Assembly (NCBI GenBank): GCA_947499565.1
Contig: CANMOV010000004.1
Coordinates: forward strand, 62,001 to 126,000
Direction: 5' to 3'
DNA: 64,000 bases
DNA from: an uncultured Croceitalea sp.
Lineage (GTDB): Bacteria; Bacteroidota; Bacteroidia; Flavobacteriales; Flavobacteriaceae
The notes beneath the pieces were generated by a model. The model saw nothing but the letters and a program-made list of their open reading frames with translations. It was not told the DNA's origin and made no database searches. Below, in pieces: positions 1-64,000 of the stretch; position 1 is the first letter of the stretch; each line of letters opens with the position of its first letter. The position numbers and the translations under genes were made by a program.

Positions 1-610
1 CTTTTCTAAAGAAACGCCTCGTAGACTGAATTCCCCATACTTGCTCATCGGCCTTGCCAAATCGTATCTGACTTAATGGTATCCTTATCTCAGCAGTCCA
101 ACCTTCATCATCTATATTTGTTTTGGCGTACCAAATAGGATTCCACGTATTATCCCAATTTTGACCATCATTTGTAATGTATTCCTCTCCCTGAACTCCA
201 GAAACTGAAATGGTGAACGAATATGCCGTACGCAAGTCACCTAAACTACCAATGTTAATTTCAACCCAATCACCATCAAAACCATCTCTACGCGATAACC
301 TACTTACAATTTTACTAGGCTCATCATCGTAACATTTAAAAGCTACATATAAATTCTTATCATCATATAAAATTTTCAAGTTAGAAGGATATGAGGGTGA
401 TGTATTTTCATCTGGACTATACTCTATGTAATTGCCACTCCATTTTACTAAATCCCAAGCTGAATCATCAATAATTCCATCAATTTTTGGTGGAATTTCT
501 TCTCCTAAATAAGTCGTATTGTAAATACGTTTAGGGATAGTGTCTTGTGAATAACATATTGCACTTTTAAGACATAGAACAACTAAGACAAAAAGTATGA
601 TTTTTTGCAT
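1..610 (-). CDS. CBM9/DUF5916 secreted protein, 3'-truncated by window edge
   Basis: The reading frame opens with ATG at 608-610 on the minus strand and is still open at base 1, so only the N-terminal ~203 residues are visible. It begins with a signal peptide (MQKIILFVLVVLC then SAICYSQ). The following region reads like the family 9 carbohydrate-binding fold that precedes DUF5916: IDGIIDDSAWDL, then LYVAFKCYDDEPSKIVSRLS, then WTAEIRIPLSQIRFG. In this family the N-terminal beta-sandwich is followed by a large DUF5916 barrel-like domain, usually giving proteins of 700-900 residues exported to the envelope; that part lies outside the window. The assignment rests on remembered family motifs, and the biochemical role is not established. 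Confidence 0.75.
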   Translation of the reverse strand, partial: MQKIILFVLVVLCLKSAICYSQDTIPKRIYNTTYLGEEIPPKIDGIIDDSAWDLVKWSGNYIEYSPDENTSPSYPSNLKILYDDKNLYVAFKCYDDEPSKIVSRLSRRDGFDGDWVEINIGSLGDLRTAYSFTISVSGVQGEEYITNDGQNWDNTWNPIWYAKTNIDDEGWTAEIRIPLSQIRFGKADEQVWGIQSTRRFFRK

Positions 611-664
611 AAAAATTAATTTTTAAAATAATTGATACTAAGCTTTCGTAATTTTTAAATCAAA

Positions 665-1210
665 TTACTTTAAGTTGTTTTTATTCCATTCTTCCCATAA
701 GTGAGATTCACTTCTCCACAACGGTAGGGCGTCCTCATTGGTTTCATAATTCGGATAAAGCACATACCAAGATGTACTGTTATATCTATCAATTCCTCCT
801 CCAACAATACTATCTTTAAAATAATCTGCCATAAAACCTGTGGCATAACCATTCGTTCCAGAAATTTTAGTCCAATGTTTTTTCATTCTAAATCTAATTT
901 TGACAGAGTCATTATCTATTCTAGGTTCTTGACCAACAATAACTTTAATCTGAGCGAATACCTCTTCTTCAAAAATTGTCAAAAAATCAGCATCAGCTAT
1001 GTGTTCGACGCGATTACCCCCCCAACCAAGGCGAATAGGATAACCTAGTCTTACAGCCCTGATAAGTTCAGATTTCTCTCCGTAAATTGCCTCGCCACTA
1101 GCATCGTTTTGAAAAACTTTATGCCAACCACCTTGATTATATACTTTTGACGTTTGACAAGAGCAAATAAGAAAAAGAGCCAGATAAAAGATTCTATTTA
1201 TCATATTCAT
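665..1210 (-). CDS. Secreted/lipoprotein of unknown function, paralogue A
   Basis: A 181-residue protein with a hydrophobic leader ending in the lipobox-like LFLICSC, so probably a lipoprotein (mature Cys near residue 18). The core segment contains VEHIADADFLTIFEEEVFAQI, which is closely matched by the gene at 2341-2835 (VEHWTDAGFLTIFEGEVFAQI); upstream both share an alternating pattern (GEAIYG..SELIRAVRLGYPIRLGW versus GKGTNG..GALTKAIQSGKQIRVGF). The two are local paralogues of a family I cannot name. It is the last gene of a minus-strand operon and overlaps the start of the upstream gene by one base (stop and ATG share a base). Two nearby ATGs (1210 and 1204) are equally plausible starts. 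Confidence 0.75.
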   Translation of the reverse strand: MNMINRIFYLALFLICSCQTSKVYNQGGWHKVFQNDASGEAIYGEKSELIRAVRLGYPIRLGWGGNRVEHIADADFLTIFEEEVFAQIKVIVGQEPRIDNDSVKIRFRMKKHWTKISGTNGYATGFMADYFKDSIVGGGIDRYNSTSWYVLYPNYETNEDALPLWRSESHLWEEWNKNNLK

Positions 1211-1557
1211 TAAGAATTTAATTTTCGATATGCATTCTTCTTTACAATAAACTCATCTCTAAATTCGAAAACATCACAACCATAAATTTTCCCTTCATTG
1301 GCGTCCACATATTCCCATTCCCAATAACCAAAATTTCCGTTTATATGAATATTGTTTACCATAGAAGAAATTGTATCATCAAAAGCCATCAACTGCCCAA
1401 CTGCTTTTGATACTTCTACCTTACCCTTGTAAGCTTTCTTTTGATTCATCACAATTGAAGGTTCATAAACACAATCCTCAGTAAAATATTCTAATACCCG
1501 TTCTGTATTTTTGTCAGACCAAGCTTTCGCGAAAGCATATAAACGTTCTTCTGTCAT
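1210..1557 (-). CDS. SnoaL-like / NTF2-fold protein
   Basis: A 115-residue soluble protein with the size and pattern of a SnoaL-like NTF2-fold domain: an N-terminal helix (ERLYAFAKAWSDKNTERVLEYFTEDCVYEP) followed by a polarity-alternating beta sheet ending in CDVFEFRDEFIVKKNAYRKL. Such proteins form cone-shaped pockets and act as isomerases, hydrolases or small-ligand binders. Nothing in the sequence fixes a substrate, and there is no signal peptide, so it is probably cytoplasmic. It overlaps its upstream neighbour by four bases (ATGA) and the downstream gene by one base, which indicates translational coupling within the minus-strand operon. Confidence 0.75.
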   Translation of the reverse strand: MTEERLYAFAKAWSDKNTERVLEYFTEDCVYEPSIVMNQKKAYKGKVEVSKAVGQLMAFDDTISSMVNNIHINGNFGYWEWEYVDANEGKIYGCDVFEFRDEFIVKKNAYRKLNS

Positions 1558-2030
1558 AAGACTTTGTTTAGGGTATCATTTTTATACCCCACAAAGTCAG
1601 GGTATTCCGGATTTTGAAGTATATGTTGAATCCAAGATGCACGTTCGTGGCCAAATACCTCTAATTCCCATACACATAGTAAAGAATTTGTATTATATGG
1701 TGAGTCTGTGATAATGTTCGGAGTATCAAAACTCGAAAAAAACACTTTAGTTTCTACCATTTCACCACCAGTCCACCAACTTAAAAGAATCCACACACCT
1801 TCTCTAGCTTCGTGTACAATCAAAAAAGCTTGCTTGTAATTGGGTAATTTGCCATTTTCTATTTGCTGGAGCCAAACAGGTAAATGCTCTGTCACATTCT
1901 CTAGAATAGAAAAAGATGTAAACTCCTGTTTATTTGTAATGGTATAGGTCTTCACATTCCATTGTTCAATGCACAAATTCTTATTGAAATTAATTGACCG
2001 TGGTCTGTATGCTTCAAAAACTGCACTCAT
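1554..2030 (-). CDS. Hypothetical protein, 158 aa
   Basis: A 158-residue soluble protein that I do not recognise. It has no signal peptide or membrane segment. It is rich in aromatic residues, including a WILLSWWTGGEMVETKVFFSSF stretch, and has a C-terminal part (WELEVFGHERASWIQHIL) that looks like a folded alpha/beta domain. The start ATG at 2028-2030 overlaps the DUF1272 stop, and its stop overlaps the next start by four bases, so it is certainly part of the operon running from 3670 to 665. The gene order (DUF1272, this gene, SnoaL) gives no firm clue to function. Confidence 0.7.
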   Translation of the reverse strand: MSAVFEAYRPRSINFNKNLCIEQWNVKTYTITNKQEFTSFSILENVTEHLPVWLQQIENGKLPNYKQAFLIVHEAREGVWILLSWWTGGEMVETKVFFSSFDTPNIITDSPYNTNSLLCVWELEVFGHERASWIQHILQNPEYPDFVGYKNDTLNKVL

Positions 2031-2317
2031 CTTTCCTCTGGTTTAATAGTTACATATTTGGCTTTCATCTCATCAACTTTTTCTTGCGTTTTTCTATCAA
2101 GAACTTCCTTAGTTGATGACGGGTATTTCTTGAGCATTACTTTAGGTCGTATAGGTCTAGGTTGAAAATCACCTCCGCAACTCGGACAAACATTTTCAAA
2201 TAATACTGCAGCACAATAGGTACAGTAGGTACACTCAAAACTGCATATCATAGCATCTGTGCTATTACTAGGTAAAGATTTACCACAATGTTCACAGTTT
2301 GGTCTTATTTCTAACAT
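2027..2317 (-). CDS. DUF1272 domain zinc-ribbon-like protein
   Basis: A 96-residue protein matching the DUF1272 pattern MLEIRPNCEHCGKSLP, then AMICSFECTYCTYC, then VCPSCGG and RPIRP. The paired Cys motifs (CxxC, CxxxCxxCxxC-like, CPxC) would make one or two zinc sites. I place the start at the ATG at 2315-2317 because family members begin MLE(L/I)RPNCE; the longer open frame upstream runs into the preceding intergenic DNA. The family has no established function. The C-terminal tail after RPIRP is basic and lysine-rich, longer than the minimal family core. A broken second copy lies at 2961-3152. Confidence 0.85.
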   Translation of the reverse strand: MLEIRPNCEHCGKSLPSNSTDAMICSFECTYCTYCAAVLFENVCPSCGGDFQPRPIRPKVMLKKYPSSTKEVLDRKTQEKVDEMKAKYVTIKPEER

Positions 2318-2340
2318 TATATATAGTTTAAGTAGGCTTA

Positions 2341-2835
2341 CTAGTAAGCCGCCCATTTTGTCGCTACTTTTGCGCTAGCCAATGATTTTAGGTATTCATC
2401 CACTTTCTCTTTAGTTTTCAAATGCTTCAAGAGAGTCTCTTTATTAAAGTCCCAATGCATCTTCATTACTCCAGTAGTACCAATTATTGCTGACCAGCTA
2501 TTATCCTTTTTACTTGCAAAATCAATTTTTGGAATCTTGTTTTCTTCATTCAGAACATTTGGTGCCTGTTGAAAAATGCCTTCTATTTGGGCAAATACCT
2601 CTCCTTCAAAAATTGTTAAAAACCCAGCATCAGTCCAATGCTCAACAGGTCCCATTGAGAAGCCTACTCTAATTTGTTTGCCACTTTGAATTGCTTTTGT
2701 GAGAGCCCCGATAGACCCATTCGTTCCCTTTCCATTCGCATCAGTTTGATAAACTATATTATTATCATCATTTATTTGGGCATTCAGAGTGAATATTAAA
2801 AATGTAAATAGAAATGTAATGATTGTTTTTTTCAT
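2341..2835 (-). CDS. Secreted protein of unknown function, paralogue B
   Basis: A 164-residue protein with a clear signal peptide (MKKTIITFLFTFLIFTLNAQ). The mature part is the second copy of the family seen at 665-1210, sharing VEHWTDAGFLTIFEGEVFAQI with few changes, and a shared segment after it ending in SWSAIIGTTG / HWTKISGTNG. Unlike paralogue A it has no Cys at the cleavage site, so it would be released to the periplasm rather than lipidated. The C-terminal third is unlike paralogue A. It is separated by 23 bp from the DUF1272 gene downstream. No enzyme motif is visible. Confidence 0.75.
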   Translation of the reverse strand: MKKTIITFLFTFLIFTLNAQINDDNNIVYQTDANGKGTNGSIGALTKAIQSGKQIRVGFSMGPVEHWTDAGFLTIFEGEVFAQIEGIFQQAPNVLNEENKIPKIDFASKKDNSWSAIIGTTGVMKMHWDFNKETLLKHLKTKEKVDEYLKSLASAKVATKWAAY

Positions 2836-2960
2836 CTTTTATATATTTATTTACACCCACAAAACCTGAGCGTGGATTATTCAATTTATTGTTAGTTCCC
2901 TTAGCTTATCAATACCCTGACGAAAGTGAGTCAATGAAGATTTCACTCTCTAATCCGGAA

Positions 2961-3152
2961 TTACTCCTGAGCTAAGAAACTTATCTTTAGAAAAGCCTCC
3001 CAATGATGTAAAATCAATCGGGGCTTCTTTATTTCAAATAACCTTAAAGCACGTTCTTTACAAATGCACTCAGAACTGCATATCATAGCATCTATGCTAT
3101 TACTCGGTAAAGATTTATCACAATGTTCACAGTATGTTCTTATTTCTAACAT
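2961..3152 (-). pseudogene. Truncated, frame-disrupted DUF1272 copy
   Basis: The frame starts MLEIRTYCEHCDKSLPSNS and tracks the intact DUF1272 protein at 2027-2317 through AMICSSEC, then loses the second half: the expected Cys after KE is Arg, and the CPSCGG and RPIRP motifs are absent, replaced by an unrelated tail ending LKISFLAQE. The ATG overlaps the DinB stop (TGATG), so it sits in the operon at the position expected for a coupled gene. I read it as a decayed duplicate. The same stretch in another frame, and the DNA down to 2836, encode short protein-like strings (see findings), suggesting the breakpoint joined fragments of other genes. Confidence 0.6.
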
Positions 3153-3670
3153 CACAAATACTTTTCAGCTATTGTTTCCATATGCCATATTTCGTGACCA
3201 GTTATAGTAAAAGCTGCAGCTCTTGCTGACATAGGGCCACCATTAGCAATTCCAATATTTTTAAGGTCATCATCTCTTAAACTGTTTAATAATGAGATAG
3301 AACTTTCCCGAACAATTTTGAACTCAAAGATTAGTTCTTCCATTGTTTTTGCCTTAGCCATCGAAGGCAGGTTATAAATGTTCTGGTCAAAACCTGCTAA
3401 TTCAGTTTTGTCATTGCGTGCGATACGAAAACAACGGTATTGAAATATGCGTTCAGTATCTACTAAGTGTTGCAATATTTCTTTGCAATTCCATTTCTTC
3501 TCAGCATAACGATAATCTTGTTTTATTTCAGGTATACCCTTAAAAAAGCCAACTACACTTCCTTTTCCCATTTCAAAACTTTGCCTGAGTGGAAGATTTT
3601 CTGGTAGTTTCTCTACATAGCGACTATAATAGGGGTCGTATTCTGAAGTATTTAAATCTAATCTTGTCAT
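3152..3670 (-). CDS. DinB family protein
   Basis: A 172-residue four-helix-bundle protein of the DinB/YfiT superfamily. The three metal-binding His positions are visible: LQHLVDTERIFQYR early, and HEIWHM near the C terminus, the hallmark arrangement. Family members are metal-dependent transferases, often using bacillithiol or similar low-molecular thiols, or have stress-related roles; the substrate here is unknown. I choose the ATG at 3668-3670 (MTRLDLNTSEYD) rather than an upstream in-frame TTG at 3691 because a perfect -7 promoter element (3689-3696, minus strand) overlaps that TTG. It is the first gene of the minus-strand operon and is divergent from the Lrp/AsnC gene. Confidence 0.85.
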   Translation of the reverse strand: MTRLDLNTSEYDPYYSRYVEKLPENLPLRQSFEMGKGSVVGFFKGIPEIKQDYRYAEKKWNCKEILQHLVDTERIFQYRCFRIARNDKTELAGFDQNIYNLPSMAKAKTMEELIFEFKIVRESSISLLNSLRDDDLKNIGIANGGPMSARAAAFTITGHEIWHMETIAEKYL

Positions 3671-3688
3671 TACAATAAATTTATAGCT

Positions 3689-3696
3689 CAAAGATA
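3689..3696 (-). promoter_or_regulatory. -7 promoter element for DinB operon
   Basis: On the minus strand the bases read TATCTTTG, a perfect match to the Bacteroidota sigma-ABfr -7 element TAnnTTTG, 18 bp upstream of the DinB ATG. This supports the shorter DinB start and marks the head of the seven-gene minus-strand operon. No clear -33 TTG was seen at the expected distance. Confidence 0.55.
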
Positions 3697-3750
3697 AAAT
3701 GCTTTTATTCTATTTATAATTATAATAATAGGCAATAAAAATAAAAAACC

Positions 3751-3772
3751 TATTTTTGTAATGTAAAATTAC
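3751..3772 (+). promoter_or_regulatory. lrp/asnC promoter with overlapping dyad
   Basis: TATTTTTG at 3751-3758 matches TAnnTTTG, followed directly by the 15-bp dyad GTAATGTAAAATTAC (3758-3772), arms GTAAT/ATTAC. The dyad would cover the start of transcription of the Lrp/AsnC gene at 3788. Lrp-family proteins bind roughly 15-bp AT-rich dyads and usually repress their own genes, so this is a reasonable autoregulatory operator; that link is inference. Confidence 0.45.
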
Positions 3773-3787
3773 TTTTATCTATAACTT

Positions 3788-4231
3788 ATGAAAATAGACG
3801 CTATTAATTGGAAGATTCTAAAAATGCTACAAGAAAATTCTCGAGTTGCGTTAAAAGATTTAGCAAAGGAAGTTGGGCTTGCTTCGCCGACTGTATCGGA
3901 ACGTATTCAAAAACTTGAGGATGCAGGAATTATTGAATCTTATCAAACCAAGGTTAATTTAGACAAGCTAGGCTACTCACTAGGAGTGTATATCACTATC
4001 AAAATCAGATTCGGGCAAACACAGCGTTTTGAAGAATTTATACCTACTGTTCCGGAAATAAGCGAATGTCATAAATTAACCGGGAGGGACTGTATGTTGT
4101 TGAGAGGAGCGGTGCGTGACCCAAAACATCTAGAAGAGCTCAACATTAGATTAGCAGCTTACGGTGAACTAACGACCTCACTTGTCTTAAACTCGATAAT
4201 GGATGGTAAGATATACAGTGAGCCCTTTTAA
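3788..4231 (+). CDS. Lrp/AsnC family transcriptional regulator
   Basis: A 147-residue regulator with the standard two-part layout: an N-terminal winged helix-turn-helix (DAINWKILKMLQENSRVALKDLAKEVGLASPTVSERIQKLEDAGII) and a C-terminal RAM/AsnC ligand-binding domain (from about residue 63; LGVYITIKIRF, then CHKLTGRDCMLL). Such proteins form dimers to octamers, sense amino acids or related small molecules, and control metabolism genes. The ligand cannot be read from sequence. It is divergent from the DinB operon across a 117-bp gap with promoter elements for both directions, so it may control that operon as well as itself. Confidence 0.9.
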   Translation: MKIDAINWKILKMLQENSRVALKDLAKEVGLASPTVSERIQKLEDAGIIESYQTKVNLDKLGYSLGVYITIKIRFGQTQRFEEFIPTVPEISECHKLTGRDCMLLRGAVRDPKHLEELNIRLAAYGELTTSLVLNSIMDGKIYSEPF

Positions 4232-4348
4232 TTTGAAGGAATTATTTATTGCTATAACTACTAATGTAATTAAATCAACTTTTCGCAAATCACCAAATTA
4301 GATTGAAATCATATATTTAGAATGTTAAAAAAACACCAATAGAATATT

Positions 4349-5143
4349 TTGAATATTGATGAAAATAATAAAACTTGGTATAAACAATTACCTATTCTAG
4401 ATGGTTTAGAACTATTAAATGCCAAATCACATACTCTTGATTTTCCATTTCATACTCACGACACTTTTAATATTACATTAATTTTAGATAATACCTTTAA
4501 TACAAAACTGCAAAACAAATTATTAAGAGCACCAAAAGGAAGTTTATCTATAACCAATCCAAAAGAAGTACACGCAACACCTTGCGATAAAGAATTGGGG
4601 AATTCATTTTTTACCTTTTATATTTCTCCCGATGTAGTCAAGTATCTTAATAAATGTAAGGATGCCTACTTTGAAGATAGAATTATTTATGATTCAAATT
4701 TGTTCATCGAATTTTATTATCTGTCCCAACTAAAAAAGGAACAATTAATCATTAGTGAAAATCGCTTACTAAGTATATTAAAAATCCTAGTTAATAAATA
4801 CGCCACTACGAAACTGAGAAACCTCAACAAAACTCTTTTGTTCCAGAGCTTTATTAATGAAACCAATTTTGATTCTTTTTCGTTGGATACGACAGCAGCA
4901 AAGTTTGGAATTAACAAATACAAATTTTTAAGAATATTTAAACAAGAAACTGGACTAACACCATATAACTATGTTTTATTAAAAAAAATTGAGCTTAGTA
5001 AAGAAATGTTAAAAAAAGATATACCAATTCTCTATGTCGCCATAGATAGTGGTTTTTATGATATCTCACATTTCTACAAGACTTTCAAGAAGTTTACAGG
5101 AGTTAATCCTTTAGATTTTAAAGCAGCATTCTATGTGAACTAA
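4349..5143 (+). CDS. AraC family transcriptional regulator
   Basis: A 264-residue regulator. The N-terminal part is an AraC-type cupin sensor (FPFHTHDTFNITLIL at about residues 32-46; GSLSITNPKEVHATPCD near 73-89) and the C-terminal ~100 residues hold two helix-turn-helix units (TTAAKFGINKYKFLRIFKQ and VAIDSGFYDISHFYKTFKK), with the second-helix signature SGFYDISHFYKTFKKFTGVNP. The start is a TTG at 4349-4351: an in-frame TAG sits at 4340-4342 and there is no internal Met before the DNA-binding domain, so an alternative start codon is required. It lies just upstream of the S41 peptidase gene in the same direction, which it may control. Confidence 0.85.
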   Translation: MNIDENNKTWYKQLPILDGLELLNAKSHTLDFPFHTHDTFNITLILDNTFNTKLQNKLLRAPKGSLSITNPKEVHATPCDKELGNSFFTFYISPDVVKYLNKCKDAYFEDRIIYDSNLFIEFYYLSQLKKEQLIISENRLLSILKILVNKYATTKLRNLNKTLLFQSFINETNFDSFSLDTTAAKFGINKYKFLRIFKQETGLTPYNYVLLKKIELSKEMLKKDIPILYVAIDSGFYDISHFYKTFKKFTGVNPLDFKAAFYVN

Positions 5144-5197
5144 TGAAATATTTTACAATACGATTCTAGTTCAAAGGCTTCATCTTTGGTAAAAAAA

Positions 5198-6670
5198 ATG
5201 AAGTATTATATTTCAATTGGTCTAATTTTTATTACTATAAATGCATTCAGCCAAAATGATTCCGTTCTCTCTCAATTTTCTAAAAAACAATTAATTGAAG
5301 ATTATGATTTGATGGTCTCATCCTTAAAAGAAGCGCATACAGGTCTGTATTGGTATACAAGTCCTTCTTCGTACGAAGAAATTTTCCAACAACATCGAGA
5401 CAAGATTTATGAAGGGATGAATTCTTATGAATTCTTTCGAATTCTTTGCTCAGTTACAGCTGCCGATAAAGAAGGTCATTCGAACGCAAATCCATCAAAA
5501 GAAGTTAGTAATTATTATAGGACAAAAGGTAAATTCTTACCAATTGGGGTTAAAGTAGTAAATAAAAAGCTCTTTGTGATAAATAATATAAACTTTAAGA
5601 GAACTAGGGGAAACGTCATAAAGAGTATTAATGGTATTGCGATTGATTCAATCTTAAGAGAAATTTTTAGGCACAAATCAAGTTTGTCTGATGGGTTTAC
5701 TACCACAGGAAAATTTAATAGTATTAACAGATATTCATTTTCAAGCAATTATTTTGACTATGTCTATGATTTTAAAAAAGAAAAGTTATCAGTGACACTA
5801 TTAGATACATTAACTAATTTAGAAAACACACTTTCCGTTAACTTGGTAAGCAGAGACAGCCTATTATCCATAGGAAAAACAACACCAAGAACAGAAATTG
5901 AAAAAAATGAAAAACTTTTTAAGTTTAAAATTCATCAAAATACTAAAATAGCAGTTATGGGATTTTCCACTTTTAGCTATAATGCTTACGCTCGTAAAAA
6001 TCTTAATTTCAAATCTGTAGTTGATAGTCTGTTTCTGGTTATCAAAAAACATAAAATAAAAAAATTAATTATTGACATTCGCAATAATAGCGGCGGTACA
6101 GAAGGTGCTGAAGATTATCTCTATTCACATCTTACAAAGAGAGCATATACTAAATATGAGTATGTTGAAGTAAAAAGCCTGAAATTCTCATTTATCAATC
6201 AAACAGACTATAAGGACAATACGGAGTCCCTTTATAGTATGCTTAAAGGCGAGCATTATCTATCAAATGATGGAAGGTTTTTAAGGAAAAAAAATGTTTT
6301 ACCTACAGAATTACCAAAGAAAAAACCTTTTAAAGGGGATTTGTATATTCTAATCTCGGGAAGAACTTATTCAGGAGGTTCTGAGTTTGCTTCAATAGCT
6401 AAATCTCATAATCGCGCTTTATTTGTTGGTGAAGAAACAGGCGGAGGATTTTATGGGCAAACTAGTGGGTCCTACATCTATCTTACTCTACCAAATACAC
6501 AAAATAAAGTTCGAATTCCATTATTAAAGTTTTTTACAAGCTTTAAAAGTAATGATATTCCCTTTGGTCGTGGGGTCATTCCAGATTATAAAATAACGCA
6601 AACCTTTGAGGATTATATTAATAACGTTGATTCCCAAATGGAGTTTACATTGAATCTAATAAAAGATTAG
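5198..6670 (+). CDS. S41 family peptidase, secreted
   Basis: A 490-residue protein starting at ATG 5198 (signal peptide MKYYISIGLIFITINAFSQ); an in-frame TTG 12 bases upstream is rejected because it only lengthens the positively charged end. The mature protein has a helical N-terminal region, a PDZ-like middle (NVIKSINGIAIDSI) and the C-terminal-processing-protease fold: IDIRNNSGGTEGAEDYL, then a nucleophile region GRTYSGGSEFAS near residue 390 and VGEETGGGFYG. These are typical of S41 proteases of Bacteroidota that act in the periplasm. The exact catalytic Ser is not certain from sequence. It converges on the LytTR gene with only 10 bp between stops. Confidence 0.85.
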   Translation: MKYYISIGLIFITINAFSQNDSVLSQFSKKQLIEDYDLMVSSLKEAHTGLYWYTSPSSYEEIFQQHRDKIYEGMNSYEFFRILCSVTAADKEGHSNANPSKEVSNYYRTKGKFLPIGVKVVNKKLFVINNINFKRTRGNVIKSINGIAIDSILREIFRHKSSLSDGFTTTGKFNSINRYSFSSNYFDYVYDFKKEKLSVTLLDTLTNLENTLSVNLVSRDSLLSIGKTTPRTEIEKNEKLFKFKIHQNTKIAVMGFSTFSYNAYARKNLNFKSVVDSLFLVIKKHKIKKLIIDIRNNSGGTEGAEDYLYSHLTKRAYTKYEYVEVKSLKFSFINQTDYKDNTESLYSMLKGEHYLSNDGRFLRKKNVLPTELPKKKPFKGDLYILISGRTYSGGSEFASIAKSHNRALFVGEETGGGFYGQTSGSYIYLTLPNTQNKVRIPLLKFFTSFKSNDIPFGRGVIPDYKITQTFEDYINNVDSQMEFTLNLIKD

Positions 6671-6680
6671 TATTCAATTC

Positions 6681-7457
6681 TTACTTACTCTCAACCCAAC
6701 TCCTAAACTCTGGACTTCGACTGTTAGAAGTGTACAATGTGGTTTTTCCATCCTTTAGGTAAATTTCTAATCTATTCTTAGTGTAGGCGTGATATTTGGT
6801 GATACTATTAAAGTTTACTATTTCACTACGATTTATTTGATGAAAGTATTCTGGGTCTATTAACTCGTTTATTGCCGATAAGGTATAGTTTAAAATATGC
6901 CTGTTGCCTTCGAAATCAAAAGCGAATACAAAATCACCCTGCGCTTGAAAATATACAATCTCTGAAGTAGATAAAAGATAAACCCCGCTACTCTTCTTCA
7001 CAGTAAATGTTTTCTTGAATTTTTTAATAGGCTGGTTTACCAACTGCTGCAACTGATGTATGACATCAACATTTACCTGTGGTATTACCGTAGTATTCTC
7101 TTTAAACAAAGTTCTATACTTTTCAACGGCTTCTTGAAACTCATCTTCCGTATATGGTTTTAATAGATAGGCAATTCCACTTGTTTTAAAAGCCTCCAAG
7201 AAAAACTGATTATATGCTGTACAAAAAATAATGGGGCAGCTAACAGGTACTTCTTTATAAATTTCAAAAGACTTTCCATCGATAAGTTCGATATCCGAAA
7301 AAATCAAATCGGGTTTTTCAGATTTGGTCAAGTAGTTTATACCATCAGCAATAGAACGGTGCCAATCTACTGTTGTGGCATCTTTTATATGTTTTGAAAT
7401 CAGGTCCTGTAATTTCTCACCTGCACGCTGTTCATCCTCTAGAATTAGTATTCTCAT
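6681..7457 (-). CDS. LytTR family response regulator
   Basis: A 258-residue DNA-binding response regulator. The receiver domain occupies residues 1-120 (acidic pocket LILEDEQ, phosphoacceptor Asp in LIFSDIELIDG, switch Thr in IIFCTAYN, Lys in YLLKPYTE). After a linker, a LytTR domain spans about residues 160-258 (KKSSGVYLLSTSEIVYFQAQGDF through LINRSEIVNFNSI-type motif, here HQINRSEIVNFNS). LytTR proteins bind pairs of short direct repeats about two helical turns apart. It follows its kinase gene with a 4-bp ATGA overlap, forming one operon. A candidate target repeat is in the divergent promoter region at 8572-8601. Confidence 0.93.
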   Translation of the reverse strand: MRILILEDEQRAGEKLQDLISKHIKDATTVDWHRSIADGINYLTKSEKPDLIFSDIELIDGKSFEIYKEVPVSCPIIFCTAYNQFFLEAFKTSGIAYLLKPYTEDEFQEAVEKYRTLFKENTTVIPQVNVDVIHQLQQLVNQPIKKFKKTFTVKKSSGVYLLSTSEIVYFQAQGDFVFAFDFEGNRHILNYTLSAINELIDPEYFHQINRSEIVNFNSITKYHAYTKNRLEIYLKDGKTTLYTSNSRSPEFRSWVESK

Positions 7458-8503
7458 ATGGGCCTTATGTTTTTAATAAGTGGAAGCTTTACCGAAAAAT
7501 GGGTTTCTGTGTCTTCCACTTGAACACTCTTATTGCTTAAAAATTGAAAACGTTTTTTAATGTTTTCAAGTCCTTTGCCCGTACTCTCCACCTCGGTTCT
7601 CTTGAGGCGTTTTAGATGATGTACCTTAATCTCATTTTCTACTACTAATATGGTTATTTTCAAAGGTTCTTCAAGACTACCGTAATTATGTTTTACTGCG
7701 TTTTCAAGTAAAAGCTGCAAAGAGGCAGGTGGAATTAAATACTTATGTACAGATTCTGTTTGTATATCTTTTTCAAAAACATACATCCCACCAAATCGCT
7801 CTTCCAACAAAAAAATATAGTCATCTATAAAATCCAGTTCATCCTCTAGGCTTACCACATCTTCGTCCATACTGGTAAGGGTATATCTGTAAATTTTGGA
7901 CAGCCTATTCAAATATTTCTTCGCTTGACCAGGATTTCTATCTATTAAATCATCTAGTGCATTCAAACTATTGAATAGAAAATGTGGATTAATTTGAGCC
8001 TTAAGTACCGAAAGCTCCATTTGTAGTTTTTCAGTTTTCAGTCTATCAATGACCACATTGTTCACTATCCAATCTCTGGTAAATCGATACACCAATGAAA
8101 ACTGAAGACTAGAAATTAATGGATTTAGCTTTCCGAAAATTAAACTATCCTGAGATTGTAATTCATTTAAAATAGCCGCCATTGTGTTTAATTCGGTTTT
8201 CGCGAAAGCAAAATGAAGCAGTAATCTCACTACTTCAAATACTACAAATACTATTAAAAGAGCTACTCCGTAATGAATCCACTTTCGCATCTTTAAATAT
8301 TTCGGAATCAAATAAAAAGCATTTAGATAGAAAAAAATGAAAAATGTAATGGCCGCAAGCGGAGCTACAGGACCAATTTTATTTTCAGTATCAAACCAAT
8401 TTTGTGCCCAAGAAATATTAATGGAAGAAAAAAAAACAAACCAGATAAGAAGGTGAATTACACCCTCTATAATATGTGTCCGCTTTAACGACTTTAGTTG
8501 CAT
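7454..8503 (-). CDS. LytS-type sensor histidine kinase
   Basis: A 349-residue membrane kinase of the LytS/YehU class (His_kinase family). Four hydrophobic segments occupy the first ~150 residues (for example HLLIWFVFFSSINISW, APLAAITFFIFFYLNAFYLI and YGVALLIVFVVFEVVRLLL). The phosphoacceptor His is in KAQINPHFLFNSLNALDDLI, the family's hallmark, followed by an ATP-binding region (PPASLQLLLENAVKHNYG for the N box; GKGLENIKKRF for the G box). No extracellular sensor domain is present, so the signal is probably sensed in the membrane. It is transcribed with the LytTR regulator and is divergent from an ABC exporter, a layout typical of kinases that sense transporter state or envelope-active compounds. 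Confidence 0.92.
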   Translation of the reverse strand: MQLKSLKRTHIIEGVIHLLIWFVFFSSINISWAQNWFDTENKIGPVAPLAAITFFIFFYLNAFYLIPKYLKMRKWIHYGVALLIVFVVFEVVRLLLHFAFAKTELNTMAAILNELQSQDSLIFGKLNPLISSLQFSLVYRFTRDWIVNNVVIDRLKTEKLQMELSVLKAQINPHFLFNSLNALDDLIDRNPGQAKKYLNRLSKIYRYTLTSMDEDVVSLEDELDFIDDYIFLLEERFGGMYVFEKDIQTESVHKYLIPPASLQLLLENAVKHNYGSLEEPLKITILVVENEIKVHHLKRLKRTEVESTGKGLENIKKRFQFLSNKSVQVEDTETHFSVKLPLIKNIRPI

Positions 8504-8562
8504 ACTATGGTTTAATCAGTTCTTAATAATCTCTTTTACAGGGCACTTAAAATTTTCAAAGT

Positions 8563-8606
8563 TTCCGATTCCCAACTCATCGGAAAGTTACCCCAACTCA
8601 CGGAAC
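8563..8606 (+). promoter_or_regulatory. Direct repeat with 21-bp period, candidate LytTR operator
   Basis: CCCAACTCA occurs at 8572-8580 and again at 8593-8601, exactly 21 bp apart, with related flanking bases (TCGGAA versus CGGAA). LytTR regulators bind imperfect ~9-bp direct repeats separated by about 12 bp, which is this geometry. A separate perfect 8-bp dyad TTTCCGAT/ATCGGAAA (8563-8570 and 8580-8587) overlaps the first repeat. The site lies about 34 bp upstream of a -7-like element and 78 bp upstream of the ABC ATPase start, so activation of the exporter by the divergent LytTR protein is the natural inference. Confidence 0.55.
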
Positions 8607-8639
8607 ACTCAAAAATCGAATGAACCTTCACGGTAATTT

Positions 8640-8647
8640 AGCCTTGT
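8640..8647 (+). promoter_or_regulatory. -7-like promoter element for ABC exporter
   Basis: TAGCCTTG matches TAnnTTTG at all but one fixed position and lies 37 bp upstream of the ABC ATPase ATG, downstream of the proposed LytTR repeats. A non-consensus promoter fits a gene that needs an activator. Confidence 0.35.
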
Positions 8648-8684
8648 AAATCAGTCGTAAAGTAAACAATAAAACATTTTAATT

Positions 8685-9557
8685 ATGAGCTTAAAAATAT
8701 CAAATTTAAATAAGACCTATTCAAATGGTGTAAAAGCACTAAATGGTCTTAACCTCGAAATCGGTACTGGAATGTTTGGCTTACTCGGCCCGAACGGAGC
8801 TGGAAAATCTTCTTTAATGCGGACTATCGCAACACTACAGGATGTTGATGAAGGTTCTATTGAATTTAATGGAATAGATGTTTTAGACAACCAAATGGCA
8901 TTGAGAGAAGTATTAGGTTATCTACCCCAATCTTTTGGTGTATATCCAAAAGTATCTGCAGAAAACCTTCTAAACTACTTTGCAGTATTAAAAGGTATTA
9001 CCTCTAAAAAAGAAAGAAATATTCTTATCGATGAAGTTCTTGAAATTGTCAACTTAACTGATGTTAGAAAAAAAGCAGTGAGCGGTTATTCGGGAGGAAT
9101 GAAACAACGTTTCGGTATCGCTCAAATACTTTTAAACAATCCACAACTCATCATTGTAGATGAGCCTACAGCTGGTCTAGACCCTGCAGAAAGAAATCGT
9201 TTTTTAAATGTACTTCGTGAAGTAGGTGCAAAAAACACTGTGATTTTCTCTACCCATATTGTAGAAGACGTAAAAGAACTCTGCACAGATATGGCCATCC
9301 TTAATAAAGGAACCATATTAAAGCAATGTAAACCTACAGATGCGGTTGCGGAATTAGAGGGCAAAGTTTGGGCTACAACAATGACCACAGATATGTTTAA
9401 TAGTATGGATAAAGAATATGTGCTATCTAAAAATTATAACCCTGACAATACGCTAAAGGTAAGAATCTATGCAGATTCAAAACCTTCAGAGCACTACTCA
9501 CAAGATGTCGCCAATCTGGAGGATGCTTATTTCGTACACATTAATCAACTTTCTTAA
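8685..9557 (+). CDS. ABC transporter ATP-binding protein
   Basis: A 290-residue ATPase of the ABC-2 exporter type. Walker A is GPNGAGKS at residues 35-42, the Q loop is GYLPQSFGVYP (79-88), the signature motif is YSGGM (135-139), and Walker B is LIIVDEPTAGLDP (155-167) with the H loop in FSTHIVED. A C-terminal extension of about 70 residues follows the nucleotide-binding domain, as in many drug and bacitracin-type exporters. It is the first gene of a two-gene operon; the permease begins 12 bp after its stop. The substrate is not visible from the sequence. Confidence 0.95.
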   Translation: MSLKISNLNKTYSNGVKALNGLNLEIGTGMFGLLGPNGAGKSSLMRTIATLQDVDEGSIEFNGIDVLDNQMALREVLGYLPQSFGVYPKVSAENLLNYFAVLKGITSKKERNILIDEVLEIVNLTDVRKKAVSGYSGGMKQRFGIAQILLNNPQLIIVDEPTAGLDPAERNRFLNVLREVGAKNTVIFSTHIVEDVKELCTDMAILNKGTILKQCKPTDAVAELEGKVWATTMTTDMFNSMDKEYVLSKNYNPDNTLKVRIYADSKPSEHYSQDVANLEDAYFVHINQLS

Positions 9558-9568
9558 AAACTACAACG

Positions 9569-12500
9569 ATGAAAACGATATTCAACTACGAGTTAACAAA
9601 CTGGTTAAAAGACTGGAAGTTCTATCTGTATTTACTATTCTTTACTGGAGGTGCTTTCTTATTATTTGCCGGAACAGCGGGCTTCTTTGACCCTGTGAAC
9701 CCAAATGTAAAAACAGTTTCTTATTTAAATTCTCCTTTTCAATTGGTAAAAATTTGGAGCTTTATTTTCAAAGGAATCTTATTTCTAATTCCTGCAATAG
9801 TAGGTGTAACAATTTTCAAAGATTTCCGCCACAAAGCGCACTCTCTTCTTTTTACTTTTCCAATCAAGAAAAGAGATTATTTAGCTGGTAAATTCCTTTC
9901 AGGATTATCTGCTTTAGGAATTATTATTATATCGATTGCAGTGAGTATTATTGCTGCGGAACAACTACCAGGCCTTCATCCTGATAAAATTGGTGATATC
10001 GGTATCACAGGGCACCTACAGGCACTATTCCTATTTGTTATTCCAAATGCATTCATATTAAGCTTAATTACGTTTTCTGTAATCACATATTTCAGGAATC
10101 TATATGCAGGGTTAGGTGTTATTATCATTCTTTTCCTTGTTGGTAATATTATCCCAAATGCATTCGATAATCCTTATGTTATTTCATTGCTAGACCCACT
10201 TGGTGAGAATGCTTTTTCTTTTGCAACTGACAATTGGAATCAGTTTGACAAAAACCTGAAAGCGATTCCCTTAACAACGACAATCATTGCCAATAGAATT
10301 TTATGGCTAACTATGGCATTCATTACGGGGTTATTTACCTACAAAAAATTTAAACTTCACGAGCACAGAAGTGGTACATCTAAGAGTGTAAAAATTTCTA
10401 AGAAGGAAGCAAACAATAATAAAAAGAAGGTTAAAACTGTATCAATGCAAATAGTTAAGGGACCGAAACTAGAGCAAAGCTTAACTACTCTATGGACCCT
10501 ATCTATGTATAATCTTAAGTACATTGTTAAAAGCTGGATGTTTTACATTGTAGTAGCCTTGGGAATTCTTGCCGTATTTTTTGCTATAAATCAAGTAACC
10601 AACAATCAAGCAGTTGCCATAATGCCTGTAACGAATGTGATTTTGAGTATCCCAGCATTCTTTTTTACTACAATAATCACCCTATTGACTTTTATGTACG
10701 GCGGAATGCTAGTGAATAGAGACAAAACTAGTCAAATGAACTTTCTAGTAGATAGTACTTCAATTTCAAATACGAAATTGTACCTATCAAAAGTTCTTGC
10801 TATCGCAAAAATGCAATTGATTTTATTGTCGTTACTATTGATAGTTGGTGTTGCGGTTCAAATTCAAAACGGTTATACAAATTTTGAACTAGGTCAATAC
10901 TTTTTTAATCTTTTTGTCATCCAGTTTATAAGCTTGTTCATTTGGGCACTCACTTCATTATTTGTACACTCTATCTTTAGAAATACGTATTTGGGTATCT
11001 TTTTTTTAGTGGCATTATGGTTTGGAACATCAGCACTTCCAGAAATAGGTATCGAATCTAGAGTAGCACTTTTTAACTTTTATGAGCCACTATCATATTC
11101 AGATTTATACGGCTATGGAACACAATTAAAAGGCTTTTTCCTTGGTAAAGCATACTGGTTAAGCTTCACCCTTCTTTTATCGATTGCCACTATAATAACC
11201 GTTTCTAGAGGTACTTCACTAAATTTCATACAACGTATAAAATCATCTAAAGGAAGATTAACTATGGTAACTAAAATGATGAGTTTAGCCTTCATTTCAT
11301 TTATCGCATTGACAGGCTTTAGTATCCTTAGAGGTGAGAACAAAAATGATAGTTTTTCTTCAAAGCAAAGAGCCAGTGCTTTTAGGGCTTTTGAAAAAGA
11401 ATTTTCAAAGTATGCTACTATCACCAAGCAGCCCAAAATAACAGATATGGATTTAAGCATTGAACTATATCCAAAGAAAAATACATTCGAAATCTCAGGT
11501 AAATATACACTTGTCAATAAAACTACTCAACCAATAGATACGCTTTTAATCAAAACTGGTTTTGACGAAGAAACCTCTTTTACCATAAAGGCTAAAAACA
11601 AGTTAGTAGATAGTGATAACTATGTAAAATTTTCAGTTGTTGCCTTGGATAAGCCATTACGGCCAAAAGATAGTCTAACCTTTGAATTTGATATTAAAAG
11701 TCAAGACCCTTCTATCTTTGATACCACTCAAGAAGCCGTAGCCAATGGTAGTTATATTAAAAATGAAATCTTACCAAGATTCGGTTACTTTTTAAACACA
11801 AAAACAAATGAAGAAGATGTTCATACTACAAATTATTACGCTAAAGATGCCGATTTAATGAATGTTAGTACTGTAATAGGTACAACTAAAGGTCAAAAAG
11901 CGTTTGCTCCTGGTAACCTTGTTAAACAATGGAATAATAACAATAGAGACTATTATGAATATGCAACAGACACCCCAGTTAAAAACTCCTTAGGTTTCCT
12001 ATCTGCAACGTACAAAACTCATAATCATAACCATAAAGGGGTAGATTTTGAGGTAAATACTCACGAAAACCACGAGTATCGCATTCCAGAAATGGTAGAA
12101 GGATTGAAAGCTTCTTTTGACTATAACACAAAATATTTCAGCCCTTATTTATTCAAAAATGCCAATATTATTGAGTTCCCTAAAACATTTGGTACCTACG
12201 CATCTGTAAATGCTAATTTGATTCCAACTTCCGAAGTTCGCTTCATCGCAAATACGGATGAGAGTGATGTAGACATCTCTTTTTATAGTATAGCACACGA
12301 ACTTACACACCACTGGTGGGGGTATCAAATAATGCCTGCAAATGCTCCCGGAGCCGTAATGATAAGCGAAAGTGTAACAGAGTACCTTACACTAAACATT
12401 TATAAGAATGTTTTTGGAGAAGAAAAGGCACATCAGTTTTTAAAAATGCAACGTAATCGCTATTTAAAGGGACGTAATAGAGATACAGAATCTGAAACAA

Positions 12501-13051
12501 CCTTATCAAAAGTAGCTTACGAAAATCAGTATATCTCTTATGGAAAAGGAGCGATTGTTTTCAATACGTTGAGACACCACATAGGCGAAGAAAAACTGAA
12601 TTCAATATTAGGAAGTTTCTTAGAGGAATTTTCTAGTGACAAAGGTATCTATCCAACGAGCAATCAACTTATTGAAAAATTACGTCAAAACGTTCCTACT
12701 CAATACCAATATCTAATCGAGGATAGTTTTGAGGATGTCGTACTATATGAAACTTCTATCGAAAATGCCGATACCAGCACAAACGCTAATGGTTTCAGCA
12801 CTTTCATAGATATTAGTACTTCTAAGAAAAGTTACTTGGATGGCACAGAGGAAGATAAAAACTTAAATGACTTTATAGAAATTGGACTTTATAATGAAAA
12901 TGATGAGTTGCTAAAGCTTGTTAAGACTACAATTAACAATACTCAACAAAAGGTGATTATTGACTCTGCTACAAAACCAAGTAAAGTTGTAATAGACCCT
13001 AATTTGCTTCTTATTGAGAAGGATATCGAGAACAACACCTTCATTTTTTAA
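9569..13051 (+). CDS. ABC-2 permease fused to M1 family aminopeptidase
   Basis: A 1160-residue polytopic protein. Residues 1-270 and about 300-590 each look like an ABC-2 permease half with six or so hydrophobic helices (for example FLFVIPNAFILSLITFSVI; TSLFVHSIFRNTYLGIFFLV). From about residue 640 it becomes a soluble extracytoplasmic domain with an M1-type N-terminal beta region, then the gluzincin site HELTHHWWGYQ near residue 910 with the second ligand Glu in ISESVTEYL 18 residues later, and a helical C-terminal domain. The family, found widely in Bacteroidota, joins a transporter and a zinc aminopeptidase-like domain; whether the peptidase is active or senses peptide substrates is unknown. 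The GAMEN-type exopeptidase motif is not obvious. Confidence 0.92.
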   Translation: MKTIFNYELTNWLKDWKFYLYLLFFTGGAFLLFAGTAGFFDPVNPNVKTVSYLNSPFQLVKIWSFIFKGILFLIPAIVGVTIFKDFRHKAHSLLFTFPIKKRDYLAGKFLSGLSALGIIIISIAVSIIAAEQLPGLHPDKIGDIGITGHLQALFLFVIPNAFILSLITFSVITYFRNLYAGLGVIIILFLVGNIIPNAFDNPYVISLLDPLGENAFSFATDNWNQFDKNLKAIPLTTTIIANRILWLTMAFITGLFTYKKFKLHEHRSGTSKSVKISKKEANNNKKKVKTVSMQIVKGPKLEQSLTTLWTLSMYNLKYIVKSWMFYIVVALGILAVFFAINQVTNNQAVAIMPVTNVILSIPAFFFTTIITLLTFMYGGMLVNRDKTSQMNFLVDSTSISNTKLYLSKVLAIAKMQLILLSLLLIVGVAVQIQNGYTNFELGQYFFNLFVIQFISLFIWALTSLFVHSIFRNTYLGIFFLVALWFGTSALPEIGIESRVALFNFYEPLSYSDLYGYGTQLKGFFLGKAYWLSFTLLLSIATIITVSRGTSLNFIQRIKSSKGRLTMVTKMMSLAFISFIALTGFSILRGENKNDSFSSKQRASAFRAFEKEFSKYATITKQPKITDMDLSIELYPKKNTFEISGKYTLVNKTTQPIDTLLIKTGFDEETSFTIKAKNKLVDSDNYVKFSVVALDKPLRPKDSLTFEFDIKSQDPSIFDTTQEAVANGSYIKNEILPRFGYFLNTKTNEEDVHTTNYYAKDADLMNVSTVIGTTKGQKAFAPGNLVKQWNNNNRDYYEYATDTPVKNSLGFLSATYKTHNHNHKGVDFEVNTHENHEYRIPEMVEGLKASFDYNTKYFSPYLFKNANIIEFPKTFGTYASVNANLIPTSEVRFIANTDESDVDISFYSIAHELTHHWWGYQIMPANAPGAVMISESVTEYLTLNIYKNVFGEEKAHQFLKMQRNRYLKGRNRDTESETTLSKVAYENQYISYGKGAIVFNTLRHHIGEEKLNSILGSFLEEFSSDKGIYPTSNQLIEKLRQNVPTQYQYLIEDSFEDVVLYETSIENADTSTNANGFSTFIDISTSKKSYLDGTEEDKNLNDFIEIGLYNENDELLKLVKTTINNTQQKVIIDSATKPSKVVIDPNLLLIEKDIENNTFIF

Positions 13052-13170
13052 ATCATTTAAAATTGGTTCAAAGTGTTTGGCTCTTCGATACATTGGACAA
13101 CATTCTTCTATCTATTGATAGACACTTGTATTGTGCTATTCACTTTCCATCTTATTATTAAATCAAAGAG

Positions 13171-13206
13171 AAACAGCCTAAATAGGTTTCTATATTTAGG
13201 CTGTTT
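13171..13206. terminator. Perfect 14-bp hairpin, bidirectional terminator
   Basis: AAACAGCCTAAATA (13171-13184) and TATTTAGGCTGTTT (13193-13206) are exact reverse complements around an 8-nt loop, about 120 bp after the permease-peptidase stop and between two convergent genes. A-rich and T-rich edges are modest, so termination efficiency is uncertain. Confidence 0.6.
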
Positions 13207-13313
13207 ATTAACTACTATTAATACAACTAAGATTTCTACAAACGAGAACTCCCCAGACCAAAGCATGCTTATCAACTTGTTAAGGAAAGGCAATCAAGCA
13301 CTCTAGAATAGCA

Positions 13314-13377
13314 CAACAAAAAGGATTAGCAAAATCCAAAGTAATACTAGAATGTGGTACCCTAATCTTTTTTGTTG
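13314..13377. repeat. Long-loop inverted repeat between convergent genes
   Basis: CAACAAAAAGGATTAG (13314-13329) pairs with CTAATCTTTTTTGTTG (13362-13377) over 16 bp with a single G-T wobble, leaving a 32-nt loop. The right arm ends in TTTTTTGTTG. It could be a second terminator for either convergent gene or the edge of a small structured RNA; no gene is visible within the 417-bp gap from 13052 to 13468 apart from short unconvincing frames. Confidence 0.4.
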
Positions 13378-13468
13378 AAATTCTTTATTCTTCTCATGGC
13401 ATATAACTATGTTATACTTTCATCCGAAGTTAGGCGTAGTATAAAGGAAGGCCTACTCATTGAGAAAA

Positions 13469-14152
13469 TTACTGATATCCCTTATACTCCATATAATCAG
13501 CCGTATTCTTTGCCACCTCTTTTCCATGGAGTTTTTCTACTATATGAAAGGAGAGGTCAATTCCCGCTGATATTCCTGCAGAGGTATATATTTTTTGGTC
13601 GGATTGAATGAAGCGTTTGTCTTTTTGTGGTTTGGCAGATGGCACCATTTTCTCTACAAATGGATAAACAGTGTTATGTGTGCAATATGGCTTCCCATCT
13701 AACAATCCTATTTTCCCTAAAATAGCTGCTCCTGTACATACGCTCATTGTTAATTCAGATTTTTCAATCGTTTTTGCTATCCATTGCAAAGCCTCATTAT
13801 CCTTAACTACCAAACTAGCCCCAATTCCTCCAGAAATTATAAGTATATCAATATCTGGAGCATCCGCAAATGAATGGTCTGGATTTACAGAAAGTCCGTT
13901 CATAGCAATAACAGGCTCTTTAGTCTTGGCTATTATTCTAACATCAAATAATTCGTCATTGTAGATTTGATTTGAAACTGAAAACACTTCAAAAGGCCCA
14001 GCAAAATCAAGCACTTCCGCGTTTTTAAAAATTAAAATACCAACAATTTTTTTACTCTTTTCAATGGAATCAATTCTTACTTCACCACAAACATTTGCCT
14101 GAATTAAGTTCAATGTGATTATACCTATAATGAGTGACAATAATTTTTTCAT
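13469..14152 (-). CDS. DJ-1/PfpI family protein with signal peptide
   Basis: A 227-residue member of the class I glutamine amidotransferase-like (DJ-1/PfpI) fold. The nucleophile-elbow Cys is in MSVCTGAAILG, with VGILIFKNAEVLDFAGPFEVF at the N-terminal strand, a pattern of the subgroup related to the sensor domains of GATase1-AraC regulators and isonitrile hydratases. Unusually, it starts with a signal peptide (MKKLLSLIIGIITLNLIQANVCGE), so it should act in the periplasm, and there is no DNA-binding domain. Enzymatic role is unknown. It converges on the ABC-peptidase operon and is followed upstream by a long AT-rich gap. Confidence 0.88.
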   Translation of the reverse strand: MKKLLSLIIGIITLNLIQANVCGEVRIDSIEKSKKIVGILIFKNAEVLDFAGPFEVFSVSNQIYNDELFDVRIIAKTKEPVIAMNGLSVNPDHSFADAPDIDILIISGGIGASLVVKDNEALQWIAKTIEKSELTMSVCTGAAILGKIGLLDGKPYCTHNTVYPFVEKMVPSAKPQKDKRFIQSDQKIYTSAGISAGIDLSFHIVEKLHGKEVAKNTADYMEYKGYQ

Positions 14153-14689
14153 AATCGTTTTTAATTTAAAGAATAGTTAACAAAGATCAAAATAAAGTTT
14201 CTTCCACATATTCATTAAATAACGCTAATCTTTATTTTATTCTAATTAATACGATATAAAATACTATTTATCATCATAAATTAACGTTAATGATATTAAT
14301 TGCCGATAAAAATTAGAACTCTTATTTATGAGATGATGTTAAACGATACTTTATTGAAACAAATTCGCTAATAAATTGACAAAAAATTACGCTAATGAAA
14401 AGTTACCTATTCGGTGCGCATAAAAAATTAATCTTTTGAAGATTACTATTTATAAGGGTTTTAAGGAAAAGGTTCTAGTCTCCCCGGCTCCACAATCAAG
14501 CGCAACTTTGTTGCGAATTGAAATAAGAGAGTCCGAGAAGTTTACCTTATTGGAATAATGGGTTTTACGACGTCTGTCTTGAAAATGCAAAAAGTTACAT
14601 CTACAGGACGTAAGTTTGGAGAACAACAAAGTTATTCTTTCCAGCTCCGCAATCATTCTAAAAACACCCTGCATTTTGCCATATTAATC
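14153..14689. other. 537-bp gap without a supported gene
   Basis: The first 300 bp are very AT-rich and contain three copies of CGCTAAT (14223, 14366, 14390), with no reading frame that looks like protein. The second part contains a small hairpin CGCAAC-TTT-GTTGCG (14501-14515) and a stretch at 14471-14492 resembling the 3' end of a tRNA, without the rest of the molecule. A 74-residue minus-strand frame across 14450-14674 has no protein-like character. Promoters for the DJ-1 gene must lie here but no clear element was found. Confidence 0.6.
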
Positions 14690-15247
14690 CTAGATACTAA
14701 AATCATCACAATACTTCCAACCATTACTGGTTTTATTCATTGATAGGTCATCAATCCAAAAATCTTGGAGGTCTTTACCATAAAAAATAATAAAAGGTGT
14801 CTTATTATCTGCTTTATACTTCACTTTCACCTTAGCTGAATTTAAAGAAGGTATTTCTTGAACTTGCAATACTTCTTCAATTTCATACGTAAATGCTTTT
14901 GCTTTAACATTACCCCCTTTTTCAGGAACTTTTTCCATATATTCTAAAGCCTTTTCAGTTAGAGCGATACTGTATTCCTTTCCTTTGTTATAGCGTGATT
15001 TTAATTCCCGAACAAATTCCATGGTCAGATAACCATCTTCTACCAATTGCGCATACTTTCCCAATAATTCTTTATCATAATCGGTATCTCTAAAGGTTGC
15101 TTTCCCTATTCTAAAACTTGCTATTCGCTGTTCTGGATTTTTCTTTAGACATTCTTCTAGAATTTCTTCAGCATTTGAATTACTAAGATTATTTGATTCA
15201 CAAGAACAGATTAATATAAGGAGCATTGTAAAAATTATATTTTTCAT
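14690..15247 (-). CDS. Putative lipoprotein, 185 aa
   Basis: A 185-residue protein with a type II signal peptide (MKNIIFTMLLILICSCESN; lipidated Cys around residue 16). I do not recognise the family. The mature part is mixed alpha/beta with an N-terminal helix (NAEEILEECLKKNP) and a later sheet-like region containing VQEIPSLNSAKVKVKYKADNKTPF, compatible with a small envelope domain. It lies 22 bp downstream of another minus-strand lipoprotein gene and is probably cotranscribed with it from the divergent region around 16278-16401. Confidence 0.7.
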   Translation of the reverse strand: MKNIIFTMLLILICSCESNNLSNSNAEEILEECLKKNPEQRIASFRIGKATFRDTDYDKELLGKYAQLVEDGYLTMEFVRELKSRYNKGKEYSIALTEKALEYMEKVPEKGGNVKAKAFTYEIEEVLQVQEIPSLNSAKVKVKYKADNKTPFIIFYGKDLQDFWIDDLSMNKTSNGWKYCDDFSI

Positions 15248-15269
15248 ATTATATATTTTATGTATTAGA

Positions 15270-16277
15270 TTAAAAAACTAGTGTTCCTATTTTTAGAGAT
15301 GGCAGCGGTTCTGCATCAAATTCTTTATAAAATTCAATCTTCCTGATGATAGCTTCAAATCGAAATCTATTTCGTCTTTTTTGTACTTGAGGCTTCCTTA
15401 ATTCGTAGGAAGTTTTGCAAAAAAGGTTAAATGGGGTTCCTTTATCTCCCCTATTTTCATAATACTCATAGATAGCCTTAGCCTCCTCTTCACTCATAGA
15501 AATGTAATGAGTAAGATGTTGCCAGCTTTTTTTGGTAATAGAACGTACATAAGCTACCGGTCCTTCCCCATAGTTTATTACCCGAATATCATTGTTAATT
15601 CCAATAGATAATCGTAACCGTTTGCTCTCGAAATCATATTCTTGAATAGTAGCTCTAGCAATACTATAGGAAATCACATCTTTTGGGTCAATGGTTTGCA
15701 ACAATTCGTTAAAGCTTCCCTGATATTTCGAATTAAATTTTGCCCTAATCTCTTTTAATTTAAACGAATTGTTTTTATAAGTCTCTATCTCATTATACTG
15801 GTCAAAAAGTTTATAATAATATTCCATTGGGGTAACATAAGGTGGTGGAAAAAAAGCAGCACATGCGTCATTAATTACAACTTTGGTATCACCATTTTTG
15901 CGTTGGTAATTTCCAAAACCGCTTCGCTCATAACCAAAAGTCTCTTTATAGTCAAAATCTTGACAAAGTTTTGTTGCAGCCAAGTAAAGGTCCTTTTGTG
16001 CTTGCTTATAAAGATTGTTCTTTTTATTTATAGATTCCGACCAATCGTATACTGATTCTGAAGGCTTATATGTGTTTTTCTCTGCTGTACTAGTTTTTAC
16101 CACCGCATTGTTTGGAGTTATATCTTTAGAGGTGTTTATAGTATCCCCCTGATTAAAAAAAGCCTCACCCTTTTTTGTAAAATCGTTTTCTTTTTGTAGT
16201 TGATTACTTTTTTGCTTTTCTGCACAAGAAATTAATACGATAGTACTTACTAGCATGGTTAAAAAACTGTTTTTCAT
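15270..16277 (-). CDS. Putative lipoprotein, 335 aa
   Basis: A 335-residue protein starting MKNSFLTMLVSTIVLISCAEK, a clear lipobox (LISC). After the signal there is a low-complexity polar linker (about residues 22-75) and then a folded domain with many aromatic and charged residues. It contains a Cys-poor core; no enzymatic motif was found and I do not recognise the family. It is divergent from the FlgO-like gene pair across 124 bp that contain the TACGGTTNNCCGTA dyad; since the dyad is symmetric it could act on this gene too, although the -7 element in this direction (TTAATTTA at the matching distance) is poor. Confidence 0.7.
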   Translation of the reverse strand: MKNSFLTMLVSTIVLISCAEKQKSNQLQKENDFTKKGEAFFNQGDTINTSKDITPNNAVVKTSTAEKNTYKPSESVYDWSESINKKNNLYKQAQKDLYLAATKLCQDFDYKETFGYERSGFGNYQRKNGDTKVVINDACAAFFPPPYVTPMEYYYKLFDQYNEIETYKNNSFKLKEIRAKFNSKYQGSFNELLQTIDPKDVISYSIARATIQEYDFESKRLRLSIGINNDIRVINYGEGPVAYVRSITKKSWQHLTHYISMSEEEAKAIYEYYENRGDKGTPFNLFCKTSYELRKPQVQKRRNRFRFEAIIRKIEFYKEFDAEPLPSLKIGTLVF

Positions 16278-16333
16278 TTAAGTATTCATCTAGGTTGGTA
16301 TGATAAATTAACAATGCTTATTGGAAGATAGGC

Positions 16334-16378
16334 TACGGTTTTCCGTAAAATGAATGAATAAAAAAATATGTAATATTG
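16334..16378 (+). promoter_or_regulatory. Regulon operator copy 1 and -7 element
   Basis: TACGGTTTTCCGTA (16334-16347) is the first copy of a dyad found at four promoters in this block. The -7-like element TAATATTG (16371-16378; one mismatch to TAnnTTTG) starts 23 bp after it, matching the 22-bp spacing at the best copies, and the FlgO-like ATG follows at 16402. Confidence 0.7.
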
Positions 16379-16401
16379 AATTCTAATCAAACTTCCAACC
16401 A

Positions 16402-17316
16402 ATGAATACCACTAAGATTCTTTCCATATTTATATTTCTAAGCTTTTTATGTGACAGCTATGCGCAAGATTTTGATACGCAATTAGAAAAGCTTGCAGAA
16501 GGTTTAGCTAAACGGATTGAAAGTAAGGGAAAGGCTAAAATAGCCGTTTGGGGTTTTTTTACAGAGAATGGGGAAAGAACTGCTCTAGGCAATTACCTTA
16601 CAGAAGATTTTTCTGTGTACCTCACTAATTTTGGAGATAATTTTGAAGTTATAGATCGTAACCATTTAAATGTACTATTAAAAGAGCATAAACTAAACGC
16701 AGATGGATATATAGACGAGAATACAGCAAAAGAATTAGGCAAAATTGTAGCTGTAGATGTAGTTATTACTGGTACTTATACCGTATTAAATTCTATAATT
16801 AAAGTAAGAGCAAAAGCCTTAGATACAGAAACAGCCCTACAATTTGCTGCTAACATGGGTAATCTTCCAATCAATGATAATATTGCTTCTTATTTAGGAA
16901 TTAGTGTAAATGGTGGTAATACTACCAATCGTGGATTTAATACGCCATTAAGTTCAAAAGAAACCATAAATAATCCTGAGACGGTAGATTCCAAATGTTC
17001 GAAAGAGAATTTTGGTAATGTCTGTTTTTATAACACCACCTCGACAAAAATAGTTTTAAGAGCAAAACACTTTCGGCAAGATGAAGGTTCATCTGTGAAC
17101 ATGACGGACATTTTTATTGACCCTGGTGAAACAAAATGTATGTATAAAATAAAGAATAGAACACTTAGCTTCTACATTGTTAAATGGGATATTTTTCAAA
17201 AAGAACTTAATGGTGGTCTATATAAATTACACCAGGACCCCACAGCAAAATATCTTTTGGACAAAGGTGAACTAAAAGTGGAAACCTGCACCTCCAAAAC
17301 CTATACTATAAAGTAA
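16402..17316 (+). CDS. FlgO/CsgG-like secreted protein with C-terminal extension
   Basis: A 304-residue protein with a signal peptide ending SYAQ. Residues 25-165 have the FlgO/CsgG-type pattern: KIAVWGFFTENGERTALGNYL, then FEVIDRNHLNVLLKEHKL, then LGKIVAVDVVITGTYTVL and IKVRAKALDTETA. CsgG relatives assemble in or at the outer membrane (curli secretion channel; FlgO is a flagellar outer-membrane lipoprotein), but this copy lacks a lipidation Cys. The C-terminal ~110 residues form a separate, Cys-containing beta-rich domain not present in the next gene. It is the first gene of a pair with a paralogue 14 bp downstream, behind operator copy 1. Confidence 0.8.
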   Translation: MNTTKILSIFIFLSFLCDSYAQDFDTQLEKLAEGLAKRIESKGKAKIAVWGFFTENGERTALGNYLTEDFSVYLTNFGDNFEVIDRNHLNVLLKEHKLNADGYIDENTAKELGKIVAVDVVITGTYTVLNSIIKVRAKALDTETALQFAANMGNLPINDNIASYLGISVNGGNTTNRGFNTPLSSKETINNPETVDSKCSKENFGNVCFYNTTSTKIVLRAKHFRQDEGSSVNMTDIFIDPGETKCMYKIKNRTLSFYIVKWDIFQKELNGGLYKLHQDPTAKYLLDKGELKVETCTSKTYTIK

Positions 17317-17330
17317 ATTACTTTTCAATT

Positions 17331-17831
17331 ATGAATCTTAAAACGGTATTAACCGCTCTTGTTATATTTCCTTTAATCCTAACAGCACAACATTTTGATA
17401 GCGGTTTGGAATCTCTTGCAGAAGAACTTGCCGAAAAGCTCAACGAAAAAGAAAAGACCAAAGTTGCTATTTGGGGCTTTTTCACAGAAAGCGATAAGCA
17501 TGAAGATTTTGGTTCGTATCTAACCGAAGATTTTTCCATTTATTTAGGTAACTATGCAACTAATTTTGGCATTATTGACCGTCCACACTTAAAAGTTATT
17601 TTAAAAGAACACCGATTAATTGCTGATGGGCTTATTGATGAAAAAACCACTAAAAAACTCGGGAAAATTAGTGCCGCTGATGCTATTATTGTAGGCACCT
17701 ACACAATTTTAGATAATAAAATAAAAATCCGTGTGCGGATATTAGATACTGAGACTGCTCTGCAGATTGGCGGAGTAATGCGTGCCTTATCTATGAATGA
17801 TGATATTGCACATTTATTAGGTAAACTCTAA
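17331..17831 (+). CDS. FlgO/CsgG-like secreted protein, short paralogue
   Basis: A 166-residue protein with signal peptide MNLKTVLTALVIFPLILTAQ and essentially only the FlgO/CsgG-like domain. It aligns throughout with the first 165 residues of the preceding gene (VAIWGFFTESDKHEDFGSYL; FGIIDRPHLKVILKEHRL; LGKISAADAIIVGTYTIL; IRVRILDTETALQ). It is therefore a tandem duplicate of the domain. The pair might form mixed oligomers at the cell envelope; this is inference from duplicated CsgG-like subunits in other systems. Its stop faces a minus-strand gene 12 bp away. Confidence 0.8.
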   Translation: MNLKTVLTALVIFPLILTAQHFDSGLESLAEELAEKLNEKEKTKVAIWGFFTESDKHEDFGSYLTEDFSIYLGNYATNFGIIDRPHLKVILKEHRLIADGLIDEKTTKKLGKISAADAIIVGTYTILDNKIKIRVRILDTETALQIGGVMRALSMNDDIAHLLGKL

Positions 17832-17842
17832 GCTTTGCTAAG

Positions 17843-18463
17843 CTAAGGATGTATTCTTTCTAATGCTTTCTGTAAAGCTTTTGCATTTGTAAAACCAGGA
17901 CCACTCTCATTAAAAAAATGTGATAATTTAGAAACCTTAGCGCCAGTAACTTTATTATAAGTCTCAAAATTAAGGTTGATTTCACAGGTGGTCATATCTA
18001 ACTGATTAGTATAAAAATTATAGGCCACCGTACCTATACAAACCAATTCTGTATTCGCAGAAGAGTCTAAATTACCAGAAAGTAATTGGTCTTTGTTGGC
18101 ATCTCCACCAACTTTAAGAACATATGAATTAAAAAAGGTTTTTCCTAAATGATTTCTAAGTGAAGCATCTAACTCGGAATTATTGTAAATATAAATGCTA
18201 GCTGTATTGGGTAAAGGTTTTACTGCATTTATCTCACTTATTTTTTCATCCCTCTTGGTTTCATCAAAACTATCGCTAATATCAGTTGCTTTATTATCTT
18301 CTGTTGTTTCTAAATCATCAGAAAGTTGAATACTTTCTGATTTTTTAAAAAAAGAGTTGAGATCTAAGCCAGATATTCTTAATAACGCAGCACAAATTAA
18401 AAGTATTGTCAATACTAAACTCAATGTGTTTTTTATTTTTCTTTGCCTACTTCTGCGCAACAT
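17843..18463 (-). CDS. Single-pass membrane protein, unknown function
   Basis: A 206-residue protein with a basic cytoplasmic tip (MLRRSRQRKIKN), one transmembrane helix (TLSLVLTILLICAALLRI), a polar linker rich in Asp, Ser and Glu (about residues 40-88) and a C-terminal extracytoplasmic domain with sequence ASIYIYNNSELDASLRNHLGKTF and LVCIGTVAYNFYTNQLDMTTCEIN. The C-terminal domain has some resemblance to the family of small CsgG/LpoB-like sensors of paired subunits but I cannot name it. It follows the next minus-strand gene by 12 bp and so is probably cotranscribed with it. Confidence 0.65.
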   Translation of the reverse strand: MLRRSRQRKIKNTLSLVLTILLICAALLRISGLDLNSFFKKSESIQLSDDLETTEDNKATDISDSFDETKRDEKISEINAVKPLPNTASIYIYNNSELDASLRNHLGKTFFNSYVLKVGGDANKDQLLSGNLDSSANTELVCIGTVAYNFYTNQLDMTTCEINLNFETYNKVTGAKVSKLSHFFNESGPGFTNAKALQKALERIHP

Positions 18464-18474
18464 TTAATTACAGT

Positions 18475-19290
18475 TTATAATAAATCATCTAAAATATTAT
18501 TGCTTTCATGACCCTCCTCTATGTATAAATCTCCTTTGTCATCAATCAAGAATTCAATATCAAAATGATTGCTTATAACATCGTAAATATCAATAGCAAT
18601 CTCTTCCTTAAATCTTTCGATGGTCATTGTGGGTATAAATAGAAGCCCCAATAAACCCATTTTTTTATTTAATAGTATTGTTTTTTTAAGTCTTTTTTCC
18701 ATTTCTATGATTCTATCGTCTAGAACCAATGTAATTAATGGTTGCAAATCTTCTTTACCCCATTTATGGATTACAGCTTCTAGTGCCTTCTTCATATGTT
18801 CATCAAAAACATCAATAATAGCATCTGTTTTAACTGATTCTGCCATGAAATTCAATTCTTTTAACAGTTGAAGGATTTGCTCAATTTTATTTGGCAATTG
18901 CAAATCAGTTTGAGATGAATTATTAGAAGTTAAATCATTATTGATAAATTTTGATAACGGTCTTGGACTATAACCTACAAGCCAAGCAATCACCTCTATT
19001 GTTTCATTTCCGTGAGGCTTATCTGTTTCACCAACTAAAAACCTTCTTATTTTTTTATAGCGGTTAATATCATTAAAATCTAAATCTGTAACAATCTCAT
19101 GTTTTAGACGCAGAAACCTTTTTAAAAATCTCTTATCACTATCTGGGCAATCTTTATAAAAAATTGTTTTGAATGCTTCTCTAATTTCGGGTAATGTAGG
19201 ATTAGGGTAGCCTTCAATAAGACCACCTTTATCCTCGTGATATTTTTTTAATATTTCTTTTCTGTATGTAGTATGCTTATCCAAAATCAA
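18475..19290 (-). CDS. Hypothetical protein, 271 aa, helical
   Basis: A 271-residue soluble protein that I do not recognise. It has no signal peptide and is mostly predicted-helical. The region NDINRYKKIRRFLVGETDKPHGNETIEVIAWLVGYSPRPLSKF looks like a compact helical domain that could bind nucleic acid or protein, and the last third is acidic (YDVISNHFDIEFLIDDKGDLYIEEG). The start is a TTG at 19288-19290 because the frame is closed upstream by a TAG and has no Met before residue ~150; the sequence immediately before it still looks coding, so an even earlier non-ATG start is possible. It lies upstream of the membrane-protein gene in the same operon. Confidence 0.55.
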   Translation of the reverse strand: MILDKHTTYRKEILKKYHEDKGGLIEGYPNPTLPEIREAFKTIFYKDCPDSDKRFLKRFLRLKHEIVTDLDFNDINRYKKIRRFLVGETDKPHGNETIEVIAWLVGYSPRPLSKFINNDLTSNNSSQTDLQLPNKIEQILQLLKELNFMAESVKTDAIIDVFDEHMKKALEAVIHKWGKEDLQPLITLVLDDRIIEMEKRLKKTILLNKKMGLLGLLFIPTMTIERFKEEIAIDIYDVISNHFDIEFLIDDKGDLYIEEGHESNNILDDLL

Positions 19291-19556
19291 ACCCCATTTG
19301 TATAGATTTTCATCCTGTTCTACCTATTTCAACCCAAAAAAGACCAGAATTTCTTTTTTACCTCTGCTATTCCTTCTTTTACAATAGAATTAATTCTTCT
19401 ATGCCTAGCTAACATAGTTAATCTTTTGATAAAAGCCAATTGAGTGGTAGTAAATAGCTCAATACTTTTTCAAAAAATCATGAATACGAAGAGTCCCCTA
19501 GAACGGCAGAGGTGATTCGATTACTGCCAATTTGAAAACCATTTAAAACCAATATT

Positions 19557-19706
19557 ATGGATAACAGGTTTTTAGGTTTGATTGTATTGTTAGCTCTTTT
19601 AATTTTTACATCTTGCGAAACCGAGAGTGTAGAGCAACAAGAAGAACTGTTAACTATTTCATCTAGTGAGGGTAGTACCACAAGCCCCAAAGACGGAAAA
19701 GATTAG
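19557..19706 (+). CDS. Small lipoprotein, 49 aa
   Basis: ATG at 19557-19559 to TAG at 19704-19706 encodes 49 residues: MDNRFLGLIVLLALLIFTSC, then a short hydrophilic tail rich in Glu, Ser and Thr ending PKDGKD. The hydrophobic helix ends in the lipobox FTSC, so it should be lipidated at Cys20 and leave a tail of only about 29 residues. It is followed within 11 bp by a strong hairpin terminator, so it forms its own transcript and is not part of the kinase operon. Its position directly before the TPR sensor kinase makes it a candidate signal or partner, but nothing in the sequence proves this. Confidence 0.65.
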   Translation: MDNRFLGLIVLLALLIFTSCETESVEQQEELLTISSSEGSTTSPKDGKD

Positions 19707-19716
19707 CAAAAAAAAG

Positions 19717-19748
19717 AAAAGGGCGCTTTGTTAAATAGCGCCCTTTTT
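19717..19748 (+). terminator. Rho-independent terminator
   Basis: AAAAGGGCGCT (19717-19727) pairs with AGCGCCCTTTTT (19737-19748) around a 9-nt loop, giving a GC-rich stem followed by a T-run. It ends the small-lipoprotein transcript just before the kinase gene. Confidence 0.85.
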
Positions 19749-19774
19749 ATATTTGTAAGGAAAATACATATGGT

Positions 19775-21688
19775 ATGAGATTAAGACAACTCTTAATAAT
19801 TGCAACTATTCTCTTTCTAATATGTGCATGTGTTCATAATAGCGATAGGGTTGAAAACAAAAATTCTTCTCGTAAACATGCAGAAAAAATAGCATTATTA
19901 CACAAAATCGACACTACTAGTAACATAAAATTACTAAACGAAATTATAAAATCATATCAGGATAAAATCTCTGATACTGTTCTTTTGCAGGCAATCTGGA
20001 AAAAGTCATCTCTTTTCAATGAAATGAATAAACAAGATTCTGTTTTAAAATATGATAGACTTTTATTGCAAGTAGCAAATAATTTTAAAAATCTAAATTA
20101 TAAAGCTAAAGCAGAATCTTATTTGGCATACGACTATCGTGAAAAACAATTGTTTGATAGTTCATTTTACTACTATCAGAAAGCTAAAAACAGTTACTCT
20201 TTAATTAAGGATAGTACTCAAATTGGTAGAAAGTTACTGGAAATGGGTAAAATACAGTATCGCAAGAACGATTTTTATGGTTCCAAAGAATCTATTACTG
20301 AAGCACTTAGTTTTTTTGATAAAATTCAAGATAAAAAATATATTATTTGGTCATTAAATGAATTAGGGAATAACTACGCAGCACTAAAGGATTATGAAAA
20401 TGCAGCGAGTAGCTATAAAAGAGCCATTAAAATGGAGAAAGACTTCACAAATAGAATCCTTTATCAAAATAATTTAGCTGTACTATACGCTGAGAGCAAC
20501 AATTATGACAATGCCATTGAAATTTTAAAAAAAATAATTGTCCTAATTCCACCTAATTTTAAAGAAGAAGAATATGCTAGGCTTATTCACAATTTAGCCG
20601 AATATAAATGGAAATTAGAAAAAACTGATATTATAAAAGAGTATTTACGTGCATTATCAATCAGAAAAAAAAGTGGTGATAAAAGAGGTCTTTTGTCTAG
20701 TTATAACAGCTTAGCGGAGTACTTCATGAATTCGAACAAAAAAAAATCTAGTAAATATGCCGACACTCTAATTAGGTTGTCAAAAAAACTTGGTATTCCA
20801 AAAGCAGAGACAGATGCATTACAAATACTTATGCAAATTGACCCAAATAACATCAGGCATAAAAATCGATATATTTTTTTGAAAGACAGCCTTTACCAAC
20901 AAGAGCTGAAAGTAAAAACTCAGTTTGCAAAATTAAGGTATGATGATCAGCAAGAAAAACAACAACTTCTAGCTTTGGAGGCAGAAACCGCAAAGCAAGA
21001 AACTCAATTGGCACAGCAAAAAACCCAAAAGGTTATTTTTCTTTCCCTAAGTACGCTATTGTTTATGGGTGGTTCCTTCTTATATTTTGTGCTACGCCAA
21101 CGCCATAAAAAAGAAAAACTTAAAGAAGTTTACAATACAGAAAAACGTATTAGCCAAGAACTACATGACGGACTTGCCAATAACATCTTTGGTTTAATTA
21201 CTAAAATACAAAGCAAAAAAAATACTCCGCAGGAAGTATTAGATAGTCTGGATACTATTTATACTACTACAAGAGAAATTTCCCATAAAAATTCTGCGAT
21301 TAAAACGGGCCATTTGTTTAAAGAAGAATTGCTAGACCTTATAGAAACCTATCAGGATCAGAAGACTAGTATACTAACAAAAGGTATCCATACCATAAAT
21401 TGGCAGCACTTAAAAGAACAAAAATGTATTGTACTACATAGATCCTTAAAAGAGCTTTTAGTAAATCTGAAAAAACATGCAAAGGCTACTTTAGTATCCA
21501 TACAGTTTCAAGAAGTAAGAAATGGTATTAAAGTGACATATAACGATAATGGTATTGGTTTAAAATCAGCTACGAATAAAGGAATTGGTCTTACGCATAT
21601 GCAATCACGAATACAAAACTTAGATGGGGAATTTAAAATTTATACTAATAAAACAAGAGGTACCAAAATAGAAATCATCCTTCCTTAA
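19775..21688 (+). CDS. TPR-containing sensor histidine kinase (NarX/HisKA_3 class), lipobox leader
   Basis: A 637-residue kinase. An N-terminal leader with a lipobox-like end (FLICAC) is followed by an extracytoplasmic set of about six tetratricopeptide units (residues ~40-390, for example SLNELGNNYAALKDYENAASSYKRAIKMEK). A coiled-coil-like stretch (QEKQQLLALEAETAKQETQLAQQKTQ) leads into one transmembrane helix (VIFLSLSTLLFMGGSFLYFVL, about 425-446). The cytoplasmic end has the HisKA_3 phosphoacceptor motif ELHDGLANNIFGL and an HATPase_c domain with N box (LKELLVNLKKHA), DNGIGL and KGIGLTHMQSRI motifs. This architecture is common in Bacteroidota and pairs with LuxR-type response regulators. 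It lies 108 bp before the response-regulator gene. Confidence 0.92.
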   Translation: MRLRQLLIIATILFLICACVHNSDRVENKNSSRKHAEKIALLHKIDTTSNIKLLNEIIKSYQDKISDTVLLQAIWKKSSLFNEMNKQDSVLKYDRLLLQVANNFKNLNYKAKAESYLAYDYREKQLFDSSFYYYQKAKNSYSLIKDSTQIGRKLLEMGKIQYRKNDFYGSKESITEALSFFDKIQDKKYIIWSLNELGNNYAALKDYENAASSYKRAIKMEKDFTNRILYQNNLAVLYAESNNYDNAIEILKKIIVLIPPNFKEEEYARLIHNLAEYKWKLEKTDIIKEYLRALSIRKKSGDKRGLLSSYNSLAEYFMNSNKKKSSKYADTLIRLSKKLGIPKAETDALQILMQIDPNNIRHKNRYIFLKDSLYQQELKVKTQFAKLRYDDQQEKQQLLALEAETAKQETQLAQQKTQKVIFLSLSTLLFMGGSFLYFVLRQRHKKEKLKEVYNTEKRISQELHDGLANNIFGLITKIQSKKNTPQEVLDSLDTIYTTTREISHKNSAIKTGHLFKEELLDLIETYQDQKTSILTKGIHTINWQHLKEQKCIVLHRSLKELLVNLKKHAKATLVSIQFQEVRNGIKVTYNDNGIGLKSATNKGIGLTHMQSRIQNLDGEFKIYTNKTRGTKIEIILP

Positions 21689-21694
21689 ACTGAC

Positions 21695-21738
21695 TACGGT
21701 TATCCGTATTCGCAGTACGTTATTATTTGTCATATTTA
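21695..21738 (+). promoter_or_regulatory. Regulon operator copy 2
   Basis: TACGGTTATCCGTA (21695-21708) lies in the gap before the response-regulator gene. The bases starting 22 bp after it, CATATTTA (21731-21738), are only a fair match to TAnnTTTG, so this promoter may be weaker or start differently. The flanking CTGAC is shared with copy 4. The location implies autoregulation of the response regulator. Confidence 0.65.
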
Positions 21739-21796
21739 CAGTAAATTCATTTATCATTTCCAAACGATAAAACTAACTTCTAAGTAGGATTATATA

Positions 21797-22465
21797 ATGT
21801 TTAAAAAGATATTAGTTGTTGAAGATTTAGATTCCGTAGGTCATGGCATTTCCATGATGTTAGAAAAAGAACTAGCAGTGCCAGAAGTAGTGCTAACGAA
21901 GTACTGTGATGAGGCCTACTTAAAAATTCAAAATGATCTACAAAATAATACGCCTTTTGACTTACTTATAACAGATCTCTCCTTTAAACATGACCATAGA
22001 CCATTAAGACTAAAATCTGGCAGAGATTTAGTTGAAAAAATAGTTGAAAAAGGGTATAAAATACCCATCATTATATGCTCTGTAGAAGAAAAAAATACTA
22101 TGATTAAAAATTTAACTGATATTGACAATGTGGTTTCCTATATACTAAAAGGAAGAGATGGGCTAAAAGAACTAAAAAAAGCTGTTTGTGAAGTCGTCAA
22201 GGGTAATACTTATTTTCCCGAAAAAATAATAACTCTAACCAAAAGAAGCCCCTCATTTGAAATAGAAAGTTATGACGTATCTCTTTTGAGACATCTTTCC
22301 AATGGATTGTCACAAAATCAAATTGCAACACTATTTATTACAAAGGGTATTTCTCCCAGTAGTTTAAGTTCTATTGAAAAACGTCTAAACAAATTAAAAG
22401 ATGTTTTAAAAGCTAGCAACAATGTGCAATTGGTAGCTAATGCAAAAGATATAGGATTAATCTGA
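21797..22465 (+). CDS. Response regulator with divergent LuxR-type DNA-binding domain
   Basis: A 222-residue regulator. The receiver domain (1-125) has the acidic pocket ILVVEDLD, phosphoacceptor Asp in LLITDLSFKHD, and Lys in YILKGRDG. The C-terminal domain (about 150-222) is a divergent LuxR/NarL-type helix-turn-helix: VSLLRHLSNGLSQNQIATLF, then SSLSSIEKRLNKLKDVLKASNNVQLVANAKDIGLI, which follows the LuxR spacing up to the final GLI. It is probably phosphorylated by the TPR kinase upstream. LuxR-type proteins bind dyads with TAC..GTA ends, and TACGGTTNNCCGTA sits at its own promoter and at three others nearby, so it is the likely controller of this block. Confidence 0.88.
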   Translation: MFKKILVVEDLDSVGHGISMMLEKELAVPEVVLTKYCDEAYLKIQNDLQNNTPFDLLITDLSFKHDHRPLRLKSGRDLVEKIVEKGYKIPIIICSVEEKNTMIKNLTDIDNVVSYILKGRDGLKELKKAVCEVVKGNTYFPEKIITLTKRSPSFEIESYDVSLLRHLSNGLSQNQIATLFITKGISPSSLSSIEKRLNKLKDVLKASNNVQLVANAKDIGLI

Positions 22466-22532
22466 CTAATAAATTTCTTTTTACTTATAATTTATTTTTA
22501 ACTCCAAGTTAAACTCAAGAATTTTTTGGTTT

Positions 22533-22576
22533 TACGGTTTACCGTAACATCCTGGATAATCAGATTAGTATGTTTG
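22533..22576 (+). promoter_or_regulatory. Regulon operator copy 3 and -7 element
   Basis: TACGGTTTACCGTA (22533-22546) is a perfect 14-bp dyad. A perfect -7 element TATGTTTG lies at 22569-22576, 22 bp downstream. This promoter controls the four-gene operon 22610-26289 and means that the in-frame start at 22526, which lies upstream of the promoter, cannot be used. Confidence 0.75.
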
Positions 22577-22609
22577 ATTCAAACGAAATCAACTAAACCA
22601 AAATCTGAA

Positions 22610-23866
22610 ATGCTCGCAAAAGCCAAACAAAATAGTATGCATTTGTATTTGCTTTGCATAATCTCATTGTTCTCGATATCGACCTCGGTTAACGGACAAG
22701 AAAAAAAAGTGCTTCGTAAACAGGACTTTTCAGAAGAAATTAAAGATTACAAGCGCAGCTCCCTTTTGTTGTTTATGCTAGAAAATCAAAAAGCAGAACA
22801 TATAGATGCTATAAAAAGCACTTTTTTACAACAAAAAATCCCTAAAAAATTTAATCCGCACACAACTAATTTACCTCCTTTTATTGTATCGGACAGTACA
22901 ATAAAAGACAAAACCAAACATATCTCCGAACAGCTTAAAGAACTTGGTGTTGCCAGACAAATCGTAGCTAAATGGTTTAATCGAAACAGTAAAGGGGTTT
23001 TTAATTTGGATTTGGTTAAACAACGAGGACTATATAATGCCAGTGATTTTGATGTGCAAATTGCTAAGCAAACCCTGCGTGGTAGCGCCATGTTAGAGGA
23101 TGCGGGCAAGCATCTTATTGGAAACACATTTATAATTGTAAATGATTATAAATATACCAATAAGGAAAATGTTGCAAAAACCGTAAAATTAGTAGCAAAA
23201 GTTGGGAGTCTGTTAAAAGGAAAAGGTGGAGAAACAGCTCTTACAGATAATTTAGCAGACACTTTTGGAAAAGGATATTTTATCCAAACCACTTCTTACC
23301 TATTTCGCCTTAAATGGGATCAAAAAGCAGCCAATTACTTTTTTGGAACCTTATGGGTAGATGAGAATAATTATGATAAAGAACGTGTAACGGATTTTGA
23401 CAAAACCGATTTCTTTACACTCGAATATGTGGGTCAGCAAAATGCTCTAGCCGATGTTTTTTCTACCAAGTACACCAAAAAAACAGAGGAAGAACTTATT
23501 TCTAGAGCCACTATAAAAGCATCTAATAGTGCAATCTCTAAACTAGAACGAAAATTTGAAGTGTTTAGAACTAAAACACCATTAATAAGTATTGAACCCA
23601 TCGCGGCTAAAATAGGCACAAAAGAAGGACTTAAAAAAGGAGATCGTTTTGAAGTTTTAGAACAAATTTTGCTTGAAGATGGTACTATAGAATATAAAAG
23701 TGTTGCAGAAATAACAGTAGATAAAAACAATATCTGGGATAATTCCTACCTGCCAGAAGAAGTGCCAAAATCTGATTCAGCACATAGCATTTTTAAAGGC
23801 AATGCAAAAAAACTATACCCAGGTATGCTAATACGATTTAAGAAAAACCTAAATATATTTAAATGA
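22610..23866 (+). CDS. Secreted protein of unknown function, operon gene 1
   Basis: A 418-residue protein starting MLAKAKQNSMHLYLL with a signal peptide ending SVNGQ; an internal ATG at 22637 would give a tighter signal peptide and is an alternative start. I exclude the longer frame from 22526 because operator copy 3 and its -7 element lie inside it. The mature protein has a helical N-terminal half (IVAKWFNRNSKGVFNLDLVKQRGLYNAS) and a core with TLRGSAMLEDAGKHLIGNTFIIVNDYK, then a C-terminal beta region containing GTKEGLKKGDRFEVLEQ, which reads like a small beta-barrel as in FlgO/CsgG partners. I do not recognise a named family, though related sequences seem to occur in Bacteroides. It overlaps the next gene by 4 bp. 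Confidence 0.75.
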   Translation: MLAKAKQNSMHLYLLCIISLFSISTSVNGQEKKVLRKQDFSEEIKDYKRSSLLLFMLENQKAEHIDAIKSTFLQQKIPKKFNPHTTNLPPFIVSDSTIKDKTKHISEQLKELGVARQIVAKWFNRNSKGVFNLDLVKQRGLYNASDFDVQIAKQTLRGSAMLEDAGKHLIGNTFIIVNDYKYTNKENVAKTVKLVAKVGSLLKGKGGETALTDNLADTFGKGYFIQTTSYLFRLKWDQKAANYFFGTLWVDENNYDKERVTDFDKTDFFTLEYVGQQNALADVFSTKYTKKTEEELISRATIKASNSAISKLERKFEVFRTKTPLISIEPIAAKIGTKEGLKKGDRFEVLEQILLEDGTIEYKSVAEITVDKNNIWDNSYLPEEVPKSDSAHSIFKGNAKKLYPGMLIRFKKNLNIFK

Positions 23867-24417
23867 CAACCAATTTCACAAAACAAACAATACTCTGCTG
23901 TACATTGCTTTTGTGCATAACCACGACCGCACAAAAAAAACAGAGATTAGCAGACAAAGATACCTATGAATGGGTCTATGACATCGAATGCTATGGGGGT
24001 ACTGCCAAAAACGGATATAAAATAGTTAAGGTTTGGTCTTACTCAAAAGAAAAAAGCGTGGCTACTACTCAAGCTAAAAAAAATGCCATTCATGGCATCA
24101 TCTTTAAAGGTTACGCTGGAGAAGGACGTATTTGTAGAGCCTCTAGACCTCTTATGAATAGGGAAATGACTGAAGAAGAATATAAAAACTTCTTTAAACA
24201 CTTCTTTTTAGACAATGGCGATTATAACCGCTTTGTTACCAATGCTACAGATTATAAAGGTGTTGCAGATGTGCAAAAACTGGTACGAAACAAAAAAGGG
24301 AAAAAGGAAAAATTCTATCAATACAAAATTGGTATAGTAGTTAGTGTAGCATCCGACGATTTACGCAAATACTTAGAAAAAGAAGATATTATTAATTCAC
24401 TAGCAAAAGGTTTTTGA
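23863..24417 (+). CDS. Secreted protein of unknown function, operon gene 2
   Basis: A 184-residue protein with a leader rich in hydrophobic residues (TILCCTLLLCITTTAQ). The mature part includes a Cys-containing beta region (WVYDIECYGGTAKNGYKIVKVWSYSK) and the conserved-looking AKKNAIHGIIFKGYAG. It has no enzyme motif and I do not recognise the family. Start codon ATG overlaps the previous stop (ATGA), and its own stop is one base before the next ATG, so the three genes are translationally coupled. A periplasmic or outer-membrane complex is plausible but not shown. Confidence 0.72.
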   Translation: MTTNFTKQTILCCTLLLCITTTAQKKQRLADKDTYEWVYDIECYGGTAKNGYKIVKVWSYSKEKSVATTQAKKNAIHGIIFKGYAGEGRICRASRPLMNREMTEEEYKNFFKHFFLDNGDYNRFVTNATDYKGVADVQKLVRNKKGKKEKFYQYKIGIVVSVASDDLRKYLEKEDIINSLAKGF

Positions 24418-24418
24418 T

Positions 24419-25354
24419 ATGAGAAAACAAACTTTTATACTAGAACTAGCGCTACTTTTTTTAACAGTTGCATTGTATGGGCAGGCAAAAAAACCAACCT
24501 TAATGGTGGTTCCTAGTGATGCCTGGTGTAATAAAAATGGATACATGATTGAGTTTGATAACCAAGGTATACTAACCAAAGTACCAGATTACACAAAGGC
24601 TGTACAAGAAAACACAGATTTGCTTTTAGTTATTAGCAAATTAAACGGTCTTATGGCAAAACGGGAATTCCCACTTAAAAATTTGGAATCTGTATTAAAG
24701 AACTTAACCAAAGACCGTGGTTTAAACGCAGTGCGTGCCTCAAGGGATAATAGTGCTTCAGTTGCAGAATCACCTGTGGATCAAATTATAAAAACTGCAA
24801 AGGCAGATATTATTTTACAGCTTACTTGGACCGTTAATAAAGTAGGCCCCGAGAGTTCAATTTCCTATAACCTACAGGGTTTAGATGCTTATACCAATAA
24901 ACAAGTTGCGACTGCCACAGGTACTGGATTACCATCATTTAGCGCTGAGCTACCTATATTGCTAGAGGAAGCTGTTGAAGAAAATATTGAAGATTTTACC
25001 TATACATTACAGGAACATTTTGATGACATGTTTAAAAATGGACGTGAAGTTACCTTGCAAATTCTAACGTGGGAAGATTGGGATGGCGATTTAGATGAAC
25101 TCTCTTTTGAAATAGAAGATTGGTTAGATTCAAATACAATTGAAGGGCGATTTTCTACAACAGATGTAACTGATACCTATGCACTTTTTGAACAAGTGCG
25201 CATACCTCTGTATAATGAAAGAGGTAGAGCGCTAGACGCACGTAATTTTTTTAGAGCCTTAAGTAAAAAATTAAGTAGCCCACCTCATAGCATCACAAAC
25301 AAACTAGCTACCGAAGGTTTAGGAAAAGTAACCCTAATCCTTGGAAGCAAATAA
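24419..25354 (+). CDS. DUF6175-like secreted protein, operon gene 3
   Basis: A 311-residue protein with a signal peptide ending LYGQ. The mature sequence opens KKPTLMVVPSDAWCNKNGY and contains ESPVDQIIKTAKADIILQLTW, LQGLDAYTNKQVATATGTG and EQVRIPLYNERGRALDARNF, a pattern I associate with the DUF6175 family of Bacteroidota; that identification is from memory and should be confirmed. The fold appears alpha/beta, similar in outline to the CsgG/FlgO/LpoB group (GxD.il.. then ..DA.T...V). Function is unknown. It is coupled to both neighbours (1 bp before, 8 bp after) and belongs to the operator-copy-3 transcript. Confidence 0.7.
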   Translation: MRKQTFILELALLFLTVALYGQAKKPTLMVVPSDAWCNKNGYMIEFDNQGILTKVPDYTKAVQENTDLLLVISKLNGLMAKREFPLKNLESVLKNLTKDRGLNAVRASRDNSASVAESPVDQIIKTAKADIILQLTWTVNKVGPESSISYNLQGLDAYTNKQVATATGTGLPSFSAELPILLEEAVEENIEDFTYTLQEHFDDMFKNGREVTLQILTWEDWDGDLDELSFEIEDWLDSNTIEGRFSTTDVTDTYALFEQVRIPLYNERGRALDARNFFRALSKKLSSPPHSITNKLATEGLGKVTLILGSK

Positions 25355-25362
25355 ATATAATC

Positions 25363-26289
25363 ATGAGAACTATACTAGTAGCATTATCCATTTTTTATAT
25401 GTTTTCTTTAACAGCGCAAGAAAACAATGATATCTTAATAGGAGTATATGTACCACCTCAAATTGAACCTATTCCTCAAGGCGCCAATAGGCTATTAGGA
25501 ACTCGTATGCTGCAACTGGTTACTGCTCAAGGTATTAGCGGGAATCAATATAGTCCAAGATTTTTTTTGGTGCCAAGAATTGCTGTTCTAGATAAAGAGA
25601 TACTACCTACAGCACCGCCAAGAGTAGTTCTAAACTTAGAATTGACCCTTCTAGTAGGCGATGGTGAGAAAGAAAAAGGTAATTACTTTCAAACAGAATA
25701 TATTACCCTTAAAGGTGTTGGGCAAAATGAGGATAAAGCCTATATCGCTGCAATAAAAACAATATCTCCTAGGAATAAAAAAATAATGGATTTCTTAGAA
25801 CAAAGCAAAAAAGAAATTGTAGCCTATTATGAAGAACATTGCGATGAGGTTAAGAAAAAGGCAGAAGCTTTACAGGCTAGAGATAAGTTAGATGAAGCTG
25901 TTACTGTTTTAGCCAATATACCTCTTTCTACATCATGCTACGAAGATAATGAGGAAGACATAAGAAATATTTATCAAAAAGCTTTAGATCAGGATTGCAC
26001 TCGAAAAATAAATGAAGCTAGAGCACTTTGGTTTGCTGACCAAACTGAAAAAGGGGCAAGAGAAGCTGGTATGCACCTATCTAAAATAGAACCAAGAGCA
26101 TGGTGCAAAGACGAATTAAATGCCTTATATGATGAAATAGCTGATAGAATAAGAGAACTAAGTAATAAAGAATGGAGTTTTAAATTAAAAAAAGTAGATG
26201 CCCGTATAGAATCTGCCCGGGAATCTCGAGAATTGGTATTAAAATCTTTAGAAACAAGACCCGATAAGGTATATCATTTAAGGTACTAA
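25363..26289 (+). CDS. Secreted protein of unknown function, operon gene 4
   Basis: A 308-residue protein with signal peptide MRTILVALSIFYMFSLTAQ. The N-terminal half looks like a beta-rich domain (ILIGVYVPPQIEPIPQGANRLL; PRIAVLDKEILPTAPPRVVLNLELTLLVG) and the C-terminal half is helical with repeated Cys-containing segments (ALQARDKLDEAVTVLANIPLSTSCYED; ALDQDCTRKINEARALW; IEPRAWCKDELNALYDE), like TPR-related helical pairs. I cannot name the family. It ends the four-gene operon and is followed by a weak hairpin at 26335-26359. Confidence 0.7.
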   Translation: MRTILVALSIFYMFSLTAQENNDILIGVYVPPQIEPIPQGANRLLGTRMLQLVTAQGISGNQYSPRFFLVPRIAVLDKEILPTAPPRVVLNLELTLLVGDGEKEKGNYFQTEYITLKGVGQNEDKAYIAAIKTISPRNKKIMDFLEQSKKEIVAYYEEHCDEVKKKAEALQARDKLDEAVTVLANIPLSTSCYEDNEEDIRNIYQKALDQDCTRKINEARALWFADQTEKGAREAGMHLSKIEPRAWCKDELNALYDEIADRIRELSNKEWSFKLKKVDARIESARESRELVLKSLETRPDKVYHLRY

Positions 26290-26334
26290 TTTAAAAAGCT
26301 AATTCACTTCTCTAAATAAATTGAAAGCTAAAAT

Positions 26335-26359
26335 AAAGTAGCTACATCCTTGCTATTTT
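26335..26359 (+). terminator. Possible weak terminator after secreted-protein operon
   Basis: AAAGTAGC (26335-26342) pairs with GCTATTTT (26352-26359) with one G-T wobble, around a 9-nt loop, and runs into a short T-run. It is AT-rich and weak, but it falls between the operon end and operator copy 4, which marks a new transcript. Confidence 0.35.
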
Positions 26360-26418
26360 CTCACTTTATCGATTAAAACTAACCTTTAATCAAAAGAATG
26401 AATCAAAAAATTGCTGAC

Positions 26419-26462
26419 TACGGTTAGCCGTAACCATTATCCCTTTTTCGTAAGTACGTTTG
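26419..26462 (+). promoter_or_regulatory. Regulon operator copy 4 and -7 element
   Basis: TACGGTTAGCCGTA (26419-26432) carries mismatched central bases but perfect TACGG/CCGTA arms. A perfect -7 element TACGTTTG is at 26455-26462, exactly 22 bp downstream as in copy 3. Transcription would start near 26470, so the barrel protein must start at the ATG at 26498 and not at an in-frame start 87 bp upstream. Confidence 0.78.
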
Positions 26463-26497
26463 GTCCATCATTAAATACAACTAAAAACCAAACAATT

Positions 26498-27013
26498 ATG
26501 AAAAAATTATTCTTCACGTTAGCTTTAGGCTTAATTTCAATAACAGGAGTTTATGCTCAAATGACGGAGTCTGGATCTTTTGGAGTAGGCTTAGCATGGA
26601 CATCATTAAACTATGGCGCATCTGCAAAGTATAATTTTACCGAAAGTCATACAGGTCAACTCATTGTAGGTTCCGCAAACTATGGCTTCTCTTTTTCTGG
26701 AGCAAGTAGTTTTTCGGTTACAGGAAGATATGCATACAATTTTGAAGAAGATGATATTGATTTTGCCACTTGGAAGCCATATCTCTATGGACAGTTAGGG
26801 TATTGGACCTATAAATATGATTTTTTAGGCAGCAATTTTAATCAAAATTCAATAGCTATTGGTGCCGGTGGTGGCATAGAATGGGGCTTCAATAATTTTA
26901 TTGATGGATTAGCCTTTAGTTTTGAACTGGGCTATACTAATATTTCATTCGATGGTATTGGTTCCATTGGAGGCTTCAATGGTGGTGGCGGTATTCATTA
27001 TTATTTCAATTAA
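26498..27013 (+). CDS. Outer-membrane beta-barrel protein
   Basis: A 171-residue protein with signal peptide MKKLFFTLALGLISITGVYAQ. The mature part is a string of amphipathic strands with glycine-rich turns (GSFGVGLAWTSLNYGASAKYNF; FSVTGRYAYNF; WKPYLYGQLGYWTYKYDF; SIAIGAGGGIEWGF; LAFSFELGYTNISFDG) ending in an aromatic residue-rich strand GGGIHYYFN, typical of 8-stranded OmpA/OmpX-like barrels. The start is chosen by the promoter position. It stands alone behind operator copy 4 and is followed by a hairpin terminator, so it is the third or fourth operon of the regulon. Confidence 0.85.
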   Translation: MKKLFFTLALGLISITGVYAQMTESGSFGVGLAWTSLNYGASAKYNFTESHTGQLIVGSANYGFSFSGASSFSVTGRYAYNFEEDDIDFATWKPYLYGQLGYWTYKYDFLGSNFNQNSIAIGAGGGIEWGFNNFIDGLAFSFELGYTNISFDGIGSIGGFNGGGGIHYYFN

Positions 27014-27065
27014 AAAACAAGTCTTTTCATATAAATTTTAGGTTGAGTTAGTTTAAGTAGGAAGA

Positions 27066-27101
27066 GTCGGTATACATTCCAAAAATTGTATGCCGGCTTT
27101 A
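27066..27101 (+). terminator. Hairpin terminator
   Basis: GTCGGTATACA (27066-27076) pairs with TGTATGCCGGC (27088-27098) over 11 bp with two G-T wobbles and is followed by TTT. It separates the barrel gene from the next gene at 27113. Confidence 0.6.
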
Positions 27102-27112
27102 AATCATCGAAC

Positions 27113-28774
27113 ATGAAGTATCTGTTTCTAATAGCCTTTTTTTACTCTTTGATTAGTAAAGCTCAAGAATTTAAAAGTATTAATGAGCATCTAAAAACCG
27201 TACAGACCTCGAAAGCATCTTTTAGACAAGAATTAAAGCCTTTGGAGGAAAGTATGTTTCAATATTCAGTGGTACAAATAGACACCAAAGGGAGAGAGGA
27301 AGAAATACAATATAATTTTAGCTTTTCCGATATTGATCAAAATACTGTTAGATCTATTACCAAAAAAGACCTTATTAGTGTCCAACTTTTAGTGAAAAAT
27401 AGGCAAAAGTTAGTACAAGTAGTAACCAATGGTGGCGACAAGGTATCTTACACCAATCAATTTGAGTTTTTAGCTACTAATGCTGAAAATGGCAAGGTAC
27501 TAGAAAGGTTAATTAAACAAATTATTCCCAAAGCAGTTTTAAAAGAAGAAAATAGATTAGCCCTTAACGGGTATCAAGCTCATATAAACTGGTTATTAAA
27601 AAATTTGAGCGATGTAGAACTTCCCAAGAAACAGATTATTCAAAAATCAAGCGTGGGCAAAATTCCTGGAAAGCTTATTTTAGATCAAACTTTTAACACA
27701 AAAAGTAAATCTAAGAATGAGCTACGCGAATTCAATTTAGCTATCATGAATCCTAGTTCTATAGGATATCAAATTTCTGGTGAGGAATTTATCATATCAT
27801 TAGATACGAGAAGAGGAGTAAACGGTATTAAGTATGTAGAAGATGGTACACAAAAAAATTATGACAGTACGATTAAATTATACGCAAAATCCATAGCAAA
27901 TGGCAAAGACCTTTATAAGGTTTTACGATCATTAATCCCATTGTCAAAAACTGTTTTTAAAAAGTCTTGGCCTACTATTACAACTCCTGAAAGTGCGTTA
28001 AAATTTCTAAATGCCGCAATTGCAGAAGTAGGTACAACAGAAGAAATTTTAACCCAAAATCTGACTATACAAGATAACATAACCCAACTAAAATTAACGG
28101 AAACAAAGCCTAATGAAAGTACCGAATTTATATATCGTTTTAATTTTGCAGATATCAATGCTAATAATATTGACTATGATGGGCAACGCGATCGGCTTTT
28201 TGCAGTTTTACCCATTAAAAAATCTGTAAATTTTATTCAGTTTCAAAAAAACGGAGAACTTCAGAATTATACAAAGGACACTAGAATTTACTTCAACACC
28301 ATAGAGGATGCCATAATTGGAACCAAAGCATTGCAATCTTTAGCAAATATTTACGAAGACAAAATTAGCACTACTCATTATAGTACAACATCAGCAGAAA
28401 CCTCAGTAGCTAAACTAAATAGTATTACTAAAAAGGTGAAAATTGGAGAAGACAATTACGACATCTTCATAGAGCTAATAGACGAAAAAACAACTACTAT
28501 AAAAATAACTACTGTCTTTTCTAACCTTAAAAAAAGTATAGAAACCGTACAAGAATTTAGCTTAAAGGACATAAACCCTAAAAACTGCACTATTAATGTA
28601 AAAGGGAAGCACGTATTGGTTGAACTTAACACTAAACACCTAGAAAAAATAGTGAAAACTTATTTAGATGGTGCTATAAAACCCTACCAATATAAAATAA
28701 GTATTGAAGTCAAAGGCATTGAAGAAGCTAGACAAGTGGTAGGCATATTTAAAAAAATAATAGAAAAGACGTAA
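27113..28774 (+). CDS. Secreted protein with four tandem ~125-residue repeats
   Basis: A 553-residue protein starting MKYLFLIAFFYSLISKAQ (signal peptide); an in-frame ATG 27 bp upstream lies inside the terminator hairpin and is rejected. It consists of four divergent copies of one domain at about residues 18-140, 150-280, 292-415 and 425-550. Each copy has a helix-rich start (INEHLKTVQTSKA; ALKFLNAAIAEVG), a short beta pair, a core F.F.DI..N.(V/I) line (FSFSDIDQNTV; FNFADINANNI; FSLKDINPKNC), a V...K...Y segment and a final helix ending (L..LI..I). I do not recognise the domain. It begins a possible operon with the DUF6252 lipoprotein 5 bp after its stop. Confidence 0.75.
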   Translation: MKYLFLIAFFYSLISKAQEFKSINEHLKTVQTSKASFRQELKPLEESMFQYSVVQIDTKGREEEIQYNFSFSDIDQNTVRSITKKDLISVQLLVKNRQKLVQVVTNGGDKVSYTNQFEFLATNAENGKVLERLIKQIIPKAVLKEENRLALNGYQAHINWLLKNLSDVELPKKQIIQKSSVGKIPGKLILDQTFNTKSKSKNELREFNLAIMNPSSIGYQISGEEFIISLDTRRGVNGIKYVEDGTQKNYDSTIKLYAKSIANGKDLYKVLRSLIPLSKTVFKKSWPTITTPESALKFLNAAIAEVGTTEEILTQNLTIQDNITQLKLTETKPNESTEFIYRFNFADINANNIDYDGQRDRLFAVLPIKKSVNFIQFQKNGELQNYTKDTRIYFNTIEDAIIGTKALQSLANIYEDKISTTHYSTTSAETSVAKLNSITKKVKIGEDNYDIFIELIDEKTTTIKITTVFSNLKKSIETVQEFSLKDINPKNCTINVKGKHVLVELNTKHLEKIVKTYLDGAIKPYQYKISIEVKGIEEARQVVGIFKKIIEKT

Positions 28775-28778
28775 CAAA

Positions 28779-29336
28779 ATGAGAAAAATTATCACTTTAA
28801 CCCTATTAGGTATTTTTAGTTTAAGCTGTTCCGAAACTGATAATTCTGAAGAAGCCCTATTACCAGCAGGTACAAAATTAACCGCAATAATTAATGGAAT
28901 AAGCTTTGCCGCACAAGATGAAGCAACAGCAGCAGGGTTTTCACAATCAGACAATATTACAGTGCTTTTAATATCTGGAGCATATGTAAATCCATTATCG
29001 AATACCTTATCTACTGAGGCCATAAGCATTTTGCTAACGATAGATTTAGATGCCGAGTTTACAGCAAGCTCTCAATGGTATGCCAACAGTGACAATGTTA
29101 TAGTAGTAGGTGCATATGTTGCTGATGAAGACCCACTTAGTAATGATGATTTTTTAATAGAAGCTAATACCGAGAATACAGATGAAAATAATGCGCGTAT
29201 TAGAATAACCCAATTGGATAAAATAACAAAAATCATATCTGGCGAATTTGAATTCACGGCCAAAGATGAAGAGACTGGACAAATTTATACAGTAACAAAT
29301 GGAAGGTTCAATGAAGTACCCTTTGAAAACAACTAA
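28779..29336 (+). CDS. DUF6252 family lipoprotein
   Basis: A 185-residue protein with lipobox LGIFSLSCSE. The mature part is a beta-rich domain opening LTAIINGISFAAQDEATA and closing with GEFEFTAKDEETGQIYTVTNGRFNEVPF, which I recognise as the DUF6252 pattern of Flavobacteriia lipoproteins. No function is known. It lies 5 bp downstream of the four-repeat protein and 15 bp upstream of the PorT-like barrel, so all three may be cotranscribed. Confidence 0.8.
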   Translation: MRKIITLTLLGIFSLSCSETDNSEEALLPAGTKLTAIINGISFAAQDEATAAGFSQSDNITVLLISGAYVNPLSNTLSTEAISILLTIDLDAEFTASSQWYANSDNVIVVGAYVADEDPLSNDDFLIEANTENTDENNARIRITQLDKITKIISGEFEFTAKDEETGQIYTVTNGRFNEVPFENN

Positions 29337-29351
29337 CAAATCTCACAGAAT

Positions 29352-30134
29352 ATGAATCATTTTTATTTGATTATTGCTTTTTTAACGCTGACCTTAACCA
29401 CAAATGCACAAAATTCTTCCGGGGATACACCTTCGAGCAATAAGGGCAGTATAGAAATCTATTCAGGTTTAACCTTTTCAAGGGCCACGGGAAATTTTGT
29501 CGACAATTTTGAGGCAGATATTGCCAATCAAAATGAATCATTAGGCGAAGATGTCAACCTAAATGCAAAGCTGCCTTTTGAATTTGGATTTGAAATTGGA
29601 GCAAACTGCACTTATAACATCAATGAAAAAATTTCCATGAGCTCCGGAGTCGGGTTCTGGCGAACCCAATTAGCTACACGCGTCAATTACGAATACCAAA
29701 ACCCAGACTTCAGCTATGACGAAGTAGGCATGGATCAAACTACGTTTAAGTTTTCGTATTTGGCCTTGCCTATAAAAGTCCACTATCATCTAAATAATAG
29801 GTGGTCAATGGAAGCTGGGGTGCATTTTAATTTTGCCCTTAAGGGACTGGCAGAAGCTGTTGTAGAATCGGAAAGAGAAGTCATCATCAACGGAGAATTG
29901 GACGAGGAATGGACACGTCCTATTGAAGAGAATACTGTAGCTCTTAAGGATGTAGCTCAATCGTTGGTACCACAATACCGCATCAATCTTGTCTATAATA
30001 TCAGTCCCCTACTCAATGCTACAATCGGATTTTTTGGCAATGGAAAACACCTCACTATCGAAGAGCAAGGTTTGAAAAGCCTTGGTCTGCAATTTGGCAT
30101 ACGGGCAAATCTCGGTAACCTCATTAAACTATAA
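29352..30134 (+). CDS. PorT-like outer-membrane beta-barrel
   Basis: A 260-residue protein with a signal peptide ending TTNAQ and a mature region made of long amphipathic strands: GSIEIYSGLTFSRATGNFV, LPFEFGFEIGANCTYNINEKIS, FKFSYLALPIKVHYHLNNRWSMEAGVHFNFA, and a C-terminal strand GIRANLGNLIKL. Size and pattern fit the PorT/outer-membrane beta-barrel superfamily of Bacteroidota (sometimes labelled by homology to PorT, a secretion-linked barrel), but the family includes many unrelated barrels. Base composition here and in the following gene looks higher in GC than the flanking genes. The AMOP-like lipoprotein begins 5 bp after its stop. Confidence 0.8.
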   Translation: MNHFYLIIAFLTLTLTTNAQNSSGDTPSSNKGSIEIYSGLTFSRATGNFVDNFEADIANQNESLGEDVNLNAKLPFEFGFEIGANCTYNINEKISMSSGVGFWRTQLATRVNYEYQNPDFSYDEVGMDQTTFKFSYLALPIKVHYHLNNRWSMEAGVHFNFALKGLAEAVVESEREVIINGELDEEWTRPIEENTVALKDVAQSLVPQYRINLVYNISPLLNATIGFFGNGKHLTIEEQGLKSLGLQFGIRANLGNLIKL

Positions 30135-30138
30135 CACT

Positions 30139-31689
30139 ATGAAAACGAAATGTAGAAACTTGCTTTTATTAATTATCATTTGTATGGGCTGTAGCGAAAG
30201 CGATAACACCTTCCAGGGAGAAGACAATAGGTCCGAATTTTTTAAACCAGTTGATCCCAAAACAGAAGTAAACCGTTTTAGCCGTGAACTCAATATCAAT
30301 GGTCAAAACATTGAAGGAGAAATGCCCATAGCTACCAATATGGACAACACAATTGTAAGTGGATTTACCACCTCTGCATCGATAACTAATGATAATTTCT
30401 TATTTCTTCCAGTAACCTTTGCTGATGAAAATAATGTTGTAGAAGCATTAGTGCATATAAAAAATGCAGACAATTACTGGAAAATACCTGTTACTCCCAT
30501 TAACAACAGTACCAATCTACAGATTGGTATTCCGAGTCACGTCTTGAACGGAACATTTATTGTAGACTATTTACTGAAAAAATCCGATGGAACCACAAGT
30601 CAGATATTAGAAACCCAAGTGGGCATCGTTTCTCCTGAAAGTGAGTGTAGTGGCTTCAGTTTTCCGACCATTAGCGGTAGTGACGGTCTTACCGTGAAAA
30701 CTTATACCTTGCCCGATATTGGTGCAGGTAATTTGACCATTACCTATAATACGTTTACGATACCTGATCGAGTAGATGTGCGCTACAACGATCAATGGGT
30801 CGAAAGTACAGGCGATTTGTTATCAGAAGGCGAAGCCCCACCGGTAAAAGAATGTCGTTCCGTTTCTACAGGAGACGGTTTCATTGGCACTGCCAACAGT
30901 TTTGAGCTGGCTTTTGATACAAATATCAGTAACAAACTTGATATTTACGTATCCGGTTGCCTTAACAACGGCACCCAATGGACAGTGACCGTAAGCTGTC
31001 CCCAAAATGATGTCACGTCTGCTTTATGGTATGAAGAATTACCCGATTGCCCTTGTTCGCTATCGGAAATACCTGAGAACAACCAAACCCCTGGTTTTGA
31101 TGGGCGATGGAGCGATTCGTTTTGTTATCAAATATTCACCGACACTTATCACTATGGCGCAGAAACCGAAATCAGATGGATACCCACTACCCAGGGTGCT
31201 GGCCAGCAATGCACGTATGACTCCAACGGCAATTTGATTACTTCTGGAATTGCAGCTGGATCACCAGATAGGAGGTCACCCGGAGGTTGCTTTCCAAACC
31301 CTGAACACACTAGTCTTGATGTAAAACCCTGGGAATCAAACAACGATTCAACTATAGCCTGTATTGAATACCTAAAACGTTGGCCATCCAATCAAGGTAA
31401 TTGTGGTAACTCAAATCCTGTCAATGATATCAACCACATAACCAATTTAATTGGCAATATGAGCTGTGAGGAAGTGACTACGCTATTTCAAATAGGGTCA
31501 TCGGCAGAAAATGCTGATTTCTCCATTGTTCCGGTCGAACTAATCTTATACCTATCCGGTCAAAATAAAAACACTCCTACCAATTTATTGGAAATGTTGA
31601 ACGCTGTGGCAAATCAATTGAATTGCAGCAACAATGATAATGAGCAATGTAAGGTTTTAGAAAAAGCCATTAAAAATTTAACCAGCTGA
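30139..31689 (+). CDS. Lipoprotein with an AMOP-like domain
   Basis: A 516-residue lipoprotein starting at ATG 30139 (MKTKCRNLLLLIIICMGCSE; lipidated Cys near 18). Residues 180-290 form a beta-sandwich-like region (TIPDRVDVRYNDQWV). Residues about 297-423 match the AMOP domain layout seen in animal isthmins and mucin-4: LPDCPCSLSEI, a W, then GAGQQCTYDSNGNLITSG, AGSPDRRSPG, LDVKPWE, and RWPSNQGNCG, with Cys at about 304, 306, 329, 358, 384, 408 and 422. One Cys of the usual CC pair is missing (QQCTYD). The C-terminal ~90 residues are helical. Such domains are adhesion-related in animals; their role in bacteria is unknown. It sits 5 bp after a barrel gene, suggesting surface display. Confidence 0.72.
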   Translation: MKTKCRNLLLLIIICMGCSESDNTFQGEDNRSEFFKPVDPKTEVNRFSRELNINGQNIEGEMPIATNMDNTIVSGFTTSASITNDNFLFLPVTFADENNVVEALVHIKNADNYWKIPVTPINNSTNLQIGIPSHVLNGTFIVDYLLKKSDGTTSQILETQVGIVSPESECSGFSFPTISGSDGLTVKTYTLPDIGAGNLTITYNTFTIPDRVDVRYNDQWVESTGDLLSEGEAPPVKECRSVSTGDGFIGTANSFELAFDTNISNKLDIYVSGCLNNGTQWTVTVSCPQNDVTSALWYEELPDCPCSLSEIPENNQTPGFDGRWSDSFCYQIFTDTYHYGAETEIRWIPTTQGAGQQCTYDSNGNLITSGIAAGSPDRRSPGGCFPNPEHTSLDVKPWESNNDSTIACIEYLKRWPSNQGNCGNSNPVNDINHITNLIGNMSCEEVTTLFQIGSSAENADFSIVPVELILYLSGQNKNTPTNLLEMLNAVANQLNCSNNDNEQCKVLEKAIKNLTS

Positions 31690-31713
31690 TATGGCTGATT
31701 ATAAATAGATTAT

Positions 31714-31778
31714 ATACAATACATAAGTAAAATATTGTATGTATATAGGCCGCACTCGGGGGAGGGCGGTCTTTTTTT
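31714..31778 (+). terminator. Double hairpin terminator
   Basis: A small dyad ATACAATA/TATTGTAT (31714-31721, 31733-31740) is followed by a GC-rich hairpin GGCCGC (31748-31753) with GCGGTC (31766-31771), an inner CTC/GAG pairing, and a seven-T run (31772-31778). This ends the AMOP-like lipoprotein transcript. Confidence 0.8.
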
Positions 31779-31918
31779 ATTATCAATAAAAAGCCATTCA
31801 TAAATTTTCATTTTCCTTGAAGTTGCTTTTTTAAAAAGTATTTCAACATTAGGTTTTTGTTCCTCCAACCTCACAATCAAAATAATTCCTAATTTAGTTT
31901 TAAATCAACCTTTAGGAA

Positions 31919-33286
31919 TTGTACACCATTATTGACATAGAGACTACGGGCAACGGTATAAAGGGAAATAGAATTACCGAAATTGCTATTTTTAAGTATG
32001 ATGGTGACCAAATAATAGACGAATTTACTAGTCTGGTAAATCCCGAATGTCCTATCCCCTATTTTATTACTGGCCTCACAGGTATCGATGACCAAATGGT
32101 CGCCAATGCACCTATTTTTAATGAGATTGCACACAAAATCCTTGAAATTACCAAGGATTGCATTTTTGTAGCACATGCTGTAAATTTTGATTATGGCGTT
32201 ATCAAAGAAGAGTTTAGGCTACTAGAGATTGACTTCACAAGAAAAAAGTTATGTACGGTACGACTTTCAAGAAAATTAATTCCAGGGTTTAAATCTTATA
32301 GTCTTGGTAAACTATGTTCATCCATTGGAATACCATTAAAAGATAGACATAGAGCTCGTGGAGATGCTCATGCAACAGTGCTATTGTTTAAAAAACTACT
32401 CCAAACTGAAAATTCTAAAGGCACTATCACTAGCTTTTTAAATGCTAGGAGCCAAGAAGCCACACTTCCCCCTTTAGTTTCCAGAGAAAATATTGATGAA
32501 CTACCTACCAAACCTGGAATCTATTATTTTAGAAATAGTACAGGCAAGATTATTTATGTAGGTAAGGCCATCAACATTAAAAAAAGAGTATTGGGGCATT
32601 TTTATACAAAAAGTAATCATGAGTTACTTTTATGTAATGAGATTAGTAAAGTAGACTACGAACTTTCTGGAAGTGAACTTATCGCTCTTTTAATGGAGTC
32701 TGCGGCTATTAAAGCTCATTTTCCTAAGTTTAATAGAGCACAAAAAAGAAATGTCACGCAATATGCCATATTTAGTTATGAGGATAGAAGTGGAATTCTT
32801 CATTTAGCATATAATACCCTAAAAAATAGCTTTAATCCAATATTGATATTAAATAATAAAACTGACTGTAGGGCATATCTTGAAGAAATGTGCAAAGCAT
32901 TTTCGTTATGCCCAAAATATTGTCATTTACAAAGTACGAACGGTCCTTGTTCTCATTATGAAATTTTAAAATGTGATGGTGTATGTTGCAATAAAGAAAC
33001 TATCGAAGCTTACAATCTAAAAGTGAAAAACGCAATTACAAGTGTAAAAAAGAGTGCAGAGAATGTTATCCTCGAAAGAAAGGGCAGAAATCTAAATGAA
33101 AAAGCATTTGTATTAATTAAAGATGGAACGTATATGGGCTACGGATTCGTAGAAAATGATACAGAGATTTCTTCTTTTGAATCTCTGGAAGCCTTTCTTA
33201 TTCCTCAAAAACATACTATTGAAACGGAAAGTATAATTAAAAGTGCGCTAAAAAGAGAAATAGATAAACTACCAATATCCCTTTAA
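31919..33286 (+). CDS. DEDDh exonuclease domain fused to GIY-YIG nuclease domain
   Basis: A 455-residue fusion. Residues 1-160 are a DnaQ-type 3'-5' exonuclease (YTIIDIETTGNGIKGNRITEIAIF with the DE of the first motif; HAVNFDYGVIKEEF for the second; HRARGDAHATVLLFKKLL for the third). Residues about 190-270 are a UvrC-type GIY-YIG domain (LPTKPGIYYFRNSTGKIIYVGKAINIKKRVLGHF). The C-terminal third contains a Cys cluster (KAFSLCPKYCHLQS, GPCSHYEILKCDGVCCN), possibly metal binding. This UvrC/Cho-like arrangement probably acts in DNA repair. The start is TTG at 31919-31921 because a TAG lies at 31913-31915 and no Met occurs before residue ~58. Confidence 0.88.
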   Translation: MYTIIDIETTGNGIKGNRITEIAIFKYDGDQIIDEFTSLVNPECPIPYFITGLTGIDDQMVANAPIFNEIAHKILEITKDCIFVAHAVNFDYGVIKEEFRLLEIDFTRKKLCTVRLSRKLIPGFKSYSLGKLCSSIGIPLKDRHRARGDAHATVLLFKKLLQTENSKGTITSFLNARSQEATLPPLVSRENIDELPTKPGIYYFRNSTGKIIYVGKAINIKKRVLGHFYTKSNHELLLCNEISKVDYELSGSELIALLMESAAIKAHFPKFNRAQKRNVTQYAIFSYEDRSGILHLAYNTLKNSFNPILILNNKTDCRAYLEEMCKAFSLCPKYCHLQSTNGPCSHYEILKCDGVCCNKETIEAYNLKVKNAITSVKKSAENVILERKGRNLNEKAFVLIKDGTYMGYGFVENDTEISSFESLEAFLIPQKHTIETESIIKSALKREIDKLPISL

Positions 33287-33289
33287 TAA

Positions 33290-34075
33290 TTATCCTTTAG
33301 GTGCTAGAAGAACTTTGAATTTTGCTTTATCATCTAGTAATTGGAAACCAGCATGCAAATTTTCTTGAGCAACTGCATAGGGATAGAATGAAATTGGTTC
33401 TATACAAACCATATTGGTAACTTCTGTCCAACACATAAAATGGCCAAAACCTTCTGTTTTAATTGCAATCTCTTTTTCGTCTTTTAAGGTAATGGATTCG
33501 CAATCTGTAACTTGTAAAGCTCTACTACCAACCGCTAAAACTTCACCTAAGGATATTTTTGTTGTACCAGTTTCTATTATTGGCTCACTTGTATAAAGCT
33601 TAAATGCTGGATGATACCCTAACATAAATGGCATTCCCTTATCTCCAGAGATTACAAACTCCATCTCTAAACCAAGTGTGGTTAAGTTATATGATTTTTC
33701 AAATTCAAAACTATAGGGCCAATCCATCCATTCCGCGGTAGACTTCTTTGGAAATTTCGAATTCTTTATTTGAGTTCCTGCCTTATAAGATTTTCTAAAT
33801 ACGGCTTTTGTATGATTATTTGAAACTAGTTTATATTCCATTTGTCTTAGGTGCCCATGCTGATCTTGAACAGCAATACCTCTTGGAGTTTTCACTTTAA
33901 AACCAGATTCATTTACAGGACCAATAATCGGAAACATTTCTGTGTCTGAAGAGCTCCATCCGGGACTTCCTTTCTGATGAATATACTCATGACCTTCAAC
34001 ACTAAAACCTACCAACTCTCCTTCCTCAATTCGAACAGATTTGTTCTCTAATTTAAGCGCTATAATGCTGCTCAT
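33290..34075 (-). CDS. Aldose 1-epimerase / mutarotase-like protein
   Basis: A 261-residue soluble protein of the galactose-mutarotase-like fold: EYIHQKGSPGWSSSDTEMFPIIGPV near the N terminus, the catalytic-type His in LGYHPAF (about residue 155), and FMCWTEVTNMVCIEP (about 212-226), which matches the Glu-bearing end of this superfamily. It is shorter than GalM and resembles the YeaD/D-hexose-6-phosphate mutarotase group. It would interconvert alpha and beta anomers of a sugar; the sugar is not evident. It converges on the exonuclease gene (3-bp gap) and is unlikely to be linked to it in function. Confidence 0.8.
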   Translation of the reverse strand: MSSIIALKLENKSVRIEEGELVGFSVEGHEYIHQKGSPGWSSSDTEMFPIIGPVNESGFKVKTPRGIAVQDQHGHLRQMEYKLVSNNHTKAVFRKSYKAGTQIKNSKFPKKSTAEWMDWPYSFEFEKSYNLTTLGLEMEFVISGDKGMPFMLGYHPAFKLYTSEPIIETGTTKISLGEVLAVGSRALQVTDCESITLKDEKEIAIKTEGFGHFMCWTEVTNMVCIEPISFYPYAVAQENLHAGFQLLDDKAKFKVLLAPKG

Positions 34076-34182
34076 ATATCTATCTATAAATTAGAATTCA
34101 TTTGATCTGTGTTATAATAGCATTTTAATTTTCCTAGCGTAAAAAAATATTGCTTCCAATCACACACTAATTTATGCATCAT

Positions 34183-35595
34183 TTACAACTGATTGATTTC
34201 GGAATCTAACCACGTTAATCGGTTTTCTATCCAATTGGTTAAATACGCTAATTCTTCTTCATAAGTTGCACCTACAAAATTATTTGGCCAAACATAAGTG
34301 CCTATTACCGGCCAAGTTTCAAAGTTTTGTGTTTTAGAACCCGATTCATTCAATTGTAAAAGATAAGCATCTATACGACTCATAATAGCAGCATTTGACA
34401 ACGCATTCCCTCTTAAAATTATCCAACGTTCTTTTAATTGAGCCACAAAAGCTGGGTCCTGCAGCAGTCTTTCCCACCAAAAAGGTACTAGCCAAAAATC
34501 ATCTGGGCAACGATCATTAAATTTATAGGCCCAAACATTTGTACTGCCGCCGCCACAATAATCTGCATTCCCAAAGGCAAGATTAAAGTCCCAAATGGGG
34601 CCCATTTTTAGTTTTTCATTTTTGTCCTTAGACATAAACGTGCTCAGGCGATAACCATCTACGTTATTTGCCAATTCATTTAATAAGAAAAAATCTATAA
34701 AACTCTCAGTATCTATAAAATTAGAATAACCCAAATTTGCATCCAAAAAATCATCTGAAGCCAGTGAATTTTCAAAATCTGCCATATACGTTGAAATATA
34801 TGCTTTTTGTTCAATGGTTATATCCTCTGCATCTGGGTATTCATATAAAAAATATATTTTTTGCTCCGCAGAAGCATTTGGTGGGTCATATGCTGAAACA
34901 AATGAATTTAAATCATTGTAGCCCTCTCCTAAATTGTTTCCGGCTGTTTTATCAATCTTTAGAATATATCCTCCAGTAAGATCTTCGCCCGAGTTTTCAT
35001 CATCTTTAAGCTTGTTAATAGCAATCCGTTCCCCATCTCTTTTTAATTTTTCCATGAAGACATAAACACCTTGATAGACTTCATTTATGGTTAAATCAAC
35101 AAAAAGGCTTCGGCTTGCATATTGACCTATATCCCTAGAGAGGTCATAAATTAAAATATTACGCATTAAGCTTTTATCGCTATAGGGACCATAAAGAATC
35201 CAATCTTCTTCCTCTGGAAGTCCAAAAAGTGATACATTAATATCTTCATCATTTTCATCCCAGGTTTCTAGACCGTAAGACTTTTTTGGAAATAATAGTT
35301 GTGATGTTGCACCTCTAAATTCAATTCCTAAGTTGCCATTGTAAATAGTATCTCCTGCAATAACCAAAACAGCGTCTGAACTTATTTTTGGTTCATCAAC
35401 AATTGTACCTCCTTTAGTATCAACAAACACTTGCGGCAGACGGTCTTCTAATGAAATAGGATTTTCCTGCTCTTCTTCACCGACTTCATCATCGGTTGCT
35501 CCAACCGTATTATCACTATTACAGGATAAAATAAGAAATAAGAATACCCACAAACCAAGGGTTTTGATTTGCGCTTTTTTAGAAAGAATTATCAT
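34183..35595 (-). CDS. CotH kinase family lipoprotein
   Basis: A 470-residue lipoprotein (LFLILSC lipobox) of the CotH kinase family. Visible family segments are GNLGIEFRGATSQLLFPKKSYGLE, DWILYGPYSDKSLMRNILIYDLSR, SRSLFVDLTINEVYQGVYVFMEKLKRDGERIAI and LKMGPIWDFNLAFGNADY. CotH proteins are atypical kinases that phosphorylate proteins (known from Bacillus spore coats and fungal invasins). In this group most copies are exported lipoproteins with unknown targets. A second, polar N-terminal linker (about residues 29-52) is rich in Glu and Asp. It stands between two unrelated minus-strand genes. Confidence 0.9.
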   Translation of the reverse strand: MIILSKKAQIKTLGLWVFLFLILSCNSDNTVGATDDEVGEEEQENPISLEDRLPQVFVDTKGGTIVDEPKISSDAVLVIAGDTIYNGNLGIEFRGATSQLLFPKKSYGLETWDENDEDINVSLFGLPEEEDWILYGPYSDKSLMRNILIYDLSRDIGQYASRSLFVDLTINEVYQGVYVFMEKLKRDGERIAINKLKDDENSGEDLTGGYILKIDKTAGNNLGEGYNDLNSFVSAYDPPNASAEQKIYFLYEYPDAEDITIEQKAYISTYMADFENSLASDDFLDANLGYSNFIDTESFIDFFLLNELANNVDGYRLSTFMSKDKNEKLKMGPIWDFNLAFGNADYCGGGSTNVWAYKFNDRCPDDFWLVPFWWERLLQDPAFVAQLKERWIILRGNALSNAAIMSRIDAYLLQLNESGSKTQNFETWPVIGTYVWPNNFVGATYEEELAYLTNWIENRLTWLDSEINQL

Positions 35596-35626
35596 ATGAG
35601 CTATTTAGCTATACAATTTACCAAAT

Positions 35627-36607
35627 CTATTCGATGTAGCCCATCTTCTTCATCCAATCATCATTAAACATTTTGCCTACATAGCGGCTTCCATGATCAT
35701 GAAATAAGACTACAACCACATCCTCTTTCGTAAAATGCGCTTTAAGCTGTAATAACCCTTTTATTGCTGCCCCAGCGGAATTACCCAGAAACATTCCTTC
35801 CTCTTTTGCTAGTTTTTGAGTATAAACCGCTGCATCCTTATCTGTAACCTTTGTAAATCCGTCTATAATATCAAAATCAACATTTTCTGGTAAAATGTCC
35901 TCTCCAATACCTTCAGTTACGTATGGGTAGATTTCGTTCTCATCAAAAATGCCAGTTTCGTGATACTTTTTAAACACGGAACCATAAGTATCTATACCCC
36001 ATACCTTAACATCTGGATTATGTTCTTTAAGATATTTACCCACTCCAGAGATTGTTCCTCCTGTTCCAACACCAACAACAAAATGAGTTACTTTACCATC
36101 TGTTTGCTCCCATATTTCTGGACCGGTACTTAAGTAATGTGCTTTAGCATTACTAGGATTGTCATATTGATTTACATACCAGGAATTTGGAATTTCTTGA
36201 GACAATCTTTTTGCTGTAGAATAATAACTAAGTGGGTCTTCTGGAGCTACATCAGTGGGGCATACGTGAACCTCACTCCCAACTGCTTTTAGAATATCTA
36301 TTTTCTCTTTTGACTGTTTATCACTGATAACGCAAATCATTTTATATCCCTTTACCACGGCTGCTAAAGCCAATCCCATACCCGTATTGCCCGATGTACC
36401 TTCTATGATGGTTCCTCCAGGTTTTAAGATACCTGTAGCTTCTGCATCCTCCACCATTTGTAGCGCCATTCTGTCCTTAACAGAATTCCCGGGGTTAAAA
36501 GTTTCATATTTTGCTAATACCAAACAAGGTAGTTCTGCTGTTAGTTTATTCAGCTTTACTAATGGGGTTTGACCAATAGTTTCAAGTATATTTTCTGCGT
36601 AGTCCAT
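35627..36607 (-). CDS. Cystathionine beta-synthase/cysteine synthase-like PLP enzyme
   Basis: A 326-residue fold-type II PLP enzyme. The catalytic Lys is in FNPGNSVKDRMA (around residue 44), the phosphate-cup region is EGTSGNTGMGLALA (about 69-82) and the glycine-rich loop GVGTGGTISGVGKYL near 178. The C-terminal end GSRYVGKMFNDDWM resembles the region where CBS-type enzymes end; no regulatory CBS pair is present. It makes or breaks sulfur amino acids (O-acetylserine sulfhydrylase or CBS activity cannot be told apart here). A -7 element lies at 36616-36623, only 8 bp before the ATG, so its mRNA may be nearly leaderless. Confidence 0.88.
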   Translation of the reverse strand: MDYAENILETIGQTPLVKLNKLTAELPCLVLAKYETFNPGNSVKDRMALQMVEDAEATGILKPGGTIIEGTSGNTGMGLALAAVVKGYKMICVISDKQSKEKIDILKAVGSEVHVCPTDVAPEDPLSYYSTAKRLSQEIPNSWYVNQYDNPSNAKAHYLSTGPEIWEQTDGKVTHFVVGVGTGGTISGVGKYLKEHNPDVKVWGIDTYGSVFKKYHETGIFDENEIYPYVTEGIGEDILPENVDFDIIDGFTKVTDKDAAVYTQKLAKEEGMFLGNSAGAAIKGLLQLKAHFTKEDVVVVLFHDHGSRYVGKMFNDDWMKKMGYIE

Positions 36608-36615
36608 AATTGCTG

Positions 36616-36623
36616 CAAAGGTA
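36616..36623 (-). promoter_or_regulatory. -7 element of a nearly leaderless promoter
   Basis: On the minus strand TACCTTTG (36623 to 36616) perfectly matches TAnnTTTG and sits 8 bp before the ATG of the PLP enzyme, which leaves a 5' leader of only a few nucleotides. Confidence 0.55.
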
Positions 36624-36684
36624 GCTTTTTGACTAGGTAATAAGAAAAGTTTAAAGGACGATTATGAAATTAAATTCCAAACGC

Positions 36685-37926
36685 TTATTCAAATTTAATA
36701 GCCTTCACAGGAGATATTCTTGTAATAGCGTACGAAGGGATTAATAGCATAAGAAGACACAATAGCATAACACCAATATTAAGGGCGAAAATGGTGGTAA
36801 AACTAATATCCATTGGGATATACTCCATATAATACTCTTCTGGATTAGGGAATTTTAGAAAACGAAATTTTTGCTGTAAAAAGATTATCCCTAAACCAAT
36901 TAGGTTGCCCCAAAATAATCCTAAGAAGATTAAGTAAGCTGCATTATAAAGAAAGACCTTTCTAACAGTCCAATTGGCTGCTCCTAGAGCTTTTAAAACT
37001 CCTATCATTCGGGTTCGCTCTAAAATCAGTACCAACAATGCGGTAATCATATTAATACCTCCAACAATAATCATAATACCTATAATTAAAGCCGTATTAA
37101 AGTCGAAAAGGCCAATCCATTCGAAGATTTTGTAATACTTCTTCCTTATATTTTGGGTGTCTAATGTTGATAGTACGGCTCCATAAATCTCGTTGCTTTT
37201 TTCTTCAATTTGGTCAAAATCCGCTATAAAAACCTCAAAATTGCCTATCTCATTTGCAGACCATTTATTCATTCGCTGTATATGTCGGATATCAATAAAA
37301 ATATTATCTCTATCCAATTCTTCAAATCCGCTATCATAAATTCCAACAATTTCAAATTTTCGATTGTTTGGCGGTTTAGAGGCATCATTATCTTTTAAGA
37401 AAATTGCAAAAAAAGAATCTCCAACTTCTAAATTCAACAGATTCGCTTTAATTCTAGAGATGAGAACTTCATTATTTAGTTCTGCTGAAAAATCTGGCAA
37501 CCTTCCTTTTATTAAATACTCTTTAAAGGTTGTCCAGTTATAATCTTTACCAACTCCTTTGGCCAACATTCCCTCAAAAGTATCTTCTGTTCTTATAATC
37601 CCCCCTTTTGTAGCAACAGCTTGAACGTGCGAAATACCGTCAACATTCTTAAATTCTGGATAAAAATCTTGTTCTAGAGAAACTGGAACTACAGAAATAT
37701 CTGAGCTATTATTGTCGTAATTATAGATTTGTATATGACCATTAAAGGCAGAAACCTTTTCCCTTATTTTCAATTGAAGTCCTGCAGTAGAAGCAATAGC
37801 AATCAACATCATTACCACACCAATTGCAATAGCAGCTATGGCGATTTTTATTATCGGGGCGGAAATACTAATTTTATGTTCCTTCCCTGTAATCAGGCGT
37901 TTGGCTATAAATAATTCTAAATTCAA
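36685..37926 (-). CDS. LolC/LolE-type ABC transporter permease (FtsX family)
   Basis: A 413-residue permease with the classic FtsX layout: one N-terminal helix (IIKIAIAAIAIGVVMMLIAIA), a large extracytoplasmic domain (about residues 50-270; GHIQIYNYDNN, then LPDFSAELNNEVLISR) and three C-terminal helices (FNTALIIGIMIIVGGINMITALLVLI; FLYNAAYLIFLGLFWGNLIG; IFALNIGVMLLCLLMLLI). The opening ELFIAKRLITG is typical of LolC/LolE homologues that release lipoproteins for the outer membrane. The start is TTG at 37924-37926; no ATG is available, and the NamZ gene starts 3 bp away on the other strand. It lacks its ATPase gene nearby, as is usual in Bacteroidota. Confidence 0.88.
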   Translation of the reverse strand: MNLELFIAKRLITGKEHKISISAPIIKIAIAAIAIGVVMMLIAIASTAGLQLKIREKVSAFNGHIQIYNYDNNSSDISVVPVSLEQDFYPEFKNVDGISHVQAVATKGGIIRTEDTFEGMLAKGVGKDYNWTTFKEYLIKGRLPDFSAELNNEVLISRIKANLLNLEVGDSFFAIFLKDNDASKPPNNRKFEIVGIYDSGFEELDRDNIFIDIRHIQRMNKWSANEIGNFEVFIADFDQIEEKSNEIYGAVLSTLDTQNIRKKYYKIFEWIGLFDFNTALIIGIMIIVGGINMITALLVLILERTRMIGVLKALGAANWTVRKVFLYNAAYLIFLGLFWGNLIGLGIIFLQQKFRFLKFPNPEEYYMEYIPMDISFTTIFALNIGVMLLCLLMLLIPSYAITRISPVKAIKFE

Positions 37927-37929
37927 CTG

Positions 37930-39156
37930 ATGCCTATCTTTTCTGGATTCAAAAGTACATTTTTATTGTTGTTTATCCTTTTCTCTGCTTGTGCACAAAA
38001 AAAAGAACAAGTGACTACAGAAGAATCATCTATTGTCATTTCAAAAAAACAGGAAGTTGTTGTCGCAGCCAACAGGGTAGCAGCCTACTTACCTAAACTG
38101 GAAAATAAAAAAATAGCGGTAGTTGCTAATCAAACTTCTGTAATTTTTAATGAAAAAGGATATACACATTTGGTTGATTCTTTGCTTTCTTTAAATATTA
38201 ACATTAAAAAAGTTTTTGCGCCAGAGCATGGTTTTAGAGGAAAAGCAGACGCTGGAGAATTTGTAAAAGATGACCTAGACTCCAAAACACAATTGCCTTT
38301 AATATCACTTCATGGAAAAAATAGAAAACCTACATCAAAACAATTAGAAGGTATTGATCTAGTTGTGTTTGACATTCAAGATGTTGGCGTTCGTTTTTAT
38401 ACCTATATCGCTACTTTACAATTGGTAATGGAAGCGTGTGCGGAAAGCAGCATTCCAGTTTTGGTGTTAGATAGACCCAATCCTAATGGACATTATATTG
38501 ATGGTCCGACAATGGAAGCAACCCATACCAATTTTTTAGGTATGAATAAAATTCCTTTAGTCTATGGTATGACTATTGGTGAGTATGCTAAAATGATTAA
38601 CGAAGAAGGCTGGTTGGCTAAGAAATTAAAGGCGGATTTAACCGTAATGGAACTTGAAAATTGGAATCACTCTAATACGTATTCATTACCCATAAGGCCT
38701 TCGCCTAATTTACCTAATAACAAATCCATTAATTTATATCCTAGTTTAGGTCTTTTTGAAGGTACAAATGTTAACGCAGGTCGCGGAACGGAGTTTCAAT
38801 TTCAACGTTATGGCGCATCATTTTTAGATAGTACTTATTTTAAGTTCAACTATGTTCCAAAACCAAATTTTGGTTCAAAATACCCTAAAGAGGATGGTAA
38901 GGTTTGCTTTGGTGAAGATATTTCCGATAATTCACAAATGAACTCCGTTTCACTAGAATGGCTTATAAAAGCATATCAGAATTGCATTGCTAAATCCAAG
39001 TTTTTTAATACTGATGGTTTTACCAAACATGCGGGAACAGAAAAATTACAGCAACAAATTGAAGCGGGACTTTCTCAAAAAGAAATAAGGCAAACCTGGC
39101 AAAAAGATATTATACGTTTCAAGAAAATAAGGTCAAAGTATCTAATCTACGATTGA
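37930..39156 (+). CDS. namZ: NamZ-type exo-N-acetylmuramidase (DUF1343) lipoprotein
   Basis: A 408-residue lipoprotein (LFILFSAC lipobox) of the DUF1343 family. Family motifs are KIAVVANQTSV, KVFAPEHGFRG, DLVVFDIQDVGVRFYTY, VLDRPNPNGHYIDGP, PLVYGMTIGEYAKM and SPNLPNNKSI. DUF1343 proteins include NamZ, an exo-acting beta-N-acetylmuramidase that removes MurNAc from peptidoglycan fragments in the periplasm; I transfer the symbol on family grounds. The start ATG lies 3 bp from the divergent LolCE-like start. It ends 10 bases inside the convergent sterol-desaturase gene. Confidence 0.82.
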   Translation: MPIFSGFKSTFLLLFILFSACAQKKEQVTTEESSIVISKKQEVVVAANRVAAYLPKLENKKIAVVANQTSVIFNEKGYTHLVDSLLSLNINIKKVFAPEHGFRGKADAGEFVKDDLDSKTQLPLISLHGKNRKPTSKQLEGIDLVVFDIQDVGVRFYTYIATLQLVMEACAESSIPVLVLDRPNPNGHYIDGPTMEATHTNFLGMNKIPLVYGMTIGEYAKMINEEGWLAKKLKADLTVMELENWNHSNTYSLPIRPSPNLPNNKSINLYPSLGLFEGTNVNAGRGTEFQFQRYGASFLDSTYFKFNYVPKPNFGSKYPKEDGKVCFGEDISDNSQMNSVSLEWLIKAYQNCIAKSKFFNTDGFTKHAGTEKLQQQIEAGLSQKEIRQTWQKDIIRFKKIRSKYLIYD

Positions 39157-39980
39157 CCAGTAGTGGGTTTTCTATACTTATGAAACGGCTGTTTTAATAA
39201 GCCCATAATACTGCTATTTTCTTTTTCGTCAGGAAAAGTATCCACACCGTAAGTAATTTTATCCGGGTCTAGCTTCATATACGTACCAAAAAGTCTATCC
39301 CAAATAGAGAAAATATTTCCGTAATTAGAATCTGTGTAAGGTAACACAAAATGATGATGCACTTTATGCATATCTGGTGAAACAATTACCCAGCTAAGTG
39401 CGTTGTCTATTTTTCTATGCAATCTTATATTGGCATGATTAAATTGGGAGAGTACTACAGAAATACTTTGGTACAACATAATAATACCTATAGGAGCGCC
39501 AACTATAAAAACACCTATTAAGGTAAATGTATATCTTATCAAACTTTCTAAAGGGTGATGCCTATTGGCAGTTGTGGTATCCACATTATGGTCTGAATGG
39601 TGTACTAAATGTACCATCCACAACGGTTTTACCTTATGTTCTACTAAATGAGCTGTATAAGCTCCAATTAAATCTAGAAGCATAAGCCCCAATAGAACAT
39701 ATAGCCATAAAGGCATTTCTGGCAGCCAATTGATAATTCCAAATTTGTTTTCAATTGTCCAATCAGATGTCTTTAGTAGCAAAAAAGCTAGTGGGAAATT
39801 GACAATAATCGTTGTTAAGGTAAAAAACAAATTGGGCAATGCGTGACGCCATTTCTTGTATTTGACGCTAAACAGTGGAACTATTCCCTCCAGAATCCAA
39901 AAAAATGTTATTCCACCAACCAGAATTAAACTGCGGTGTAAAGCAGGTATGCTTTCGAAGTACGTTATTAGTTGTTCCAT
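39147..39980 (-). CDS. Sterol desaturase / fatty acid hydroxylase family protein
   Basis: A 277-residue integral-membrane protein. Helices appear in ILVGGITFFWILEGIVPLF, LFFTLTTIIVNFPLAFLLL, LWLYVLLGLMLLDLIGAYTAH and FTLIGVFIVGAPIGIIMLY. The His-rich di-iron motifs are in HLVEHKVKPLWMVHLVHHSDHNVD, HHPLE and SPDMHKVHHHFV, typical of the fatty-acid-hydroxylase superfamily. Members oxidise lipids or carotenoid-like molecules; the substrate here is unknown. Its 3' end overlaps the NamZ stop by 10 bp. Confidence 0.88.
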   Translation of the reverse strand: MEQLITYFESIPALHRSLILVGGITFFWILEGIVPLFSVKYKKWRHALPNLFFTLTTIIVNFPLAFLLLKTSDWTIENKFGIINWLPEMPLWLYVLLGLMLLDLIGAYTAHLVEHKVKPLWMVHLVHHSDHNVDTTTANRHHPLESLIRYTFTLIGVFIVGAPIGIIMLYQSISVVLSQFNHANIRLHRKIDNALSWVIVSPDMHKVHHHFVLPYTDSNYGNIFSIWDRLFGTYMKLDPDKITYGVDTFPDEKENSSIMGLLKQPFHKYRKPTTGQS

Positions 39981-40007
39981 AAATCAAATATAATAAAACA
40001 CTAAATC

Positions 40008-40496
40008 TTATATACGTTTTTTCATTTCCTCAACTATATTGAATGCCGCTGGGCAAATAGCAACATTCTTTAAGGTTAGCTTACTTATCTGTTGAAACTT
40101 TTTTCGATTTGTGTGTGGAAATTCCTTACATGCTTTAGGTCTTACATCATAAATAGAACAGTAATTATCTGCTCCTAGAAAAGTACAAGGTACTTGTTGC
40201 AAAACATAATCATTCTCTTCATCCAATCTTAAATATTGACTTATAAAATCTGAAGCTTTCATTCTAAAAAATTTAGCTATGCGCTCAATATCAGCATTTG
40301 TAAAAAGCGGTCCTGTAGTTTTACAGCAATTGGCGCAAGTCAGACAATCGGTTTTCTTAAACTCTTCCTCATGCAACTCTTGCATTAGATAGTCTAAATT
40401 CTTTGGTGTCCTCTTTCTTAGTTTAGAAAAGAACTTTTTGTTCTCTAAATTTTTCTCAGCAGCTTTATTAGGCAGTTGTTCTAGGATTTCTTTCAT
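40008..40496 (-). CDS. YkgJ family cysteine cluster protein
   Basis: A 162-residue soluble protein with the YkgJ/FliB-like metal-binding Cys pattern: CLTCANCCKTTGPLFTNADI (CxxCxxCC) and VPCTFLGADNYCSIYDVRPKACKEFPH later (C.....C.IY..RP..C..FP). Eight Cys would coordinate zinc or an iron-sulfur cluster. Function is unknown. The start ATG overlaps the DUF2059 stop by 4 bases, so they are cotranscribed, with DUF2059 upstream. Confidence 0.88.
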   Translation of the reverse strand: MKEILEQLPNKAAEKNLENKKFFSKLRKRTPKNLDYLMQELHEEEFKKTDCLTCANCCKTTGPLFTNADIERIAKFFRMKASDFISQYLRLDEENDYVLQQVPCTFLGADNYCSIYDVRPKACKEFPHTNRKKFQQISKLTLKNVAICPAAFNIVEEMKKRI

Positions 40497-41017
40497 TCTT
40501 CTTTTAAAAGTAAAACGGCTGTTTGGTATAAATCTTTACTCCAATATTCAGAAACTCCAGCAATCTCTTCAGAAAGTATTTGCTGTTTAGTTTTAATCTT
40601 TAGACCTACTTTTGAACCAAAGAAGGCATCTACTTCTTTACGCTGAGCATCCGTTAGTTTAGTTCTATCTTTCACCAGTTGTTGTCCAGAACTACTTGTA
40701 TAAAAAGCCTGCATTTTATCAATATCTTGTTCATTAAAATGCTTAATATAAATAGGAACAAGCAAATCATTAATCTCAGTTAATGCTTTTGTTTCATTGC
40801 GTTCAAGATATAACCATCCGTTACTATTCCTATCCGATTTTGGGAACTGTTTTTCCATTAGATTTAAAAGTTCCCTATAGGCATTTTTGTATTGCTTTAT
40901 AGTTCCATTACTTTCTAAGTAGCTAGAAACTTTGGGAATCAAACTAGAATCTTGCGCCAATAATGGTATTGTAGCAAGAAATAGTATCGAAAAAATAATA
41001 GTGTTAAGGCATCTCAT
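40493..41017 (-). CDS. DUF2059 family secreted protein
   Basis: A 174-residue protein with a signal peptide (MRCLNTIIFSILFLATIPLLAQ) starting at the ATG at 41015-41017; the longer frame upstream would run into the divergent methyltransferase. The domain has LNLMEKQFPKSDRNSNGWLYL and YIKHFNEQDIDKMQAFYTSSSGQQLVKDR, the DUF2059 pattern. Members are periplasmic and of unknown function. It is the first gene of the pair with YkgJ and is divergent from the methyltransferase across 20 bp. Confidence 0.85.
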   Translation of the reverse strand: MRCLNTIIFSILFLATIPLLAQDSSLIPKVSSYLESNGTIKQYKNAYRELLNLMEKQFPKSDRNSNGWLYLERNETKALTEINDLLVPIYIKHFNEQDIDKMQAFYTSSSGQQLVKDRTKLTDAQRKEVDAFFGSKVGLKIKTKQQILSEEIAGVSEYWSKDLYQTAVLLLKEE

Positions 41018-41037
41018 AATAAAATAAAAAAGCAACT

Positions 41038-41772
41038 TTGGTTCAAAATACAAATAATTACGGATTGGACGTTTTTGGACAAGCACTTTTAGATTATCAA
41101 AAAGGAGCATATACTGAGGATATTAAAACATGCTCTTCTTTAGATGAGGAAGATAGTATTCCACTACCTCATCTATTTCGCACTTATAAGAAGATGCCTT
41201 TGCTTGAGAAAAAAGCATTAGAGCTTTGCAAAGGAAGTATTTTGGATATAGGTGCCGGAGCAGGAAGTCACAGTTTATATCTACAAGGCAAAGGTCATAG
41301 AGTTTGTGCTTTAGATATATCATTAGGTGCAATAGAAACTTGTAAACTAAGAGGGGTTAAAAAAACCACCCATAGTAACATCTTAGATTATTCTGGAACA
41401 GAATTTGATACACTATTATTATTGATGAATGGAATAGGTATTGTTGAAAAATTGAAGAATTTAAATGGTTATTTAAAACATTTTAAATCTATTCTAAAAC
41501 CTTCAGGTCAAATCTTATTGGATTCAAGCGACATTATCTATATGTATGATGAAGACGAAGATGGGGGATATTGGATTCCTGAAAGCATAAATTACTATGG
41601 CGAAGTAGAGTTTACTATGCAATATAAAAATAGAAAAAGTAAGCCTTTTGGATGGTTGTATCTAGATTACAATGCCTTGAGGAATGCCTGTGAGGCTAAC
41701 AATTTAAAGTGTGAACTTGTAAGCGAAGGTAAACATTACGACTATTTAGCAAGACTTACATTAAAATCATAA
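41038..41772 (+). CDS. Class I SAM-dependent methyltransferase
   Basis: A 244-residue cytoplasmic enzyme with the SAM-binding fold: motif I LDIGAGAGSHSLYL (about residues 71-84), the acidic end of strand 2 ALDISLGAIETCK and a motif IV region LLLLMNGIGIVEKL. The N-terminal ~50 residues include EDSIPLPHLFRTYKKMPLLEKKAL, a pattern of a conserved Flavobacteriia group. Substrate unknown. The start is TTG at 41038, as no ATG precedes the conserved N-terminal residues; it is 20 bp from the divergent DUF2059 gene. Confidence 0.82.
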   Translation: MVQNTNNYGLDVFGQALLDYQKGAYTEDIKTCSSLDEEDSIPLPHLFRTYKKMPLLEKKALELCKGSILDIGAGAGSHSLYLQGKGHRVCALDISLGAIETCKLRGVKKTTHSNILDYSGTEFDTLLLLMNGIGIVEKLKNLNGYLKHFKSILKPSGQILLDSSDIIYMYDEDEDGGYWIPESINYYGEVEFTMQYKNRKSKPFGWLYLDYNALRNACEANNLKCELVSEGKHYDYLARLTLKS

Positions 41773-41815
41773 TAGATATTGTAAATGCGCGTTCTATAAT
41801 AACAAATAAAAAGCT

Positions 41816-42739
41816 ATGAAAAAATCAGTAATACTTCTTCTTTCCTTATTTCTTGTCGTCTTTTTAGCGTGCTCAAAAAGTTCTTCAGATAACACACCAA
41901 TGACTGATGATGAAACTGGGGGAGTTCCTGAAAATCCGCAACAATTGTTTCCTGCCAATTTCCAAGCTACTGGTTCATCTGCAAATGATATTTTAGCTAA
42001 TACAAATTTCGATAGACTTCGCATACAGATTGCATATGTCCAAAGCCAAAGAAACTTTCGACCAACGGATGAGGCAATGAATGAATTTCAGGATTTTTTG
42101 CAACAGTTTACTTTTAAAGAAAATATTGAATTAGTTTTTACAGCTTTAGAAACTCCTAACGAAGAAGATTTAACATTACAGGAAATATCTGATTTAGAAA
42201 TAGAAAATAGAACAGTATACAATGAGGGTACCACGTTAGGCATCTATATTTATTTTGCGGATGCTCCATCTGAGGGAGATGATTTAGATGAAGGCCTGGT
42301 AACCTTAGGCGCAGTATATAGAAACACATCCATGGTTGTTTATGAAGAAACTATTCGAACATTAGCTGGTAGAAGTTCTTCCATAACTAATGCGGATGTG
42401 GAAAGTGCCACACTGAATCATGAATTTGGGCATTTGTTGGGCTTAGTAAATCTTGGTACGCCAGCTGTTAACAACCACGAAGATGCAGATGCGGAAAATC
42501 ATTGCAATGTTAACCCATGCTTAATGCGTGCTGAACTAGAATTTGGTGGAACAAATAAGTCCAGTATAGCATCAAGGAAAGCAGGTGAATTACACTCTTC
42601 TTGTACCTTAGATGGTTTAGGACTGCTAAAACAAATGGAATCCTCAGTATCTAGAGGTCTTGCTGCACCACCAGATTTAGATGCAGAATGTCAACTAGAT
42701 TTGGAAACTAACGGTGGTAGACCAAATACTAGTAGCTAG
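41816..42739 (+). CDS. Metzincin-like lipoprotein peptidase
   Basis: A 307-residue lipoprotein (VVFLACS lipobox) with an acidic linker and a zinc-protease core: NHEFGHLLGLVNLG (HExxHxxG type) near residue 201 and a following His-rich segment NNHEDADAENHC that could supply the third ligand, as in metzincins. The central region before it (TTLGIYIYFADAPSEGDDL) may form the beta sheet. It resembles proteins annotated as membrane metalloproteases in Bacteroidota. The C-terminal tail is polar. Its last 4 bases overlap the convergent QueE gene. Confidence 0.75.
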   Translation: MKKSVILLLSLFLVVFLACSKSSSDNTPMTDDETGGVPENPQQLFPANFQATGSSANDILANTNFDRLRIQIAYVQSQRNFRPTDEAMNEFQDFLQQFTFKENIELVFTALETPNEEDLTLQEISDLEIENRTVYNEGTTLGIYIYFADAPSEGDDLDEGLVTLGAVYRNTSMVVYEETIRTLAGRSSSITNADVESATLNHEFGHLLGLVNLGTPAVNNHEDADAENHCNVNPCLMRAELEFGGTNKSSIASRKAGELHSSCTLDGLGLLKQMESSVSRGLAAPPDLDAECQLDLETNGGRPNTSS

Positions 42740-43368
42740 GGAATATTCAAGTATTTATGAGTCTGTAACGAAACCTTCCACTTAGGGTTTTCCATTACAT
42801 AATCAACAATAAGCGGGGTTACCTTTTCTCGCACACTCCATTCTGGTTGTAAGTATAATATGCAATCAGCATTTACTTTTTCAGCTTGTTCTTCGGCAAA
42901 GACTAGGTCGTGTTTATTATATACAATAACTTTTAACTCGTGAGCTTTTTCATAAATAACGCCTACCGGAAGCTTATTCTTTTTTGGGGAAAGGCAAATC
43001 CAATCCCAAACACCTGTTAACTCGTAAGCTCCAGAAGTTTCTATATGGGTTTTTAGGTCCTTTTCTTTTAATGCTAAAGTAAGTGGATTCATATTCCACG
43101 TTAAGGGCTCCCCTCCTGTCACTACTATAGTATCTGAGTATTTTGCAGCATTTGAAACTAGCTGTGTTATCCCAGTAGGTGGATGTGTCTCAGCATTCCA
43201 ACTCTCTTTAACATCACACCAATGGCAACCTACATCGCAACCTCCAATACGAACAAAATATGCCGCAGTTCCTTTATGAAAACCTTCGCCTTGTATCGTA
43301 TAAAACTCCTCCATTAAAGGGAGCATTTCTCCCTTATCAACCAAATGCATAACATCTTGTAAAACCAT
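42736..43368 (-). CDS. queE: 7-carboxy-7-deazaguanine synthase (QueE)
   Basis: A 210-residue radical SAM enzyme with EEFYTIQGEGFHKGTAAYFVR and the cluster motif GCDVGCHWCDVK (CxxxCxxC), and a downstream TGGEPL. These are QueE signatures: it converts 6-carboxytetrahydropterin to 7-carboxy-7-deazaguanine in queuosine biosynthesis. The length fits the short form. The ATG at 43366-43368 is four bp after a perfect -7 element, so the message is almost leaderless; an internal ATG at 43350 would be an alternative. Confidence 0.92.
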   Translation of the reverse strand: MVLQDVMHLVDKGEMLPLMEEFYTIQGEGFHKGTAAYFVRIGGCDVGCHWCDVKESWNAETHPPTGITQLVSNAAKYSDTIVVTGGEPLTWNMNPLTLALKEKDLKTHIETSGAYELTGVWDWICLSPKKNKLPVGVIYEKAHELKVIVYNKHDLVFAEEQAEKVNADCILYLQPEWSVREKVTPLIVDYVMENPKWKVSLQTHKYLNIP

Positions 43369-43372
43369 TATG

Positions 43373-43380
43373 CAAAGATA
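43373..43380 (-). promoter_or_regulatory. -7 element of nearly leaderless queE promoter
   Basis: TATCTTTG on the minus strand (43380 to 43373) matches TAnnTTTG perfectly and is 4 bp before the queE ATG. The secreted RidA gene ends just upstream, so queE has its own promoter. Confidence 0.55.
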
Positions 43381-43383
43381 GTA

Positions 43384-43836
43384 TTACTTAACGGCAATCA
43401 CATCAATTTCAATCTTTGCTCCAACGGCTAATCCAGCTGCCGCATATGTAGTACGCGCTGGTTTCTTGGTAAAGTATTTAACGTATACTTCGTTAAAAGC
43501 CCTAAAATCATTAATGTCACTCAAAATTACAGTGCACTTCACAACATTATCCAGGGTTAAACCATGATGCTCTAAAACTCCCTTAATGTTCTTTATAGCT
43601 TGTTCTGTCTCTCCTTGTATTCCATTCTCAGCCAATTTACCTACGGATCTATCTATACCTATCTGCCCAGCAAGAAAAAAGAGATTTCCGGCTTGCACGG
43701 CTTCGCTAAATGGCGCTTTTACTCTATCAGGATTAGCAGGTTTATGAAAAATGATTTCCGTTTCTTCTTGGGCTTGAGCATTTACAAACATTCCCAAACT
43801 AATTACAACTAAAAGAAATGAACGTGTTAGTTTCAT
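43384..43836 (-). CDS. RidA family protein with signal peptide
   Basis: A 150-residue RidA/YER057c/UK114 protein. The core has KAPFSEAVQAGNLFFLAGQIG, EQAIKNIKGVLEHHGLTLDNVVKCTVIL, and the Arg of the active site in KKPARTTYAAAGLAVGAKIEIDVIA. RidA deaminates reactive enamine/imine intermediates in the cytoplasm, but this copy begins MKLTRSFLLVVISLGMFVNAQAQ, a clean signal peptide, so it should be exported. I place the start at ATG 43834-43836; the frame extends upstream but that part runs against the divergent ATPase gene. Confidence 0.9.
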   Translation of the reverse strand: MKLTRSFLLVVISLGMFVNAQAQEETEIIFHKPANPDRVKAPFSEAVQAGNLFFLAGQIGIDRSVGKLAENGIQGETEQAIKNIKGVLEHHGLTLDNVVKCTVILSDINDFRAFNEVYVKYFTKKPARTTYAAAGLAVGAKIEIDVIAVK

Positions 43837-43892
43837 AATACGATTTTTAGAATTGGTTAAAATTACCCTATTTTTATCGGAAATTGAATGCA

Positions 43893-45401
43893 ATGAGCAA
43901 CAAAGAAAAATTCTTTGCACATATAGAAAAAGGGTATACTACAAAAGGAGATTATCTTACCATGGGTGCTGGTATGGTAGATGGTGAAACCGTAAATAAA
44001 GCTTTTGTAAAGATTCCGCTTAAAACCTTAAATAGGCACGGATTAATAGCTGGTGCTACTGGTACGGGTAAAACAAAAACGTTGCAAGTAATTGCGGAAA
44101 ACCTTTCAGACAAAGGTATTCCTGTTTTACTAATGGATTTAAAAGGAGATTTAAGTGGTATTGCTCAACCCAGTCCTGGACATCCAAAAATTGATGAACG
44201 TCATGAAGCTATTGGGCTTCCTTTTGATGCTAAGGGTTTTCCTGTAGAAATACTATCATTGTCTGAACAAAACGGTGTTCGCCTTAGAGCAACTGTATCG
44301 GAATTTGGCCCTATTCTTCTCTCAAGAATTTTAGACTTAACCGTTACGCAGGAAGGTATTGTAGCTGTTGTTTTTAAATATTGTGACGACAATAAGTTAC
44401 CCTTGTTAGACTTAAAAGATTTTAAAAAGGTCTTACAATATGCCACTGGAGAAGGTAAAAAAGAATTCCAAAAAGAATATGGAAGAATGTCTACCAGTTC
44501 TACTGGAACCATTCTCAGAAAAATAATAGAATTAGAACAGCAAGGTGCCGACCTTTTCTTTGGAGAAAAATCCTTTGAAGTTGATGATTTAACAAGAATT
44601 GATGAAAATGGAAGAGGTTTTATAAATATTATTAGACTTACAGATATTCAAGATAAACCCAAGCTTTTTTCTACATTCATGCTTAGTCTATTAGCTGAGA
44701 TTTACGCAACTTTTCCTGAGCAAGGTGATAGCGATAGACCAGAACTAATTCTATTTATAGACGAAGCGCATTTAATCTTTAAGGAAGCTTCCAAAGCATT
44801 ATTAGATCAAATTGAAAGTATTGTCAAATTGATTCGTTCAAAAGGTATTGGCTTATATTTTGTTACTCAGAATCCAACTGATGTACCCGACGCTGTTTTA
44901 TCACAGTTAGGATTAAAAGTTCAACATGCACTACGCGCTTTTACTGCAAAAGATAGAAAGGCTATTAAGTTAACTGCTGAAAATTATCCAGATTCCGAAT
45001 TTTACGATACCAAAGAGATTTTAACCTCATTAGGTATTGGAGAAGCTCTAATATCTGCATTAGATGAAAAAGGCCGCCCTACTCCCCTTGCTGCGACTAT
45101 GCTTAGAGCACCTATGAGTAGAATGGATGTACTTACAGATACAGAACTTAAATCTGTTATAAAACAGTCTAAACTTGTTAAAAAATACAATGACGAAATT
45201 GACAGAGAAAGTGCATATGAAATTCTAAATGAAAAAATAGAAAAAGCGGAAAAAGAAGCTGAGAAGGAAAAGGCAAAACCAGCGGCAAGAAAAACTTCTT
45301 CTAGACGAAAAAGCACGCGAATGAATCCTGTAGTGAAAGTTTTAACCAGTGCTACTTTCATAAGAGGAGTACTTGGTGTAATGAAAAAAATGATTCGTTA
45401 A
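43893..45401 (+). CDS. HerA-like ATPase (DUF853)
   Basis: A 502-residue P-loop ATPase of the HerA/DUF853 (YjgR) group. Walker A is in HGLIAGATGTGKTKTL, Walker B in PELILFIDEAHLIF, with LFLSTFMLSLLAEI and GIGLYFVTQNPTDVPDAVLSQLG matching the family. The start is ATG 43893; an in-frame TTG lies nine bases before it. The C-terminal 60 residues are a charged, probable coiled coil (YEILNEKIEKAEKEAEKEKAK) plus a basic tail. HerA relatives are hexameric DNA translocases or helicases, but the role of this group is unknown. Confidence 0.87.
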   Translation: MSNKEKFFAHIEKGYTTKGDYLTMGAGMVDGETVNKAFVKIPLKTLNRHGLIAGATGTGKTKTLQVIAENLSDKGIPVLLMDLKGDLSGIAQPSPGHPKIDERHEAIGLPFDAKGFPVEILSLSEQNGVRLRATVSEFGPILLSRILDLTVTQEGIVAVVFKYCDDNKLPLLDLKDFKKVLQYATGEGKKEFQKEYGRMSTSSTGTILRKIIELEQQGADLFFGEKSFEVDDLTRIDENGRGFINIIRLTDIQDKPKLFSTFMLSLLAEIYATFPEQGDSDRPELILFIDEAHLIFKEASKALLDQIESIVKLIRSKGIGLYFVTQNPTDVPDAVLSQLGLKVQHALRAFTAKDRKAIKLTAENYPDSEFYDTKEILTSLGIGEALISALDEKGRPTPLAATMLRAPMSRMDVLTDTELKSVIKQSKLVKKYNDEIDRESAYEILNEKIEKAEKEAEKEKAKPAARKTSSRRKSTRMNPVVKVLTSATFIRGVLGVMKKMIR

Positions 45402-45428
45402 ACATTCCAAAATCTTAAATTGAGTTCA

Positions 45429-45974
45429 ATGAAGAAATTATTTTTACTGCTTGGTCTATTTATGCTGCTTTTTTCTTCCTGCAAAGAAAAAGACATTACA
45501 TTTTTAATTACAAATGAAAGTATCGGTAAGCTAGATAAAATTAGCTTGGCCAGAGATTTAGAACTTATATACGCAGATGACTCTATCGTAAAAGATACTT
45601 TTAATTCTAAACTAGGACCGGCTTATCAAAAAGTGAAGATTTTTGAAAAAGGTGGAAAACACCTTCTAACCCTTACCCCAAGTGAAGACAGTATTCCTGT
45701 TATAGAGAATATTCGAGTTTTTGACCCTCGTTTCACTGCAGAGAATGGCATTGGTCTCAATAGCACGTTTAAAGACATACAAGATAACTACACTATCAAA
45801 AAAATTATAACTACGCTAAATAGTGTTGTGATTTTTGTTAAGGAAACTGATATGTATTTTACCATAGATAAACAAGAATTACCCGCTAATCTTAGGTTTG
45901 GTGTTAATACAATTGAAGAGGTTCAAATCCCTGGAGATGCGGAAGTAAAATACCTTATGATAGGCTGGAATTAA
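45429..45974 (+). CDS. Lipoprotein of unknown function, 181 aa
   Basis: A 181-residue lipoprotein starting at ATG 45429 (MKKLFLLLGLFMLLFSSCKEK; lipobox LFSSC). The mature part includes ITFLITNESIGKLDKISLARDLE, GGKHLLTLTPSEDSIPVIENIRVFDPRF and ENGIGLNSTFKDIQDNYTIKKI, a regular pattern of short strands, suggesting a small beta domain. I do not recognise it. It follows the ATPase gene by 27 bp and precedes a cupin protein by 13 bp, so the three could be cotranscribed. Confidence 0.7.
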   Translation: MKKLFLLLGLFMLLFSSCKEKDITFLITNESIGKLDKISLARDLELIYADDSIVKDTFNSKLGPAYQKVKIFEKGGKHLLTLTPSEDSIPVIENIRVFDPRFTAENGIGLNSTFKDIQDNYTIKKIITTLNSVVIFVKETDMYFTIDKQELPANLRFGVNTIEEVQIPGDAEVKYLMIGWN

Positions 45975-45987
45975 GGTTTGGAGTATT

Positions 45988-46350
45988 ATGCAGGATAACT
46001 ATCAAATTCAAAAAACTCCTTTTGTTGTTCCTACCAATGATGGTAAATACATAGCAGAGCATTTTGGTCTAGCTACAGATAGTAATAGTGCTATTAGCAT
46101 TGCCCATATGAAAGCTCCTCCTGGATGGAGTGAACCTTATCAAACACCAGAATTTGACGAATTCACTTTTATCATAAGCGGTAAAAAGCAGTTTATTATA
46201 AACGATGAAAAAGTAATACTGGGCGAAGGGGAATCCATAAAAATTATGAGAAATACTAGGGTGCAATATTCTAATCCATTTGAAGAAGAATGTGAATATT
46301 TGGCAATTTGTACTCCTGCATTCAGTATAGAAACTGTAAATAGGGAGTAG
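45988..46350 (+). CDS. Cupin domain protein
   Basis: A 120-residue single-domain cupin: ISIAHMKAPPGWSEPYQTPEFDEFTFIISGKKQFIINDEKVILGEGESIKIMRNTRVQYSNP covers the two cupin motifs. The expected metal ligands are poorly conserved (the usual HxH is absent; E/Q replace them), so a binding or regulatory role may be as likely as catalysis. It has no signal peptide. Confidence 0.8.
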   Translation: MQDNYQIQKTPFVVPTNDGKYIAEHFGLATDSNSAISIAHMKAPPGWSEPYQTPEFDEFTFIISGKKQFIINDEKVILGEGESIKIMRNTRVQYSNPFEEECEYLAICTPAFSIETVNRE

Positions 46351-46427
46351 CTTTTCTTAGTTAATTTATTCCTAATCAATAACAAACAAAAATCCTTTTT
46401 CGATAATTTGTGGTAAAACCACCAATA

Positions 46428-47021
46428 ATGAAAACAAATTATCTTTTCCTAGCGCTATTCTTACCGGTGCTTATGTTAGCCCAATATGATTACGAACCTT
46501 CTAGTAATAACCCTTTTGGCCAACCAAATCCTGAAGCGCCAAAAGAATTATTAGATTATGCGCCTTTAATTGGAGAATGCGACTGTAAATCACAATCACG
46601 GAAACCAGACCAAACATGGGCTGAACCCGTGGATATGCAATGGCGATTTAAATATATTATGAATGGTATGGCAGTCCAAGACGAGACAGTTAAAGCTGAT
46701 GGTAGACATTCTGGAAGTATTCGTCAATTTATAGCTGATAGTACCAAATGGTTTGTCCATTACTATAGTACAGCAGCTCCAACACCTAAATTGAGTACTT
46801 GGAAAGGGGTTAAAAATGAAGAAGGTAAAATGATTTTATACAAAGATCAGAAAGCTCCTAATGGTACTGATGGGTATTCTAGACTTACCTTCTATGACAT
46901 TAACGAAAACGGTTATAAATGGGTTGGAGAATGGGTAGATACCACCGAATCGGTAGTATTTCCATTTTGGAAAATAGATTGTACCGATGGAAAGAAATCA
47001 TTAGTTAAAAAAGACGACTAA
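46428..47021 (+). CDS. Secreted DUF1579-like protein
   Basis: A 197-residue protein with a signal peptide MKTNYLFLALFLPVLMLAQ starting at ATG 46428 (an in-frame GTG upstream is rejected). The mature part has LIGECDCKSQSRKPDQTW, MQWRFKYIMNGMAVQDETV and WKGVKNEEGKMILYKD, GEWVDTTESVVFPFW, consistent with a small lipocalin-like beta barrel such as DUF1579. That match is by pattern only. It converges on the HxlR gene with 17 bp between stops. Confidence 0.65.
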   Translation: MKTNYLFLALFLPVLMLAQYDYEPSSNNPFGQPNPEAPKELLDYAPLIGECDCKSQSRKPDQTWAEPVDMQWRFKYIMNGMAVQDETVKADGRHSGSIRQFIADSTKWFVHYYSTAAPTPKLSTWKGVKNEEGKMILYKDQKAPNGTDGYSRLTFYDINENGYKWVGEWVDTTESVVFPFWKIDCTDGKKSLVKKDD

Positions 47022-47038
47022 ATACTTTCGAGAAAAAA

Positions 47039-47461
47039 CTAAACTAAACCGTACTTCTCCCTATTCGCCAATACTTTTGGACTATTTTTTTGCATCCATT
47101 CGGTAAGTTCTAACAATCGTTCTACATAGGATTGCCCAAAGTCGGTCAAAGTATATTCTACCCGAATAGGCACTTCTGGATAGGCCTTTCTAGAAATGTA
47201 TCCATCTGCTTCTAAAACTTTTAAACGCTGACTCAACACTTTATTAGAGATACCATAAACATATTTCTTAAGCTTATTAAACCGAAGTGTTTGAAAATAA
47301 CCCAACCACAGAATAATTAATGTACTCCATTGATCCGAAGCTACAGACATTACATCTCTAACCGGGCAAAGTTCAGGCGGGTTTTTATAATCTATGTGCC
47401 CAAACATTTTTTCAATTTTTTTTATAGTCCTAACCTTCTGATTTTCAGCAATAGTTTCCAT
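47039..47461 (-). CDS. HxlR family transcriptional regulator
   Basis: A 140-residue winged-helix regulator of the HxlR/DUF24 family: CPVRDVMSVASDQWSTLIILWLG (with the N-terminal Cys typical of this family), LRFNKLKKYVYGISNKVLSQRLKVLEADGYISR, and IRVEYTLTDFGQSYVERL. It is divergent from an alpha/beta hydrolase; the 97-bp gap contains the dyad GTTACAAAAAGTAAC directly before the hydrolase start, a fair operator candidate. HxlR proteins often sense electrophiles or quinones through the Cys. Confidence 0.9.
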   Translation of the reverse strand: METIAENQKVRTIKKIEKMFGHIDYKNPPELCPVRDVMSVASDQWSTLIILWLGYFQTLRFNKLKKYVYGISNKVLSQRLKVLEADGYISRKAYPEVPIRVEYTLTDFGQSYVERLLELTEWMQKNSPKVLANREKYGLV

Positions 47462-47540
47462 AAATACACTTAGTTAACACATAGAGACCTCTTTTTTCTT
47501 ACCAAAGGAATATGTATTTTTAGTTTCTTTAAAAGAGTAA

Positions 47541-47555
47541 GTTACAAAAAGTAAC
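47541..47555 (+). promoter_or_regulatory. Dyad before the hydrolase, candidate HxlR operator
   Basis: GTTACAAAAAGTAAC has perfect 5-bp arms around five A residues and ends 3 bp before the hydrolase ATG. Binding here by the divergent HxlR protein would block transcription or translation start. The link is inference. Confidence 0.4.
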
Positions 47556-47558
47556 CAT

Positions 47559-48398
47559 ATGAAAAAACTATTAACCGAATTGATTCCTCTTTTTTACGGG
47601 AAGCTTTTTAATTTAACGGTTATCCTTAACCCCGAGCGAACAGCAACAAAAGCTTTTGACATCTTTTGTACCATAAGAAAAGGGCGCGTAAAACCTATAC
47701 AGGCAACATTTTTAGACAAAGCAAAACTTACTCTTGAAACTATTGGAGACCATAAAGTACAAACCTATAATTGGCCAGGTAATGGAGAAACTATCTTGTT
47801 ATTACATGGCTGGGAGAGTAATACATTTAGATGGAGAAATCTGATTGAAAAACTCAAGAAAAAAGATTATAATATCATTGCTTTTGATGCGCCTGCCCAT
47901 GGCAATTCCTCAGGAGATAGATTACACGTTCCTTTGTATTCCATATCTTCTCGGTTTGTAATGGACAAACATCAGCCAAAATACATCATTGCACATTCCG
48001 TTGGCGGAATGACCACCTTATATGACCACTATGTAAATCCTGAATCATCTGTAAAGAAAATAGTAACCATTGGCGCTCCTTCCGAGTTTTCACAATTCAT
48101 GGATCATTATCAAAATCTTCTAAGGTTTAATGATAAAGTCAAAAATGCCATGAACAAAAGATTAAAAGAATGGCTAGGGTTTAATTTTCATGAATTTTCT
48201 AGTGCCATTTTTGTATCCAATAATCATAAAGAAGGTTTACTTATTCATGATATGCAAGACGCACAAGTACCTTACGAAGCCTCTATAAAAGTTCATGAAA
48301 ACTGGAAAAATAGCAAATTAGTGACCACAACAGGATTTGGCCACTCCATGCATCAAGAAGAGGTGAATAATGAAATTATTGAGTTTTTAAGATCGTAG
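47559..48398 (+). CDS. Alpha/beta hydrolase
   Basis: A 279-residue alpha/beta-hydrolase. The oxyanion-hole motif is HGWESNTFRW, the nucleophile elbow is AHSVGGM (Ser), the acid is likely the Asp in HDMQDAQVPY, and the catalytic His is in GFGHSMHQEE. It has no signal peptide. Divergent from an HxlR regulator, it may be a detoxifying or quorum-quenching type hydrolase. The substrate is not known. Confidence 0.88.
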   Translation: MKKLLTELIPLFYGKLFNLTVILNPERTATKAFDIFCTIRKGRVKPIQATFLDKAKLTLETIGDHKVQTYNWPGNGETILLLHGWESNTFRWRNLIEKLKKKDYNIIAFDAPAHGNSSGDRLHVPLYSISSRFVMDKHQPKYIIAHSVGGMTTLYDHYVNPESSVKKIVTIGAPSEFSQFMDHYQNLLRFNDKVKNAMNKRLKEWLGFNFHEFSSAIFVSNNHKEGLLIHDMQDAQVPYEASIKVHENWKNSKLVTTTGFGHSMHQEEVNNEIIEFLRS

Positions 48399-48525
48399 TC
48401 AAATTGCTATTTTATAGACCGTAATTAGCTGATATGACTTTTTGTAATCTCATCAATTCGAGTAAATTTCACAGTTTTTTAATGTAAAATTTGTGCTGAG
48501 AATAGGGATTTTTATCTCTAAATTA

Positions 48526-48566
48526 GTTCTCGATACTATTTTTTATCAAAAATCACTCGAACTGAC
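48526..48566 (+). repeat. Flavobacterial-type intergenic repeat, copy 1
   Basis: The interval carries CTCGATACTA near its start and TCACTCGAACTGACA at its end. The second element (CACTCGAACTGA) recurs exactly at 51588-51599 and in reverse complement at 51486-51497, and CGATACTA recurs near 51554. It lies between the hydrolase and the VOC gene and looks like a dispersed short palindromic repeat. Confidence 0.6.
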
Positions 48567-48615
48567 AATAAGGAATAGTTTTGAAATTAGAACACATAAC
48601 CAAAATCAACTACAA

Positions 48616-49044
48616 ATGGCAACCGAAGTCACTCCTTTTCATATAGCAATACCTGTTCACAACCTTGCGGAGTGTCGCCAGTTTTATCGCGAAATTCTTA
48701 ATTGTGAAGAAGGCAGAAGCAGCGACCACTGGGTAGATTTTAATCTTTTTGGGCATCAATTGGTTATCCATTATAAGGCTAAATCCGAGGAGGAAGAATT
48801 ACATACTAATGCCGTAGATGGTAAAAATGTACCTGTACCACATTATGGCGTAGTTTTACCTTGGGATACTTTTGAGTCTTTCTCAAAAGAATTGAAAACC
48901 AAAGGGGTGACTTTTGTAATAGAACCTTATGTTCGTTTTAAAGGCGAAACCGGCGAGCAAGCTACCATGTTTTTTCTAGACCCAGCAGGCAATGCGTTGG
49001 AGTTCAAAGCTTTTAAAGATGTGTCTCAGTTATTTGCGAAATAA
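48616..49044 (+). CDS. VOC family (glyoxalase-like) protein
   Basis: A 142-residue protein of the vicinal-oxygen-chelate fold: [22 protein letters not shown], then [17 protein letters not shown], and a C-terminal [14 protein letters not shown] with the metal-binding Glu. The start at ATG 48616 is chosen because the upstream part of the frame contains the repeat at 48526-48566. Members include glyoxalases and dioxygenases; which reaction is not clear. Confidence 0.88.
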
Positions 49045-49151
49045 AGTATTTCAAATAACTCCGTGCCAAGGATTCAGGTGTGCTTCCGAAAAAAGCAAAC
49101 TCATTTTAAGGCAAGCCTCGGGGAATTAAAATTTTGGCTATCACCCTGCGA

Positions 49152-50609
49152 TTAAAATTCTCGATAAGGCGAGTCTAAATATTGATTTGCCTCATCCTCA
49201 TCAAACTTAGCTGTTTCATTATTCCAATGCAGCGTTTGGTTAGGAAAACGTCCTGCAATGACACCTAATAATATCGTTTCAGTTAATCTCGCCGCATAGG
49301 AAAATGGAGCTGTAACCTCATCTTTGTCCAAACAAGCGTCTATAAATTGATGATAGTGTTTTGGACCTTCTAAAGCGTAATCGCGAATAGGTTTACCCAT
49401 ATTGTTGGCTTTTTCAAGCACAGCAATTTCTTCTGAGATATCCACATACTGTCCATCTACTATTTTCTTGGGCAACTGCATAAAATGAGGCAATAATAAA
49501 CGTCCTTTCTCTCCTACAAACATGGCTCCTTGCTCTGGTAACTTGCCTTCATCAGCCACTTTTGTTTCTAAAGACATTTTATCTTCCATAGAGGGCTCAT
49601 CTGCCGAAGTATTTTCTTTATTAGAAGCAGAGTTAGGCAGTATTAAATCTTCATGAATTTTATTTGGTGCTCCGGGACCATCATACCAAACCCATTTAAA
49701 TTCTTTGGTCGTATATTCTGTTCCAGGAAATTCATAAGTTACTATATTATTTTCAGGGAACCCATATCCATTTGGTGGTCTACAGTTATTGGTTATGGTT
49801 TTAGGCACGTCCAGCGCTAGTGCATTATAAGGGGTGTCAAAAATATGTACTCCCATATCACCTAAGGTACCACAACCATAGTCCATTAACTTCCTCCAAT
49901 TGCCTGGATGGTATATTTCACTTTTATAGGAACGTTCAGCTGAGGTACCTAACCAAAGGTTCCAATCTAAATTTTCTGGTATAGGATCGCTGCCTTCTGG
50001 CATAGGACCATCATAACCCCAATTTTTAGGAGACCATGCGTGTACTGTATGTACTCTTCCAATAATCCCAGATTGGATCAATAGAGTAGCTAGCTTATAA
50101 TCGTAAAAAGAATGCACTTGTATGCCCATTTGCGTTACTAAGTTTTTCTCTTTGGCTAGTTTCCGCATTTGTCTGGCTTCAGAAACATGGTGTGTTAACG
50201 GTTTTTGGCAATAAACAGGTTTATTTAATTTCATTGCCATCATAGAAGCTGGTGCGTGTGTGTGGTCTGGTGTTGAAACAATCACTGCATCTATTTCGTC
50301 TGCCATATCACTTAGCATTTTACGGTAATCAGCATATAATCTTGCTTTGGGGTGGTTTTCAGCGGCAGCTTTCAACATATTTGAATCCACATCACAAAGT
50401 GCAACCACATCAACTTTTGCATGTGATGAAATATCTCGTAAATCTTCGGCACCCATATTTCCCACGCCAATATGAGCGGTTCGTATTCTTTCTTTTATTT
50501 TATTCGACACTTTGATTTGTTGTGCTTTGCATGAAAATACTACGGAGGGAATTACAGCAGAAGATGCCATTAATAAGCTAGATTTTTTTAAGAATTCTCT
50601 TTTTTTCAT
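49152..50609 (-). CDS. Gfo/Idh/MocA family oxidoreductase, exported
   Basis: A 485-residue NAD(P)-dependent oxidoreductase. The signal region MKKREFLKKSSLLMASSAVIPSVVFSC resembles a TAT or lipoprotein leader. The Rossmann fold has RIRTAHIGVGNMGAEDL, and conserved Gfo/Idh segments IVSTPDHTHAPASMMAM and VYCQKPLTHHVSEARQM follow. Middle segments WNLWLGTSAERSYKSEIYHPGNWRKLMDYGCGTLGDMGVHIFD match the group found beside DUF1080 genes. It acts on sugars or inositols in the envelope. The gene pair Gfo/Idh then DUF1080 is 12 bp apart, so they work in one catabolic pathway. Confidence 0.9.
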   Translation of the reverse strand: MKKREFLKKSSLLMASSAVIPSVVFSCKAQQIKVSNKIKERIRTAHIGVGNMGAEDLRDISSHAKVDVVALCDVDSNMLKAAAENHPKARLYADYRKMLSDMADEIDAVIVSTPDHTHAPASMMAMKLNKPVYCQKPLTHHVSEARQMRKLAKEKNLVTQMGIQVHSFYDYKLATLLIQSGIIGRVHTVHAWSPKNWGYDGPMPEGSDPIPENLDWNLWLGTSAERSYKSEIYHPGNWRKLMDYGCGTLGDMGVHIFDTPYNALALDVPKTITNNCRPPNGYGFPENNIVTYEFPGTEYTTKEFKWVWYDGPGAPNKIHEDLILPNSASNKENTSADEPSMEDKMSLETKVADEGKLPEQGAMFVGEKGRLLLPHFMQLPKKIVDGQYVDISEEIAVLEKANNMGKPIRDYALEGPKHYHQFIDACLDKDEVTAPFSYAARLTETILLGVIAGRFPNQTLHWNNETAKFDEDEANQYLDSPYREF

Positions 50610-50621
50610 CTTGAATTATTA

Positions 50622-51440
50622 TTAAAGCTTTTTAATTTTTATGTTCTTAAACCAAATAGGACTTGCATGGTCTTGCAAAGCAATAAAGCCTGTTTTGTAT
50701 TTCCCGTAATCGGGAGCGTTGTCCCACTTTCCAGAGTTTTTCCTTTTTTTCCAATCCTCAGACCAGGGTCGAAATTCCAACAATTTAACACCATTAAGCC
50801 AATGTTCGACCTTTTCTGGGGTAAAAATAATTTTTGACGAATTCCATTCCCCGATGGGGTTTAATTTTTTTTGTGATTCATCGGCAACGTGCATGGCATA
50901 ATCCGCACCTGTTTTCTGCCAGTCCTGCAACAGTTCTGGGTGTTTGGCTCCAAACTGAGAATTATACTCGGTCAAATCATGTATTCTGGCATAGCCTTCA
51001 TCATCAATCAACTGATATTCTGGTGAAACTACGGGTGGACCATCGTATCCCTCTTTAACATGATAAAAAATACCACTGTTACCTCCTTCTGGTAATTTCC
51101 ATTCTAAATACAATTCAAAATTATCAAACTCTTCTGCAGCGTACATAATATCTTTTCCTCCTTCATAATCTTGTTCTAAACCTAATTCCGTTTTAAAGGT
51201 TAAAGTGCTATCTATTACCACCCAGCCAGGAGGTAAAGTTTTTCCATTATAACCGCGCCAACCTTCCGTACTAGCACCATCAAAAAGATAAATCCATTCG
51301 CTTTGCTTTTCTGTGTTAGCACCTATTTTAGCTACCTCTTTTTTCTCTTTTTTACAAGAAAATACTAAACTCACAATTAAAATAATATAGCTGAAAAGGC
51401 ATACTACGCTACTTATTGGTTTTCTCTTACTATTCATCAT
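50622..51440 (-). CDS. DUF1080 (3-keto-disaccharide hydrolase-like) lipoprotein
   Basis: A 272-residue lipoprotein (IVSLVFSC lipobox) with a DUF1080 domain: WIYLFDGASTEGWRGY, the concanavalin-like strand DIMYAAEEFDNFELYLEWK, and GNSGIFYHVKEG, plus HWLNGVKLLEFRPW. DUF1080 proteins include 3-keto-glycoside hydrolases that cleave oxidised disaccharides, which fits the neighbouring Gfo/Idh oxidoreductase. The two genes overlap in function as oxidation followed by cleavage; this pathway link is inference from family knowledge. Confidence 0.88.
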   Translation of the reverse strand: MMNSKRKPISSVVCLFSYIILIVSLVFSCKKEKKEVAKIGANTEKQSEWIYLFDGASTEGWRGYNGKTLPPGWVVIDSTLTFKTELGLEQDYEGGKDIMYAAEEFDNFELYLEWKLPEGGNSGIFYHVKEGYDGPPVVSPEYQLIDDEGYARIHDLTEYNSQFGAKHPELLQDWQKTGADYAMHVADESQKKLNPIGEWNSSKIIFTPEKVEHWLNGVKLLEFRPWSEDWKKRKNSGKWDNAPDYGKYKTGFIALQDHASPIWFKNIKIKKL

Positions 51441-51483
51441 TCAATAGAATTATTTCTTATATAAATTTAAGCTTGTAATTTAA

Positions 51484-51599
51484 TGTCAGTTCGAGTGAAA
51501 TTCTCAAAGAATTTTATATCGAGAACGTATTTAGCCTCGAAAATTTTGTTTCGCGATACTAATTTCACTCCAAAAGCGAGTGAAATTCACTCGAACTGA
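51484..51599. repeat. Inverted repeat element, copies 2 and 3
   Basis: TGTCAGTTCGAGTGAAATT (51484-51502) and AATTCACTCGAACTGA (51584-51599) are near-perfect inverted repeats at the ends of a 116-bp element, with TATCGAGAAC (51517-51526) and CGCGATACTA (51552-51561) inside. CACTCGAACTGA also ends copy 1 at 48526-48566. The element stands in the gap between the DUF1080 and esterase genes and has the look of a MITE-like or REP-like unit. Confidence 0.65.
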
Positions 51600-51629
51600 T
51601 AAATTTTCTTGCAAGCTACACTTGTTTAA

Positions 51630-53360
51630 TTATTTATACCTCCAACTTGTTAAGTCTGCCCCTGCAGGAGCACTTTCTGCAATCCGTTTCATAATTTTTG
51701 GAACGTACATACTATTATAGCGCATTCTAGTGATATGATTTGGTAATTCTGGATCTCCATTCCAACAGTGTTCTGCCCTATCTCCGTATAGTACTTCGCC
51801 GTCATAGTAAGGGTCCGTAGTTTGCTCTAAAAAGTCTTCCATTAAATAAACAGCGTTGTTCAAGTAATAGTTGTCCATATCTCCGCAATAGATATGTATT
51901 TTTCCCTTTAAATTATCCCCAAGTTTATCCCAATCACGCTCTAAAATATACCTTAAATCAAAATTCTCTTTCCAATATTCAGCAACCCTAGGATTAATGT
52001 CACCCGTTTTCTTATCCCATATTCGCTCTGGATATCCTTCATTGTTTTGTGGGGAGTAGGTAGCTTCCCAAATATCCCATTGCTGTCCCGACCTTGATTT
52101 TGTTCCTAAAACCAGTTCCAAGTGATTTTCGTCTTTTATCGTGGAACTTATTTGACCTAAGTAATCTCTTCTAGCTGGAACTTTTAATTTCTTATTCTCA
52201 CTTTTGTAGTAATAGGCATTCTCATCTTCATAAATATTGGTTAAACAGTAAGCCCTAAAATCTATAGGGTCTGGGCATGCGGCAAAACAACCGTTGTATT
52301 CTTTGGGGTATTTTACTTGCACTGCTAAAGCTTCCCATCCACCCGTAGAGCCGCCATATAAGAACCTGGACCAACCCTCACCCATTCCACGAAACTCTCT
52401 TTCAATATGTGGTATTAATTCATAGGTAATTGCATCTCCGTAAGGACCTTGACTGGCAGAATTAACCGCATAGGAATCATCATAATACGGTGTTGGATGC
52501 TGAATCTCAATAATTAAAAAGCGGGGAAAATCTGGCTCATTCCATCTTTTATAAAAATCGTAAGCTTCTTGTTGTTGAATAATATTATAACCTTCAACAT
52601 TAAAGCGAGAGGAAAATTCGGGTTTTGTATCAGGGTCTGGCGGTGTCGTTCTAAATCCACCAAAATCGGAAGGGAAGTGTCCTTGAAAAACCATTAGTGG
52701 GTATTTTGCCTCTGGATGTTCCTCAAAACCCTTTGGTAATAAGATATGAGCTCCTAAATACATATCCCTTCCCCAGAACTTTGAAAGCTTTTCTGATTTT
52801 ATTTTAATGTGCTTAATCCACTTGGTATCTTCTGGCTCCTCAATTGGAGGAATCACTTTATCCATTACCACTTTTAAATTTTGAATTCCATTTTTTCCAA
52901 TCGTAATCTTAAACGGCTCACTATATAAATTACCCGGTGAGCGATTCCATTGCTGCCCCTCTCCATTATCCATTGGTAATTTTACGATATGCCCCGTTTC
53001 TAAATTGAAAGTTTCATAGGTATGTAATAATGCTTGTACGTAATAATCACCTTGGGGAACAGCTGCAAGACTAGGATATGGGAATCCAAATACGGAATTA
53101 TCAAAACTGATTTCTTCGCCAGCCTTCATAGCCTCGACATCAACTCCAAAAACAAGTTGTGCATTTAAACCAGAATTTATTTGAAATCGCGGTTCTTTTT
53201 CATCGTTAGTAGAAAGCATTAATAATAGGCGACCGTCTAAAGTTTTGTCGCTTGCACTTTCCAAAAAAGAAACAGTTATACTATTACTTGTTTCTTGGGA
53301 CGTATTACAAGAATTTAAAATTGCAACAGTTAGAAATAATAGGAAAAATCGAGTTTTCAT
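51630..53360 (-). CDS. Putative esterase lipoprotein (alpha/beta hydrolase)
   Basis: A 576-residue lipoprotein (LFLTVAILNSC) with a beta-rich N-terminal part (about 1-200) and a C-terminal alpha/beta-hydrolase domain of the esterase-D/feruloyl-esterase type. The nucleophile Ser lies in RFLYGGSTGGWEALAV and the surrounding KYPLMVFQGHF and GYPERIWD fit the family; the His is likely in DRAEHCWNGDP. It probably hydrolyses ester groups or glycans in the envelope, consistent with the DUF1080 and Gfo/Idh genes downstream, though a separate promoter region (with repeats) lies between. Confidence 0.82.
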   Translation of the reverse strand: MKTRFFLLFLTVAILNSCNTSQETSNSITVSFLESASDKTLDGRLLLMLSTNDEKEPRFQINSGLNAQLVFGVDVEAMKAGEEISFDNSVFGFPYPSLAAVPQGDYYVQALLHTYETFNLETGHIVKLPMDNGEGQQWNRSPGNLYSEPFKITIGKNGIQNLKVVMDKVIPPIEEPEDTKWIKHIKIKSEKLSKFWGRDMYLGAHILLPKGFEEHPEAKYPLMVFQGHFPSDFGGFRTTPPDPDTKPEFSSRFNVEGYNIIQQQEAYDFYKRWNEPDFPRFLIIEIQHPTPYYDDSYAVNSASQGPYGDAITYELIPHIEREFRGMGEGWSRFLYGGSTGGWEALAVQVKYPKEYNGCFAACPDPIDFRAYCLTNIYEDENAYYYKSENKKLKVPARRDYLGQISSTIKDENHLELVLGTKSRSGQQWDIWEATYSPQNNEGYPERIWDKKTGDINPRVAEYWKENFDLRYILERDWDKLGDNLKGKIHIYCGDMDNYYLNNAVYLMEDFLEQTTDPYYDGEVLYGDRAEHCWNGDPELPNHITRMRYNSMYVPKIMKRIAESAPAGADLTSWRYK

Positions 53361-53433
53361 GGTTGGCTGGAATTAGTACTAAAAGATACTAATTTTTAAT
53401 CCTGTTTACACAACCAAAATAAACCCTATAATT

Positions 53434-54318
53434 TTACTTACGTGTTCTATGACGTTCCCTTGCCAACAAGGTGTTTTTAAGAAGCATAGCTATTGTCATA
53501 GGACCAACACCACCTGGAACAGGAGTAATATACGAAGCTTTCTTGCTTACATTTTTAAAATCTACATCACCAGTAATATAGTAGCCTCGTTCACGAGATT
53601 CATCCGCAACTCGAGTGATACCCACATCAATAACAACCACATCATCTTTTACCATCTCTGCCTTTAAAAAACCAGGCACACCTAAGGCAGAAATAATAAT
53701 ATCTGCTTGCGTTGTTATTTGACTAATATTTTTGGTGCGGCTATGTGTTAATGTCACTGTAGAATTTCCTGGAAACCCTTTTCTTCCCATAAGAATACTC
53801 ATAGGACGTCCAACGATATGACTTCTACCAATGACTACTGTATGTTTCCCTTGTGTCTCAACACCATAACGCTCTAAAAGCTCAAGAATACCAAAAGGTG
53901 TAGCTGGTATAAATGTACTCATATCTAAAGCCATTTTACCAAAATTGGTAGGATGAAAACCATCTACATCTTTATCTGGGTGTACTGCCATTAACACTTC
54001 TTGAGTATCTATTTGTTCTGGTAAAGGCAATTGAACAATAAAGCCGTCTATATCATCATTAGTATTAAGTTCATGAATTTTTTTCAAAAGTTCTTGCTCA
54101 GAAGTCGTACTGGGCATTTTAACCAAAGTGGATTCAAAACCAATACGTTCGCATGCCCTAACTTTGCTGCCCACATAAGTTAAACTAGCACCATCATTAC
54201 CCACAATTATTGCAGCTAAATGCGGTACTTTTTCACCATTCTCCTTCATTTTTGAAACCTCTGCTGCAATTTCATTTTTGATATCATTTGATACTTTTTT
54301 CCCGTCGAGAATTTCCAT
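53434..54318 (-). CDS. folD: FolD bifunctional methylenetetrahydrofolate dehydrogenase/cyclohydrolase
   Basis: A 294-residue enzyme. Motifs are YVGSKVRACERIGF (catalytic Lys region), FIVQLPLPEQIDTQEV, HPDKDVDGFHPTNFG, FIPATPFGILELLERYG, VVIGRSHIVGRPMS (NADP loop) and TPVPGGVGPMTIAMLLKNT. It interconverts 5,10-methylene- and 10-formyl-tetrahydrofolate. The gene follows ffh in the minus-strand direction. Confidence 0.97.
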   Translation of the reverse strand: MEILDGKKVSNDIKNEIAAEVSKMKENGEKVPHLAAIIVGNDGASLTYVGSKVRACERIGFESTLVKMPSTTSEQELLKKIHELNTNDDIDGFIVQLPLPEQIDTQEVLMAVHPDKDVDGFHPTNFGKMALDMSTFIPATPFGILELLERYGVETQGKHTVVIGRSHIVGRPMSILMGRKGFPGNSTVTLTHSRTKNISQITTQADIIISALGVPGFLKAEMVKDDVVVIDVGITRVADESRERGYYITGDVDFKNVSKKASYITPVPGGVGPMTIAMLLKNTLLARERHRTRK

Positions 54319-54344
54319 GTTTCCTTTTAACTATTTAGTGCTCT

Positions 54345-54379
54345 TGCTTACTGCTTACTGCTTACTGCTTAATGCTTAC
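54345..54379. repeat. Heptanucleotide tandem repeat, five units
   Basis: TGCTTAC is repeated five times (54345-54351, 54352-54358, 54359-54365, 54366-54372 with one change, TGCTTAA, and 54373-54379) in the short gap between the ffh stop and folD start. It could change number by slippage. Confidence 0.85.
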
Positions 54380-54383
54380 CCAA

Positions 54384-55712
54384 TCAACGCATATTCTGCA
54401 TCATTTGCATCATCTTTTTGCCACCACCGCCTTGCATCATCTTCATCATCTTACTCATTTGGTTAAACTGCTTTAAAAGCTGATTTACATCTTGTATTGT
54501 TCTTCCGCTCCCCGCAGCAATACGTTTCTTTCTGCTTGAATTTAATTTTGAAGGATTTGAACGCTCATCTGGAGTCATAGAATGAATGATTGCTTCTATG
54601 TGCTTAAACGCGTCGTCATCTATATCTAGACCTTTTAAAGCCTTCCCAGCTCCGGGTATCATACCCATAAGGTCTTTCATATTACCCATCTTCTTAATCT
54701 GCTGAATCTGGCTTAAGAAATCGTCAAAACCAAAACGGTTTTTTGCAATCTTCTTTTGAATCTTGCGTGCTTGTTCTTCATCAAACTGTTCTTGTGCACG
54801 TTCTACTAGCGATACAACATCACCCATACCAAGAATACGGTCTGCCATACGCGATGGATAGAAAACATCAATCGCTTCCATCTTCTCACCAGTACCAATA
54901 AACTTAATAGGTTTATCTACAACGGATTTAATAGATATTGCCGCACCACCTCTAGTATCACCATCTAATTTGGTTAAAATAACCCCATCAAAATTTAGAA
55001 CATCATTAAAGGCTTTTGCAGTATTGACTGCATCTTGACCTGTCATTGAATCAACAACAAATAAAGTTTCTTGAGGAGTAATAGCTTTATGAATGTTCGA
55101 AATTTCATCCATCATTTGCTCATCTACCGCCAAACGACCAGCGGTATCAATAATAACTACATTACATCCATTCTCCTTAGCATGTTTTACACCAGCTTTT
55201 GCAATGGCAACTGGGTCGTTATTATCACGGTCGGAGTATACTTCTACACCAATTTGTTCACCAACCACATGCAATTGATCTATTGCAGCTGGGCGGTATA
55301 CATCACACGCAACCAATAATGGTTTCTTGGTTTTTTTGTTTTTAAGATAATTAGCTAGTTTACCAGAGAATGTAGTTTTACCAGAACCTTGTAAACCAGA
55401 CATTAAAATAATAGATGGACTGCCTTTTAAATTGATTTCTGCCGCATCGCCACCCATTAATGTCGTTAATTCATCTTTAACGATTTTAACCATTAATTGG
55501 CCCGGCTGTAGATTGGTCAAAACATTTTGACCCATCGCCTTCTCTTTTACAACAGTTGTAAATTCTTTGGCTATTTTAAAATTGACATCGGCATCTAATA
55601 AAGCCCTACGGACTTCTTTTAGTGTTTCTGCTACATTAATCTCTGTAATTTGTCCATGTCCCTTAAGAACATGCAACGCCTTGTCTAATTTCTCGCTTAA
55701 ATTATCGAACAT
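54384..55712 (-). CDS. ffh: Signal recognition particle GTPase Ffh
   Basis: A 442-residue SRP54 homologue. The N domain (1-90) precedes the G domain: GLQGSGKTTFSGKLA (P-loop), DTAGRLAVDEQMM, TKLDGDTRGGAA, and FIGTGEKMEAIDVF. The C-terminal M domain is methionine-rich (MSKMMKMMQGGGGKKMMQMMQNMR) and contains the SRP-RNA-binding SGRTIQDVN. With 4.5S RNA (not found in this window) it targets nascent membrane proteins. Confidence 0.97.
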   Translation of the reverse strand: MFDNLSEKLDKALHVLKGHGQITEINVAETLKEVRRALLDADVNFKIAKEFTTVVKEKAMGQNVLTNLQPGQLMVKIVKDELTTLMGGDAAEINLKGSPSIILMSGLQGSGKTTFSGKLANYLKNKKTKKPLLVACDVYRPAAIDQLHVVGEQIGVEVYSDRDNNDPVAIAKAGVKHAKENGCNVVIIDTAGRLAVDEQMMDEISNIHKAITPQETLFVVDSMTGQDAVNTAKAFNDVLNFDGVILTKLDGDTRGGAAISIKSVVDKPIKFIGTGEKMEAIDVFYPSRMADRILGMGDVVSLVERAQEQFDEEQARKIQKKIAKNRFGFDDFLSQIQQIKKMGNMKDLMGMIPGAGKALKGLDIDDDAFKHIEAIIHSMTPDERSNPSKLNSSRKKRIAAGSGRTIQDVNQLLKQFNQMSKMMKMMQGGGGKKMMQMMQNMR

Positions 55713-55738
55713 GAGCTTACATCATTTTTGAAGAAGCA

Positions 55739-55746
55739 CAAATTTA
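55739..55746 (-). promoter_or_regulatory. -7 promoter element for ffh
   Basis: TAAATTTG on the minus strand (55746 to 55739) matches TAnnTTTG and lies 26 bp before the ffh ATG. Confidence 0.5.
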
Positions 55747-55800
55747 AGAATAACTGTTGGATTACTTGTAGCCAAAGTCTATGATGAATTAATCCAAAGG

Positions 55801-55832
55801 AAAAAGGACAACTTTTTCAAGTTGTCCTTTTT
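55801..55832. terminator. Perfect hairpin terminator
   Basis: AAAAAGGACAACTT (55801-55814) and AAGTTGTCCTTTTT (55819-55832) are exact reverse complements around a 4-nt loop with T-runs on both strands. It ends the minus-strand lipoprotein gene (55856-57622) before ffh. Confidence 0.85.
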
Positions 55833-55855
55833 TTAATTGATGTGGGGCAAAAAAG

Positions 55856-57622
55856 TTATACTCTTTTTTCGAATACTAAAACTTCTACGGTTCCATCTCC
55901 ACTTTCACTCATTAATTCAATTCTATCATTGGTTACTTCAACGATATTCCAGTCATCCGTTAAATCTCCGTAGATACCATCTTCATCAAAGTTTAAATAA
56001 AACTTTAACTCTTGGTCTTTATTTCTAATTACTCTCCAAAGACCTGTTAAAAATGGGTCATCATTTACAGACAATTCAACTTGGTGCATATTAGAAAAAC
56101 TAAAATCTACTCCTTCATATTCAGCTGTCATATCAACATCAGCTTCGATATATGAAGCTACATTCCACTGACCGCCTAACATAATGTTTCTAATTTCAGC
56201 TACATCACCATCGTTAGCATTATCATCACAAACACGTTGTAAGATTAATTCATAATCCGTATCATCAATTTCAAACTTCAATCTTTCGTTAGTAAGTTCA
56301 CGTAGCGGCCAATTAAAATTCACTGCTTGCTCATCACCAAAACTAATTAGAAGTGCAAGTTTCATTTCAGCATTTAAACCAACTTCCCATGTGCCTTCAG
56401 ATACTGTAATTCCATTACCTAATGTTACGACACCTTCAGCCATAAAGTTAAACTCATATCCTAAAAGCCTGTCAATTTCTTCACCCTCATTCTTCACTTT
56501 TTTGATAATCCACTCACATTCTTTTAAAATCTCTCTTAGTGTATCTGGATTATCATCTCCATCACCATCATTTTCACAAAGTTGCTTCAAGATAATTTTG
56601 TTGTTATCGTCTCCGAAAAGTTTAATTTTCCCTTCGCCAATTTCGTAAACTAACCATTGTAAATTAAAGTCTACAAGAACTTCAAACTCTAAATCTAATA
56701 CTACACCATGGTCAGACATACTGGTTTCCCAAGTTCCCGTAAGCATGTTCTGCTCTCTATCTCTTACAGTAACAGCTCCATCTTCGGTAAAGTTCATTAA
56801 ATATTCAAAGTATTGATCTGTTTGATTGGTACCATCTCTTTTTACTTCACGAACCAACCAAGGACATTCTACTAGATAAGCATCTAGTCTTTCTTTGCTG
56901 AAATCATCATCATTAAAATCATTGTCATCATCCTCATCACATTCATCCTTAGCAGCTTCTAAAGCCATTGCTAATTCAGCATTACTATTGACCATAATTT
57001 CTGTACCATCAAACTTTTTAAGTGTAATAGGAAAATCTATACTTACTAAATCGTCATCCTCAAGGCCAGCAAAAAATCTTCTAAGTTCTTTATCACTATT
57101 AATAACCACTTCTCCTGTTCTTTGCTCATTAACATCAAAAGTGAATAAGGTAATAGGGTAAACAAAATCGATACACTCAATATCATCATCATCACCTTCT
57201 GTACATTCGGCAATTAACTCACGAAGCGCTTCTTTGTTTTCAATAGTGATTTCTGTAAAGTCACCAAGTGTAATTGTAATAGGAAACAGTATTTCCAAAA
57301 TATCCTCATCATCATCAAACTCATCAAAAATTTCCTCAATTGTATGAAGGTCTTCTATAGAATCTATAGTAATCTGGATTCCAGCTACCTCAACCGTATA
57401 TGGGAAGTTTATTGCAAAACAACTTGCACCATCAACAATATTATCAAAAGAACCATCTTTAGTAGATGTATTTTTGATAAGATTCGCAGTATTAGAACTA
57501 GCCATAATGGTTGATTCATCGGTACCGCCATTTACTTCTTCAAACTCTTCTTGACAAGAGTTAAAAATCAAAGCCATGCTAAAAAGCCCGGCATACATTA
57601 AATTTTTGATTATCTTTTTCAT
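55856..57622 (-). CDS. Repeat-built acidic lipoprotein, 588 aa
   Basis: A 588-residue lipoprotein (LIFNSCQEE; lipidated Cys 23) that is strongly acidic (DDDEDI, EGDDDDIE, DEDDDNDFNDDD). It has two repeat types. Four short N-terminal copies, about residues 70-110, 111-150, 151-195 and 196-230, each carry FP(I/Y)T (INFPYTV, LFPITIT, VYPITLF, DFPITLK) followed by an ITI..E/N.AL-like end. Three C-terminal copies, about residues 246-355, 372-470 and 478-588, are lipocalin-like (ECPWLVREVKRDG; ECEWIIKKVKNEG; GQWNVASYIEA), each with (G)TWE or GLWR and a closing strand. I cannot name the family. It is divergent from the ECF-FecR-TonB genes. Confidence 0.75.
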   Translation of the reverse strand: MKKIIKNLMYAGLFSMALIFNSCQEEFEEVNGGTDESTIMASSNTANLIKNTSTKDGSFDNIVDGASCFAINFPYTVEVAGIQITIDSIEDLHTIEEIFDEFDDDEDILEILFPITITLGDFTEITIENKEALRELIAECTEGDDDDIECIDFVYPITLFTFDVNEQRTGEVVINSDKELRRFFAGLEDDDLVSIDFPITLKKFDGTEIMVNSNAELAMALEAAKDECDEDDDNDFNDDDFSKERLDAYLVECPWLVREVKRDGTNQTDQYFEYLMNFTEDGAVTVRDREQNMLTGTWETSMSDHGVVLDLEFEVLVDFNLQWLVYEIGEGKIKLFGDDNNKIILKQLCENDGDGDDNPDTLREILKECEWIIKKVKNEGEEIDRLLGYEFNFMAEGVVTLGNGITVSEGTWEVGLNAEMKLALLISFGDEQAVNFNWPLRELTNERLKFEIDDTDYELILQRVCDDNANDGDVAEIRNIMLGGQWNVASYIEADVDMTAEYEGVDFSFSNMHQVELSVNDDPFLTGLWRVIRNKDQELKFYLNFDEDGIYGDLTDDWNIVEVTNDRIELMSESGDGTVEVLVFEKRV

Positions 57623-57708
57623 AATGATTTGGATTTATTCATTGCTTATTTGGTAGTAAAACAACGCATCTTAAAAATACCCTACCTCGTTTTTAATTTT
57701 TTTTAAAA

Positions 57709-57716
57709 TATCTTTG
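57709..57716 (+). promoter_or_regulatory. -7 promoter element for the ECF sigma gene
   Basis: TATCTTTG matches TAnnTTTG perfectly and lies 25 bp before the sigma-factor ATG at 57742, suggesting that the gene is transcribed by the housekeeping sigma factor rather than by itself. Confidence 0.55.
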
Positions 57717-57741
57717 GTTTAGTCAAGCTATACCTTATTAA

Positions 57742-58242
57742 ATGAGCAATGTCTGTGAGGAGCAAATCTTCGGCTCCGTTTTTAAAGCTAATTCTAAAAC
57801 GATATTCAACTATATATATTATAAGTTTGGAAATGAAGAGAAGGCCAATGATGCTGTACAAGAGGCTTTTGTAAAGTTATGGGAGAATTGTGCCAAGGTT
57901 ACTCCAGAAAAAGCAAAGTCCTATTTATATACTGTTGCTAACAATTTATACTTAAATGTTATTAAGGCCGAAAAGGTTCGTTTAAAATATGCCGATTTGC
58001 ATTCCAATGCTATTTCCAATGAATCTCCAGAATATATTTTAGAAGAAAAGCAGTTTAAACAGAAATTGGATAATGCATTAAACGATTTGCCAGAAAATCA
58101 GCGTACCACTTTTTTATTAAATCGTATTGATGGAAAAAAATATGCCGAAATAGCTGAAATGGAAGGAGTAAGTATAAAAGCCATTGAAAAAAGAATGCAC
58201 TTGGCATTAAAGTCCTTACGAGAGAAGATTGATGGGATATAG
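57742..58242 (+). CDS. RNA polymerase ECF sigma factor
   Basis: A 166-residue sigma-70 of the ECF group. Region 2 is at the N terminus (IFNYIYYKFGNEEKANDAVQEAFVKLWENC) and region 4 at the C terminus (ALNDLPENQRTTFLLNRIDGKKYAEIAEMEGVSIKAIEKRMHLALKSLREK). It has no extra domain. It is followed by a FecR-type anti-sigma gene 112 bp later and a TonB receptor, the usual Bacteroidota surface-signalling unit. Confidence 0.93.
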   Translation: MSNVCEEQIFGSVFKANSKTIFNYIYYKFGNEEKANDAVQEAFVKLWENCAKVTPEKAKSYLYTVANNLYLNVIKAEKVRLKYADLHSNAISNESPEYILEEKQFKQKLDNALNDLPENQRTTFLLNRIDGKKYAEIAEMEGVSIKAIEKRMHLALKSLREKIDGI

Positions 58243-58354
58243 GGGTTAAAGGTTAAAGGAAATAGGCTATTAAATCCATAAGATCCAACTTTTAAACTTT
58301 TAGGAGTAGGGTTTTTTAAAAGTAGGTTGTTATAAAGATGTAAAGCATAGTGTT

Positions 58355-59266
58355 ATGCAAGAGAATTATTTAGCAAAATGGCTCAACAATGAGCTTTCGG
58401 AAACAGAGTTGTCGGAATTTAAGAAATCCGATGCGTATGCTACGTACATGAAAATTTTAAATGCTTCTAAACAATTAGAAGCTCCAAATTTTGATGCGGA
58501 TAGCGCTTACGAAAACTTTAAAAATGCACAAGACATCCAAGATGTTAAGGTAGTGCCGTTGCGCCCTTTCAAATCGTTCTTAAGAGTTGCTGCAGTTATT
58601 GTCATATTGCTTACAGGTTCTTATTTCTTTGTGAATTCACTGGATGAATCCTACAGTACACAGCTTGCAGAAAGAACGAAAGTTGTATTACCAGATAATT
58701 CTAAAATAATACTTAATGCAGATTCCAAAATTTCTTTTAGCGAAAAGAAATGGGACAAAGAAAGAAATGTAGCACTTACTGGTGAAGCTTTCTTTAAAGT
58801 TGCCAAGGGAAAAAAATTCACAGTTTCAACAGAAGCGGGTACGGTATCCGTTTTAGGAACACAATTTAATGTTGAAAATAGAGCTGATTTTTTTGAGGTT
58901 ACTTGCTATGAAGGCTTGGTAAGTGTTCTATATAAAAACAAAGAGCAGAAATTACCAGCAGGAACTTCTTTCCTAGTCGTTAATGGAAAAATTATGGATG
59001 ATACTGCCATAAAGAATGGACAACCTTCTTGGGTAAACAATGAGAGTTCTTTTAAAAGTATCCCTCTAAAATATGTGCTTGCCGAGTTTGAAAGGCAGTA
59101 CAATGTTAAGGTTAAAACAGAAAATGTTGATACTAATCAGTTATTTACTGGAACCTTTAGCAACACAGCTATAAAAATTGCGTTAGAAAGTATAAGTACC
59201 CCTTCAAAGATTAGTTATAAATTAGAAGGAGAAAACGTGCTTTTCTATGGCGAGGATACTCCGTAG
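58355..59266 (+). CDS. FecR-type anti-sigma factor
   Basis: A 303-residue membrane anti-sigma. The N-terminal part is a short helical zinc-less anti-sigma-like domain (MQENYLAKWLNNELSETELSEFKK), followed by a single helix (FLRVAAVIVILLTGSYFFV, residues 70-88) and a periplasmic FecR domain: TKVVLPDNSKIILNADSKISFSEKKW, then VALTGEAFFKVAKGKKFTVST and GTVSVLGTQFNVENR. The last ~70 residues (DUF4974-like; FKSIPLKYVLAEFERQYNVKVK and LFTGTFSNTAIKIALESI) contact the STN domain of the receptor. It overlaps the TonB receptor start by 20 bp, in keeping with coupled expression. Confidence 0.92.
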   Translation: MQENYLAKWLNNELSETELSEFKKSDAYATYMKILNASKQLEAPNFDADSAYENFKNAQDIQDVKVVPLRPFKSFLRVAAVIVILLTGSYFFVNSLDESYSTQLAERTKVVLPDNSKIILNADSKISFSEKKWDKERNVALTGEAFFKVAKGKKFTVSTEAGTVSVLGTQFNVENRADFFEVTCYEGLVSVLYKNKEQKLPAGTSFLVVNGKIMDDTAIKNGQPSWVNNESSFKSIPLKYVLAEFERQYNVKVKTENVDTNQLFTGTFSNTAIKIALESISTPSKISYKLEGENVLFYGEDTP

Positions 59267-61808
59267 TTCGTACATAATACTTGTTTTAGGAATATTTTTT
59301 TTGCTGTCGACAACTTCATCATTGGCACAAGAAGAAAGTACCATTGCCCTAAAATCTTATTTAACCCAGCTTGAAAAAAAATATGACGTTAAATTTTCAT
59401 TTGTAGATGAAGATTTAAGTGGCGTTGCTATTACTGTCCCCAACTTTAATAATTTAAACTCAATTTTAACGGCGCTAGAAAGTCAGACTAAGCTTAAGAT
59501 TGAAAAGTTAAGCAACCGTTATTATACTTTGACCAAAAGCTCTTTGGTGACTATTTGTGCTAATGTCTTTGATAATTATGCTGAAAATACCATTCCAGGT
59601 GCCACAGTGGAAGTTTTAGGGGGTGAAGTTGCCAAAATAACCAACACCGATGGGAGTTTTACACTTAAAGATATACCGAGAACAGCATCACTTAAAGTTC
59701 GTTATTTGGGCTATATCACACAATATATTCCTGTTGAAGAGCTTGCAGACCAAGCTGACTGTCCTGATATATTAATGGCGCAAAACCTAGAAATACTGGA
59801 TGAAGTGGTAGTTTACGAGTTTTTAACCTCTGGACTTATTAAACAAGCAGATGCGAGTATAACCTTAAATACTGCAGAATTGGGAATGCTACCCGGACTT
59901 ATAGAACCAGATATCTTACAGTCCATGCAGGCCTTACCTGGTGTTAAAAGTATTGATGAAACGGTTTCTGACATTAATGTGCGGGGAGGTACAAATGACC
60001 AAAATCTAATGCTCTGGAATGGAATTAAAATGTATCAATCTGGGCACTTTTTTGGACTTATTTCTGCTTTTAACCCTTATCTAACCGATAAAGTAACGCT
60101 TTACAAAAACGGTACGCCTACGCAGTATGGGGATGGTGTAAGCAGTGTAATTAGTCTAGAAACAAAAAATGATATCGATGGTTCTTTTGTTGGAGGAGCC
60201 GGTTTAAATCTTATTAGTGGGGATGTTTATGGGCAATTTCCTATAAATGATAAAGTGGCTTTTCAGTTTTCTGCTCGGCGATCAACAACAGATTTTTTAA
60301 ATACGCCCGCCTATGGAAGCTTTACCGATAGGGCTTTTCAAGATACAGAGGTACGTAACCAGCAAAATCAAGAAATTGATGAAGGATTAACCAAAACAGA
60401 GAAATTCTTTTTTTATGATTTCACGGGAAAATTACTATATGATATTAACGAAGACCATAAGCTAAGATTTAGTTTTATTGGTATAGATAATGACCTGGAT
60501 TTTTCAGAAACAGATACTAACACCAATGAAACTTCTAGAAGTTTTTTAGACCAGACCAATATCTCCGCAGGACTGCAATTACAAAGCCAGTGGCGAGAAA
60601 ATTTTTCTTCTAATTTGAATATTTACTTTTCTAAATACAATTTAGATGCACAAAGTTTTTTTCCTAACCAAACACAGCGTTTAGACCAAAAGAATATTGT
60701 TGAAGAAAGAGCTGTAAAATTAAATACCAATCTCAAAATATCAGAGAATATTACATGGGATAACGGGTATCAATATATTGAAACTGGTATTATAAATAGA
60801 GTATTTAATGTTCAACCTCCTTTTAACACCAATGCAAAAGGGGTAGTACGTATTCATGCACCATACTCGCAATTAAATTACACTTCATTTGAAAATAAAT
60901 TTATTGCCAGCGTTGGAGTACGAACCAATTCTATCGAAAACCTTGGTACGTTCTCAAAACTATTGATAGAGCCTAGATTAAATTTAAACCTTAGAGTAGC
61001 CAAAAACCTTAGAGCCCAGTTATTAGGAGAATTTAAAAGTCAATCCACCAACCAAGTAATCGATTTAGAGCAAAATTTTCTAGGTATAGAAAAACGAAGA
61101 TGGACTTTAAGTGATGACGATGAATTACCTATCACCAAAAGCAAACAAGCTTCCCTAGGGCTTAACTATGCAAAAAACTCCTTTTATGCAGGTCTTGAAA
61201 GTTTTTATAAAAAAGTAGACGGGATTAGCACAAGAACCCAGGGTTTCCAGAATGAAAACCAATTTAATGGCGAGATAGGCAGTTATGAAATTAAAGGTCT
61301 TGAATTTCTAATCAATAAAAAAGGAGATAATTACAGTACGTGGCTTAGTTACACCTTAAATAAAAACGATTATACTTTTGACAGTATTGTGCCAAACACC
61401 TTCCCCAACAATTTAGATGTGCGACACACAGTAACCTTTGCCAGCACTTATACCATTAAAAGATTAAGACTAGGCTTAGGAATAAATTATAGAACAGGAA
61501 GGCCTTATACCGAGCCACAAGCTGCAAGTCCCCTAGATAATAGTTTTTTTCCTGCAAGAATTAATTACCAAGAACCCAATAGCAGTCGCTTGCCTAGCTA
61601 TTTTAGAGTAGATGCCTCCGCAGTATATCATTGGGAATTAAGCAGAAGAATAAAAGCGAAAGCTGGTATTTCACTATTAAACCTTAGTAACAAAAAAAAT
61701 ATCCTTAATAGATATTACAGGGTATCAGAAGATAACAGCGCCGTTGAGACCGTGGAAAACAACTCTTTAGGGATTACGCCAAATGTAAGTTTTAGGGTGA
61801 GTTTTTAA
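59247..61808 (+). CDS. TonB-dependent receptor with STN signalling domain
   Basis: An 853-residue outer-membrane receptor. After the signal peptide (SYIILVLGIFFLLSTTSSLAQ) an STN domain (LEKKYDVKFSFVDEDL; LTALESQTKLKIEKL) is followed by a carboxypeptidase-regulatory-like domain (IPGATVEVLGG; TDGSFTLKDIP) and the plug (QSMQALPGVKSIDE, DINVRGGTNDQNLML, YGDGVSSVISLETK). The rest is the beta-barrel, ending in SFRVSF with a terminal Phe. The STN domain indicates signal transfer through FecR to the ECF sigma. Substrate not visible. No SusD-like partner is beside it. Confidence 0.93.
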   Translation: MARILRSSYIILVLGIFFLLSTTSSLAQEESTIALKSYLTQLEKKYDVKFSFVDEDLSGVAITVPNFNNLNSILTALESQTKLKIEKLSNRYYTLTKSSLVTICANVFDNYAENTIPGATVEVLGGEVAKITNTDGSFTLKDIPRTASLKVRYLGYITQYIPVEELADQADCPDILMAQNLEILDEVVVYEFLTSGLIKQADASITLNTAELGMLPGLIEPDILQSMQALPGVKSIDETVSDINVRGGTNDQNLMLWNGIKMYQSGHFFGLISAFNPYLTDKVTLYKNGTPTQYGDGVSSVISLETKNDIDGSFVGGAGLNLISGDVYGQFPINDKVAFQFSARRSTTDFLNTPAYGSFTDRAFQDTEVRNQQNQEIDEGLTKTEKFFFYDFTGKLLYDINEDHKLRFSFIGIDNDLDFSETDTNTNETSRSFLDQTNISAGLQLQSQWRENFSSNLNIYFSKYNLDAQSFFPNQTQRLDQKNIVEERAVKLNTNLKISENITWDNGYQYIETGIINRVFNVQPPFNTNAKGVVRIHAPYSQLNYTSFENKFIASVGVRTNSIENLGTFSKLLIEPRLNLNLRVAKNLRAQLLGEFKSQSTNQVIDLEQNFLGIEKRRWTLSDDDELPITKSKQASLGLNYAKNSFYAGLESFYKKVDGISTRTQGFQNENQFNGEIGSYEIKGLEFLINKKGDNYSTWLSYTLNKNDYTFDSIVPNTFPNNLDVRHTVTFASTYTIKRLRLGLGINYRTGRPYTEPQAASPLDNSFFPARINYQEPNSSRLPSYFRVDASAVYHWELSRRIKAKAGISLLNLSNKKNILNRYYRVSEDNSAVETVENNSLGITPNVSFRVSF

Positions 61809-61949
61809 GATTTTGGAGAAATTTCTTAAATATTTCACAACATTATTATTAATTCGGTCGATATTATACACAATGTCCAGGGATAAGTAGCCTTACCAGT
61901 TTTAGCGACAATGAGTATTCCATGAATTATTCTCAGTTTTTCTTATTAA

Positions 61950-62489
61950 TTACCATTTTTTATTTTCAACATATTTGAATCCTATATAGCAAATTGTTAA
62001 AACTATTAATATTACAGAGGGACCAACAAAGCTTAAATCAATTTTGTCAGATTGTTGATTGGTGAAGTCAAAAAGAATAATTTTTCTTAAAACGGCAATT
62101 ATACTTACAAGAAATATAATTTTCACCCATCGCAAATTTCTTTGTGTACTCTGAGTTTCGTTGTCATCAGTAATTGCCGAAGCTGATGGGGCTTTAAATG
62201 TTTCTAATATTTCAAAGAATATTAATATATTAATAATATTTCGAAGAGCTAATCTGATATAACTTTCTGAGGGATCATTTGATAAAAGTTCAGTACTACT
62301 GAATCCATGTTCAGATATAACCTTGAATATTTCTGAACAGGCTTGCCCTAAAATTATTAAGAGATAAATGAATTCAGAGAAGCAGTACACCAATATTAGA
62401 AGTGCTAATAGTCGTGATATAACATATTCTAGGTAATTTTTCTTTGGGTCTATCTTGTCCTTCCAAAATGATGTTAAAGGGTTATTCAT
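61950..62489 (-). CDS. Integral membrane protein, PsiE-like
   Basis: A 179-residue protein with about four hydrophobic helices (LLALLILVYCFSEFIYLLIIL; LRNIINILIFFEILETF; WVKIIFLVSIIAVLRKIILF; VGPSVILIVLTICYIGFKYV). The order and the VLRKIILF motif resemble PsiE (phosphate-starvation-inducible) proteins, but the match is weak and the family is poorly defined. No soluble domain of note is present; a short polar loop lies near residues 100-115. It is separated from its neighbours by gaps of 118 and 141 bp. Confidence 0.5.
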   Translation of the reverse strand: MNNPLTSFWKDKIDPKKNYLEYVISRLLALLILVYCFSEFIYLLIILGQACSEIFKVISEHGFSSTELLSNDPSESYIRLALRNIINILIFFEILETFKAPSASAITDDNETQSTQRNLRWVKIIFLVSIIAVLRKIILFDFTNQQSDKIDLSFVGPSVILIVLTICYIGFKYVENKKW

Positions 62490-62607
62490 AATGGTATTTT
62501 TAATTTAATAGATTTTTCTTTTCCAATTACTGAGAACAATTATACATAGATTATTAATAATCTATATAATTCACTTACATGAGAAATTTACATAAATACC
62601 TGCTAAT

Positions 62608-63441
62608 CTAGCGCTGCATATTATAATTCAGCATCTTTTTTAAATAGAAATAAAGCTCTGGAAATTCTTTCTCTAAATCTTTAGGGCTTTCAAAAAAGCT
62701 TTCCACCAATACTGCAAAGAATTCTATAAAATTGGTTTGGGCATAATCTCTTAAATAATCAGAGTTCTGCATTTTCAATTGAAAGTCATTAGAATTAAAC
62801 ACCTTTCCTAGTTTCGCTAATCCTACCTTAAACTTTCTAGCTTCCCAAGTGGACTTTCTTCTGTTTTCGAATAGCAAAGCATGTGCAACCTCATGGAGTC
62901 CCAAGTTCTTGTTATCGTTTGGTATTTTAAATCCATGTTTTAAATCTTCCGCTGAAAAAACCAAAATTTTCATCCGCGGGTTATACTCCCCAATATGGTG
63001 TCGCTTCCCAATATTGGAATAGTATTGGGAAGGATAAATGATAACCCTAGAAATAGAATTCTCAAACCTAAAATTCTTTAATCCCAAGGTCATTAAAATT
63101 GCTGAAGCAGAAACATAGGCCTTTATTTCTTCCTTGTTTTCAATATCGCCATAAAAAACAAAGGATTTCTTTGATTTAAACCATGCAAAACGTTTTAAGA
63201 AAAGCTTTTTTTGCGCAGGAGTAAAGGATTGAAAAGGAACTAAAAAACTGCTTATAAAGCGTCGCTCTTTAGCATTTATAGACTTTACTGGATGGAAGAG
63301 GTTAAAAAACGTAAAACGTTCCTGTGCTAAACGCTCATAAATAAGTTTAACAAATGCTAAAACAAAACAAGAGAACAAAGTTATATAAACCAGATAGGGC
63401 AATAGCTTTATCAGTTCTTCAAAGTTTGTTAAATCTTCCAT
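62608..63441 (-). CDS. MtfA-type (M90) zinc peptidase with membrane helix
   Basis: A 277-residue protein. An N-terminal helix (YLVYITLFSCFVLAFVKLIY) anchors a soluble domain containing the zinc motif HEVAHALLFENRR near residue 183 and a downstream FIEFFAVLVESFFESP that supplies the Glu ligand; this is the M90/MtfA pattern. In Escherichia coli MtfA cleaves Mlc and responds to glucose, but Bacteroidota relatives have a membrane anchor and unknown targets. The stop of argS overlaps its ATG (TAATG), so it is probably translated from the argS message. Confidence 0.85.
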   Translation of the reverse strand: MEDLTNFEELIKLLPYLVYITLFSCFVLAFVKLIYERLAQERFTFFNLFHPVKSINAKERRFISSFLVPFQSFTPAQKKLFLKRFAWFKSKKSFVFYGDIENKEEIKAYVSASAILMTLGLKNFRFENSISRVIIYPSQYYSNIGKRHHIGEYNPRMKILVFSAEDLKHGFKIPNDNKNLGLHEVAHALLFENRRKSTWEARKFKVGLAKLGKVFNSNDFQLKMQNSDYLRDYAQTNFIEFFAVLVESFFESPKDLEKEFPELYFYLKKMLNYNMQR

Positions 63442-64000
63442 TACATCCGTTCCGGAACAGTAACACCCAATAATCGGAACGAAGACTGAATAACTTCTCC
63501 TACTTTTCTTGAAAGGGCTACTCTAAGTGCTTTCTTATTTTCATCTACCTCACCAAGAATAGAAACCTGTTGGTAAAACGAGTTGAACTCTTTAACCAAG
63601 TCATAAGTATAGTTTGCTACTAAAGCTGGGCTATAATTTTCTGCCGCTAACTGTATAGTTTCTGGATACAGCTGCAATTGCTTTAGCAATTCCTTCTCCT
63701 TTTCATGCAGTGCTAAAGAGGTCTCGATGGAGCCTGTGCTGAGCTTATCGAAGTGCTCAGGGGGACTTGTTTTATTTGCTTTACGAAGAATAGACTGAAT
63801 TCTTGCGTAGGTATACTGAATAAACGGTCCTGTATTCCCTTGAAAATCCACCGATTCTTCAGGGTTAAATAAAATTCGCTTTTTGGGGTCAACCTTAAGG
63901 ATGTAATACTTTAAAGCGCCTAGTCCTATGGTTTTATAAAGCTCTTGCTTTTCTTCATTAGAATAGCCTTCTAATTTTCCTAAGTCTTCTGAAATGGCAG
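63441..64000 (-). CDS. argS: Arginyl-tRNA synthetase, C-terminal part
   Basis: The frame is open to base 64000, so the 5' part is missing; about 186 C-terminal residues are seen. Recognisable ArgS segments are LYKTIGLGALKYYILKVDPKKRI, NPEESVDFQGNTGPFIQYTYARI, ANYTYDLVKEFNSFYQQVSILG and LLGVTVPERM (C terminus). This is the class Ia enzyme that attaches Arg to its tRNA. The normal sequence between ARIQSILRKA and the following LHEKEKELLKQLQLYPET is interrupted by about 15 residues (SPPEHFDKLSTGSIETS) encoded by a palindromic repeat at 63718-63765, a point that is odd but keeps the frame. Confidence 0.92.
   Translation of the reverse strand, partial: AISEDLGKLEGYSNEEKQELYKTIGLGALKYYILKVDPKKRILFNPEESVDFQGNTGPFIQYTYARIQSILRKANKTSPPEHFDKLSTGSIETSLALHEKEKELLKQLQLYPETIQLAAENYSPALVANYTYDLVKEFNSFYQQVSILGEVDENKKALRVALSRKVGEVIQSSFRLLGVTVPERM
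63718..63765 (-). repeat. Palindromic repeat inserted in frame in argS
   Basis: On the minus strand the segment contains CTGAGC, ten bases, then GCTCAG (a 6-bp dyad), and continues into GCACAGGCTCCATCGAGAC. The pattern CTTCGATAAGCTCAG is a common dispersed repeat motif in several bacterial genomes. Here it is read as SPPEHFDKLSTGSIETS inside ArgS without shifting the frame. Confidence 0.6.

Follow-up and report, generated by a model that had tools for sequence, protein, structure and literature searches.

A putative operator at near-fixed distance from the flavobacterial -7 box and its association with a NarL/RcsB-like response regulator

Introduction

The closest described systems to the locus studied here are the NarL/FixJ (LuxR/GerE) response regulators, such as RcsB, VraR and LiaR, and the sigma-A promoters of flavobacteria. 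TAC and GTA are presumably the operator ends of the NarL/FixJ family, and they also end the dyads described below. For the promoters, the main text of Guerin 2021 (PMC9723704) places the -7 box of F. psychrophilum at -12 to -5; the strings 'TACGG', 'LuxR' and 'palindrom' do not occur in that text. Among titles and abstract openings in the open-access literature searched, none describes the present regulator-dyad system, and no open-access paper naming DUF5932, the Pfam family of the regulator's DNA-binding end, was found there.

The window, i.e. the whole stretch of DNA that was analysed (64,000 nucleotides), belongs to the 3.88 Mb genome of an uncultured Croceitalea sp. (Flavobacteriaceae). 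A sequence-only reading had proposed that four promoters in it share the dyad TACGGNNNNCCGTA and form a regulon of the regulator encoded from position 21797, which would also regulate itself.

Results

Dyads and -7 boxes

The putative operators and their boxes are as follows.

16334..16347, no strand assigned: operator dyad 1, in the gap separating 15270-16277 (-) from its divergent neighbour 16402-17316 (+)
16371..16378, + strand: -7 box TAATATTG, one mismatch to TAnnTTTG, 23 bp after dyad 1
21695..21708, + strand: operator dyad 2, intergenic, regulator start 102 bp downstream
21731..21738, + strand: weak -7 box CATATTTA, two mismatches, 22 bp after dyad 2
22533..22546, + strand: operator dyad 3
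22569..22576, + strand: -7 box TATGTTTG, perfect, 22 bp after dyad 3, predicted start near 22581
26419..26432, + strand: operator dyad 4
26455..26462, + strand: -7 box TACGTTTG, perfect, 22 bp after dyad 4, predicted start near 26467

All four dyads were present where the sequence-only reading had located them, and its description of the boxes (two perfect, one with a single mismatch at 23 bp, one weak) was confirmed in each case. No further exact match to TACGGNNNNCCGTA exists in the window (4 against a mean of 0.01 expected; none of 100 shuffles reached 4) or in the whole genome, where the reversed control pattern matched twice. As had been claimed, they are clustered between called genes: none of the four is inside a gene, and together they span 10.1 kb. 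The probability that four random sites in 3.88 Mb fall within such a distance is about 7e-8 by analytic calculation, and no such case occurred in 2,000,000 draws. A genome scan for the dyad, 22 bp and the box, with up to two mismatches in 16, gave 10 matches against 3 for the control: 2 are perfect, 3 fall on the other two dyads and 5 are unrelated, with two mismatches each.

The spacing is kept in relatives. A perfect TAnnTTTG was found at a gap of 19-26 bp in 48 out of 88 intergenic dyads from 47 loci (window included), compared with 34 of 2574 random intergenic positions, and the gap is exactly 22 bp in 45 of these 48. Because of this spacing and of the published -7 position, which comes from another species (F. 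psychrophilum), the centre of the dyad is placed at -41.5, as in a class II activator site. By sequence, the predicted binding site would have a class II layout, near -41.5 and overlapping the -35/-33 element, and the ATG phase of the viral copies described below agrees with this position. The same overlap would suit a repressor, which could block RNA polymerase by occupying -48 to -35, a reading that we regard as unlikely. A repressor needs no fixed spacing to the -7 box, and activator-dependent promoters are expected to lack a -33 element. The dyad-to-box spacing is nearly invariant, and no TTG was found at the expected place of the -33 element in 112 intergenic sites (selected for dyad and box).

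Regulator and kinase

Two genes of the window encode the putative two-component system.

19775..21688, + strand: sensor histidine kinase with TPR repeats and HATPase_c; HisKA_3 under the cut-off
21797..22465, + strand: response regulator with a receiver (D10, D60, K118) and a four-helix HTH (158-218)

By eye, the kinase has a lipobox-like start and one transmembrane segment. The residues D10, D60 and K118 of the regulator are invariant across 54 sequences, and its receiver scores 30.5 bits with Pfam Response_reg, just over the cut-off of 30.2. Its AF2 model (mean pLDDT 94) has HTH helices at 158-168, 173-183, 190-203 and 209-218. Foldseek searches with this model ranked spr1814 and RcsB at the top and placed LiaR and VraR within the best 20; the matches to RcsB and LiaR cover the full length. 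The protein therefore models as a NarL/RcsB-like regulator with a four-helix HTH of the GerE fold. The phmmer search against PDB was set aside: its 8 matches were headed by a spindle protein at E = 0.013, which we attribute to chance, while RcsB reached 0.27. The earlier designation of the protein as LuxR-type thus stands for its predicted structure and not for its name in Pfam, in which the DNA-binding end of the window protein matches DUF5932 alone, the GerE profile giving no match. Over the family, DUF5932 was found in the window protein and in 31 out of 54 relatives, and GerE in 5 out of 54.

Association of the dyad with the regulator family

The regulator was called at E <= 1e-30 in 47 out of 120 genomes. 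The composite promoter (dyad and box) occurs in 28 of these 47 regulator-bearing genomes and in 3 of the 73 others (p = 9e-12). Moreover, a dyad with at most one mismatch lies within 140 bp upstream of 35 out of 48 regulators, compared with 14 out of 434 control genes, for which a downstream dyad was found in 15. Counting dyads up to 140 bp upstream or up to 480 bp downstream, 43 out of 48 regulators have one and 5 have no nearby dyad. The perfect composite site is absent from 19 of the 47 regulator-bearing genomes.

Viral contigs carry the same promoter, and in four of them a stand-alone HTH of this regulator type (phrog_6776) is encoded directly behind it. The phrog_6776 profile matches five viral proteins with E = 1e-15 to 9e-19 and the HTH of the window regulator with E = 2e-4. 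An ATG stands exactly on the implied +1 in 24 out of 115 viral sites. Phage V165, by contrast, encodes a similar HTH yet showed 0 sites with up to two mismatches in the dyad and one in the box.

The assignment of the dyads to the 21797 regulator, as first proposed, is therefore supported by co-occurrence, by adjacency and by the viral HTHs, which have a similar helix and directly follow this promoter. Weaker support comes from some paralogues with other recognition helices, which carry different half-sites. This rule has exceptions: the kinase genes of L088, L110 and L111 carry TGCGG or TGTGG together with CCGCA despite near-common helices, and L100 has another helix while its downstream dyad still reads TACGG/CCGTA. 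That a regulator other than 21797 binds the dyads is suggested by three genomes (G017, G054 and G119) with a composite site and no clear regulator, the binding of 21797 being itself predicted; against the co-occurrence, the adjacency, the viral HTHs and the differing half-sites, we find this quite improbable. Control of the switch by the regulator whose gene lies among the four promoters is very probable.

A putative promoter copy inside the kinase gene

In related genomes, the dyad is conserved and mostly intergenic: the 47 loci contain, with at most one mismatch, 88 dyads in intergenic DNA, which makes up about 18% of the sequence, and 42 genic ones, of which 33 are a promoter embedded in the kinase gene. 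Neither scatter within genes nor absence from relatives, each of which would have refuted the first reading, was thus observed. The view that the dyad upstream of the regulator is intergenic in relatives was thus rejected, since in most of the relatives examined the regulator's own promoter falls within the kinase gene. The 3' end of the window kinase gene reads THMQSRI and has no embedded dyad; the intergenic dyad stands at about equal distance from the regulator. This intergenic copy is an exception to the usual arrangement.

One explanation would be that the embedded copy arises only as a by-product of conservation in the kinase peptide N[T/A]ENR...F, by which part of the bases is indeed fixed. 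Yet a kinase-embedded dyad with at most one mismatch was found in 33 out of 46 cases, against 1.41 expected from synonymous recoding, and a perfect one in 17 out of 46 against 0.09. In addition, the dyad codons are used in the peptide N[T/A]ENR at 20 of 24 places beside the regulator and at 0 of 37 places elsewhere in the 120 genomes (p = 1.7e-12), the latter being Arg-coded places, after exclusion of 28 Ser-reading places out of 65. The dyad is also retained in loci that read TVSR, TASR, TESR or TETR in place of the conserved peptide. A coding coincidence was accordingly rejected, and we hold the by-product reading to be very improbable.

RNA hairpins or terminators, in place of operators, are hardly credible as the role of the dyads. 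One dyad of L084 also precedes a run of T and might terminate a transcript, but the logo of the 112 sites shows A then G preferred after the dyad and no T run; the -7 box at a fixed distance and the conserved copy within coding sequence further argue against it.

The proposal of a self-regulated regulon is supported in that the dyad upstream of the regulator is conserved, and it is refined in that relatives mostly have this copy within the kinase gene. A predicted regulator site ahead of the regulator's own gene is conserved, as in autoregulated two-component operons. Because the -7 box of the regulator is poor (two mismatches) and that of copy 1 imperfect, autoregulation in the window is argued from position and from relatives.

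Genes behind the promoters

The following genes flank or follow the other three dyads.

14690..15247, - strand: probable lipoprotein (by eye), after 15270-16277; G001 homologue 57%
15270..16277, - strand: probable lipoprotein (by eye), divergent from dyad 1
16402..17316, + strand: CsgG/FlgO-like protein, signal-peptide-like start (by eye)
17331..17831, + strand: second CsgG/FlgO-like protein, signal-peptide-like start (by eye)
22610..23866, + strand: first operon gene, protein of no Pfam family, signal-peptide-like start
23863..24417, + strand: protein of no Pfam family, signal-peptide-like start
24419..25354, + strand: DUF6175 protein, signal-peptide-like start
25363..26289, + strand: protein without clear Pfam family, signal-peptide-like start
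26498..27013, + strand: small barrel-like protein (by eye), signal-peptide-like start

The 26498..27013 protein had no Pfam match and a weak NCBIfam match, far under the cut-off. Dyads were also found upstream of CsgG/FlgO homologues in G001 (L050, 66% identical; box AATTATTG at 22 bp) and G109 (L069, 63%; box TATTATTG at 23 bp). In G001, a homologue (37%) of the 15270..16277 protein sits behind a different dyad promoter.

A fixed cargo was rejected, as the genes behind dyad promoters differ widely. Among 54 first genes, 43 were scanned; the other 11 comprised ORFs that were short or doubtful, two regulators, a kinase, a protein of very great length and the window gene 15270-16277 (scanned separately). 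The commonest families, among the best 25 of 28, were CsgG (3/43), HNH (2/43) and LpoB (2/43). With PADLOC, each family matched 1 of 43 genes, and we claim no defence function. DUF6175 was likewise rejected as a fixed target: it occurs in 12 out of 120 genomes, of which 6 have no regulator at E <= 1e-30. A homologue of the 25363..26289 protein comes after DUF6175 in G025, G093 and G040. In G093 (L184), a dyad with one mismatch in its box precedes a same-strand gene run ending in the DUF6175 pair; in G025 (L183), an opposite-strand ORF breaks the run toward the pair, and in G040 (L185), the run extends to the contig end. These cases hint faintly that dyad promoters may drive DUF6175 runs in relatives.

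A short RNA following the first downstream dyad was not seen in the window between regulator and operon, and the corresponding covariance model was weak (5 pairs). At gathering thresholds, Rfam gave nothing in the window and two tRNAs, nothing else, in 7 loci.

Discussion

Sequence statistics and comparison establish a putative operator that is conserved, keeps a fixed spacing and is tied to a regulator family. As an explanation of the whole, we consider it highly probable that kinase and regulator act through the dyads to activate the regulator's own gene and three neighbouring gene sets. The TPR kinase at 19775 would sense an envelope signal and phosphorylate D60 of the NarL/RcsB-like regulator. 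A regulator dimer would then bind TACGG-N4-CCGTA directly, centred at -41.5, its downstream half replacing the -33 element, and recruit sigma-A RNA polymerase to the TAnnTTTG 22 bp downstream. The three nearby sets, which encode apparently exported proteins, would be activated along with the regulator gene.

More tentatively, and with somewhat less than even confidence, we read the embedded copy as conserved dual-use DNA: a class II promoter of the regulator written in the ATPase codons of the kinase, for two families belonging to one order and for one locus examined in a family outside it, and intergenic where the window kinase lost these codons. On the same tentative reading, phages and prophages share the operator code, some with a receiver-less HTH, so phage genes and host regulon may read each other's activator.

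For a two-component family with a DNA-binding domain classed as unknown, these results offer a sequence-level operator, a promoter architecture and a regulon. The family is common in the bacterial family of the window organism (47 of 120 sampled genomes), and any flavobacterial genome can be scanned for the operator. With the kinase-embedded promoter, regulatory DNA superimposed on conserved catalytic codons gains a clear and testable example, for which many genomes serve as control. Transcription activation is suggested as a function for phrog_6776, a phage family so far without one.

Compared with known systems, the window regulator resembles RcsB, VraR, LiaR and other NarL/FixJ regulators in combining a receiver with a four-helix HTH, and it probably works and folds like them, although Pfam files it outside as DUF5932. 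It differs from them in this match, in its predicted action at a Bacteroidota TAnnTTTG promoter and in its specific putative operator. With flavobacterial sigma-A promoters, as described in the main text cited above, the dyad promoters share the -7 box and a fitting start position; unlike them, they have no -33 element and carry the dyad there at fixed spacing. Finally, the phage proteins of phrog_6776 are related to the HTH of the window regulator and have no receiver domain, whereas the window regulator has one and is not a phage protein.

Four copies of a dyad and their probable regulator

A sequence-only reading had grouped four promoters as a complete, self-regulated regulon sharing a TACGG-N4-CCGTA dyad (a putative operator) at a fixed distance from the -7 box (TAnnTTTG, hereafter box). 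The features of the window mentioned here are as follows.

14690-15247 (-), probable lipoprotein
15270-16277 (-), probable lipoprotein
16334, dyad 1
from 16402 (+), CsgG/FlgO-like pair
18475-19290 (-), divergent to the kinase gene, in no Pfam family
19775-21688 (+), sensor histidine kinase
21695, dyad 2
21797-22465 (+), response regulator
22533, dyad 3
26419, dyad 4
30139-31689 (+), bacterial protein matching the AMOP domain (Pfam, E = 1.2e-7; scan from 30082)

The pattern TACGGNNNNCCGTA was found at exactly the positions proposed, i.e. four copies in the window for 0.01 expected, and a search of the whole genome (3,883,653 bases) returned the same four and no others. The chance of four random sites spanning at most 10.1 kb is about 7e-8. 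All four copies lie between genes according to the gene calls of the window, as had been described, and the same spacings were read: two dyads have a perfect box exactly 22 bp downstream, dyad 1 has TAATATTG at 23 bp and dyad 2 has the weak CATATTTA at 22 bp. As far as sequence goes, the regulon is real, and the protein proposed as its regulator, at 21797, very probably has that role.

Conservation in relatives

Of 120 family genomes, 72 have a relative of the regulator at E <= 0.001, and in 47 of these it reaches E <= 1e-30. We used a set of 47 loci, including the window, with 48 regulators that score 140 bits or more, and counted dyads at no more than one mismatch in ten. The regulon claim had been made to depend on conservation in related genomes, and a dyad stands on at least one side of 43 of the 48 regulators (neither side for 5): within 140 bp upstream for 35 and within 480 bp downstream for 35. 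For 434 other genes of the same loci, more than 3 kb away, the corresponding numbers are 14 and 15.

The composite (dyad, 22 bp, box) is present at 57 sites in 31 of the 120 family genomes (reversed control: 1); 28 of these 31 are among the 47 that have the regulator and 3 among the 73 that lack it (p = 9e-12). In the order sample it occurs in 57 of 246 genomes, and the matches listed include no control and concern the own family and one other, f5. Ten of the 295 genomes of the class sample carry it, with no control match; outside the order there are 2 of 284, both in family f55. Three genomes (G017, G054, G119) have the composite without a clear regulator, the best match in G017 being a fragment with stops. 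In one contig (L197 and L198; G076 contig 1), several near-identical composites with equal flanking letters across about 46 kb look like a dispersed repeat.

Promoter grammar

The 47 loci contain 130 dyads, 88 of which are intergenic. Among the 176 two-strand views, a perfect box occurs at gap 22 in 46, every other gap from 0 to 59 giving at most one. At gaps of 19-26, a perfect box was found for 48 of the 88 intergenic dyads (45 at 22) and for 34 of 2574 random intergenic positions; a further 27 dyads have a one-mismatch box, 22 of them at gap 22. A wider set gave 112 intergenic sites, selected for dyad and box at no more than one mismatch each; their logo reads tTACGG-N4-CCGTAAgg-N19-TAnnTTTG, and no TTG appears in it at the expected -33 place. 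According to Guerin 2021 (PMC9723704), the sigma-A -7 box spans -12 to -5 in F. psychrophilum, which would put the dyad at -48 to -35, centred on -41.5. Viral copies have an ATG exactly 4 bases past the box, the predicted +1, in 24 of 115 cases, many near-identical (next offset, 14), and this phase independently supports the predicted one. A centre at -41.5 is the classical class II activator position.

A putative promoter inside the kinase gene

For most of the relatives examined, the regulator's upstream dyad is embedded in the 3' end of the gene for the kinase, usually 88-110 bp ahead of the regulator start. It covers codons such as ACG GAA AAC CGT of the peptide N[T/A]ENR, and a box, exact or nearly so, again follows at 22 bp. 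In the 47 loci, 33 of the 42 genic dyads are such copies (32 scripted, plus L089, where the regulator start was called differently), and only one of the 9 others is perfect.

Coincidence is disfavoured by two controls. Synonymous recoding of 46 kinases, 400 times each with local codon usage (two more loci had no kinase call), gave 0.09 expected perfect embedded dyads vs. 17 observed, and 1.41 vs. 33 at no more than one mismatch. We also searched 120 genomes for the codon pattern AAY RCN GAR AAY MGN AT, with 55 regulator places for comparison. Of the 89 places found, 24 are beside one of these, 20 of them with the dyad codons; at the 65 elsewhere the fifth codon encodes Arg (37) or Ser (28), and none has the dyad codons (20/24 vs. 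0/37 for Arg, p = 1.7e-12).

Beyond the family sample, all six f5 loci fetched have the embedded copy, as do two of three loci of g121 with the regulator (L192 and L196, not L195); L193 (g122) has the downstream promoters and no embedded copy. For f55, one locus (L209) has a composite within a kinase-like gene just ahead of a regulator-like gene and another after it; no such pair was seen in L210.

The window is an exception. Its kinase reads THMQSRI at this place, without the dyad, and dyad 2 is intergenic, 102 bp ahead of the regulator start. Its seven nearest tree relatives have the embedded copy at 103-108 bp in six cases and 123 in L068, by our start calls. The regulator tree pairs the window (96/98) with a Croceivirga locus that retains the embedded copy, within a seven-row clade (95/87; bootstrap not quite converged). 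Dyad 2 would most simply be read as a relocated embedded copy. At L097, an intergenic dyad lies at 96 bp, and no such kinase is called directly upstream.

Genes and putative RNAs behind the promoters

FlgO/CsgG homologues in G001 (66% identity) and G109 (63%) also have a dyad directly upstream, with weak ATTG-type boxes like that of the window. Since the G001 homologues of 15270 and 14690 stand behind another dyad promoter, dyad 1 may act in both directions. In other loci the cargo varies, and the cassette therefore appears to govern whichever genes adjoin. By eye, the target proteins have signal-peptide-like or lipobox-like N-terminal stretches, which suggests an envelope role. Homologues of 18475-19290 (22-52% identity, some with low score) lie near the kinase in L050, L072, L191, L192, L195 and L196.

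Behind 52 dyad promoters following regulators, a terminator within 110 nt was found for 18 (control 33/478) and for 16 a [CT]TATTA lies no more than 18 nt from the box (control 1/478). A putative short RNA unit, with a 5' end close to GCTATTAGTT, then a GGGA motif and after it an intrinsic terminator, follows the first downstream dyad, mostly 7-60 bp past the regulator stop, in L071, L074, L077, L083, L084, L090, L106-L108, L112 and others (L073 and L104 by eye); Rfam gave no match in the seven loci searched. The dyad at L084:10337 doubles as the stem of what is probably the terminator of the RNA before it; a single palindrome may thus be both operator and terminator.

Viral copies

In IMG/VR, the composite occurs in 109 stretches (raw count, many near-copies), and 100 of the 115 sites read are intergenic by our ORF calls. 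An HMM of the regulator HTH detected five stand-alone proteins among these stretches (L249, L277, L296, L302, L319). Four of them start exactly 4 bases past a composite box (L277:3669, L296, L302:6896, L319:1537), so that their start codon would be the predicted first transcript base; that of L249 does not. Relatives are present in 69 phage records out of 50,697, each of them named as a Flavobacterium phage. Phage V165 has such an HTH, yet no composite promoter was found in it, which counts against a simple reading of viral HTH and promoter. All five proteins match phrog_6776 (function unknown), itself a weak match to the window regulator's HTH (E = 2e-4).

Recognition helix and regulator fold

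Most regulators with helices like SLSSIEKRLNKL are paired with TACGG/CCGTA. In the clade with helix SESTIDKKVSRL, the downstream half-sites are TACAG/CTGTA in L102 and L116, one side is altered in L099 and L114, and TACGG/CCGTA is kept in L100. The paralogous pair of the window genome (L115; G000:C3:238064-238720), with helix SVRSIEAHIS, has TGTGG-N4-CCGCA within its kinase gene as well as downstream, and in both places a perfect box follows at 22 bp. As exceptions, L088, L110 and L111 combine helices near the common type with TGCGG or TGTGG and CCGCA inside the kinase gene, and several other loci have TGTGG/CCGTA there. That the half-site tracks the helix is therefore a lead, not proof.

The kinase has TPR repeats and HATPase_c, a HisKA_3 match below cut-off and, by eye, a lipoprotein-signal-like start and one TM segment ahead of the kinase part. 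The regulator (222 residues) has a receiver domain barely over the Pfam cut-off and a C-terminal part matching DUF5932; among 54 regulator sequences, Response_reg was found in 50, DUF5932 in 31 and GerE in 5, and D10, D60 and K118 are invariant in their alignment. Its AlphaFold2 model (pLDDT 94) has a receiver and a four-helix HTH, a fold like that of spr1814 and RcsB, the best solved-structure matches, and of LiaR and VraR, both within the first 20.
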